A stretch of DNA of 37,861 nt from Candidatus Enterocola intestinipullorum (GTDB taxonomy: Bacteria > Bacteroidota > Bacteroidia > Bacteroidales > Paludibacteraceae). Within the stretch, counting starts at the first letter, position 1, and every line of letters begins with the position of its first letter. Of this stretch, positions 1-37,861 are shown one piece after another. The notes beneath the pieces were generated by a model, which saw nothing but the letters and a program-made list of their open reading frames with translations, was not told the DNA's origin and ran no database searches. Location: positions 1-37,861 of the forward strand of contig JADIMR010000054.1 in the NCBI GenBank assembly GCA_017694565.1, written 5' to 3'. The position numbers were made by a program, and so were the translations under genes.

Positions 1-122
1 TTGTGTTCTATCTCGCCTGTGTCCTTGTGCAACACCAATAAACGGGCCTCGTCACGGAATTCCACGGGTTGCTGCGCTATCAGTTCCTCGGGAAGTTTGA
101 AATCGAATTGCGAAAGTTTCAT
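1..122 (-). CDS. queA: S-adenosylmethionine:tRNA ribosyltransferase-isomerase, N-terminal part (runs off window)
   Basis: Reverse strand reads [40 protein letters not shown]..., the characteristic QueA N-terminus; located beside truB. Confidence 0.85.
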
Positions 123-144
123 GCCAGAGTATGTTTTTTTGTTC

Positions 145-855
145 CTATTCTTCTTGTGTTTCCTCTTTGTCGTCGTACTGTCCGAGCATGGCCTTGAACG
201 CGGGAAAAGTCATGCAATCTTCGACCCTGATGCCGCCTACCCTTGTGCGGCGCAAGGACGTGAGATATGCCCCGCTGCCCAACGCCTCGCCTATATCACG
301 GGCAAGGGAACGGATATATGTTCCTTTGCCGCATACCACGCGGATTCTTATTTCGGGCATGGAATATTCCAACAGCTCGATTCCGGATATTTCCACGGGC
401 TTCGCCTCTATTTTCACGTCTTTGCCTTTACGGGCGTAATCATACGCCCTACGGCCGTCTACTTTGACTGCCGAGAAAACCGGAGGCACTTGCATCACGG
501 TTCCTTGGAATTTCCGCAATACTTCCAAGACTTTGTCTTCGGTTATGTGTTCCGTGGGATAAAAAGCATCCGGCTCATGTTCGGTGTCGTATGACGGAGT
601 GGTCGCGCCCAAACGCAGCACCGCTTCGTATTCCTTGTCCTGGGCTTGCAAAGCGGTTATCATCTTTGTGGCCTTTCCCGTACAAAGTATCATGACCCCG
701 GTTGCCATCGGGTCAAGCGTGCCGGCATGACCAACTTTTAATTTTTTGACTCCAAGATATTTGCAAAGAGCCCAACGCACCCGCCCCACCAAATTGAACG
801 AAGTCCAGTAAAGCGGCTTGTCGAAATATAAAACTTCTCCCTCCTTATAATCCAT
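145..855 (-). CDS. truB: tRNA pseudouridine(55) synthase TruB
   Basis: 236 aa; contains [25 protein letters not shown] catalytic Asp motif. Confidence 0.95.
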
Positions 856-864
856 CTATACCCG

Positions 865-1656
865 TCAAAGCGAATAAATGATTGAAAACGCACCCATCAG
901 GAGACAGTAAATGGCAAAATATATCAGTTTGCCGCGTTTCACTATGCCTATCATGAACTTGCAGGCCACGCATCCTGACAAAAAGGCGGCGAGGAAGCCC
1001 AAAACCAACGATAAGACCGGAGTTTGGGGAATATTGCCGCTTACCATGTCGAGCAAATCGAGCAATGCCTGTCCGAGTATCGGAATAATCACCATGAGGA
1101 AAGAGAAATTCGCCACCTGCTCTTTTTTATTGCCAAGAAGCAAGCCCGTGGCAATGGTTGTGCCGGAACGTGAAAGACCGGGAAGCACCGCCACCGCCTG
1201 CGACAGTCCTATTATGAAAGCGTCGCGATAAGAAATCGTTTCCTTTTGACGTGGCTTGGCATAATAAGAGAACCCGAGAAGCAACGCCGTAACTATCAAA
1301 CAACATCCGACGACTATCATGCCTTCACCGAAAATCGCTTCCACATAATCTTTAAAAAACACTCCAATTATAAAAACCGGAATCATGGAAACGAAAATCT
1401 TGGCTACGTAATCTTTCTGGGGATTCCATGCCTTCGTCGAAAAACATCCTTTGAACAAATCGGCAATTTCCTTGCGCAACACCACAAGCGTGCTGCAAAC
1501 CGTGGCGGCATGGACAATGACCGCGAACAAGAGATCTTCATCGGAATTAGTTCCGAACAAAGTCTGTCCTATTATAAGATGTCCGCTGCTGCTGACCGGT
1601 AAAAATTCCGTCAGTCCTTGTATCAGTCCGAGTATAAGGGCTTCGTACCATTCCAT
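865..1656 (-). CDS. uppP: Undecaprenyl-diphosphatase UppP/BacA
   Basis: 263 aa; [19 protein letters not shown] and [18 protein letters not shown] motifs. Confidence 0.95.
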
Positions 1657-1728
1657 TTCTCAAAACTTTTTTCTTCCTCCCGCTTTCGTGTCCGGGCGGT
1701 TATTGTTAATACTTGTCTTATACGGATG

Positions 1729-2010
1729 TCATTTATGTTTGTCTTCGGACTTCTTCGGTTTGTACCAAATCGCGAACAATATGGACACGTATCCGATGAA
1801 AACTATAAGGGGCGCGACTATTACACGCCTTGTGCTGAAAATATCGGGTTCGAAATTATGCAGACCGGAATCAGGACCGACCGCCATCAACACGAATCCT
1901 ATTATCACGACAACCAACCCGGCCGCTATGAAATACAAGTTACGCTTGGAAAGCCTGAGCGATGTATTATTCTCTTCTTTTTTAATTGTTTCTTTATTCA
2001 TCTGAATCAA
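1729..2010 (-). CDS. DUF3098 family small membrane protein
   Basis: 93 aa two-TM protein between uppP and ftsX, the usual Bacteroidetes context. Confidence 0.75.
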   Translation of the reverse strand: MIQMNKETIKKEENNTSLRLSKRNLYFIAAGLVVVIIGFVLMAVGPDSGLHNFEPDIFSTRRVIVAPLIVFIGYVSILFAIWYKPKKSEDKHK

Positions 2011-2882
2011 ATATAATACATTGAATCCAACGACAGCCTCAAATATCTGGACACGGATATGTACGTTGAAACAAAAGTTATGAGCAATCCTGCTATTATC
2101 ATGACCGCAAACGAAATCAAGATGCTGTCTATGAACTCGGTACTAAGCATGTTGCCCACCTCCGACTGTGCCCAGAACATTGACAGGGAAAGCATTCCCA
2201 TGGCAATAAACGACGACAAAAGCCCCATCAACATGCCTTGGGCAAGGAACGGCCTGCGGATGAAACGTCCCGTAGCTCCTACGAGTTTCATGGTATGTAT
2301 CAGGAATCTTTTGGCATATATGCTCAAACGCACCGTATTGCTTATAAGCGCGTAGGAAACTATCAAAAGCAAAACCGACAATGCCAGCAATACGACTGAG
2401 ATGCGTTGCACGTTGTCGTTTACCGCCTGTACCAGATTCTTTTGATAAATTACTTCCCTCACTTCGGGCAAGCGGCGCAAAGCTTTCTCTATCTTGGAAA
2501 TACTGTCATTGTTGGCATATTCCGACACAAGTTTGAGTTCAAGCGATGCCAACAACGGATTATAACCTAGGAACTCGGTAGGATCGTGCCCGAGTTCTTC
2601 GGTAAGTTCGGAAATCGCGCGTTCCTTGTCAATATATTCCGTGGATTTGGTATATTCTTCGGCATCGATTTTTTTCTGCAATTTCTGCACGTCGGAAGCT
2701 TTGGCATCTTCATTCAGGACAACAGAAAGGGTAATGTTTTCCCTTACTGCCACGGACAAATCGCCTGCAAACAGGACGAGGGTCGTGGTCAGACCTATCA
2801 GAAAAATAACCAACGATATGCTTATTATCGAAGTTAGGCGCGAATTGAACAGATTATTGGATGTCGATTTGACGTTTTTCAT
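2007..2882 (-). CDS. ftsX: FtsX-like cell division permease
   Basis: MKNVKSTSNNLFNSRLTSIISISLVIFLIGL... with C-terminal FtsX permease helices; the ORF-track start at 2924 is probably extended. Confidence 0.85.
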   Translation of the reverse strand: MKNVKSTSNNLFNSRLTSIISISLVIFLIGLTTTLVLFAGDLSVAVRENITLSVVLNEDAKASDVQKLQKKIDAEEYTKSTEYIDKERAISELTEELGHDPTEFLGYNPLLASLELKLVSEYANNDSISKIEKALRRLPEVREVIYQKNLVQAVNDNVQRISVVLLALSVLLLIVSYALISNTVRLSIYAKRFLIHTMKLVGATGRFIRRPFLAQGMLMGLLSSFIAMGMLSLSMFWAQSEVGNMLSTEFIDSILISFAVMIIAGLLITFVSTYISVSRYLRLSLDSMYYI

Positions 2883-5479
2883 GCAGCTGTCCTGTTTTTT
2901 CTGAATTTCGCAAAGATAATACAAGCAAAAGCCAAAGTCAATAGCACGGAACTGATAATCTCCAACACGTTGCCAATGGAATAAGACTTGGGGTCGAACC
3001 GGAAATCCAGCTCGTAGCTGCCTTGCGGCAGATAAACGGCCCGCAGCAGATAGTTGCCGCGCAAAATCGGAAGTTCTTCCCCGTTATCGCGCACCGCTTT
3101 CCACCCTTTATAGTAGAAAATCTCCGAAAATACCGCCATCTGCGGTGTCGGGGCGGTTACCAAATATTTCAATTTTCCGGGTTCATAAGAAACAAGTTGT
3201 ATGTCGGCACCTTCGGTTTCGAAACGGTTTTCCGGCACTTCCGAGGCGAATTGCTTGTCCATTACCAAAACCTCGCGGAGGTCAACATCGTCAAGCAGGG
3301 ATATTTCCTCGTCGGCGTTTTCCGCAAAACGTATGCGATCAACAAGCCATGCGTTGCCGTATGCGTATTTGTTCATCAGAGGGATAGCCGACGGATGGAA
3401 AATAACGTATTTCGTATTCAACATGTTCAATACGCCCGACTTTTCAAAAAGGCTGTCGATGCCGCTTTCGCTTGCTATTTCACGCAAGCCCTGCGTGAAC
3501 GCGGCAATCTCCGGGGCAAGTTGTATGTCAATGAGTTCCTGGTACCGGCGCAGCTTTACTGCACTGTATCCCCCGACGGTTTTGTGGAAGTACGACGGGG
3601 CGGAACTGTTGAAAATGTCTACCGTAAGGTCGAGAACCCTGTAATCCAAAGATTTGTCACGGAGTATATAATCATCGGCCGGCGACGGCTTCCTTTCAGT
3701 TACTACGTTTTTATTGTCCACAAAACTGTCGGCATTCAGGTAGCGTGCCGCAACACCTATCATATCGACAGCGACAAGCATTCCCAACAAAGACACGGAC
3801 ACTGCCTTGCTTTTGAGCCATCCTTTTACATGCACATACAACACGGCTGCCGTAAGTATTATGAACAAGAATGAACGCATGGCATCGGACGAAAGCATGT
3901 CTTTCCGGTCTGCCGGAAGCGTATCCTGCAAAAATGCGTAATCACCGGTAAAGGCGGCATCGCCGGGAGCGCGGAAGTCGCCGGCAAGCGACGGGAATAT
4001 CGCGAACAGCAGGCACACGGAAGCAGTTATTCCGGCTGAAATATACAAGTATTTCAATTTGCGCTTGTTGTCGATGCTGTCGGAGAACATCTCTTTAAGA
4101 GCCAGAGCCGCCATGATGCACATTGCAAGGCAGGTTATGGTCAGCGTCATGGATACCGTCCGGAATTTATTGTACATCGGGACGAAATCAATGAAGAAGT
4201 CGGTAAGCGGCATGAAGTTCCTGCCCCATGACAGCAACAAGCCCAATATCGCAGAAGCCAAAAGCCACCAACGCTGGCGTTGAGGCACTACCATCAGGCC
4301 AAGCACGAACAAGAAACACACAATCGCACCCGCATAAACAGGCCCTGCGGTAAACGGCTGGTCTCCCCAGTACAACGGCATGGAGTAAGAGTACATGAAC
4401 TCGGCAAGATTGCGCGGACGGAAAGACTCAGGGTCGTTGCGGACATAACGGTCGATCCGTGCTTTTTCCGAATCCGTAAGTTCCCGCCCCAATTCACGCA
4501 AGCCGGTACGCTCGGCAAACGCCTGCGCAGTGTTGGATGCCTCGTCCAATTGCCCGGCAGACGCACCGCCCATAAAATCGGGTATCATCAATGTCATGGA
4601 TTCGCCAACTCCGTAACTCCAAGCCGTAATGTAATCCTTGTCCAACCCGTGTGAATCCGAATTTTCCAAAGTGAGACCGTTGCTTTCACCGCGCATGGTA
4701 GCCTTTACATATTCCGAAGTGGTCAGCAAGCGGGTAGCATTAAGCCCAACGGCCACCAATGCGCCTATGCACAAGATACCGATGCGTTTGAAAAATCCGG
4801 AAACCTGTTTTTCCTTTATCGCGAACACCAATTCGGAAATCCCGAGAATTATGACGACGAATAACGTATAGTAGATTATCTGCACATGGTTGGCATAAAG
4901 CCCCATACCGAGAAAAAAGGCCAATAGCGCACTACCTGTCCACGGATTTTTCCGTAAGGCATACCAAATGCTGGCAATGATGGGAGCCATGTACGCGATG
5001 GCGACGGCCTTGGTATTGTGTCCCGCCACTATTATTATGAGATTGTACGAGCCGAATGCGAACGCGATAGAGCCGGCTATGGCCATATACGGATTGACTC
5101 CGAACAGCAACAGCAGGACATAAAAACCGGCCAAATAAAGGAACACCCTGTAAGACGGCCCCGGAAGGATGCGCAAAGCCGAGTCGATGTATTTCAGTAC
5201 CGTATCGGGCTGGTCCATACATATCTGGTACGTCGGCATGCCGCCGAACATGGAGTTCGTCCACAACGCCTGGTCGTCGTGGGTTTCGTTGTAATCATGG
5301 GCCTCCTTGCTCATGCCGATGTAACTTTGTGTATCGGCACCGTATATCGTCTTTCCTTGTAGAACCGGATAAAGATACGCAAGAGTGATTATCAGGAACA
5401 CCAAAACGGCGGTTACGTGAGGCAAAACCTTTTTCATATATGCTATCGTGTGAATGAAACCTGCTTTGAGAATTGACAA
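2879..5479 (-). CDS. YfhO-family multi-TM membrane protein (likely starts at MKKVLPHV, about 5437)
   Basis: 866 aa polytopic protein with GADTQSYIGM...MFGGMPTYQ motif and C-terminal soluble YfhO-like domain. Confidence 0.8.
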   Translation of the reverse strand: MSILKAGFIHTIAYMKKVLPHVTAVLVFLIITLAYLYPVLQGKTIYGADTQSYIGMSKEAHDYNETHDDQALWTNSMFGGMPTYQICMDQPDTVLKYIDSALRILPGPSYRVFLYLAGFYVLLLLFGVNPYMAIAGSIAFAFGSYNLIIIVAGHNTKAVAIAYMAPIIASIWYALRKNPWTGSALLAFFLGMGLYANHVQIIYYTLFVVIILGISELVFAIKEKQVSGFFKRIGILCIGALVAVGLNATRLLTTSEYVKATMRGESNGLTLENSDSHGLDKDYITAWSYGVGESMTLMIPDFMGGASAGQLDEASNTAQAFAERTGLRELGRELTDSEKARIDRYVRNDPESFRPRNLAEFMYSYSMPLYWGDQPFTAGPVYAGAIVCFLFVLGLMVVPQRQRWWLLASAILGLLLSWGRNFMPLTDFFIDFVPMYNKFRTVSMTLTITCLAMCIMAALALKEMFSDSIDNKRKLKYLYISAGITASVCLLFAIFPSLAGDFRAPGDAAFTGDYAFLQDTLPADRKDMLSSDAMRSFLFIILTAAVLYVHVKGWLKSKAVSVSLLGMLVAVDMIGVAARYLNADSFVDNKNVVTERKPSPADDYILRDKSLDYRVLDLTVDIFNSSAPSYFHKTVGGYSAVKLRRYQELIDIQLAPEIAAFTQGLREIASESGIDSLFEKSGVLNMLNTKYVIFHPSAIPLMNKYAYGNAWLVDRIRFAENADEEISLLDDVDLREVLVMDKQFASEVPENRFETEGADIQLVSYEPGKLKYLVTAPTPQMAVFSEIFYYKGWKAVRDNGEELPILRGNYLLRAVYLPQGSYELDFRFDPKSYSIGNVLEIISSVLLTLAFACIIFAKFRKNRTAA

Positions 5480-5526
5480 AGTTAGCGTTTTTTTGTTTGC
5501 CTATTGCAAGAATTAAAAAAAGGAAG

Positions 5527-5534
5527 TAATTTTG
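5527..5534 (+). promoter_or_regulatory. Bacteroidetes -7 element TAATTTTG upstream of tRNA-Pro(CGG)
   Basis: Exact TAnnTTTG 13 nt before the tRNA, with TTG about 19 nt further upstream. Confidence 0.55.
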
Positions 5535-5546
5535 TCCCCGCTTTTA

Positions 5547-5619
5547 CGGGGTGTGGCGCAGTTGGTAGCGCGCTACGTTCGGGACGTAGAGGCCGCAAGT
5601 TCGAGTCTTGTCACCCCGA
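5547..5619 (+). tRNA. tRNA-Pro, anticodon CGG
   Basis: Cloverleaf: CGGGGTG/CACCCCG acceptor, anticodon arm CTACG-TTCGGGA-CGTAG, T arm GCAAG-TTCGAGT-CTTGT. Confidence 0.93.
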
Positions 5620-5714
5620 CGAAGCTGAAATTTTGAAAAATTGCAGTTAAATTCGTGTGCCGCACAGTACAACATTGGACAATTTGTAGTACCTTTGCAG
5701 CCACAAAACAAGTT

Positions 5715-5789
5715 CGGGGTGTAGCTCAGCCCGGTTAGAGTACGCGTCTGGGGGGCGTGTGGTCGCAAGTTCGAATCTTGTCACCCCGA
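5715..5789 (+). tRNA. tRNA-Pro, anticodon GGG
   Basis: Cloverleaf: CGGGGTG/CACCCCG acceptor, anticodon arm CGCGT-CTGGGGG-GCGTG, T arm GCAAG-TTCGAAT-CTTGT. Confidence 0.92.
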
Positions 5790-5799
5790 CTTAAAATTA

Positions 5800-5830
5800 A
5801 AAGACCTGCCGATTTCGGCGGGTCTTTTTT
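5800..5830 (+). terminator. Rho-independent terminator after the tRNA-Pro pair
   Basis: AAGACCTGCCG-atttt-CGGCGGGTCTTTTTT hairpin plus T run. Confidence 0.85.
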
Positions 5831-6199
5831 ATTTCCAACCATTGGCAAACCAAAAGCGGCTTATTACAAAACCGTTACGTAAAAATCGACCTGCTTCGCG
5901 GATTTTTGCTTAATACTGCAATTTTTTATTGCCGGGCGATATAACGGAGAATTTTATCTTGTAATATTGCAGCGGAAACAACAACGATTACTTGACAAAG
6001 AAACGGAAACTCTCGCCAAGCAATCTTCCCCGCTTCATTTGGGGAGTTTTTTCATGTTTTTGTTAAAGTACGGCAAAATATCTGCCGTCTGTTTTGCAGG
6101 ATTGTCGTATTCGTGCAAAGCCTACAATGCGACGTGGACAACTCCGCCTTGATGAAACGGGAAAAACCGAAAGAATGTACAAAAGAAGAATGATTGACA

Positions 6200-8857
6200 A
6201 TGTCACGGGAACTATGGCTGGCAGCCACCCTTTTGCTTGCAACGGCAGGCGTATCGGCCGGTAATATCAAGGGTTCTGTCAAAGACGCTAAAACAGGCGA
6301 AGAAATCATCGGTGCATACGTTGTAATTCAAGAAGAACCAAGCAACGGCACGGTTACGGGAATGGACGGAAGTTTCTCCTTGTCCACCAATCTCGAAAAT
6401 TACACTTTGGTTTGCAAATACATGGGCTACTCGGACCGCGAACTCTCCGTGTACCCTGGCATGAAGAATGTCGAAATAGCGTTGGACTCCGACGACTTCA
6501 TGCTGGACGACATCACCGTTACCGCCGACAATACCGGTCGCAGGGACGCAGGAGCGCGCCTCATTGAACGGCAGTCCATGAACGTTGTGAACGTGATGAG
6601 CGCACGCAGCATGGAATTGTCCCCGGACATAACCGTGGCCAACGTGATACAACGCATGTCCGGCGTTACTGTGGAACGCAACAGCAGCGGCGAAGGGCAA
6701 TATGCCATCCTGCGAGGCATGGACAAACGCTACAACTACACATTAATCAATGGCGTGAAAGTGTCCAGTCCGGACAACAAAAACCGCTTCGTGCCATTGG
6801 ACATGTTCCCGTCCGAAATGCTCGACCGCCTCGAAGTTACCAAATCGCTTACGGCGGACATGGAAGGCGACGGCATAGGAGGAGCGGTGAACCTTGTAAT
6901 GAAAGACGCCCCGTCCGAAAGGCAATTCACGGTAAACCTGTCATCGGGCTACAACGCGATGTATTTCGACCGCGATTTCGAATCGTTCAACTACCGCGCC
7001 ATACAAAAACAATCCCCATACGAGGCCAAGGGTATGCAAAGCAGCAAGGTAACGATGGACGACTTCACGATGGACAACCTGCACATGAATTCGGGAGCCG
7101 CCCTGCCAGACCTGATAGCAGGTTTTTCATACGGAGACCGTTTCTTCAAAAACAAATTGGGCATCATGGCCGCCGCCAGCTTCCTCAACACTTACAGGGG
7201 CAAGGAAAGCCAGTTGATTTACCAACCCGGAACGACGCACAACGGCATCGAATACCGCAATTATTCGGCGCAACAGACCAAGATAGGCGCACACTTGAAA
7301 TTGGACTACCATATAAACCCGAACCACAAATTGATGTGGTACAACGGCTATATGGACATGCGCGAGGCGGAAGTCCGCAACAAGAAAGACGACAAGGATG
7401 GCGCAGTGCGCATGAAGTGGAACCACCAGTACATATTCAACTCCACCCTCAAAGGCGAACATTATTTCCTGCACGACCGCGCCTTGAAACTCGAATGGTC
7501 GGCCGTGGCATCCACGGCATACAACGAAACGCCGGACAACGCCGAGATTTATTTGCTCGGAAACCACTTGTCGAACACCAACTCGGCAAAAAGGCGATGG
7601 GAACACAATTCAGACCGCGATTTGGCGGGCTACTTGGACTTGACATACACGCTGAAAGTTTACGACGGGTCAAGGTTCGACTTTTCAGCCGGAGGAATGT
7701 TCCGCGACAAAAAACGCGACAGCTTCTTCAATGAATACTGGTTCCAATCGGCTACCGCCTCCTCATATACGCCGCAAGTTTACGGGGAAGACTGGACGAA
7801 TTTCGACCAACTGCTTTTCGACGTGCAGAGCCGCGCAATCAACAGTCCGCTGAACTACGATGCAAGCGAACAAATCGGAGCTGGATACGGCATGGTAAAA
7901 TACACACGTCCGAAATGGGAATTCATAGCCGGCGTCCGCGTGGAACACACCGACCAAGGGTATGTGTTGAAATTTCCCGGCAACAACGAGGATCCGGTAG
8001 GCCATCAGGTTTATACGGACGTGTTACCCAGCTTCCACGCTAAATACACGGTGCACAAGAATGCCAACCTGCGTTTTTCATACGCCCGTGCCATAAACCG
8101 TCCCAGCTTTTTCGAGATTGTGCCTTACCACATCGTGAACGAGGATTATCCCGAAGAAGGCAATCCGGATTTGAAGCACACTGTTGCCGACAATATCGAC
8201 TTCCGATATGAATTTTTTCCCGCCACGTCGGAACAATTCATGGTAGGGTTCTTCTATAAAAGATTGATAGACCCTATCGAATACGGGTTGGTGCAACGCG
8301 GGCAAGACCTTACGTACATGCCGATGAACTTCGGTAATGCAAACAACCTCGGAGTGGAAATCGACATCCAAAAATATTTCAGTTGGTTCGGAATCAAAGC
8401 CAATTATACCTATACCCACTCCGAAATTACCACCTCGAAGCTATACATGGACGGCAACGAGACGAAAGAGACTACCCAAACCCGTCCCTTGTACGGGCAG
8501 GCTGCCCATGTGGCCAACCTTTCGCTACTGTTCAAAAGCACGAAATACGGTTGGGAAGGACAGATAGCGGGCAGTTACACTGGCAAGCGGCTTAGCGAAA
8601 TATCCCAATGGATTGACGACGATATTTGGGAAGAAGGCTACTTCCAACTCGACCTTTCGGTGGAAAAGAGTTTCAAATTCGGCCTGAGCATTTTCGCCAA
8701 AGCCAGCAACTTGTTGGACATGCCGCTGCTGCGCTTCATACAGAACGGCCCCATGTCGGAAGACGTGCAGTCGGAACGCACAAAAGACGGCTGTGTTATA
8801 GAACGCAGGGAATGGCACGGGCAATCGATAATGGTGGGTTTGAGATATAACCTTTGA
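6200..8857 (+). CDS. TonB-dependent receptor with N-terminal carboxypeptidase-like regulatory domain
   Basis: Signal peptide, GNIKGSVKDAKTGEEIIGAYVVIQ, plug domain (GRRDAGARLIERQSMNVVNVMSARSMELSPDITVANVIQRMSGV), C-terminal beta-barrel ending in aromatic GLRYNL. ATG at 6200 preferred to TTG at 6194. Confidence 0.93.
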   Translation: MSRELWLAATLLLATAGVSAGNIKGSVKDAKTGEEIIGAYVVIQEEPSNGTVTGMDGSFSLSTNLENYTLVCKYMGYSDRELSVYPGMKNVEIALDSDDFMLDDITVTADNTGRRDAGARLIERQSMNVVNVMSARSMELSPDITVANVIQRMSGVTVERNSSGEGQYAILRGMDKRYNYTLINGVKVSSPDNKNRFVPLDMFPSEMLDRLEVTKSLTADMEGDGIGGAVNLVMKDAPSERQFTVNLSSGYNAMYFDRDFESFNYRAIQKQSPYEAKGMQSSKVTMDDFTMDNLHMNSGAALPDLIAGFSYGDRFFKNKLGIMAAASFLNTYRGKESQLIYQPGTTHNGIEYRNYSAQQTKIGAHLKLDYHINPNHKLMWYNGYMDMREAEVRNKKDDKDGAVRMKWNHQYIFNSTLKGEHYFLHDRALKLEWSAVASTAYNETPDNAEIYLLGNHLSNTNSAKRRWEHNSDRDLAGYLDLTYTLKVYDGSRFDFSAGGMFRDKKRDSFFNEYWFQSATASSYTPQVYGEDWTNFDQLLFDVQSRAINSPLNYDASEQIGAGYGMVKYTRPKWEFIAGVRVEHTDQGYVLKFPGNNEDPVGHQVYTDVLPSFHAKYTVHKNANLRFSYARAINRPSFFEIVPYHIVNEDYPEEGNPDLKHTVADNIDFRYEFFPATSEQFMVGFFYKRLIDPIEYGLVQRGQDLTYMPMNFGNANNLGVEIDIQKYFSWFGIKANYTYTHSEITTSKLYMDGNETKETTQTRPLYGQAAHVANLSLLFKSTKYGWEGQIAGSYTGKRLSEISQWIDDDIWEEGYFQLDLSVEKSFKFGLSIFAKASNLLDMPLLRFIQNGPMSEDVQSERTKDGCVIERREWHGQSIMVGLRYNL

Positions 8858-8929
8858 CAAGAAACGAAACGGAGCAGAAATATCTTTAACACATAACTTA
8901 TTTACTAACAACACTTTAATTTTTAAACC

Positions 8930-10339
8930 ATGAATGTAAAGAAGTATCTTTTGATGGGAGCGGCTGCAACAGCCCTCTTATTCTTCGCTGCTTGCGAAAA
9001 CAAAGGACCCGAAGGACCCGAAGGCCCCGGCAGTGACGGCGGCAATCCTCCCGCGACATCCGAATTGGCAGACCCTGCCTTGTGGAACGATGTGGACGAA
9101 TTGACATGGCCGAAAAACTCGGTCGTAAACCTTAACACACACTACACGGTACCCGAAGGCAAAACCTTGGTAATCGAAGAAGGCGTACAAGTGATTGTAA
9201 ACACAGAAGGAGTTGGCGACAATGGAACGGCCATAGAATTTTCAGTAGACGGCAACCTTTACTGCAACGGCACGGAAGCCAACCCCGTGCGCTTCTCCAT
9301 TCCAGAGGACGAGCGCACCGAAGCCAATGCCTTGAAAGGCATGTGGGGCGGCATAGTGGCATACAACAGCTGCGGTGAGATGCTCATCGACAACACCATC
9401 ATCGAATACACCGGCGGACAAGTAATCGAGGACTCCCCCGCAGCCTTGGACGGGGTATACGAAGCCGGCGATGACGCATATCCCCAAATAACCACCAACA
9501 ACATCAACGGCAAGTATGTAATCACCAACTCCATACTCCGCTACGGTTGGAGCGACGGCATCTATCTTATGGGCGGTGAAGCAATTATTGCCAACAATAT
9601 CTTTGCAGGCAACGGGTTCGACGGAGCAGAGGCTGTAAACGTGAAAGCTGGTTGCAAGGTCGACGTGGCAGGCAACATAATGTTCGCACCCAACACCAAC
9701 GGTTTGAAACTTTCCAGCTCCGGACAAGGCGGCGAACGCGGACAAGCCCTCATCCAAGCCTACAACAACACTATCATCAATGCGGGCTGGCGTCGCGACG
9801 GTGAAAAGGGCGGTTGCGTTTATGTTGAGAAAAACGCACTCGTACACGTGTTCAACAACTTGCTGGTAAACTGCAAATTCCGCGCCATGACACCTTCATA
9901 CACTATTCCCAACAACCCGGAAGAAGGATATGATGACAAATCGGTAATCGACTACAACTTCTACGCATCCGGCAATCAGGAAAGCGAAATCGTATGGGAA
10001 GAAGAATCCGGCGTGAAATATGCTTGGGAAGGTTACAACTACGCCCATGAAGACTACAACACAAGCGCGGTGGACGTAAACAGCGTGATTGCGACCAAAG
10101 ACAACCTGCAAGATCCATTGTTCGTGAACTACGATGTAAACGGCGTATCACTTACACGGTACATGTATGATGATGCATGGAATTTCCACGTCAAATCCGG
10201 CTCTCCCGTATTGACCGGGGCTTACAGCGGCAATGATGCCTATATGCAGCCCTACTTCGCCGCAACCGGACTTACCGTAAACGGAACGACTTATAATTCG
10301 CCCGCGCCTCAAGCATGGTTCGGCGCATTCGGCGAATAA
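8930..10339 (+). CDS. Lipoprotein with right-handed parallel beta-helix
   Basis: Lipobox LLFFAAC; GPEGPEGPG linker; repeated N-rich strands (DNTIIEYTGG, ITNSILRYGWSDGI, IANNIFAGNGF, AYNNTIINAG). Confidence 0.82.
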   Translation: MNVKKYLLMGAAATALLFFAACENKGPEGPEGPGSDGGNPPATSELADPALWNDVDELTWPKNSVVNLNTHYTVPEGKTLVIEEGVQVIVNTEGVGDNGTAIEFSVDGNLYCNGTEANPVRFSIPEDERTEANALKGMWGGIVAYNSCGEMLIDNTIIEYTGGQVIEDSPAALDGVYEAGDDAYPQITTNNINGKYVITNSILRYGWSDGIYLMGGEAIIANNIFAGNGFDGAEAVNVKAGCKVDVAGNIMFAPNTNGLKLSSSGQGGERGQALIQAYNNTIINAGWRRDGEKGGCVYVEKNALVHVFNNLLVNCKFRAMTPSYTIPNNPEEGYDDKSVIDYNFYASGNQESEIVWEEESGVKYAWEGYNYAHEDYNTSAVDVNSVIATKDNLQDPLFVNYDVNGVSLTRYMYDDAWNFHVKSGSPVLTGAYSGNDAYMQPYFAATGLTVNGTTYNSPAPQAWFGAFGE

Positions 10340-10396
10340 AAGCTACCGTGGGGGAGTCTTTCCCCGTGGCACATAGTTCATAAATATTTGCAAAGG

Positions 10397-10447
10397 CCTG
10401 CGTTCCGGTCCTTATTCAAGTATACGGTCCGCAGGTTTTATTTTTTT
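10397..10447 (+). terminator. Terminator-like hairpin after the lipoprotein gene
   Basis: CCTGCG...CGGTCCGCAGG followed by TTTTATTTTTTT. Confidence 0.6.
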
Positions 10448-10525
10448 CATTAATGTTGCAAGATGTAAGGCGATAATCAAAAACAATAAATAACCCGCCT
10501 TGCCGTTTAATAATAAAACTTACAA

Positions 10526-11491
10526 ATGGAAAAGACAAAATCCCTAATCAGACTGGCAAGCATTGCAGCGTTTGTTTTGTGCATGTCGGCGTTGCCGGCT
10601 TCAGCTCAAAACGAAGCCGCATGGAAGTCGTTGGAAAAACCGCTGAACTTTTACCTTGCCAACGACCTCGGACGCAATGGTTATTACGACCAAAAGCCCA
10701 TTGCTGAACTTATGGGCCGCATGGCGGAAACGATAGACATAGAGTTCGTGGTCGCTGCCGGCGACGTGCATCATTTCGAAGGCGTCCGCAGCGTGGACGA
10801 TCCTCTTTGGATGACCAATTACGAGTTGATTTACAGCCACCCCGACCTGATGCTTCCGTGGTATCCCATTTTGGGCAACCATGAATATCGCGGCAACACG
10901 CAGGCAGTGGTGGATTACAGCAAGGTGAGCGCGCGCTGGGACATGCCCGACAAATATTATACGCAAGTAATGGAAGAGGACGGCGCAACAATCCGCCTTG
11001 TGATGATAGACACGTCTCCGCTTCTTGACAAATATCGTGAAGACACTGAAAAATATCCTGATGCCGGCAAACAGGACATGGACCGCCAATTGGCTTGGAT
11101 CGACTCCGTGCTGACGGCAGCCACTGAAGACTGGGTGCTTGTAGTGGGACACCACCCCATTTACGCATATACCGACAAAAGCGAATCGGAACGCCTTGAC
11201 ATGCAGAAACGGGTTGATACCATTCTGCGCAAACATGGCAATGTGGACATGTACCTTTGCGGACACATACACAACTTCCAGCATATCCGTAAAAAAGGCT
11301 GCGACATGGATTATGTGGTAAATTCCAGCGGTTCGCTCAGCCGCCCGAACGTGGAGCCTGTGGACGGCACCGTATTTTGCAGCGGAGAACCCGGATATTC
11401 GTTAATCACGGTGGACAAAAAGGAACTCTGCCTGCACATGGTTGACAAGAACGGCAACATCATCCACACTATAAAACGCACGAAGAAGTAA
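10526..11491 (+). CDS. Secreted metallophosphoesterase (calcineurin-like / purple acid phosphatase type)
   Basis: Signal peptide; ND(L), AAGDVHHF, GNHEY, VVGHHPIY, CGHIHNFQ motifs. Confidence 0.9.
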   Translation: MEKTKSLIRLASIAAFVLCMSALPASAQNEAAWKSLEKPLNFYLANDLGRNGYYDQKPIAELMGRMAETIDIEFVVAAGDVHHFEGVRSVDDPLWMTNYELIYSHPDLMLPWYPILGNHEYRGNTQAVVDYSKVSARWDMPDKYYTQVMEEDGATIRLVMIDTSPLLDKYREDTEKYPDAGKQDMDRQLAWIDSVLTAATEDWVLVVGHHPIYAYTDKSESERLDMQKRVDTILRKHGNVDMYLCGHIHNFQHIRKKGCDMDYVVNSSGSLSRPNVEPVDGTVFCSGEPGYSLITVDKKELCLHMVDKNGNIIHTIKRTKK

Positions 11492-11643
11492 GGCGGAACC
11501 CGACCCCATGCAGGAAAAGACGCTGCTGCGGGTTTTAAAAGATTGATGCCGGCTTCAAAACTATTTTGATGCCGGCTTCTTTATATCTTGCTGCGGATAG
11601 ATTTCATTCGGACACAATGTTACACTTTTTATAGTGGCGGGTT

Positions 11644-12870
11644 TTACCAATTCTCATTCGTCAGGAAATCTGCTATATGCCAATGCCTCACCCCTTCGAT
11701 ATTGTCCTGCCAAACATCATCCATGCTCACGACATACTTGGGGTAATGGTCGCTGATGGCAAGCAATGGCGCAAATTCACGTTCCACCGTCGCGTCCGAT
11801 TCCATCCGATAGGTTACTTGTACATATATCTTCTCGTCCCGGCGTATCCCCACGAAATCGACTTCTCGCGTATCCTGCTTGCCGATGTACGTATCATATC
11901 CGCGTCGCCTCATCTCCCAATAGACAAGATTCTCCAATGCTCCCGAAATCATCCGGTCTTTATACCCCATCACAGCGTAAATCAGTGACAAGTCGCTGAC
12001 AAAATACTTTTCATTAGTCTGCAATAAATCCTTTCCCTTGATGTCGTAACGCGGCACACGCCGGATTATGAATGCTCCCTGCAAAGCCTCCAAGTAATTA
12101 TACACGGTATTGATGTCCACTCGCCGTTGCTGGCTCTTGAAGTAGTCGGCGATGTTTTTGGCGTTGAGCCGGTTGCCGATATTATCGAACACAAAGCGCA
12201 CCACCCGTTCCAGCAGTTCGACATTGCGGATGCTGTGCCGCTGCACAGTATCCCGTAGGATGACGGACGAATATATGTCGTATACCAGTTTATAAACAGC
12301 ATCATAGCTGTAATTTGCCGTATGGACAGCAGGGAACCCTCCCATACGGAGATATTTCCGAAACTCTTCACGCAGATTCTCCTTATTCTCAGACTCGATA
12401 CCATGAAACAAAAGATATTCATTGAAGGACAGCGGCATGATATGGAAACTTACATATCTGCCGGCTAAATAAGTGGATAACTCAGAGGAAAGCAGCCGGG
12501 AGTTTGACCCTGTAACATACACATCGACATCCCAATCAACCAAGAAAGAATTTACAGCTTTCTCCCAATCTTTAACTTCCTGTATCTCGTCCAACAAAAT
12601 ATATACTCTGCCTTCCGTCTTCTCCACTCTATCCTTGATATACCGGTACAGAGCCTTTGCATCGGCAATATCCATCCATTCGAAACTCTCAAAGTTCATG
12701 TAGACAATCCGTTCCACGGCAACGCCTTGATGTTCTAGCTCATCGGCTATCAACTGCAATACAACGGACTTTCCGCACCTGCGTATACCAGCAATCACCT
12801 TGACGAACGGACGGTTCATGAAGGGACGGATTTGTTTCATATACAGTTCTCTTGCTATCATGTTTGCCAC
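11644..12870 (-). CDS. AAA_14/DUF4143 ATP-binding protein
   Basis: VIAGIRRCGKSVVLQLIADEL Walker A; YILLDEIQEV Walker B; TGSNSRLLSSELSTYLAGR; C-terminal nuclease-like domain (REVDFVG). Confidence 0.9.
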   Translation of the reverse strand: MANMIARELYMKQIRPFMNRPFVKVIAGIRRCGKSVVLQLIADELEHQGVAVERIVYMNFESFEWMDIADAKALYRYIKDRVEKTEGRVYILLDEIQEVKDWEKAVNSFLVDWDVDVYVTGSNSRLLSSELSTYLAGRYVSFHIMPLSFNEYLLFHGIESENKENLREEFRKYLRMGGFPAVHTANYSYDAVYKLVYDIYSSVILRDTVQRHSIRNVELLERVVRFVFDNIGNRLNAKNIADYFKSQQRRVDINTVYNYLEALQGAFIIRRVPRYDIKGKDLLQTNEKYFVSDLSLIYAVMGYKDRMISGALENLVYWEMRRRGYDTYIGKQDTREVDFVGIRRDEKIYVQVTYRMESDATVEREFAPLLAISDHYPKYVVSMDDVWQDNIEGVRHWHIADFLTNENW

Positions 12871-12961
12871 TATTTTGGGTTATACCTGCAAATATAACAT
12901 ATTTATTTCAAGTTTTTAGGGTTATGACCATAAAAACTTGAATTGTTATCATTCTCTAATG

Positions 12962-12998
12962 CAAAAAAAGCGGCAAGCATTTAAAAACGCTTGCCGTT
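12962..12998 (-). terminator. Hairpin terminator downstream of the GT4 gene / upstream of the ATPase region (usable in both directions)
   Basis: CGGCAAGC-atttaaaaac-GCTTGCCG flanked by A and T runs. Confidence 0.65.
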
Positions 12999-13071
12999 TT
13001 GGTAGTTTTTAACTTCGGGTTTTGCCGGTATCCGTCCTTGATATAACTTATTTAATTTATTTTAGCCGTGT

Positions 13072-14301
13072 CTAAACGGCTTGTGCAAACAATTTTTCCC
13101 ATGTTTGAGCTGCATATCCGCGTGAAAAATTCAGCCTTATGCTTTCCTGCACATGACCCTCGGTGTGTCCGTTTATTTCCCATTCGTTGAAACGCTCCCG
13201 TAAAAAAGAGTCGATTTCTGCTCCATCGGACGACACCAAACCGCAGCCGGTTTCCCTTACCAATTTGGCAAGGTTGTCGCCATTGTCGGGAGTGCAAAGC
13301 ACGGGCCGGTTACAGCCCACATATTCGAAAAACTTCGTGGTCATCATGCCGAAGAACCGTTTGCGGGATTGCACATTGCAAAGCACGAGCAACACGGAAC
13401 TGCGGACCATTTCAGCCTGCAATCTTGAAGGCGGAATAAAATCACGTACCTCGACCATGTCCTGCAAGCCGTACTCTTGCGCGATTTTTTCAACTACCTG
13501 TTTGGACACATCATCCACGAACCAGCGCAGGCGGGTATTCTTTTCGTTCAAAATGCCACCTGCACGCAGCCTTGCCACCGATTCGAACAAATGGCGGGGG
13601 GTACGCATCAGCTCGTTGTATATGCGTCCGAAATACGAGACGGTGAAATATTCCGTGGGCACGGCCTCCGGGTGGAACAGATTCTCGTCGTAGCCGTTAT
13701 ATACCAAAAACGTGTGTGGATTATACTGTGAAAGGGTCTCCACGTGCCACGGGGAAACTGTGGTTACAGCCTTGGCGCGGGCAAGCACACGGTTGCGGCG
13801 GCGCAGGTTAAGTTTGTTGTAAACGGCAAAAAGCGGCTTTCCTATAATACGCGGGGGACGGCGGCCAAGATAATAATTGTCGTCGGGAGACTGTTCGGGT
13901 ATGTCGCGCAGGTCGACAAACAACGGCACGCGCAAATCTTTCGCGGCTTGCGCCGCTGCATACAAAGGGAAAACAAGGTTCGAACTTGTAAAAACCAAAT
14001 CGTATCGGCGATTGCGCCAAAAATTTTTGGATTTGCGATAAAAGTACCTGCTTTTATAATCACAAACAAGACCGAGCGCGAATTTGTACAACCATTCGGC
14101 GCGTTCAAAGGATTTGCCTTTGCGGCTATAATAATCAATGGCGCGGACATTCACGCCATCTGGAATATGGCAAGTGCTTCCTTTGCCTTCTACCACATAA
14201 TCGATTTCCCATCCTTTTTGCAGGAAATACGAGCAAAAATACCGCATACGCGGGATATAAGCAGGGGGAGCGAACTCCTCACCGAACACAAGCATCCGCA
14301 T
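13072..14301 (-). CDS. Glycosyltransferase family 4-like
   Basis: 409 aa GT-B fold: MRMLVFGEEFAPPAYIPRMRYF..., LVYNGYDENLFHPEA, C-terminal FFGMMTTKFFEYVGCNRPVL. Confidence 0.85.
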   Translation of the reverse strand: MRMLVFGEEFAPPAYIPRMRYFCSYFLQKGWEIDYVVEGKGSTCHIPDGVNVRAIDYYSRKGKSFERAEWLYKFALGLVCDYKSRYFYRKSKNFWRNRRYDLVFTSSNLVFPLYAAAQAAKDLRVPLFVDLRDIPEQSPDDNYYLGRRPPRIIGKPLFAVYNKLNLRRRNRVLARAKAVTTVSPWHVETLSQYNPHTFLVYNGYDENLFHPEAVPTEYFTVSYFGRIYNELMRTPRHLFESVARLRAGGILNEKNTRLRWFVDDVSKQVVEKIAQEYGLQDMVEVRDFIPPSRLQAEMVRSSVLLVLCNVQSRKRFFGMMTTKFFEYVGCNRPVLCTPDNGDNLAKLVRETGCGLVSSDGAEIDSFLRERFNEWEINGHTEGHVQESIRLNFSRGYAAQTWEKLFAQAV

Positions 14302-14311
14302 GGTGGAAAAA

Positions 14312-14722
14312 TTATCTTTGTATCCAATTTTCTATTTGAATGCCCGTAAAATTTTGAAAATCTTTGACATTTTCTGTCACCATTACCATTCCATAAGTTA
14401 TCGCCGCACAACCAATCCATAAATCAAAATTGTCATCAGCAGGAGTCCCCGATAATCGCAATCTTGCTTTTTCAGATGCGAACATATCAATAGCACCGCT
14501 TATAGGCAAAATCTGCAATATTGATAACAATTCCTGCAATTTTTGCAATCTCGATGAAATGCCTTTCTTTTTTCCTAATTCCGCTCCGTATTTAAGTTCG
14601 GCTTCTGTAATTTCGGAGATATAACAATTTTGCAAACCAACCGAATCTATTTTCCGATTAATATCATACATCCCTCGCAATAGAAAAATACAAATGTTGG
14701 TATCCAGCAAATATCGTTTCAT
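14312..14722 (-). CDS. PIN-domain VapC-like toxin
   Basis: RYLLDTNICIFLLRG start, SEITEAELKYGAE, DLWIGCAAITYGMVMVTENVKDF. Confidence 0.92.
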   Translation of the reverse strand: MKRYLLDTNICIFLLRGMYDINRKIDSVGLQNCYISEITEAELKYGAELGKKKGISSRLQKLQELLSILQILPISGAIDMFASEKARLRLSGTPADDNFDLWIGCAAITYGMVMVTENVKDFQNFTGIQIENWIQR

Positions 14723-14967
14723 TCTTCAATATGATTTTTAAATTTGCGACTGGCTTTTATCTCCTTTGCCATTTCATCGGCATTCATGTCCGGAAAATCA
14801 TCATCTTTCCATACTCCGTAAAAACGCCCTGCGGAAGGAATAGCTTCGGCTTCCTCCTTGCACGCCTCTTCTATCAGTTTTTCTCCAAGCCAACGTTTGT
14901 TTCGCGAATCCAAGGATAGAGAATTGATAAAATCCAGCAACCCGTCCAAACTAATTATTCCATTCAT
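14719..14967 (-). CDS. Antitoxin partner of the PIN toxin
   Basis: 82 aa, overlaps toxin start by 4 nt; acidic C-terminus (DFPDMNADEMAKEIKASRKFKNHIEE). Confidence 0.75.
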   Translation of the reverse strand: MNGIISLDGLLDFINSLSLDSRNKRWLGEKLIEEACKEEAEAIPSAGRFYGVWKDDDFPDMNADEMAKEIKASRKFKNHIEE

Positions 14968-15051
14968 AACCTATATGCCAAATTTCTTTGTGTAAAAATA
15001 GACATAAAAATTAAGAAAACAAGCCGGATTTCCAACTCGTCTTATTAAACC

Positions 15052-15873
15052 TCAACGCATTTGCTCAATATCAAAAGTGCCGTTTGCAAGTGCCGACCTT
15101 ATCTCGTTGTCCAAAACAGCCAATTCTTCTTCGTCGTAATCCACATTCCAAAATTCCTTTTGCGACAAACCTTTCTCATTCATCAGATACTCCGTCCGCA
15201 ACCTGCTCAAAAAATAAAAATAGGAGTTGCCCCAAATACCTTCGTCGGCAGTTAAATTATCGTGTTCTTCTGCGTTCTCAATGAAAATCTTTTTACCTTG
15301 CCCGACATGGAAAGAAGAAGACCCTGCAACATAATCGGCAAAACCCTCGCTTTTCCATTTGTTGAACCAATTATCGTACAGCCCCGTCAGCCATCCCCTG
15401 CTCTCGCGCTGCCAGAAATGGCACAATTCGTGCGCCCATACGCTTGCAGCAGGCCTGTCGATGAACCTAGCAGGTTGCTTCATCGTCTTGAAATCGGGGG
15501 GCATAAGCATGATAGTGGAAAAAGGCCAAAGCGAAACCCCAAGAGCCAACGAATTCAGATGCGCTGTACGTTTACGGAACGAATGGCGGTCCTTGACGAT
15601 GATGATGGTTACCTCATCTGTCAAATCGCAGCCTTTTGCCAACAACATGCTGTCGGCTTGCCCGAACGCCGCGACGACAGCCAACGAATCCATCCCCCTC
15701 ATATTCTTGTCCGCGTAAACCACTACGTTGCCCATATCGGCGACCTTTACCGTGTCGCGCAAAATCCACCACTTATAAAGCGAAACAAGCACTACCACAG
15801 TAAGCACAGTAGGCAGCACGTTATTTACTAAAATTGAAAGGGGTTTGTTCTTTATAGGAATGTTTAAGGACAT
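15052..15873 (-). CDS. Membrane-anchored putative gluzincin-type metalloprotease (HExxH...E)
   Basis: N-terminal TM, HELCH at 15418-15432, downstream KSEGFADYVAG. Confidence 0.6.
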   Translation of the reverse strand: MSLNIPIKNKPLSILVNNVLPTVLTVVVLVSLYKWWILRDTVKVADMGNVVVYADKNMRGMDSLAVVAAFGQADSMLLAKGCDLTDEVTIIIVKDRHSFRKRTAHLNSLALGVSLWPFSTIMLMPPDFKTMKQPARFIDRPAASVWAHELCHFWQRESRGWLTGLYDNWFNKWKSEGFADYVAGSSSFHVGQGKKIFIENAEEHDNLTADEGIWGNSYFYFLSRLRTEYLMNEKGLSQKEFWNVDYDEEELAVLDNEIRSALANGTFDIEQMR

Positions 15874-15927
15874 ATCGGTATTATCCGTTTTTTAGAAAAT
15901 CAGTTAGCATTAAAAATCGGCATTGCT

Positions 15928-16119
15928 TCATTTGAAGATTGAAATACCGACCGCGTGTGCCACAAAAAAGCAGCAAACAAAAACAAACACGCACATTGCC
16001 GTGAAAATCATTTTGGGGTGCTGGGAGGCTTTAATTAACAACTCGCTTATTTCTTTAAAATCGTCATTCAAATTTTTCATGGGGGAATTATGTTTATTAT
16101 TGTCATCTAACTTTGTCAT
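15928..16119 (-). CDS. Small single-TM protein (likely start MTKLDDNNKH)
   Basis: C-terminal TM MIFTAMCVFVFVCCFFVAHAVGISIF; ORF-track start at 16191. Confidence 0.5.
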   Translation of the reverse strand: MTKLDDNNKHNSPMKNLNDDFKEISELLIKASQHPKMIFTAMCVFVFVCCFFVAHAVGISIFK

Positions 16120-16201
16120 ATTCTTCCATTTGACATATAAATAAAGGATAGTTCCGGGGAATACTTTCCTCCGAACTATCTTTAGAATCAATAGAGATTA
16201 A

Positions 16202-16426
16202 TTAATTCACAGGTCGTTTTCTATCATGCAAACGCAGATACAACACTACTAATGACAAGATTAATATAGGCAATGCAATTGTAATTCTTTCCATCACAAA
16301 GTTATAGATAGATCCTTTATAATGACAATAATTCCAAATTTCCACTCCTATAAACATCCCTACGACAAACAGCATTGCAAAGGACACTATGTTCAATGCT
16401 GTTTGTTTAGTATTCACTGATATCAT
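16202..16426 (-). CDS. Small two-TM membrane protein
   Basis: 74 aa; two hydrophobic segments and a basic tail RLHDRKRPVN. Confidence 0.55.
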   Translation of the reverse strand: MISVNTKQTALNIVSFAMLFVVGMFIGVEIWNYCHYKGSIYNFVMERITIALPILILSLVVLYLRLHDRKRPVN

Positions 16427-16579
16427 TTGCCAACTGTCGAATTTATACTATTAATAAACTATGTATCAATAAATTCAAGCCTTTATAATCTTCTACAAAT
16501 ACACACAAGTCAGAAAATTTCGCTTACGCAGACACATTTACTGTCCGCTTGTGTAATAAATTACACAAACCAATATTTT

Positions 16580-16900
16580 TCAAAGATTTTTTAAAAATAT
16601 TGCGGGATGCTCATTACAAACACACAAAACCGCTCCTCCACCAATTGCCATTAATTCGTCAGGCGCAATCTCCACTACCTTAAATGCGATTTCAACGAAA
16701 TGGGGGCTGTCGTAAACAAAAGAACGTTGATTTCTATCATATCTTATGGACGCTCCAGCATCTTTCAGTTCCTCAATAAGGTTGTAAACATGCTTCTTGG
16801 AAATCTTTAATTTTTGAGCAAATTCCTCTGAATTACCTGTGCTATGCAATCTGATCAATTGATCCATCCGTCGCACCCTTTCAATTTGTTCAATTAACAT
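16580..16900 (-). CDS. Small HTH protein with C-terminal double-glycine-leader-like motif
   Basis: EEFAQKLKISKKHVYNLIEELKDAGASIRYDR HTH; tail IAPDELMAIGGG-AVLCVCNEHPAIFLKNL. Confidence 0.8.
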   Translation of the reverse strand: MLIEQIERVRRMDQLIRLHSTGNSEEFAQKLKISKKHVYNLIEELKDAGASIRYDRNQRSFVYDSPHFVEIAFKVVEIAPDELMAIGGGAVLCVCNEHPAIFLKNL

Positions 16901-16950
16901 GATTTTTTGATTTTAAGGTGTTATTTTTGTTTTCGTGAGTGTATTGCTAT

Positions 16951-19104
16951 TCAAACTTGCTGGTTTTGCCAAAGCCGGAAAAATTCGCCTTTAGCGGCAA
17001 CCAGCTGCTCGAATTTGCCTTGTTCCTGCAATTTGCCTTCCGCCAAAACAAAAATCCGGTCGGCATTGCGAACAGTGCTCAACCTGTGTGCAATCACTAT
17101 TATTGTTTTTCCCTTTTTCCGTTGTTTTGCTATTGTTTCCTGTACATACCTTTCTGAAACAGAATCCAAGGAAGAAGTGGCTTCGTCCAAAATCAAGATT
17201 TCGGGATTTTTGTACAAAGCCCTTGCGATTGCAAGCCTCTGCCGTTGTCCACCTGAAAGCATAGACCCGTTTTCTCCGATATTGGCATTAAACCCTTCCG
17301 GAAGTTTTTCTATGAAATCCAAAAGCCCCAAATCCTTTGACAGCTCCACAACTCTTTGTATATCCGGTGTTTCATCTCCTATTGCAATATTTTGCAACAC
17401 CGTGCCTGAAAACAAATCAACCTGTTGAGGCACAGATGCCACCAATGACCTTAACGATGCATTGCTGACATATTGCAAATCCATTTCGCCGATAAAAATC
17501 TTTCCACCTGCAATAGGATATAAATTTTGCAACAAATGCGCAATGGTGGACTTGCCCGACCCGCTTTCGCCCACGATTGCCGAAAACTGTCCCTTTTTGA
17601 AAACTATGCTGAAATCATCAAACACTTGCGTTCTTGTACCATAACGGAACGACACGTGCGACATTTGCACGTCGCCGGCCATTTCCGGCTTGATGTCCAC
17701 CTTTTCTCCCTTTTCCTCTCTTTCCAAATCCATAATCTCAAACAATCTGTCCGCCGCGATAATCGCTGTGCGCACCGACTTGTTTGACTCCACCAATTCG
17801 GCAATAGGGCCGGTGAAATATCCTATCAGTGCATAAAACGACATAAGCTCGCCGGCGGTTATTTCGCCGTCCAAAACAAAATAGGATCCAGCCCATAAAA
17901 GGACTATCGTGAATATCCTGTTGATGACTTCGGACGACCTGCCGGAAAACACAGCGTTCATTGCTGAGCTGTATATGGAATACAGCATTTTGACAAAGCG
18001 GTTTTCCGTTTTAAGGTTGGAAAAATGTTCTATGCCGAATTGTTTTATTGTACGAACCCCATTTATTGATTCTACAAGCTGGCTTTCCAATGCCGCCGCG
18101 TCTTCCATCAACCTGCGCTCGGTCCTTTTGTTCCATTTGTCGGTAATGAGGTACAGACCAATATATAAAGGGATTACTATCAACATTATGAGAGCGAGTT
18201 TCCAATAATACGTGAACATCAATGCGAAAGAAAAGATTATGATGAACACGTTAACTACCAACCGTATGGCCGTGGAGTTGATGAAATTGCGGATTTGGAC
18301 TGCATCGCCTATGCGCGAAGTGATTTCGCCCGTTTGCATTGTATCAAAAAAGGTTTGCGGCAACAATAGCAAATGCTTGTAATAACCCAATATGAGCCTT
18401 GAATCTATCAATTGACCGCTGCGAAGCACCATTACCGACTGGCAACAACCGAGTATGAGCTGGAAAGCAAGTATCAGCAACATTGCCACACCCAAAAGAT
18501 TGAGCAGATTGGTATTTCCGCCAACCAACACGTTGTCGGTGATTTTCTCGATATATATCGAAGTGGACAAACCAAGCACCGTGTACAACAACGCGCCGAA
18601 TAGTGCCTGTGCCAACACATTGGAATTGGGACGCACCAAAGCCCAAAAACGCCGCCAGACAGAAACCGTGTTATCGACAGCTTCGAAACCATCATCGGGT
18701 TCCAATAATACCAGCACACCCGTCCATTCACCGCTGAATTTTTCTGCGGGTACGAATTCCATCGTTCCGTATGCAGGATCCATAATTTTGACTTGCCCCT
18801 TTCTATAACCATAAACAACAACGAAATGATGAAGCTCCATATCACCGTTTTTTCGGACAACATGGGCTATTGCCGGGGTAGGAATTTTATCCAACACTTC
18901 TTTTTGTGCTTTCACGCCCTTTGCCACAAATCCCATTTTTTCCGCAGCCTGAATCAATCCGAGGACGTTCGTTCCTTGTTTGTCAGTGCAGGCATACTGC
19001 CTTATGCGGGCGATGGGCATCCTCAGGCGGTAATGCGCGGCAACGGAAGCAAGGCATGCCGCCCCGCAATCCCGCATATCATGTTGTTTTACAGTTTCTT
19101 TCAT
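16951..19104 (-). CDS. Peptidase-containing ABC transporter (C39, PCAT)
   Basis: C39 catalytic residues QHDMRDCGAACL, HHFVVVYGY, IMDPAYG; Walker A GESGSGKST, signature LSGGQ, Walker B ILILDEATSSLD. Confidence 0.95.
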   Translation of the reverse strand: MKETVKQHDMRDCGAACLASVAAHYRLRMPIARIRQYACTDKQGTNVLGLIQAAEKMGFVAKGVKAQKEVLDKIPTPAIAHVVRKNGDMELHHFVVVYGYRKGQVKIMDPAYGTMEFVPAEKFSGEWTGVLVLLEPDDGFEAVDNTVSVWRRFWALVRPNSNVLAQALFGALLYTVLGLSTSIYIEKITDNVLVGGNTNLLNLLGVAMLLILAFQLILGCCQSVMVLRSGQLIDSRLILGYYKHLLLLPQTFFDTMQTGEITSRIGDAVQIRNFINSTAIRLVVNVFIIIFSFALMFTYYWKLALIMLIVIPLYIGLYLITDKWNKRTERRLMEDAAALESQLVESINGVRTIKQFGIEHFSNLKTENRFVKMLYSIYSSAMNAVFSGRSSEVINRIFTIVLLWAGSYFVLDGEITAGELMSFYALIGYFTGPIAELVESNKSVRTAIIAADRLFEIMDLEREEKGEKVDIKPEMAGDVQMSHVSFRYGTRTQVFDDFSIVFKKGQFSAIVGESGSGKSTIAHLLQNLYPIAGGKIFIGEMDLQYVSNASLRSLVASVPQQVDLFSGTVLQNIAIGDETPDIQRVVELSKDLGLLDFIEKLPEGFNANIGENGSMLSGGQRQRLAIARALYKNPEILILDEATSSLDSVSERYVQETIAKQRKKGKTIIVIAHRLSTVRNADRIFVLAEGKLQEQGKFEQLVAAKGEFFRLWQNQQV

Positions 19105-19114
19105 AAGGCAGGGT

Positions 19115-20251
19115 TCAACTTTTCATCAATTTTGGATTGAACCAATCGTCAATCTTGTCGAACAGCAGCTGCCACAAACTCCGTTCGGTTAGGGTAAAAC
19201 GCCCTGTGAGGGTCATGCCTTTACGGATTGGGGCGGCATAGCCGTTTTTTAGGCTCAAGCTATCGGAAAGCAGCTTGCAGCGGACAGTAAAATAAGAGGC
19301 ATTTTGTTCGATTGTGATGTTGTTGTCGATGTCCGAGACCTCGGCTTTGCCCAATCCCCATTGGTTGTAATCCAAAGCATCGAATTGCAAGCGGACAGGC
19401 TGCCCCACATGGACGTAGGCAATATCTGCCGGCAGTACGGTGCATTCAACCATCATTACATCATCTGGCGAAATCACTGCAACAGTCTCTCCGGGATAAA
19501 CGAAAGAATTTTCGGACAAACCTGAATACTCGGTAATAGTGCCGTCTATCGGGGATATAATGACATAATCCGCCATCTCTTTTTCCAAACGGGCAATGGA
19601 GCCTACCATGTTGGTCATTTCCTGCTCGGCCTCCTGACGGGCATTGTTCCACTCGAACAGTTTTTGCTGGCGCAAGATTTCAGTTTCCGCTTTTACCGAC
19701 TTGTATTCGGCAAGGCTTTGGTCGTAATCGTAAACCGTAACAACTCCCGCATCCGCCCCTTGCTTGTTGCGTCTAAGTTCCGAATGCAATATGCTATCCC
19801 GCAACGCAAGCTCTGCAAGCCGCTGCTCAAAATCAGCCAAATCGCTTTTGTACAAGAATGTCGACAAAGAATCCTTTATCCTTACTCCTGCACATAATTT
19901 TCTCAAATCGCCATGCCTTGCACTAAGTTCGGAAAGTAATCGTGTTTGCATTTCGAGCTGCGCGGAAAGCTGTCCCGATGAAACGACCAGCAATGTATCG
20001 CCGGCCTTAACAGCCTTATTTATAGACATTGTCACTTTTTCCACCCTGCCCTGCACTACCGGCTTTATTTGAACATCCTCTTCTACCGCACGGACTATAC
20101 CCCTGCTCTGGCTGCTCACTTCAACTTTGACCACAGGCAGCATGACAATCACGATTATCAACATAATGACAAACAGCCAATAAATCCACGGATGCTTGCT
20201 CTTATACTTTTGTTTCAGGTAATCGACCGTGTATTTATAATCTGCTGCCAT
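19115..20251 (-). CDS. HlyD-family periplasmic adaptor
   Basis: 378 aa; N-terminal TM, VKPVVQGRVEKVTMSINKAVKAGDTLLVV lipoyl-like, coiled coil, SPIDGTITEYSGL. Confidence 0.93.
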   Translation of the reverse strand: MAADYKYTVDYLKQKYKSKHPWIYWLFVIMLIIVIVMLPVVKVEVSSQSRGIVRAVEEDVQIKPVVQGRVEKVTMSINKAVKAGDTLLVVSSGQLSAQLEMQTRLLSELSARHGDLRKLCAGVRIKDSLSTFLYKSDLADFEQRLAELALRDSILHSELRRNKQGADAGVVTVYDYDQSLAEYKSVKAETEILRQQKLFEWNNARQEAEQEMTNMVGSIARLEKEMADYVIISPIDGTITEYSGLSENSFVYPGETVAVISPDDVMMVECTVLPADIAYVHVGQPVRLQFDALDYNQWGLGKAEVSDIDNNITIEQNASYFTVRCKLLSDSLSLKNGYAAPIRKGMTLTGRFTLTERSLWQLLFDKIDDWFNPKLMKS

Positions 20252-21542
20252 TTTCCGATAGTTTCAAATACGCATGGAGAACCTCGACCTTGTAAAGCCA
20301 TTCATATTTAGCTTTTATGGCTTGACGTTGTGCCGATGTGTGCTTTTGCCGGTAGATTTCCAACTCGTAGCTCGGCAAGAGCCCCAAAGAATATGAATGA
20401 GCCGCATAACGCACCTGCTCGCCACTCATGGCTTCGGTTTGCGCTGCCAAATCGTATAATTCGTAGGTATGCGACAAATCCAAGTGTATAACTTTCAAAT
20501 CATCATATATTTGCCTTTTCAGGCGATTCGCCTCATTTTCCGAAGCCGCACGTGAAAATTCATTCTTTTTGATATTGTTGCGTATTGCAAGTTGGGAAAA
20601 AATCGGAATGGATATGGATATATTTGCATTTTGGTGGAAATTTCCACCCCATTGGTCCGATGCCGGACGGTTGATCTGCCCTTGTAGGAATTGCGACGAC
20701 GTTCCGAGTTCGTAATTGAAGTAAATCGACGGATATAATTGGCGGCGACACGCTTTATTTTCCGTTTCAAGTGCCGAAATCTCTATCCGCTTTGCTTTCA
20801 GCGCAGGATGATTGTCGATAGTCACGGAATATATTTCTTCAAAACCGGGCAACATTGGCAAACTGTCGATGGATGATATTTCGATACTGTCGCTATCAAA
20901 TTGCATAATCTCAATCAAAGCGGCCTCTGCCTTTTCCACCTCGTATGCCTGCGCTGCCATATCTTGCTTATATTGCATAAGGTTGGTACGGGCATCGAGC
21001 AAATCTCGTTTGGAGGACTTTCCTATTTCATGCAACTTAGCCGTATTGCTTACCACGCTATCTTGGGAAACGTAATTGCTTTTTGCCACGTTGTAATTCT
21101 CCCTCGCCACAAGTAGCGTATAGTAACAACTTATTATTTCCAATTTGACAGAAAACTCTCGATTTGCCTTGTCTGCAAGGTTCTGCTGCCTGTCGAGCTC
21201 GCGTACCTTTACTAATGCCCGTTGTGCCTCGGCACTCCACAGTGGCAGCGACAGACTTATCGCGGCACTGTTGCTATAACTCTGCACACTTTGGTATATT
21301 CCGGCGGCATCTTCCGTAAACACTTGTTGATAACCTTGCGACAGTCCATTATTTATATTGGCAGACAGGGTCGGGCTGAACTTGTACTTTTGCGATTTCA
21401 CATCCAATTGTTTGTTGCAGTCTTCGATGTCGTATGCTTTCAAATCGTACCTGTTTTTCAAAGCGTAATCAATGCAGTCGGAAAGGGAATAAGAACGGGC
21501 AAAAACGATGAAACTGTTTGACCAAAAAAGGAAAAACAACAT
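20235..21542 (-). CDS. TolC-family outer membrane efflux protein (start probably MLFFLFWSNS)
   Basis: SYSLSDCIDYALKNRYDLKAYDIE and second OEP repeat; signal peptide only with the internal start; ORF-track start at 21632. Confidence 0.88.
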   Translation of the reverse strand: MLFFLFWSNSFIVFARSYSLSDCIDYALKNRYDLKAYDIEDCNKQLDVKSQKYKFSPTLSANINNGLSQGYQQVFTEDAAGIYQSVQSYSNSAAISLSLPLWSAEAQRALVKVRELDRQQNLADKANREFSVKLEIISCYYTLLVARENYNVAKSNYVSQDSVVSNTAKLHEIGKSSKRDLLDARTNLMQYKQDMAAQAYEVEKAEAALIEIMQFDSDSIEISSIDSLPMLPGFEEIYSVTIDNHPALKAKRIEISALETENKACRRQLYPSIYFNYELGTSSQFLQGQINRPASDQWGGNFHQNANISISIPIFSQLAIRNNIKKNEFSRAASENEANRLKRQIYDDLKVIHLDLSHTYELYDLAAQTEAMSGEQVRYAAHSYSLGLLPSYELEIYRQKHTSAQRQAIKAKYEWLYKVEVLHAYLKLSENGSRL

Positions 21543-21567
21543 ACAATATTTTTTCAAGGCAACAATC

Positions 21568-22635
21568 CTAAAATCTTCTTGAAATTCTAAAAATTTTTTG
21601 CAAAAATTTTCCATATGAAACTGCAAAACCAAAATTTCTACTCAAATATAATGCCAACCTACTTATTTTATAGTAATCTATATCATATTTGCTTCTTGCT
21701 TTTAATAGACTATCGGGAATACCCGTTCGTGAAATGTCAAAATGCCTGATAAAATCAGAACATGATATTTGATATAGGAAATTCTTAACCTCACGATCTT
21801 CTTTCTCCATCCTAATATAATCCGCATACGATTGAACAAACCCTGTGGAGATAAAGAACACTGCATACGCATTCTTATATTGATTAAAAACTTTCGCCTG
21901 TTTTAAAAATTCTCGGACAGAGATAATTGCTGAAAATCTACTTTCTATTGTTTTTCGAGTCCAAGTCTTAGTTATTGAACCCTTGCGCGTGAAATAATTA
22001 TATAGAGGCAACCCAACTACACTAAGCTTGTCTATGTGGTACAAGAGTTTTGAAGAATATATTATGTCCTCATAATATATACCACTTTCATCAAATCCTA
22101 TTTTACAATCTATCAATAGACTTCGCTTGACAAAATATTTCCATGGTTGAATAAATAACCCTGATTTTTGTAATAAAAACCGAACATATAAATCATCTTT
22201 TTCCAAATCAGTTAAATTTTGGTCGGGAATGAACTCAATACAACTCTGTACTTTCCGATGTTTCATCGCAATTTGACGATGCCCGTATAGTACCACATCG
22301 GAATTATCTGCCTTTGCTTGACTTAACAACGTTTCAACCGTGTTTTTTTCTATAGTATCATCGGAATCGACAAATAATATATATTCTCCCGTCGACTTAA
22401 CAATCGCGTCATTTCTACCAAATCCGTTGCCTTTATTAGTAGTATAATTTATAAGACTTATCCTATTGTCCCTATTTATGTAATCTTGAATTATTTCGAG
22501 CGTAGAATCTGTAGAGGCATCATTTATGATCACGACTTCCAAATTATCATATGACTGATTAAGCACGGAATCTAAGCATTGCCCTATATACTTTTCAACA
22601 TTATACGCCGGGATTATCACAGTTACGACCTCCAT
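21568..22635 (-). CDS. Glycosyltransferase family 2
   Basis: MEVVTVIIPAYNVEKYIGQCLDSVLNQSYDNLEVVIINDASTDST and FVDSDD; ORF-track start at 22653. Confidence 0.92.
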   Translation of the reverse strand: MEVVTVIIPAYNVEKYIGQCLDSVLNQSYDNLEVVIINDASTDSTLEIIQDYINRDNRISLINYTTNKGNGFGRNDAIVKSTGEYILFVDSDDTIEKNTVETLLSQAKADNSDVVLYGHRQIAMKHRKVQSCIEFIPDQNLTDLEKDDLYVRFLLQKSGLFIQPWKYFVKRSLLIDCKIGFDESGIYYEDIIYSSKLLYHIDKLSVVGLPLYNYFTRKGSITKTWTRKTIESRFSAIISVREFLKQAKVFNQYKNAYAVFFISTGFVQSYADYIRMEKEDREVKNFLYQISCSDFIRHFDISRTGIPDSLLKARSKYDIDYYKISRLALYLSRNFGFAVSYGKFLQKIFRISRRF

Positions 22636-22800
22636 AATTATTACCCTAGTCATTAAATTGATTTACAATTCTTTGTATGAGTTATAGTTATTACATTACT
22701 ATAACTCACATCATATAATAATCGCTTCACACCCCATACAAAACCCTTACTTATTTATTAAATAAAACATCCATATTATACAATATCTGATTTCGGGCAG

Positions 22801-22808
22801 CAAATGTA
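22801..22808 (-). promoter_or_regulatory. Candidate -7 element TACATTTG for the GT2-TolC-HlyD-PCAT operon
   Basis: CAAATGTA on plus strand = TAnnTTTG on minus; -33 box weak. Confidence 0.4.
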
Positions 22809-22994
22809 GAAATTATTTTTAAGTTAAATATAATTTCTCAATATTTAATTTGTAAATAATGATATATAGAGATACTATACAACATAATAATCTGTATAAC
22901 TGTTGTTTATAATTTGTTCTATTAATCAGTATTTGAAATATAGACATGTTGCTATCTTATAATATTTGCTATTTTTATTTTTCGCAATACATCA

Positions 22995-23025
22995 TTTATT
23001 TCTTCAAAAAAAAGCACTACCTTTG
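22995..23025 (+). promoter_or_regulatory. Candidate Bacteroidetes promoter for the precursor-peptide operon
   Basis: TTTA-N19-TACCTTTG, about 48 nt upstream of the first precursor start. Confidence 0.6.
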
Positions 23026-23072
23026 CCGTTGGTTTTGCAATAGTGCAGCCATAATAAAAAACTTATCTAACA

Positions 23073-23240
23073 ATGAAGAAAACAAATTTTAATTTGTCCG
23101 ATTATGAACAACTATCTTTGGATGAAATGAAAAACACAAATGGGGGGATTATAGGCCCCGAATGGGTTATAATCGGGACCGCATTTGGAATCGCACTAGT
23201 TGCCGGTCTAGTAGGAGGTTTTTTTCTTGGAGGTTATTAA
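23073..23240 (+). CDS. Double-glycine leader precursor peptide 1 (55 aa)
   Basis: MKKTNFNLSDYEQLSLDEMKNTNGG|IIGPEWVIIGTAFGIALVAGLVGGFFLGGY; L-12, E-8, M-7, G-2, G-1; absent from the ORF track (<60 aa). Confidence 0.85.
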   Translation: MKKTNFNLSDYEQLSLDEMKNTNGGIIGPEWVIIGTAFGIALVAGLVGGFFLGGY

Positions 23241-23259
23241 AAGTATTTAGTTTCTAATT

Positions 23260-23427
23260 ATGGACACAAGTAAATTAGGATTGTCGGAATTGACAATTTC
23301 AGAACAAAAAGAGTATTGTGGAGGACTTTCATTTAATCTGCTTGATCGCGTTTTGGCAGCCATTGCCCTTGGTTGGGATATCGGCTGGACATTGGGATCC
23401 GGATTACGAAAAACTTTCTTTTATTAA
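23260..23427 (+). CDS. Double-glycine leader precursor peptide 2 (55 aa)
   Basis: MDTSKLGLSELTISEQKEYCGG|LSFNLLDRVLAAIALGWDIGWTLGSGLRKTFFY; L-12, E-8, G-2, G-1. Confidence 0.85.
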   Translation: MDTSKLGLSELTISEQKEYCGGLSFNLLDRVLAAIALGWDIGWTLGSGLRKTFFY

Positions 23428-23443
23428 ACTTTAAACCTAAAAT

Positions 23444-23605
23444 ATGGAACTAATCAATAGCGAAAAAACCAACAAGCCCGCCACAAACAAGAAGCGCAAA
23501 CCCAACTGGGAAAAATGCTCGCTCTCGATAATTCTTGCTGCTTTATTAGGGTGGATGATTGGTTGGGACTTGGGTTCCGGAATTACCCATTTGAACTTGT
23601 TTTAG
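23444..23605 (+). CDS. Leaderless small membrane peptide related to precursor 2 (53 aa)
   Basis: MELINSEKTNKPATNKKRKPNWEKCSLSIILAALLGWMIGWDLGSGITHLNLF; shares LGWxIGWxLGSG with precursor 2. Confidence 0.75.
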   Translation: MELINSEKTNKPATNKKRKPNWEKCSLSIILAALLGWMIGWDLGSGITHLNLF

Positions 23606-23629
23606 CGTAATAATGCGATAACTGGCAAC

Positions 23630-23667
23630 AAAAATGGTCTGGTTTAATATTAAACCAGACCATTTTT
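23630..23667 (+). terminator. Perfectly palindromic terminator of the precursor operon
   Basis: AAAAATGGTCTGGTTTAATATTAAACCAGACCATTTTT is a perfect 38-nt palindrome ending in T5. Confidence 0.85.
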
Positions 23668-23755
23668 ATCTCGCGCATCTATATTTAAACTATCGTTCCA
23701 CAGTAAATACGACACGTAATTATAGCCTTTACTATATTATACAGAGTTCAAAAAA

Positions 23756-24191
23756 TCAATTAGAGATTTCTTTCTCCGATGCCCTGTCTGTTGGGTTCAT
23801 TTTAAAAGAGAACACGGGTCGCCAGTTATTCAAAAAAAGCACAAACAAAACCGCAGCAAATACACTTCCATATCCGACAACTCGCAAAGTAATTGCATAT
23901 TCCTGCATTAGTACATGACATTCCGAAAATAAGTACTGCAACAACACAGATCCGGCATTTGCACAAATATGAATCAATACCACATTTCCCAAGTTTCCAG
24001 TCCTATAAAACAACCACGACATGAACAAACTCAAAAGCAACGCATTTGCGAATGTAAAAAACTTCTCTAAAACAGGAGCAGGAGAAAGAATATCGTAATG
24101 CAATATTGCAAACAACAACGAAACTCCCACTAAGCTATCACATATCTCCACCAATTGTGTTTATACCTATATGCTTGGCTCAGAATTCCAT
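23756..24191 (-). pseudogene. CPBP-type protease remnant/chimera
   Basis: 24154-23756 encodes FAILH and HICAN CPBP motifs but lacks EExxxR; 24191 downward reads ATGGAATTCTGAGCCAAGCATATAGGTATAAACACAATTGGTGGAGATAT, matching the start of the intact CPBP gene at 25710. Confidence 0.7.
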
Positions 24192-24306
24192 ATCTTGTTA
24201 TTATTTGATAATTCACACTCCCATAACAGAAAAAAACTATTGCACGAAAAATGGCAAAAAAAGTAACGAGCATGTCTTTATATACTATACTCTGCCCTCT
24301 ACCATT

Positions 24307-24500
24307 TTATGAAAACAAAGAGCATATATAAGCCCCTACACTACGCAAGAACGATGCCATTGCTTCAGTGCCTATTGTTCTAAATAAAGAACTTAAACCT
24401 CCGGTAACAATGGGACTCCAACACCGCCTCCATTGATTTTCTCGCTTTCCTGCATTGTCAATTCCTTGACACCATTAAAATTTTGAATTTTAATGATTTC
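24307..24500 (-). pseudogene. Decayed double-glycine precursor gene
   Basis: Minus frame 24500-24396: ...EIIKIQNFNGVKELTMQESEKINGGGVGVPLLPEV*, no ATG at the expected start; another frame continues TGGLSSLFRTIGTEAMASFLRSVGAYICSLFS* to 24307. Confidence 0.6.
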
Positions 24501-24567
24501 CTAATTTAAATTTATGCTAATACTTGTTTCATTTGTCCTTGAAAGAGCCGCGACTTACTTTCAGCTG

Positions 24568-24575
24568 CAAAACTA
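24568..24575 (-). promoter_or_regulatory. -7 element TAGTTTTG upstream of the decayed precursor
   Basis: CAAAACTA on plus = TAnnTTTG on minus. Confidence 0.4.
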
Positions 24576-24694
24576 TGCCGAGTTTGTGAAATGAAATTGC
24601 ACAAACAGGGAAAAACGGCCACATTTTGAAAATGTTTCTCGTGTTTGTGACGATAAAATTCCTTATAAGGAATACTCTTCACTCTGTAAGAACA

Positions 24695-24730
24695 CAAAAA
24701 AAGCAATGCCGGACTTTCGACATTGCTTTG
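24695..24730 (-). terminator. Terminator downstream of the CPBP gene
   Basis: Minus strand AAAGCAATGTCGAAAGTCCGGCATTGCTTTTTTT. Confidence 0.8.
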
Positions 24731-24759
24731 TAAACCTATTAGCATGAAAGACAATGCTA

Positions 24760-25710
24760 TTACTCCTCCACTGCCACCACAGGCCTTTCAATCTTCCGGA
24801 ACAACCTACGCCAATCCCAATGGTAGAGTTTTGTGGCAATCAATAGGAACAATGCCATTACTGCAAACGAAATCAATAATGATTCCCACGACAGGATAGA
24901 AGGTTCCGAGGAAGAAAACAATGCCGGCATACGTATGTCGCTGTTTGGAAATGTAATTATGCACGTGCACAGCACGTTGTTAATGAAATGCACGCCCCAA
25001 GCCATTTCCAAACCGTCGTCCAAGACCGTGCATAACGCCAATGCTAACCCCATAAGGAAATATTCCGCCAACGCCCATGTCCCGCTGTCGGCAACCGCGA
25101 CGTTCATGCAGTGCAAGCCGGTAAAAAGCAGAGTCGGGACAATCAATACCACCCACTTTTGGCTGGTAATCAAAGCAATGCCTTGCGCGAGATAGCTTCT
25201 GCAAAGAACTTCTTCGTACAACGTTTGAATTGGAAAAAGCAGCAGCATCAGCACCAAGCCTAAGAAAAAGTCATTGGCGTTGAAAGAAAATGTTACCGCG
25301 CCGGGGTCGGAGAAGATGATTCCGATTGCCAATACCGCTGCCAAAATAAATCCGTACACCGCAACCCCGTAAAAGAATCTGTCATAACGGAACTTAGTTG
25401 CGGCAGTAAGCAAATCCTTGATTTTTCCTTTGTGCAGTATCTTGTAAAACAAGATAAAGAAGAACAGCATGAAAACAAATGGCAACATAAGACACAGCGA
25501 AAAACCCAAGGCAAAACCCATATTTTCCATAAGGGCATAGGTGCGCTCTACCATGCCCATTGATTGCATTTCAGGAGTGGCAAATCGTAAACCAATGACA
25601 TTACCTATGATGCCTGCGCACAATTGTGCTAAAAGTACGGACAAAACTATTGTCAATAAATATCTCCACCAATCGTGCTTATATTTATGCGCTTGTGCTA
25701 AGAATTCCAT
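24760..25710 (-). CDS. CPBP (CAAX/bacteriocin-processing type) intramembrane metalloprotease
   Basis: YEEVLCRSYL (EExxxR), LFTGLHCMN (FxxxH), HFINN (HxxxN), multiple TMs. Confidence 0.9.
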   Translation of the reverse strand: MEFLAQAHKYKHDWWRYLLTIVLSVLLAQLCAGIIGNVIGLRFATPEMQSMGMVERTYALMENMGFALGFSLCLMLPFVFMLFFFILFYKILHKGKIKDLLTAATKFRYDRFFYGVAVYGFILAAVLAIGIIFSDPGAVTFSFNANDFFLGLVLMLLLFPIQTLYEEVLCRSYLAQGIALITSQKWVVLIVPTLLFTGLHCMNVAVADSGTWALAEYFLMGLALALCTVLDDGLEMAWGVHFINNVLCTCIITFPNSDIRMPALFSSSEPSILSWESLLISFAVMALFLLIATKLYHWDWRRLFRKIERPVVAVEE

Positions 25711-25729
25711 ACCAAACTGATTTTTCGGT

Positions 25730-26479
25730 TTATTTTATTGTTTGTCGCATGTCATAGGATGAATTGCCGCCGCTTTGCCGCTGTCCTGCAAAATAGGTCT
25801 TGACTTGTTCCAAGGCGGCAGAATCGTTGTTTGCAAGGTCGTATAAAATCTTGCCTTGTTCCATTAGCAATATACGGGTGGAACATTCGCCAATATTGTC
25901 CAAATTATGGCTTGACAGTATCATGGTTGTTCCTTGCTGCCGGCTTTCTTCTTGCAACAGCCGCACCAATTCCATTTGCGACGAGGGGTCGAGAAAGTTG
26001 AACGGCTCATCCAGTATCAGCAGCGACGGGGCGGCAAGCATTGCCCCTATGATTCCGGTCTTTTGGCGGTTGCCTGCCGACAAAGAACGGAGAATTTTGC
26101 CTTTTCCCAAGATTTCGCCATTCATAAGCCCGGCGAACCTTTCCAAACGCCTGTCCACTTCGTCTTTGGGAAGCCCGTAACAATCCCCGATGAAATGGAA
26201 ATATTCCTCAGGGGTAAGGAAGTCTATCAGGAACGAGGAATCTATGAATGAACCAGTATGCTTTTTCCACTCTTCGTTGATTGCGACATTGTTGCCGGAA
26301 ACAAGAACCCGGCCCGCGTCGGCCTTGTACAAGTCGAGAATCAGACGCAACAGGGTGGTTTTACCTGCCCCGTTGTTGCCTACCAAGCCGGCAACTTCGC
26401 CCTCGGCAACTTCCAATCCGTTGATGTCCACCGCCACGTTTTTGCCGAACTTTTTTACCAAATTTTCAATCCGTATCAT
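25730..26479 (-). CDS. ABC transporter ATP-binding protein
   Basis: GLVGNNGAGKTTLLRLIL, LSAGNRQKTGI, LLILDEPFNFLDP. Confidence 0.93.
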   Translation of the reverse strand: MIRIENLVKKFGKNVAVDINGLEVAEGEVAGLVGNNGAGKTTLLRLILDLYKADAGRVLVSGNNVAINEEWKKHTGSFIDSSFLIDFLTPEEYFHFIGDCYGLPKDEVDRRLERFAGLMNGEILGKGKILRSLSAGNRQKTGIIGAMLAAPSLLILDEPFNFLDPSSQMELVRLLQEESRQQGTTMILSSHNLDNIGECSTRILLMEQGKILYDLANNDSAALEQVKTYFAGQRQSGGNSSYDMRQTIK

Positions 26480-26527
26480 TGATTTCCTTGTCTTTAATTT
26501 TCCGGTTATTTATAACACTTGCCCTTA

Positions 26528-27982
26528 TCAATCCAAGTTGCGGTATTTGTCCAACAGTACGTACCTGCGCTTGCGGAATGTGGCATAAATCCGATTCAAC
26601 CAAAAATCATGGCTCAAAACGAATGCTGCGCCTATTGCCATGTAAACCATTCCGGCGATTTTGGAATATCCGTAATGCGCAAGGACAAATGCACCAAAGG
26701 TCGCGGCACAATATGCCGCAGTGGACAAAAGGTCAAAAGGATTCCATATAAAGCGGGCCTTGCCATCCATTATATCCCAACGTGTGGCGAAAAAGGCTGC
26801 GGAACAGTGGCTGAGGATGGCCACAGGCCCGGCTGCGAACAATGTGATACCCAAGATAAGCCAGTAGTCGGGATTTGACGATGTCAGAAGCACCACAAAG
26901 CAAAATACAAACATTAGCAACGCTACAATGCGGTAACGGACTGTCAAAAGCCGTGGCAGGAAATTGCCCGGAAGCGAAACCATCCTGTCCATGTACAGGG
27001 AAGAACTCGAATAGGTAAAACTGCTGAAAGTAATAGGCATGAAAATGGCTATCGAGGTTAAAATTTCATGATAATAGGGAATGTGCCCGCCAACTTCCAA
27101 AGAGGACAAAATCGGAATTCCTGCACTGCAAAGCAAGACCAAGAGCAATGCTTTGCGCACTTCGGGCGATCGCAACGCTTCGGACAAAAGGAATGTTGTC
27201 ATGACAGAAGCGGAAGCGGTGCTTTTGACAACAGCCGCATCCATTTTTTTGGCAACACCCGCATTGCCCGCAGGATATTTGTTGGTGGAAACGAAAATAG
27301 CCCATGCGACAAGCAGCAACAACAAGCCCACCGTCAAATATATGCCCATTACAATGTATAGGGTATTGCCGCCGAAGGTCATGGGAATCAGCCAATATTT
27401 TATCGCAAAAAACTGCGCGACATAAAAAGCGGCCGGCAACAATAAGGCAACCACGGTTTTCAAATACTCGCGGCGGGCAAACGATTCCTTTATATTGGCA
27501 GTCATTGCCGTGTTTACAATGCCTGCAACGGTAGCTACTGCAAACAACCACAGAGCAGGAGCGATACCGTAAGGCCAACCGACCACCATGAGTGCCAGCA
27601 CTGCCAAGGGCATGGTGAGATTCGAAACATTCGACATGGCGTAGGCGAACCCTATCGACACAACGGACTTCTTTTTGAACGGCATTAGGGACATGACCGG
27701 AGGAATCTCGACTTTGGCAGCCTTGTAAAACAATTTGGAAAACAAGTCCAGTATATTAAATACCAACAAGATTACCGGCACATATACCTGCACCGGCATT
27801 ACCGCCCCGCCCGAACCGAGCTTGAACCCTTGCGCCATTCCCAAGCCCATTATGACACTGATAACGGCGGTAGACACATCTCCCAAGATTTTAGCCACCT
27901 TGGACAACGTGCGTTCCTCCTCGTAATCGGATGCCGCCAGCTTTTTCCGAATCAAATAAACGTATTTTCCTATTGCTCCCAT
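26528..27982 (-). CDS. DUF5687-family membrane protein (putative ABC permease)
   Basis: 484 aa polytopic protein immediately upstream of the ABC ATPase. Confidence 0.8.
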   Translation of the reverse strand: MGAIGKYVYLIRKKLAASDYEEERTLSKVAKILGDVSTAVISVIMGLGMAQGFKLGSGGAVMPVQVYVPVILLVFNILDLFSKLFYKAAKVEIPPVMSLMPFKKKSVVSIGFAYAMSNVSNLTMPLAVLALMVVGWPYGIAPALWLFAVATVAGIVNTAMTANIKESFARREYLKTVVALLLPAAFYVAQFFAIKYWLIPMTFGGNTLYIVMGIYLTVGLLLLLVAWAIFVSTNKYPAGNAGVAKKMDAAVVKSTASASVMTTFLLSEALRSPEVRKALLLVLLCSAGIPILSSLEVGGHIPYYHEILTSIAIFMPITFSSFTYSSSSLYMDRMVSLPGNFLPRLLTVRYRIVALLMFVFCFVVLLTSSNPDYWLILGITLFAAGPVAILSHCSAAFFATRWDIMDGKARFIWNPFDLLSTAAYCAATFGAFVLAHYGYSKIAGMVYMAIGAAFVLSHDFWLNRIYATFRKRRYVLLDKYRNLD

Positions 27983-28132
27983 TATGTATGCGGCAAATAA
28001 TTTTTTGCTATTCCTGACCGCCTGACCGATTGTGCCGCAACGCCGCTATAGTATAAGTATGACATGCTTACGTTGCGGCTACTGCAAAACCCGGTAAGCG
28101 GGTTACGTATTATGATGTTTTAGTGAGCAGTG

Positions 28133-28140
28133 CAAAAATA
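28133..28140 (-). promoter_or_regulatory. -7 element TATTTTTG for the DUF5687-ABC-CPBP operon
   Basis: CAAAAATA on plus = TAnnTTTG on minus; TTGC about 19 nt further upstream. Confidence 0.45.
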
Positions 28141-28421
28141 AATGTTTCAAAAAGACTTGCAATCAGTTGTAAAAAATAAATTTTTTAAATTTTTCAAACC
28201 GCCAATACGGCATGTTACTTCTCCAAGTATTTTTATTTTACTTGATATTAAATGTTTTATCGAATCAGATAATTCTACATGGGGTTCTCGCAAACGTTGT
28301 AAAAAAGTTGAAGAAAAATTACAATGCAAAGGCCGTTTTTAACAATTCGGCAAATAATAAATGAACGGAGGACACCGCAAAGCGGCATTCCCCGTTCTTT
28401 GAAGAATTTAACCTATAAACA

Positions 28422-31400
28422 CTACTTTACCATGAATTTCAATGCCTTGCCAGAAACTACAAGCAAATATGTGCCTTGTTGCAGTCCTGCCACATCCAAG
28501 ACCGACCCGTCTGCAACGGAACTTAGTACGACTCGTCCCGACAAATCCACTACCTTTATTGTTTCTCCGGCCTCCACGTTTTCGACATAAACGTAATCGT
28601 CAGCAGGATTCGGCCATAAATAGATTCCGGAACCCGTATCGTCAAGATCGACAGATGTGGGCAGATCTTCTTCGCCCGTATCTCCCGGTATGCGCGATTT
28701 GGCGTAATAAATGTTGTCCAAGGAAAGATAATTGCCTGTTGAGATCGTATTTTCGCCTACTATGCCGAACGCCAACCAATTGTCCATAGTGCCAAGTTGC
28801 AACCCGGCAGAAACGAACTCCGACATAGGGATATAGGTGGAATGCCACTGCAAGTCGGGCGTATGGTCGAAACCTACGGCAAACTCGCCATTGGTTCCGC
28901 TGATCTTTACTTGCAACTGCCCGCTGTAATCGGTCTTGTACGAGAAATACAGATTATAATCGGCTATTTGTGAAAGTCCTACTTCTATGCTTCCGGTATT
29001 ATATCCGCCGCCGAACCACGAACCGGTAGAAGCAGAAATAGTGAATGCTATCGCATCGCTGCCCTCTGCCGCATCTTGGACAGTGGTGCCGACAAGCGTG
29101 TTTTCCCACACATATAACGGGCATGCCCTCAGATCCAATACTTCGCCGTCAGGCAATTCGTCGCGGCAAACCACCCAGTAATCGTATGTTCCGGACGGAG
29201 TTTCTTCTTCGTCTTCGCCGCCCTGACTGTCATCGCCACTATCGGAAACGCCCCATACGAACGTTGCCGCAGACCCTGCGGGAATCTCGTACGAAAAACT
29301 CTGCCCGTCTATGGTTATGGTAGTGGTATGGGTGTAGTCGGTGTTCTCGTTATGGCAAATTACCACATAGCTGCCATCTGTATTTTTGAACGCAGTTGCA
29401 GGCAACGATGTCGAAGAGCAGCCTAACCTTACCGCACCGGGTTTAACGAATTTGGAGGCCTGCGCGATTATATAGTAAGCCACATTTTTTGTGTATGACG
29501 TGGAATTTTCCACTGTTATGGCACCGAGGCAAGTATCGCAACCGCCTTCTGTATGCGGTCCCATGCTGCTGTTGTTAGCCAAATTCCATTCCAATATCGT
29601 CTTCGCCCAATTGTTGGACCCGCCTATTACCACATTGCGCAAATGCCATGAGAAATCGCCCTGGAAGTCTCCGCCTGCCCCTGTATATTGTTCCGTAAAA
29701 TAAACGCCCTTGCCCGTGCGGTTGTACACGTCTGTCATGGCTGAAATATCTCCCGCGTACAAGTGAAACGCCGTGCCGTCCACGTAAGAGCTTTGGCTGA
29801 CGTAAATCGGGAATTCGGTATTGTCGCAATTATGGTCGTAGCATATAATTTTGACATTGCCGAACCCGGCAGACTCCAATTGCGGACCAAGATAATTGTT
29901 CACAAAGGTGTACTGGTCTTCTTTGGTCATGCCCATGCTCGGATTGTTGGTCGTGTTCAAAGGCTCGTTCTGCGGGGTAACGGCCCAAATGTCTATGCCG
30001 TATGCCTGCATCGCCTGCAAGTATTTTACAAAATACAGGGCGTATGCCGAATAGTAGTCGTTGTTTAGATAGTTGTTGTCGAACTTCATCCATTCTGGTG
30101 CGCTCCAAGGCGTGGCCATTACTTTTATGTCGGGGTTTATGGCCAATGCTTTCAACAAAACAGGTATCGTATATTGCATGTCGGGGCCTTCGAGGCTGAA
30201 CTCGGACATGTCGGTATCGCCGTCGTTGTCGTTGTAAGAGTAAACCGAAGAACTAAGGTCGGTCGCGCCTATGCCCAACCTTATAACCGAAACTCCTATG
30301 CCCGTTTCGGGATTGAACAAATCATAGAGCAACTCTTCCTGTTTATCGGAGGTAAGCGACATTATTACCTCGGCGCTACCTTCTGTCAGGGTAAATCCGA
30401 ACCCGTCAATTTCCTGATACGTTTCCGAGCTATTTACCGTTATGGTAGAGGTAGTCGAATACGTTTCACCGAATTGCAATCCGTCCATTTCCGCCAACAA
30501 CCGGCTACGGTCGCCGGAAGTTACGATTACGCGCACGTCCCCGTCTGCGGGATTTTCAGGTATGTCCGGAGCCGGATCAGGATCTTCCTCTTTTTCATCT
30601 TCAAAGAAATCGGTAACCAATTTCCATTGCTGGGTGGCACTGCCGTTGTTGTCCCAAGTTTTCAACCATTCGCCAAGGTCGGTTTTGCTTTCGGGAACCT
30701 CGACCACCTTGCCGCAATGCCTTGCCGCCAATTGATAATACCCGTCTGGTGCGGCAATCAATATGAATTGCTGGTGGGAATAACCCAAGTAATCATACAA
30801 TTGCACCAAAGCACGGTTATCCGTTGAATTGTCGGCAATATCGAAACTTTTGCCGCTGTTTTTATTAGTAATGCTGTACACTCCGTTACCGACTTCGGCA
30901 AACTCGAACAACTGGGACGGGTCGTCTCCCTCCGAAACATATTGCACGACCGGCGCGTTATTATCCGTGGAATTGTTTTCCACGTCCATATACAGGCCGC
31001 TATTGCGGTTTTTCAATTTGTACACCCCGCTTTTGCCTGAAACTCCCGAAGCTTCGACACGGATAGAACTTGTCTTGTCGTTGAATGAAGGGAAATGGTT
31101 CGTATCGCCCGTGTAACTTACGTTTTCTCCATCGAAATTGTCCCCGTCGTAAAGGATTACCCTATAACCGGGCGTTACTTTCAAGGAACTGATTTGGTCC
31201 GCACCGATTCCGTAAAGAGCAAGGTCCGTTGCATTGTAGCTGCCTTCCGGCAAACCAAGGGAAGACCCTTTGTAATCGGCATCTTTATATACGGTAGCCA
31301 CGGCATAGCCTTGCGGCTTGTAATCGACCAACTTCCATTGCTGGGTGGCACTGCCGTTGTTGTCGTACAGTTTGCACCATTCTCCCCACTCCAAGCTTGA

Positions 31401-32882
31401 CGACGGAACTTCGACGACTTTTCCGCAATGCGATGCCGCAAGATAATAATACCCGTCCGCCGCATCCAACAATATGAATTGCTGGTTCGCAGCCGAATAA
31501 TCATCGTATTGCTGGACAACCGCGCCGTTATCCGTCGAATTGTCCATTATATCCAAAACCTTTCCGCTACGGTAATTCTTTATACTGTAAATGCCTTCCC
31601 CCACCTCGGCAAGCTGCCAGAATTGCGACGGGTCGCCCTGTTCATCGGCAAAAACCACCACGTTCGCGTTGTTTTCCGTTGAATTATTGTTAACGTCCAT
31701 ATACAGACCGCTATTGCGGTTTTGCAACTTGTATAATCCGCCTTTGCCTGAAACGCCGGCAGTGGAAACCTTAATGGAAGTACAACGGTCGTTGAAATCG
31801 TCCCCTACATAAGAAGCATCGGAAGTATATGTCCGGGATTCCCCGCCGAAGCCGGAATTGTCATACAATGTTACCTTATAGCCGGACGGCACTTTGAGGG
31901 ATGAAATATCGTCATTAATAATGCCGTAAGCGGCCAAGGCTGCCATGTCGTGTTCTCCCAACGGCAACCCCACTGCATATCCTCCGTAATTCATGTCGCT
32001 GCAAACAGTTACCACGCTGTTCTGCGCTGTCTGGTACGAGCCGAAAATCCTGTTCATGCGTGTCGCCCAATCATTCAAATCCCATGTCTCGTCGTTGTAA
32101 ACCCACACGAAACCGCCCGACACCCCGCAATTGTCTTTCCATGACTGCATTTGGGAAATGGACTCTTCCATTGAAGATTGGTAATTGGTCCTGCCGGCAT
32201 ACAGCGGCAAGCCGTTTATGTGCCAATCGCAAGGGTTATTCCCCGCACCGCCGTCGTAGCATTGCACCATTACGCGGTCGCAGGCACCCGGCCTCTCGCT
32301 GTTTATCCGGGTTGCCAGATTTTCCCAATAAGACCTGTTCATATATGGAGCAAGGGAGGTCTTATAGCCCAAATCGCTCATCATTATATGGAAACTTGCC
32401 GCAGAAGCAACATCATAGCAATGTTCGTCATCGTTGTTGACACCGTCTATTACCGGAAGGGCTTCCTTCAATGCCTTGAAATTACGGTAAAGGATGCTGC
32501 CGCTGCCTGTTCCCTGCGAATTTACAAGGGACTGTATGCGCGAATACGATTCGTTGCCCCACCCGCCGATGCAAATATCTATCCTGCGGATATTGGTCGG
32601 CCATTGTTTCAAGGATGTTATATCCGAAACATACTCCGGTTGCGTATTGCCGAATACGTACACGCCGTCCTTGCAAACCGTTTCGCCGTCGCAAGTCAGA
32701 GTTCCGTCACTTTCCACATTGATATTGAACAATATGACATACGAAAATCCCGACTTTTTAAGTTTTTCGATAGTGGACGGCCTTTCGCGGCGTATATGCC
32801 CTCCGACATATACCCCCGATTCCGCAAAAAGCATTGCCGGAATACATAAAAGCCACACAAACAAAAAGCTGATTCTTTTCAT
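28422..32882 (-). CDS. Secreted multidomain glycoside hydrolase: GH18-like + 2x(beta/gamma-crystallin + ricin-type lectin) + GH30 + C-terminal module + T9SS type A sorting domain
   Basis: VIDGVNNDDEH (GH18-like DxxDxDxE); repeats VYKDADYKGSSLGLPEG...YKLKNRNSGLYMDVENNSTD...QQFIL; GH30 VTPQNEP and ILEWNLANN; C-terminal GIYLWPNPADDYVYVENVE...GRVVLSS...GTYLLVVSGKALKFMVK. Confidence 0.88.
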   Translation of the reverse strand: MKRISFLFVWLLCIPAMLFAESGVYVGGHIRRERPSTIEKLKKSGFSYVILFNINVESDGTLTCDGETVCKDGVYVFGNTQPEYVSDITSLKQWPTNIRRIDICIGGWGNESYSRIQSLVNSQGTGSGSILYRNFKALKEALPVIDGVNNDDEHCYDVASAASFHIMMSDLGYKTSLAPYMNRSYWENLATRINSERPGACDRVMVQCYDGGAGNNPCDWHINGLPLYAGRTNYQSSMEESISQMQSWKDNCGVSGGFVWVYNDETWDLNDWATRMNRIFGSYQTAQNSVVTVCSDMNYGGYAVGLPLGEHDMAALAAYGIINDDISSLKVPSGYKVTLYDNSGFGGESRTYTSDASYVGDDFNDRCTSIKVSTAGVSGKGGLYKLQNRNSGLYMDVNNNSTENNANVVVFADEQGDPSQFWQLAEVGEGIYSIKNYRSGKVLDIMDNSTDNGAVVQQYDDYSAANQQFILLDAADGYYYLAASHCGKVVEVPSSSLEWGEWCKLYDNNGSATQQWKLVDYKPQGYAVATVYKDADYKGSSLGLPEGSYNATDLALYGIGADQISSLKVTPGYRVILYDGDNFDGENVSYTGDTNHFPSFNDKTSSIRVEASGVSGKSGVYKLKNRNSGLYMDVENNSTDNNAPVVQYVSEGDDPSQLFEFAEVGNGVYSITNKNSGKSFDIADNSTDNRALVQLYDYLGYSHQQFILIAAPDGYYQLAARHCGKVVEVPESKTDLGEWLKTWDNNGSATQQWKLVTDFFEDEKEEDPDPAPDIPENPADGDVRVIVTSGDRSRLLAEMDGLQFGETYSTTSTITVNSSETYQEIDGFGFTLTEGSAEVIMSLTSDKQEELLYDLFNPETGIGVSVIRLGIGATDLSSSVYSYNDNDGDTDMSEFSLEGPDMQYTIPVLLKALAINPDIKVMATPWSAPEWMKFDNNYLNNDYYSAYALYFVKYLQAMQAYGIDIWAVTPQNEPLNTTNNPSMGMTKEDQYTFVNNYLGPQLESAGFGNVKIICYDHNCDNTEFPIYVSQSSYVDGTAFHLYAGDISAMTDVYNRTGKGVYFTEQYTGAGGDFQGDFSWHLRNVVIGGSNNWAKTILEWNLANNSSMGPHTEGGCDTCLGAITVENSTSYTKNVAYYIIAQASKFVKPGAVRLGCSSTSLPATAFKNTDGSYVVICHNENTDYTHTTTITIDGQSFSYEIPAGSAATFVWGVSDSGDDSQGGEDEEETPSGTYDYWVVCRDELPDGEVLDLRACPLYVWENTLVGTTVQDAAEGSDAIAFTISASTGSWFGGGYNTGSIEVGLSQIADYNLYFSYKTDYSGQLQVKISGTNGEFAVGFDHTPDLQWHSTYIPMSEFVSAGLQLGTMDNWLAFGIVGENTISTGNYLSLDNIYYAKSRIPGDTGEEDLPTSVDLDDTGSGIYLWPNPADDYVYVENVEAGETIKVVDLSGRVVLSSVADGSVLDVAGLQQGTYLLVVSGKALKFMVK
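30612..32015 (-). repeat. Two tandem beta/gamma-crystallin + ricin modules within the GH18/GH30 protein (approximate limits)
   Basis: About 230-aa modules with the same order of motifs (DxNYGG/DADYKG; RNSGLYMDV; GSATQQWKLV). Confidence 0.8.
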
Positions 32883-34987
32883 GGTATCTGGATATTGGTT
32901 TCATTCGGTACTTCTGCACAAATTTCGGGTTCGGGACCGTTTTGGTATACTGTAACGGAGCTTTGGCAATTATTGTTGGGAACTTTCATGGTCGCAGTAA
33001 TAGTAGCGGACCCTATGCAGGTGAATTTCGCATCCAACCGGGTTTCGGTTTCCTTCGCTATCAAGTATCCGTCGTCTTCACAGTATAAACCTGTACCTGA
33101 CGAAGAAATGCTCCATTCCACCGGAACATCGGATGTGAAACTGCGCGATTGCAACACGGTAAGGTGAACTTCGGCAGACGGATTGACAATAAGCTGCGGA
33201 CGACTTGTCGTTTCGATGACAATATCGCCTTTCATCGTTGTTGCCACCGATTTGCATTCTTCGTAACTTGCATCGTATGCTTTAACGGTATATGTCCCGG
33301 CCTTGGAAACTCTCCACGCCTGCCTTTCCCCTGTCCCTGCAACTATGTCTCCATAGGCATTCCCATCCTTAAGCAAGCAATAATTCATTCCCTTCTGCGT
33401 ATTCGATGTAATTTCAGCATACCCGCCATTGTCGCAAATCTTGCCTCCTCCCGACAATTCGTATGAAACGACATGCTCGCATTCGCGCTGGATTTTCCAT
33501 TGTTGGGTATAAGTCCCGTTATTGTCGTATGTACGAAGCCATTCGCCGGCAACAGTACTACTTGCGGGAACCTCGACCACGTCTCCGCTATGACGAGCAA
33601 TCAATTGAAAATATCCATCTTCTGTCTCTATCACAATAAACTGCTGATGCGCATAACCCAAATATTCGTATTGCTGTACGACCGCTCCGTTGTCTATGGA
33701 ATTATCCGTAATATCCAATGATTTCCCGCTGTTGGTATTTGTTATCCTGTACACGCCGTGTTCTCCTTGCAGTTCTTCGAAACCAAACAACTGCGTGGCG
33801 TTCAGATATTCATTCCGGTATTGTATCAGTGCAGCCTTGTTTTCTTTTGAATTCCTATCGACATCCATATATAAGCCGCTATTGCGGTTTTGCAGTTTAT
33901 AATCCCCGTCGAAACCTTGAACTCCCCACGCCTCCACCTTTATCGACTGGACTCTGTCATTCCAACCGACCGGCATGGATTGAATGTCTTCCGCAATATA
34001 GCTGATACTGTTTCCTTGCTGCCCGTCATCTGAATAAAGCGTAACCTTATAACCTTTGGAAACTTTAAAAGAACTTATTTGATTGGTTCCTATCCCGAAA
34101 AGTTTGAGCCACTCGGATGCATATTCACCCTCCAACAAATCCAAATCAAAACCTTGATAATCGGCATCCTTGTAAACAGTTACAGGCTGCACGTAAGAGA
34201 GTATTTTCCATTGCTGGTTACTTCCTCCGTCCTTATCGGCAATCTTCAACCATTCTCCCGGATCGCTACTGCCTTCGCCTTCGGGATTGGAATCAGGAGG
34301 CGGCATTTCTATTACTTTTCCGCAATGGCGGGCAATCAGATAACAATATCCGTTTTCCTCCTTTATTATTATGAATTGTTGCCAAAAGTTGCCATTATAA
34401 TCATATTGCTGCACTGCCGAGCCGCTTTTCGTGTTACCATCAACAATATCCATGACCTTGCCGCTTCGGTAATTCCTTATGATGTAAACACCGCTGTCGG
34501 GGGATACTTCTTCAACCTGCCAGAATTGCGAATGTTCATTTCCTTCATTATAATATTGTACCACTTTGTAATTGTTCTCTGTCGAATTATTGTCCACATC
34601 CGCATATAAACCGCTGCTGCCGTTTTGTATTTTATACACTCCCGTCAAGCCAGTTGATCCCTTGGGATAAATCTTAACGGAAGAAATGTCATCATTCCAC
34701 TCATCGCCGACATTGTCTGTATCAGAAGTAAAAATCCTGACTTTTCCCGTGAACTCAGGCCCTGAATATGCTTCTACGGCAAAACCGTAACAAACCTTTA
34801 ATGATGATATGGCATTATCTGCCATGCCTGTGGTTGCAATATTCGGATATTTGCCTTCCGGCAAGGCTACCATATTCCCGCCATAATCAATATCTTGATA
34901 AAACATGGCTACCTCGGCCGCATAAGCGGCAAACACAGGGAAAGAAAGGGTTATGAACAAAATTTGAATTTTTCCGACAAACTTCAT
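32879..34987 (-). CDS. Secreted lectin-like protein: 2x(beta/gamma-crystallin + ricin) + Ig-like C-terminus, no recognisable catalytic domain
   Basis: Signal peptide; same modules as the downstream hydrolase; stop overlaps the downstream ATG (4 nt). Confidence 0.82.
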   Translation of the reverse strand: MKFVGKIQILFITLSFPVFAAYAAEVAMFYQDIDYGGNMVALPEGKYPNIATTGMADNAISSLKVCYGFAVEAYSGPEFTGKVRIFTSDTDNVGDEWNDDISSVKIYPKGSTGLTGVYKIQNGSSGLYADVDNNSTENNYKVVQYYNEGNEHSQFWQVEEVSPDSGVYIIRNYRSGKVMDIVDGNTKSGSAVQQYDYNGNFWQQFIIIKEENGYCYLIARHCGKVIEMPPPDSNPEGEGSSDPGEWLKIADKDGGSNQQWKILSYVQPVTVYKDADYQGFDLDLLEGEYASEWLKLFGIGTNQISSFKVSKGYKVTLYSDDGQQGNSISYIAEDIQSMPVGWNDRVQSIKVEAWGVQGFDGDYKLQNRNSGLYMDVDRNSKENKAALIQYRNEYLNATQLFGFEELQGEHGVYRITNTNSGKSLDITDNSIDNGAVVQQYEYLGYAHQQFIVIETEDGYFQLIARHSGDVVEVPASSTVAGEWLRTYDNNGTYTQQWKIQRECEHVVSYELSGGGKICDNGGYAEITSNTQKGMNYCLLKDGNAYGDIVAGTGERQAWRVSKAGTYTVKAYDASYEECKSVATTMKGDIVIETTSRPQLIVNPSAEVHLTVLQSRSFTSDVPVEWSISSSGTGLYCEDDGYLIAKETETRLDAKFTCIGSATITATMKVPNNNCQSSVTVYQNGPEPEICAEVPNETNIQIP
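33480..34910 (-). repeat. Two further beta/gamma-crystallin + ricin modules (approximate limits)
   Basis: Paralogous to 30612-32015 by motif order. Confidence 0.75.
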
Positions 34988-35012
34988 ATTATCCTGCCTT
35001 TTGTACGTACAG

Positions 35013-35020
35013 CAAAAATA
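35013..35020 (-). promoter_or_regulatory. -7 element TATTTTTG for the lectin/hydrolase operon
   Basis: CAAAAATA on plus strand 26 nt upstream of the lectin start. Confidence 0.45.
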
Positions 35021-35253
35021 CCGTACCGTAATATTATAGAAAACGTTTGCGGAAATTTAGGGGGCAAAAAGTGGACGAGAATCGAGTTCTTCCTCGATAA
35101 GATGGTGTTGCTCAAATAGTTAGCGCGTAACGGCCTGCATTCCGATATGGATTGGGACAAAGAGCATGGAAAAGCGGTGGCGGTACTACGGCACTACTAC
35201 ATGGGACATTCGCTTGTGTACGACATTTTCGCGCCATTCCATTATATAGCGCG

Positions 35254-36876
35254 TCATATCTTCTGTACTTCCGTTTCAAACGATGAACGGTCGCCAAGCG
35301 CATTGTTCTTGACCCGCGAACGATAATTGTAAATGGTATTGGGGCTATAATGCAAAAACTTCGCTATTTGCGCACTGTCGGTAACGCCGAGCCTTATCAA
35401 GGCATAAATTCTCAACTCCGATGGCAAAGATTCTCCCGGTTGCAAGACAAAACGGGCATCGGGACGTAACAAGCTATTGAATTTCTCCACAAAATCGGGA
35501 AACATCCGCAAGAACGATTCATCGAATATCTTGTAAAAATCCTGCATTTCGGAATCTTCGACCGTGTGTGTTTCAAGAAAATCCAATGCCTCGCCGGTTT
35601 TCCCTGTTTTCAACAGCTTCGTTATCTTACGGTTCGACTCTTCCATCTTTCTTATATAAGCCGACATCATCTGCATGAATTGCCGGACATACTCTTCCTT
35701 GATCTTGTCGGTTTCGCTCAAAGCTTTGAATGCGGTATCCAGCTCGGAATTGGATTTCCTAAGATCGATATTACGTTGGCTCAGTTCTATCTTTAACTTG
35801 TGAAGATTGCCGAATAGCAATAATAGTATTATGACTACTATTACCAACAACACTGCCAATACTACCACGGCTGCAAGTGTAGTTTGAAGGCGTGTTTTTT
35901 CTTTTGCGGCTTTCTCCTCGTATTTTTTACCTATGACAGCCTGCGAAATAGCGGTTTGAGCCCTGCGCATCGGAGCATTGAATATCAATGAATTTTCCAT
36001 GCCGTACCTTACATAAGAATAAGAAAGGTCGGTTTCCCCCTCGTTCTTGGCAATGTCGGCAAGCAGCCAGATGGAACCGTTGTCGGTTACCCCGAGGCGC
36101 ACGTCTGTAATCGCCGAACGCATGAACCACTCTTTTGCGTCTTCCGTCTCCCCGAGCAAAAGATAGGCAAACGCACGATAATATGCTGCTGTGGCAAACT
36201 CCTGAGTTCCTTCTTCTATTTCTTTTATTCTTTTTGTGTTTATGTCCAAAGCTTTCCGGGGTTCGTTGTAGACGCTTCTCAACTCCATGAGGTGCTCGTA
36301 TGCCTTTTTGTCCTCCGCTTTATAAAATGTAAGCAATGAATCGCCGTACATGTTGGAAATTCCGCGATATTCATCTCTCAAAAACGTTTGTTGGGAATAT
36401 CCTGCCATTTCGCCGTAAAGGTCGAAATATGCTTTATAATACAACGGCAAATTCTGTTTGGACAATCCTTGCCTGTCCACTCCCGACAACAAATCATACG
36501 CTTCGTAATACAAGCCTATCGACACCGCATAACAGGCAAGGGAAAGCCTGCTTCTGTCTTCCTTTTCCCGCGAACCGAGTTTTTCCGCTATCGAAATATT
36601 GGAAGCAAGCGCGGAATAAGCTTTCCGGCTTTCAAAATGCGAGCATTCTTCGAATAATTTTTCTCCATGATAATAACACTTTTCCCAATCGGAGGAATCT
36701 TTCCGCAATTGCGTTTCCAAAACCCCGACCATTGTCTTGCGGATGTCTATATAATTTTTAGATACGGCAATCTCATCGGACAAGACCTTTCTTAAAGAAT
36801 CGTTCGTTTCCCGGGCAGACAATGTTGCGGCAAATACCATTGATAATATTGTCAGGAAAATGTCTTTTTTGTTCAT
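35254..36876 (-). CDS. DUF6377-type TPR/TM regulator with C-terminal HTH
   Basis: Signal peptide, TPR-like helices, TM (LAAVVVLAVLLVIVVIILLLLF), coiled coil, LuxR-like HTH RLGVTDSAQIAKFLHYSPNTIYNYRSRVKNNA. Confidence 0.82.
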   Translation of the reverse strand: MNKKDIFLTILSMVFAATLSARETNDSLRKVLSDEIAVSKNYIDIRKTMVGVLETQLRKDSSDWEKCYYHGEKLFEECSHFESRKAYSALASNISIAEKLGSREKEDRSRLSLACYAVSIGLYYEAYDLLSGVDRQGLSKQNLPLYYKAYFDLYGEMAGYSQQTFLRDEYRGISNMYGDSLLTFYKAEDKKAYEHLMELRSVYNEPRKALDINTKRIKEIEEGTQEFATAAYYRAFAYLLLGETEDAKEWFMRSAITDVRLGVTDNGSIWLLADIAKNEGETDLSYSYVRYGMENSLIFNAPMRRAQTAISQAVIGKKYEEKAAKEKTRLQTTLAAVVVLAVLLVIVVIILLLLFGNLHKLKIELSQRNIDLRKSNSELDTAFKALSETDKIKEEYVRQFMQMMSAYIRKMEESNRKITKLLKTGKTGEALDFLETHTVEDSEMQDFYKIFDESFLRMFPDFVEKFNSLLRPDARFVLQPGESLPSELRIYALIRLGVTDSAQIAKFLHYSPNTIYNYRSRVKNNALGDRSSFETEVQKI

Positions 36877-36905
36877 CGGATATTATTTTACTGCTGCATT
36901 GTTCC

Positions 36906-36940
36906 AAAAACGCCCCGACAACATTGTTTATCGGGGCGTT
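36906..36940 (-). terminator. Terminator downstream of the DUF4301 gene
   Basis: Minus strand AACGCCCCGATAAACAATGTTGTCGGGGCGTTTTT. Confidence 0.85.
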
Positions 36941-36970
36941 CGCTTGAAATATGATAATTGCGATTCGGTA

Positions 36971-37861
36971 TTACTCGATGTGTTCGGGACGAAGCAAATC
37001 GTTGAGCGTCTTGACCGGGGTAAACGTGGAAACAGGTACTTCGACGAATGCGGAAATCCAGTCGGCCATAGCCCCGTTCCATAATCCGGGAAGCTCTTGT
37101 ATCTTCATGTCGATACCGTTCTGGTTCTTTTGCGATATGAAACCGGTATTGCGGTTTACGTAGTTTTTCAAGTTGAATTTGTTCCCCCTGAAATTTTTCA
37201 GGCCGCAAACCAAATCCACCGGATTGAAATGCGAAGATTTTTGAACTTCGGCCACTTGGAACTTGTTGGAGAAATCGATTTGCGAAGACTCCACGATTTG
37301 CAGGTTCTTGTCGCCGTTTTTATCAAATACCCAATACGGGCCTCCGCCGGGTTCGCCCTCGTTTTTCACCATGCCGCAAACCCTTATGGGGCGGTTCAGC
37401 TTCTTTTGCCAATATGCGACTTTTTGCCTGTGGCTTTTCGAGAAATAGCCGAGGGGAACATTGATGTTCAACACCCTCATCGCATATCCTTCGATTTGGG
37501 CAAGTTCCGCTTCGCTGACGCTCAGATTCTCCAACAGCCTCATGCACTCGAAAGTTATTTCCTGCATCTCCAGAAGATAACCTGCCAGAGCTTTTTTATA
37601 TGTGTACGTTACGGGTTTGAACTTGTCCACGGTTACATTGTCGATGTTTTTGATAAACACGATGTCCGCATCTATCTGGTTGAGGTTCTCGATAAGCGCG
37701 CCGTGTCCGCCGGGACGGAACAACAGGCTGCCGTCGGCATTGCGCACTAAATTACCGTCCATGTCGATTGCCACCATGTCGGTTTTCGACATTTGTTCTG
37801 AGAATTTTATATTGTATTTCACTCCGAACATCTCCTCGAACTGGGGGACTACGTATTTCAA
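36971..37861 (-). CDS. DUF4301 family protein, C-terminal part (runs off window)
   Basis: Open to window edge; LLFRPGGHGALIENLNQIDADIVFIKNIDNV, ICGMVKNEGEPGGGPYWV. Confidence 0.85.
   Translation of the reverse strand: MKYVVPQFEEMFGVKYNIKFSEQMSKTDMVAIDMDGNLVRNADGSLLFRPGGHGALIENLNQIDADIVFIKNIDNVTVDKFKPVTYTYKKALAGYLLEMQEITFECMRLLENLSVSEAELAQIEGYAMRVLNINVPLGYFSKSHRQKVAYWQKKLNRPIRVCGMVKNEGEPGGGPYWVFDKNGDKNLQIVESSQIDFSNKFQVAEVQKSSHFNPVDLVCGLKNFRGNKFNLKNYVNRNTGFISQKNQNGIDMKIQELPGLWNGAMADWISAFVEVPVSTFTPVKTLNDLLRPEHIE

What the first reader, a model, noticed from the sequence alone, without database searches (positions are those of the whole stretch)
23073..23427. Two unannotated double-glycine precursor peptides (bacteriocin-like) divergent from a PCAT secretion operon
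Two consecutive 55-aa ORFs have canonical GG leaders (LSLDEMKNTNGG and LTISEQKEYCGG: L at -12, E at -8, GG at -2/-1). The cores are hydrophobic and glycine-rich: IIGPEWVIIGTAFGIALVAGLVGGFFLGGY, with many GxxxG-like spacings, and LSFNLLDRVLAAIALGWDIGWTLGSGLRKTFFY. They sit after a TTTA-N19-TACCTTTG promoter, opposite GT2-TolC-HlyD-PCAT. Core composition and pairing resemble two-peptide (class IIb) bacteriocins, but neither core looks like the pediocin-like bacteroidetocins. The ORF track misses them because of its 60-aa cutoff.
Basis: partly seen in the sequence, partly recalled or inferred. Interest (0 to 1): 0.88.

Follow-up and report, generated by a model that had tools for sequence, protein, structure and literature searches.

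The report
Bacterial peptide-toxin locus with self-tagged regulator
A gut-type Bacteroidia genome fragment carries two genuine exported-peptide genes, probably a two-part antibacterial toxin, next to their export machine; it also carries an overlooked third gene that may protect the producer and a small DNA-binding regulator that bears the same cutting-and-export tag as the toxins.

Summary
Both ORFs are real at the stated coordinates, and their double-glycine (GG) leaders are far beyond chance. A leader profile built only from relatives scores them 22.3 and 17.4 bits; the next window ORF scores 3.5, and none of 16,204 random ORFs reaches 17.4. They are the only convincing GG peptides in the assembly. 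PCAT relatives (55-65%) in the family mostly have GG-peptide genes beside them, and tandem pairs like this one recur (15 pairs in 11 loci). The cores have no detectable relatives, so antibacterial action is inferred.

(1) A third gene, ORF3 (23444-23605), completes the operon before a strong terminator. It has no leader but shares ORF2's GWxIGWxLGSG membrane motif, and its size and position match the one-helix immunity protein CbnZ. A CAAX-protease (Abi) homologue nearby occurs, among 16 genus genomes, only in two PCAT-bearing ones. (2) The gene after the transporter (16580-16900) is a winged-HTH regulator ending in a GG export motif. This architecture recurs across Bacteroidia beside PCAT genes (15/19 with the motif versus 6/30 without, P=6e-5). 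I found no description of it.

Class IIb membership is not established: the cores are not cationic and TIGR03949 is below cut-off.

The parts
23073..23240 (+). ORF1, GG precursor 1: leader MKKTNFNLSDYEQLSLDEMKNTNGG, core IIGPEWVIIGTAFGIALVAGLVGGFFLGGY (30 aa, very hydrophobic, net charge -1)
23260..23427 (+). ORF2, GG precursor 2: leader MDTSKLGLSELTISEQKEYCGG, core LSFNLLDRVLAAIALGWDIGWTLGSGLRKTFFY (33 aa, net +1, GxxxGxxxG)
23444..23605 (+). ORF3, 53 aa, no GG leader, Lys/Arg-rich N-terminus, one membrane segment with GWMIGWDLGSG shared with ORF2; candidate immunity peptide
   Evidence: 60% over about 20 aa, E=0.005; 11 of 18 aligned residues identical, 6 of those by synonymous codons
23018..23025 (+). 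TACCTTTG, possible -7 element of the ORF1-3 operon
   Evidence: not rarer than chance on its own
23630..23667 (.). perfect 38-nt palindrome directly after ORF3; folds as a 17-bp hairpin ending in a U run (-23.3 kcal/mol, z=-9.1): terminator of the three-gene operon
21568..22653 (-). GT2 glycosyltransferase, first gene of the divergent set; role in the system unknown, not conserved in related PCAT loci
20235..21632 (-). TolC-family outer-membrane factor (start codon uncertain, more likely ATG at 21542)
19115..20251 (-). HlyD-family periplasmic adaptor
16951..19104 (-). PCAT: C39 peptidase + ABC transporter; Cys/His/Asp triad, Walker and LSGGQ motifs intact
   Evidence: end to end with PCAT1 4ry2, E=9e-160
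16580..16900 (-). HTH-GG protein, 106 aa: winged HTH (about 1-65), then IAPDELMAIGGG double-glycine motif and a 17-aa tail; starts 50 bp after PCAT
16202..16426 (-). small predicted two-segment membrane protein (74 aa), unknown
15928..16191 (-). small predicted one-segment membrane protein (start uncertain), unknown
15052..15873 (-). membrane-anchored HExxH (HELCH ... SEGFADY) metalloprotease-like protein; paralogues sit between the GG-peptide genes in L026, a fragment in L027
24760..25710 (-). CPBP/Abi (Rce1-like, PF02517) membrane protein with EEVLCR and HFINN motifs; second immunity candidate
24136..24192 (-). relic of a second copy of the CPBP gene start (52 bp, 85% identical)

Best explanation
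This is a class II (unmodified) peptide-bacteriocin locus of a Bacteroidia bacterium. ORF1 and ORF2 are GG-leader precursors; the C39 domain of the divergently encoded PCAT cuts after GG and exports the 30- and 33-residue cores through HlyD and TolC (inferred from anatomy; leaders and machinery are shown). The two hydrophobic, weakly charged cores probably act as a pair that inserts into membranes of related bacteria (inferred). ORF3, co-transcribed and apparently derived from the same ancestor as ORF2's membrane segment but without a leader, stays in the producer's inner membrane and gives self-protection, probably by pairing with the incoming peptide in place of its partner (inferred); the nearby CPBP protein or the HExxH protein may add immunity. 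The HTH-GG protein at the end of the export genes is the regulator, and its GG tail makes it a likely ligand or substrate of the PCAT, tying expression to export (inferred).
For: Leader scores far above chance with a profile trained only on other genomes; only convincing GG peptides in the assembly, and within the genus only this genome and G010 have such leaders, both PCAT+; intact PCAT/HlyD/TolC; related PCAT loci mostly carry GG peptides; tandem dissimilar GG pairs recur (15 in 11 loci); three-gene operon closed by a terminator; ORF2/ORF3 motif kept despite codon divergence; known two-peptide immunity proteins of 42-55 aa, with CbnZ having one membrane helix directly downstream of cbnXY (PMC6957408), and Abi/CPBP immunity (PMC6957408, PMC10059821); CPBP in only 2 of 16 genus genomes, both PCAT+, in G010 directly after the GG peptide in the PCAT operon.
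Against: No relative of either core was found, so nothing shows antibacterial activity. Cores are not cationic. GxxxG in core 1 is explained by composition. GG peptides can also be pheromones. ORF3's role rests on position and resemblance only; no relative locus examined shows a leaderless paralogue. The CPBP gene lies in a separate opposite-strand gene set with its own ABC transporter.
Confidence: 0.5

Rival explanations
1. One or both cores are signalling peptides (ComC/BlpC-like pheromones), exported by the PCAT and used to sense density, possibly through the HTH-GG regulator.
For: GG leaders and PCATs also serve cell-to-cell communication (PMC7018657 abstract). A regulator sits in the locus.
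Against: Cores are long, membrane-like and unlike known pheromones; no histidine kinase/response regulator seen among the predicted genes flanking the peptides; immunity-like genes are present.
Confidence: 0.2
2. ORF1 and ORF2 are two independent single-peptide bacteriocins, and ORF3 is a third peptide or decaying duplicate rather than an immunity gene.
For: Many related loci carry several GG peptides that need not be pairs; ORF3's N-terminus is unlike any GG leader (-4.7 bits), as expected of decay as well as of new function.
Against: The frame of ORF3 is intact, its motif is kept through synonymous codons (6 synonymous, 5 identical, 7 nonsynonymous of 18) and its N-terminus is Lys/Arg-rich, which fits a retained membrane protein.
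Confidence: 0.2
3. The peptides are modified natural products: the GT2 protein in the export operon glycosylates them (as SunS does sublancin, from memory) before export.
For: GT2 is the first gene of the export operon and overlaps the TolC frame.
Against: It matches polysaccharide-type glycosyltransferases (PRK10073 113.9 bits, below cut-off), is absent from the related PCAT loci examined, and the cores have no Cys and few Ser/Thr.
Confidence: 0.07
4. The PCAT serves something else and the peptides are unexpressed remnants.
For: No core conservation.
Against: Intact leaders, frames, operon spacing and terminator.
Confidence: 0.06

Closest known systems
Two-peptide (class IIb) bacteriocins, e.g. 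carnobacteriocin XY with immunity protein CbnZ
   Same: Two adjacent dissimilar GG precursors, hydrophobic cores with GxxxG in core 2, a tiny one-helix protein directly downstream, Abi/CPBP protein nearby
   Different: Gram-negative host with TolC/HlyD; cores not cationic; ORF3 resembles one of the peptides; synergy untested; family model below cut-off
Bacteroidetocins (Coyne et al. 2019, PMC6671954)
   Same: Bacteroidota GG peptides exported by a PCAT
   Different: Bacteroidetocins have 42-aa cores with four cysteines, a thiol oxidoreductase and a 5-TM protein in the operon, and no immunity protein; none of these is found here
Class II microcins (colicin V type)
   Same: GG leader, C39-ABC exporter, HlyD-type adaptor, TolC-type channel, small membrane immunity protein
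   Different: Here two peptides, shorter cores, own TolC gene, HTH-GG regulator
HTH_11 winged-HTH domain proteins (N-terminal domain of NiaR/BirA)
   Same: Predicted fold of residues 1-65 of the HTH-GG protein
   Different: No ligand or enzyme domain; instead a flexible tail with a PCAT-type GG motif
FlgM, an anti-sigma factor exported by the flagellar secretion system
   Same: Works like it, if the HTH-GG tail is recognised by the PCAT: a regulator whose state reports export capacity
   Different: Different protein family and secretion system; a functional analogy from memory only

Membership tests
GG-leader peptides of PCAT systems | Short leader with hydrophobic -12, acidic -8, GG at -2/-1 | tested here: met
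   22.3 and 17.4 bits against an independent profile, 0 of 16,204 random ORFs
GG-leader peptides of PCAT systems | C39-ABC transporter encoded in cis with intact catalytic residues | tested here: met
   PF03412 115 bits; aligns end to end with PCAT1 including C, H and D
GG-leader peptides of PCAT systems | Cleavage after GG and export | not testable with these tools
   needs biochemistry
Class IIb two-peptide bacteriocins | Two different adjacent precursor genes | tested here: met
   19-nt gap; tandem GG pairs in 10 other loci
Class IIb two-peptide bacteriocins | GxxxG-like motifs in both cores | tested here: inconclusive
   core 1 P=0.20, core 2 P=0.03 against shuffles of composition
Class IIb two-peptide bacteriocins | Cationic amphiphilic cores | tested here: not met
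   net charge -1 and +1
Class IIb two-peptide bacteriocins | Passes NCBIfam TIGR03949 (lactobin A/cerein 7B) | tested here: not met
   ORF1 17.1 bits, cut-off 21.5; ORF2 no hit; the model also passes other GG peptides
Class IIb two-peptide bacteriocins | Dedicated membrane immunity protein | tested here: inconclusive
   candidates ORF3 and CPBP by anatomy and co-occurrence; function untested
Class IIb two-peptide bacteriocins | Both peptides needed for activity | not testable with these tools
   needs assay
Bacteroidetocins | Four cysteines in a ~42-aa core; thiol oxidoreductase in operon | tested here: not met
   no Cys in either core; no such gene identified
TIGR04149 GG RiPP precursors of Bacteroidales | Match above cut-off | tested here: not met
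   no hit in own genome (control genomes silent too), none for ORF1-3 at E<=10
Abi/CPBP immunity family (24760-25710) | PF02517 with EExxxR and HxxxN motifs | tested here: met
   43.8 bits against cut-off 22.4; EEVLCR, HFINN
HTH_11 (HTH-GG protein) | PF08279 above cut-off | tested here: inconclusive
   window protein 22.5 bits (cut-off 25); relative L062 31.1 bits

The most novel reading that the evidence does not exclude
The HTH-GG protein is a transcription regulator that is itself a substrate of the peptide exporter: its C-terminal GG motif is bound or cut by the C39 domain, so the DNA-binding 'leader' is released or changed when the exporter is free, coupling bacteriocin expression to export capacity (and perhaps exporting the tail as a signal). 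The architecture is widespread in Bacteroidia PCAT loci and I found no description of it.
Probability: 0.35. Interest if true: 0.78.

Novelty: new variant of a known kind. Interest (0 to 1): 0.56.

Why it matters
Few small bacteriocins of Bacteroidales are known and, as far as the papers read here show, none is described as a two-peptide system; this locus gives a complete, testable cassette (two precursors, candidate immunity peptide, exporter). A leaderless paralogue of a toxin acting as immunity would be a simple evolutionary route to self-protection. More widely, a DNA-binding protein tagged with the exporter's own cutting motif, recurring beside PCAT genes across many Bacteroidia families, would be a new way to couple transcription to secretion and makes the unknown regulation of these loci directly testable.

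Tried and rejected
Core homologues: single-sequence searches in the genus (16 genomes, both ORFs), the family (358 genomes, ORF2), IMG/VR (ORF2) and plasmids found none; weak family hits lay mostly in long frames and were not pursued. The GWxIGWxLGSG pattern gave 9 hits in 85,000 genomes, none in a small GG or leaderless ORF that looks coding, and none in IMG/VR. TIGR03949 as evidence for class IIb was rejected because it also passes unrelated GG peptides such as L026 13143-13334 and L035 12147-12419. The promoter claim is kept only as possible. Operator-like repeats between the divergent operons: only AT-rich repeats. PADLOC and Rfam added nothing for these genes. The metalloprotease model matched collagenase and M1 peptidases only weakly (best E=1e-3, TM 0.45), so it is called metalloprotease-like from HExxH and this fold hint. 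A leaderless ORF3-like paralogue was looked for in related loci by eye and none was evident.

Full report
OBSERVATION. ORF1 (23073-23240) and ORF2 (23260-23427) read exactly as reported. To test the leaders without circularity I built a 15-column profile from 22 GG leaders found beside related PCAT genes in other genomes and scored every ATG ORF of 30-130 aa in the window: ORF1 22.3 and ORF2 17.4 bits, next best 3.5; the best of 16,204 ORFs in randomised windows is 15.8. A leader-profile search of 16 genomes of the genus gives these two as the only convincing hits in the own genome (E 2e-9, 2e-6; this profile includes them among 20 rows), plus one in G010 (1e-8); the rest have E of 0.03 or worse, nearly all inside long frames. 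The window is a whole contig of a 1.8 Mb assembly, 84% complete.

THE OPERON. A third frame follows ORF2 after 16 nt: ORF3 (23444-23605), 53 aa. It has no GG leader (-4.7 bits), a Lys/Arg-rich N-terminus, and a membrane segment LAALLGWMIGWDLGSG like ORF2's LAAIALGWDIGWTLGSG; over 18 aligned codons 5 are identical, 6 synonymous and 7 nonsynonymous. A perfect 38-nt palindrome after ORF3 (23630-23667) folds at -23.3 kcal/mol (z -9.1) and closes a three-gene unit. The promoter motif is present but not significant.

EXPORT. On the other strand lie GT2, TolC, HlyD and PCAT. The PCAT aligns end to end with PCAT1 (4ry2), including the C39 Cys, His and Asp. Homologues at 55-65% identity occur in 12 other genomes of 300 sampled from the family. 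Of the 12 neighbourhoods, nine carry GG-leader small ORFs with dissimilar cores; in L028, L029 and L034, all short contigs, none was seen. Dissimilar tandem GG pairs recur: 15 pairs with gaps of at most 60 bp in 11 loci, across several families (a few L025, L035 and L119 entries are parts of longer arrays or duplicates). So a pair is a normal form for such loci, though the pairing function is unproven.

WHAT IT PROBABLY DOES. Very hydrophobic cores, membrane-type partner genes and PCAT export fit a bacteriocin better than a pheromone. ORF3 matches the known minimal immunity proteins of two-peptide bacteriocins: CbnZ is 42 aa with one membrane helix directly downstream of cbnXY; BrcI, EnkIaz and AbpIM have 53, 52 and 55 aa (PMC6957408). 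A CPBP/Abi protein, another known immunity type, is encoded at 24760-25710. In the genus it is found only in this genome and in G010, both PCAT-positive (PCAT in 3 of 16), and in G010 it directly follows the GG peptide. A relic of a second CPBP start lies at 24136-24192. In L026, HExxH proteins related to window 15052-15873 are interleaved with the GG-peptide genes, and in L035 another 290-aa membrane-anchored family does the same, which looks like peptide-plus-partner cassettes. What is shown: genes, leaders, exporter, operon, associations. What is inferred: cleavage, killing, pairing, immunity.

CLASS IIb? Two adjacent precursors: met. Cationic cores: not met (-1, +1). GxxxG: core 1 not above composition. 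TIGR03949: below cut-off, and the model is leader-driven. I therefore say it works like a two-peptide bacteriocin but do not file it in class IIb. It is not a bacteroidetocin (no Cys in the cores).

THE HTH-GG PROTEIN. Fifty bp after the PCAT lies a 106-aa protein (16580-16900): a winged HTH (HTH_11-like; pLDDT about 95 over residues 10-60, flexible tail) followed by IAPDELMAIGGG, a canonical GG motif, and a 17-aa tail. The same architecture occurs in family members L031, L032, L035, L062, L063, L065 and, split by a frameshift, L030. A class-wide search found the HTH family in 35 of 395 genomes; of 30 proteins extracted, 9 carry GG and at least two more AG (L089, L093) after position 58. Of 18 listed motifs, 15 have D/E at -8 and 16 have I/V at -4, though for individual sequences the upstream match to peptide leaders is modest (shuffle P 0.008-0.39). 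The motif goes with a C39 gene within 10 kb: 15 of 19 proteins with the motif against 6 of 30 without (Fisher P=6e-5; class-level set alone 10 of 11 vs 2 of 15, P=1e-4). Caveats: one 'GG' case (L155) is a false call, L030 and L064 on the other side are broken GG forms, some contigs are short, and relatives are not independent; four of the GG cases (window, L031, L032, L035) were found through their PCAT, so the class-level set is the cleaner test. Literature searches found no description, but the library is open-access only.

HOW HTH-GG MIGHT WORK. The DNA-binding domain occupies the place of an extended leader. The PCAT may hold or cut it when not busy with peptides, so the free HTH level would report export capacity; alternatively the tail is exported as a signal. 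In genus g18 (large genomes, probably Bacteroides or a neighbour; names are not shown) the tail is conserved (PS..xDGxNLxLYxYxA), while in other genera it differs. This is inference; the association is the result.

VERDICT. The finding is real and its export reading is sound; the class IIb label is an analogy. ORF3 and above all HTH-GG make the locus more interesting than first reported.

Noticed in passing
window 16580-16900 (-); L031, L032, L035, L062, L063, L065, L118-L128: Winged-HTH proteins with a C-terminal double-glycine motif, linked to PCAT genes across Bacteroidia (15/19 vs 6/30 without motif).
   Followed up: yes
window 24136-24192 (-): Relic of a second copy of the start of the CPBP gene (52 bp, 85% identical to 25660-25711).
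   Followed up: partly
L026 10260-14900; window 15052-15873: HExxH membrane-anchored proteins interleaved with GG-peptide genes; one copy (L026 11463-12317) has lost the HExxH motif. Possible immunity or processing protease.
   Followed up: partly
L035 11188-18045: Another family of about 290-aa membrane-anchored proteins, in one to several copies after each GG-peptide gene.
   Followed up: no
L027 8502-10385: A DUF6734 protein with a C-terminal C39-like peptidase domain (31.8 bits) inside a PCAT operon in which no TolC gene was seen.
   Followed up: no
L030 8050-8253, L031 near 9612, L063 near 5429, L021/L033 near 146-287: Copies of the HTH-GG tail (DGxNLxLYxYxA) detached from the HTH, once joined to the HlyD N-terminus; suggests cassette shuffling by recombination.
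   Followed up: no
window 11644-12870 (-): AAA ATPase-like protein with a very strong match to PADLOC candidate PDC-S01 (525 bits).
   Followed up: no
window 28422-34987 (-): Two large adjacent secreted proteins with repeated crystallin-like and ricin-lectin-like segments, one with a glycosidase-like region (by eye only); not examined.
   Followed up: no

Follow-up and report, generated by a model that had tools for sequence, protein, structure and literature searches.

Introduction

Candidatus Enterocola intestinipullorum carries a locus in which two double-glycine (GG) precursors, P1 and P2, are followed by a short peptide that has no leader, ORF3. How class IIb immunity works has not been established, according to a review (PMC8538875), and the immunity proteins of two-peptide bacteriocins show little mutual similarity (PMC6957408, PMC8538875). 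The window of 37,861 nucleotides, meaning the whole stretch of DNA under study, corresponds to contig 34 in a draft genome of 1.81 Mb.

Architecture of the locus

P1 and P2 are double-glycine precursors of 55 aa each on the forward strand. In P1 (23073..23240), the leader ends in NTNGG and is followed by IIGPEW, with the core IIGPEWVIIGTAFGIALVAGLVGGFFLGGY. In P2 (23260..23427), the leader ends in EYCGG and is followed directly by the core LSFNLLDRVLAAIALGWDIGWTLGSGLRKTFFY, which is the one copied by ORF3. A -7-like element (TACCTTTG; 23018..23025, forward strand), resembling the Bacteroides -7 promoter consensus TAnnTTTG, was located 47 nt ahead of P1. Downstream of ORF3, a perfect 17-bp hairpin with a T-run at its end (23630..23667, forward strand; z -6.8) is likely the terminator of the P1-P2-ORF3 unit. 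A simple promoter/terminator scan of the window gave nothing useful, and this hairpin was absent from its list. The genes divergent from the unit (16951-21632, reverse strand) were assigned by domain searches to a C39-peptidase ABC transporter (PCAT; 16951..19104), an HlyD-type adaptor (19115..20251) and a TolC-type outer membrane channel (20235..21632).

A small HTH protein adjoins the exporter (16580-16900, reverse strand; HTH_11, E 1e-4, below the cut-off). HTH proteins were likewise observed near the exporters of other loci examined in this study, namely, L059 (6628-6948), L065 (6470-6862), L103 (12181-12492), L112 (8894-9253), L164 (4019-4339) and L183 (3364-3684). Such proteins end in a GG motif and a short tail, for example DDESKEIFGG followed by SNFRPILLDGTLISLL, and this ending was present in 17 of 20 exporter-side HTH proteins found by pattern. 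The tail of the regulator might be cleaved by the exporter, although we know of no example of a regulator with an exporter-cut tail.

Three traits of class IIb systems were present here: a pair of neighbouring precursors, each with a double-glycine leader, GxxxG motifs in both cores (GTAFG in P1 and GWDIGWTLG in P2) and a dedicated C39-peptidase exporter. The class IIb precursor model TIGR03949 matched P1 below its cut-off (17.1 bits against 21.5; E 0.0035) and did not match P2, while the mimicked precursors of L093 and L112 passed it. From the architecture, we infer that P1 and P2 probably give rise to a two-peptide bacteriocin similar to those of class IIb. As GG peptides can also be pheromones, P1 and P2 might instead be signalling peptides, with ORF3 belonging to sensing and not to immunity. 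The sub-threshold match of P1 is compatible with this, as is the still putative killing activity of the surveyed loci. However, the paired GxxxG-rich cores, the class IIb model matches of the relatives and the orphan arrays described below fit bacteriocin immunity better, and a role in signalling is regarded as very improbable.

ORF3 (23444..23605, forward strand; MELINSEKTNKPATNKKRKPNWEKCSLSIILAALLGWMIGWDLGSGITHLNLF) is the candidate core-mimic immunity peptide. It has no GG motif, its N-terminus is cationic, and its one predicted helix contains GWMIGWDLGSG. The reading frame upstream of its ATG is shut after one codon; therefore, no hidden leader is present. The helix was placed at residues 22-52 by AlphaFold2 from the single sequence with moderate confidence (mean pLDDT 71). 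The closed frame and the single predicted helix bear out the preliminary description, which had presented ORF3 as a peptide of 53 aa that has no leader, begins with a cationic stretch and contains a single transmembrane (TM) segment. The GC content by codon position (0.34/0.40/0.57) differs from that of P1 and P2 and calls for caution. When ORF3, P2 and six further mimics were searched against Pfam and NCBIfam, none of them matched a model above its cut-off, and the CPBP membrane protease domain was absent from ORF3.

Likeness of ORF3 to the P2 core

The best local alignment of ORF3 and P2 (LSIILAAL-LGWMIGWDLGSGI / LDRVLAAIALGWDIGWTLGSGL) contained 14 identical residues out of 21 with one gap, and the motif common to both is a GxxxGxxxG glycine zipper. 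The likeness had been counted by eye as 11 of 17 positions; it is real, and the match becomes stronger when one gap is allowed. The alignment score was 67, compared with a mean of 21.7 (sd 4.5) and a maximum of 48 for 5000 shuffles of ORF3, and the score of ORF3 against P1 was 28. At the nucleotide level, the identity of ORF3 and P2 at codon positions 1, 2 and 3 was 57, 81 and 29%, respectively, and the same codon was used at 5 of the 14 identical residues, which indicates that the likeness is held at the protein level. As the score exceeded those of all shuffles and third positions were this divergent, the likeness is neither due to chance nor to a recent copy. ORF3 and P2 have long been separate, and their amino-acid likeness was either preserved or produced by selection.

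A recent duplication of P2 was considered as the origin of ORF3 and was ruled out by the codon evidence. A related explanation is that ORF3 is a functionless duplicate of P2 that has lost its leader, as might be suggested by a gene that is adjacent, similar and leaderless. This is hardly credible, because the proteins are 67% identical despite the 29% at third codon positions and because the same layout is repeated in about a dozen core types, as described below.

A six-frame search of the source genome matched only ORF3 itself and P2. No significant relatives of ORF3 were found in 200 genomes of related organisms or in the species genomes, nor among plasmids, viral contigs and PDB sequences.

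Survey of leaderless peptides across Bacteroidota

Since ORF3 had no relatives elsewhere, the transporter was used as bait for a survey. It was found in 10 of 150 family genomes and 23 of 393 order genomes, with the genome of the window included in both counts. Species genomes yielded 80 Bacteroidota loci, and 29 of 396 phylum genomes were positive, again including the window's own. A Flavobacterium set (28 of 300 genomes) was found with a precursor as the query. Among the loci examined first, there were already further leaderless cationic single-TM peptides that looked like copies of their precursors; the sets of L052-L131, the phylum and Flavobacterium were fetched after the idea of mimicry had arisen.

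Leaders were recognized with a position-specific scoring matrix (by pattern in an earlier version of the survey), TM and charge filters were applied, and the peptides were locally aligned to the cores of their own locus and to those of other loci. Candidates were leaderless cationic single-TM ORFs on the same strand within 600 nt of a precursor in 152 deduplicated loci, and the controls were 190 equally filtered ORFs from elsewhere in the surveyed loci.

Likeness to the own-locus core at p≤0.01 was observed for 19 of 80 candidates and 1 of 190 controls (Fisher 2.6e-10; 152 loci), counts that are not all independent events because the surveyed sets include related loci. The p-values are somewhat conservative, as the null consists of other-locus cores and core families are shared. 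Alignment scores of at least 33 were reached by 22 candidates and 0 controls in the 152 loci. The co-occurrence of leader-bearing and leaderless paralogues, which the preliminary description had proposed to look for, was therefore found. ORF3 gave p 0.001 for its own locus and the top score of the survey. Among the 24 peptides at p≤0.05, the mimic lay downstream of the copied core in 23. The possibility that ORF3 is a spurious ORF was ruled out by the control ORFs.

Divided by set, likeness at p≤0.01 was found in 5/12 candidates of the window and first loci, 5/31 of L052-L131, 2/13 of the phylum set, which by its small size and weak signal could not establish the pattern by itself, and 7/24 of Flavobacterium, a set that is not fully independent because it was picked by likeness to a precursor neighbouring a mimic. 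In 22 pairs taken together, identity at codon position 3 was 40% and the same codon was used at 47% of 191 identical residues, so most of these mimics are not recent copies. The leaderless core-mimic arrangement is recurrent in Bacteroidota and is not a one-off of this genome.

In approximately three quarters of the leaderless TM ORFs beside precursors, mimicry was not detected. Thus, several types of immunity may exist, including CPBP/Abi proteins. For the present locus, immunity could be sought in the neighbouring CPBP (Abi-type) genes, with ORF3 as an accessory or decaying gene. An intact CPBP membrane protein of 316 aa is encoded at 24760..25710 (reverse strand; domain search), and Abi proteins give protection against some class IIb bacteriocins according to PMC6957408 and PMC8538875. 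However, only a remnant is left of the CPBP gene nearest to ORF3 (23756-24154), and the two CPBP genes are encoded on the opposite strand, outside the P1-P2-ORF3 unit. Moreover, the protein sequence of ORF3 has been kept despite synonymous saturation, and mimics recur beside precursors in many loci. Immunity from the CPBP genes is therefore considered unlikely here.

The remnant (23756-24273, reverse strand) comprises 132 aa with a weak CPBP match after an N-terminal stretch that resembles that of its neighbour. Beside the intact paralogue, it is apparently a decayed tandem copy.

Core types and orphan mimics

Grouped by eye, the mimic pairs represented about a dozen core types. The window locus has GWxIGWxLGSG. 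The other types were GYAVGY (L093, L098, L115 and L164), GWxLGR (L128 and L183), GYxxGK (L086), GYxDGRxDK (L112), DWDNFxxGL (L049-L051 and L113), GKAIYY (L166 and L167), GEAYGRxLA (L170 and L179) and CGLG (L171 and L174), with further types in L048, L143 and L148.

Orphan mimics, single or arrayed, whose precursor was absent from the stretch, were found in L167, L183, L139, L148, L145, L040 and L068. In Flavobacterium L167, the locus's own pair and its matching mimic are followed by additional leaderless peptides belonging to three types (GWxLGR, GYAVGY and L112-like), and the precursors for these extra mimics were absent from the stretch read. Mimics of the GYAVGY type without a matching precursor were also present in L183 and L139, the latter having a series of four leaderless peptides. 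Among the several leaderless peptides of L148, one ends in FSDWENFKAGLTGNPP, which resembles DWDNF cores from different species, while another matches a Tenacibaculum core (NDAQNHPEDVISGF / HDAIDHPQAFVDGF). The retention of protectors against toxins that the cell does not make is typical of immunity genes and would be unexpected of toxin parts.

This bears on the possibility that ORF3 is itself part of the toxin, as a third component without a leader that would leave the cell by a different route and act together with P1 and P2. Leaderless bacteriocins exist, and ORF3 both contains the P2 core and shares a transcription unit with P2. However, orphan mimics beside unrelated bacteriocins would be unexpected for part of a toxin, a cationic N-terminus followed by a hydrophobic helix signals retention, and no second export system was seen adjoining ORF3. 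A toxin component is thus a doubtful explanation of ORF3.

The arrays of differing leaderless single-TM peptides 3' of GG precursors cover 12784-15277 in L148 and 5918-8616 in L139. As most of their members have no precursor in the stretch, they are possible immunity collections. A different layout was observed in L033 (5301-6363, on a contig shared with L060) and L160 (11704-14870), where long tandem series of near-identical GG precursors have very short cores, unlike the two-peptide loci.

Comparison with known immunity peptides

CbnZ is a proven immunity peptide of 42 aa with one N-in/C-out transmembrane domain (TMD) that confers 250-fold protection, and cbnX and cbnY lie 5' of its gene (PMC6957408). 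CbnZ and ORF3 are alike in being short and leaderless and in following directly after two GG precursors; for ORF3, one helix is predicted, and its cationic N-terminus would be expected to lie inside. However, CbnZ is from a Gram-positive bacterium whereas ORF3 is from Bacteroidota, and the alignment of their sequences scored 20, a background level that gives no sign of homology. The CbnZ locus was located on a Carnobacterium plasmid, where a 42-aa ORF was taken as CbnZ by length and position; the sequences of CbnX and Abp118 used as queries agreed exactly with records in the database. CbnZ and CbnX aligned without gaps over 22 residues with their glycines in register, a borderline result (p 0.02-0.07), and mimicry of CbnX by CbnZ is not discussed in the consulted passages of PMC6957408.

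That paper lists further short class IIb immunity peptides, namely, BrcI (53 aa), EnkIaz (52 aa) and AbpIM (55 aa), which resemble ORF3 in size and putative role. A 55-aa ORF that follows the Abp118 precursors, at the position of AbpIM, showed no likeness to its toxins. Thus, the position, size and predicted topology of ORF3 are of a known kind, whereas clear mimicry is new and has so far been seen in Bacteroidota.

In Gram-negative Caulobacter, CdzI is a small inner-membrane immunity protein against the two glycine-zipper toxins of the Cdz system, which are exported by a type I system (PMC5380434). This resembles the role proposed for ORF3. However, the Cdz toxins are cell-associated and larger, and the consulted passages of PMC5380434 report no toxin mimicry by CdzI.

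Proposed role of ORF3

Taken with these comparisons, ORF3 is proposed, with a probability of roughly 70%, to confer immunity to a two-peptide bacteriocin similar to those of class IIb and to act as a membrane-anchored analogue of P2. Immunity, as suggested in the preliminary description, fits the gene order, the cationic N-in signal, the recurrence of the arrangement, the specificity for the own core and the orphan arrays, while export of ORF3 by another route, suggested as the alternative, was unsupported.

In the proposed mechanism, P1 and P2 would be cut at the GG motif by the C39 peptidase of PCAT and exported by the divergently encoded PCAT/HlyD/TolC system, and ORF3 would substitute for P2 as its analogue. 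Owing to the lysines and arginines ahead of the helix, a mimic should sit N-in/C-out with the shared motif facing the periplasm, where a returning toxin would meet it. We infer this topology and the protection by ORF3 from sequence. ORF3 may then pair with the returning toxin peptides into dead-end complexes, similar to an antiholin, or it may fill a receptor site needed by P2; within the immunity reading, co-assembly was judged somewhat more probable than receptor occupation, the weighting being a matter of judgement.

In the lambda S107 antiholin and in the wtf poison-antidote pairs, the protector has the membrane segment of the toxin and neutralizes it by co-assembly, and an additional N-terminal positive charge of S107 sets its topology. 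ORF3 would work like these protectors, a likeness of mode and not of membership: S107 and wtf belong to other protein families and other biology, and in both, a single gene encodes the toxin as well as its protector.

Among the 22 strongest pairs, the mimics preserved the aligned core best in its C-terminal half (identity 0.51 vs 0.38). Compared with the core, the N-terminal half of the mimic had fewer small residues (0.25 vs 0.36, p 0.006) and was more hydrophobic (1.95 vs 1.45, p 0.0007). The replacement of small residues by bulky hydrophobic ones in this half is what would be expected of an anchored analogue.

Implications

In the open-access journal literature searched, we found no account of immunity conferred by core mimicry. 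The chances are about even that core-mimic immunity is a general form of self-protection in Bacteroidota, in which a leaderless, membrane-anchored copy of one toxin helix would block pore assembly by substituting for that helix and arrays would act against the toxins of rivals. A protector that copies the toxin's own helix would provide a direct and testable mechanism for immunity to two-peptide bacteriocins. It would also offer a way to find the immunity genes for many unannotated GG peptides of Bacteroidota, allow orphan immunity genes to be paired with toxins and reveal the helix face that is important in pore assembly. If true, the specificity of immunity could be read off the toxin sequence.
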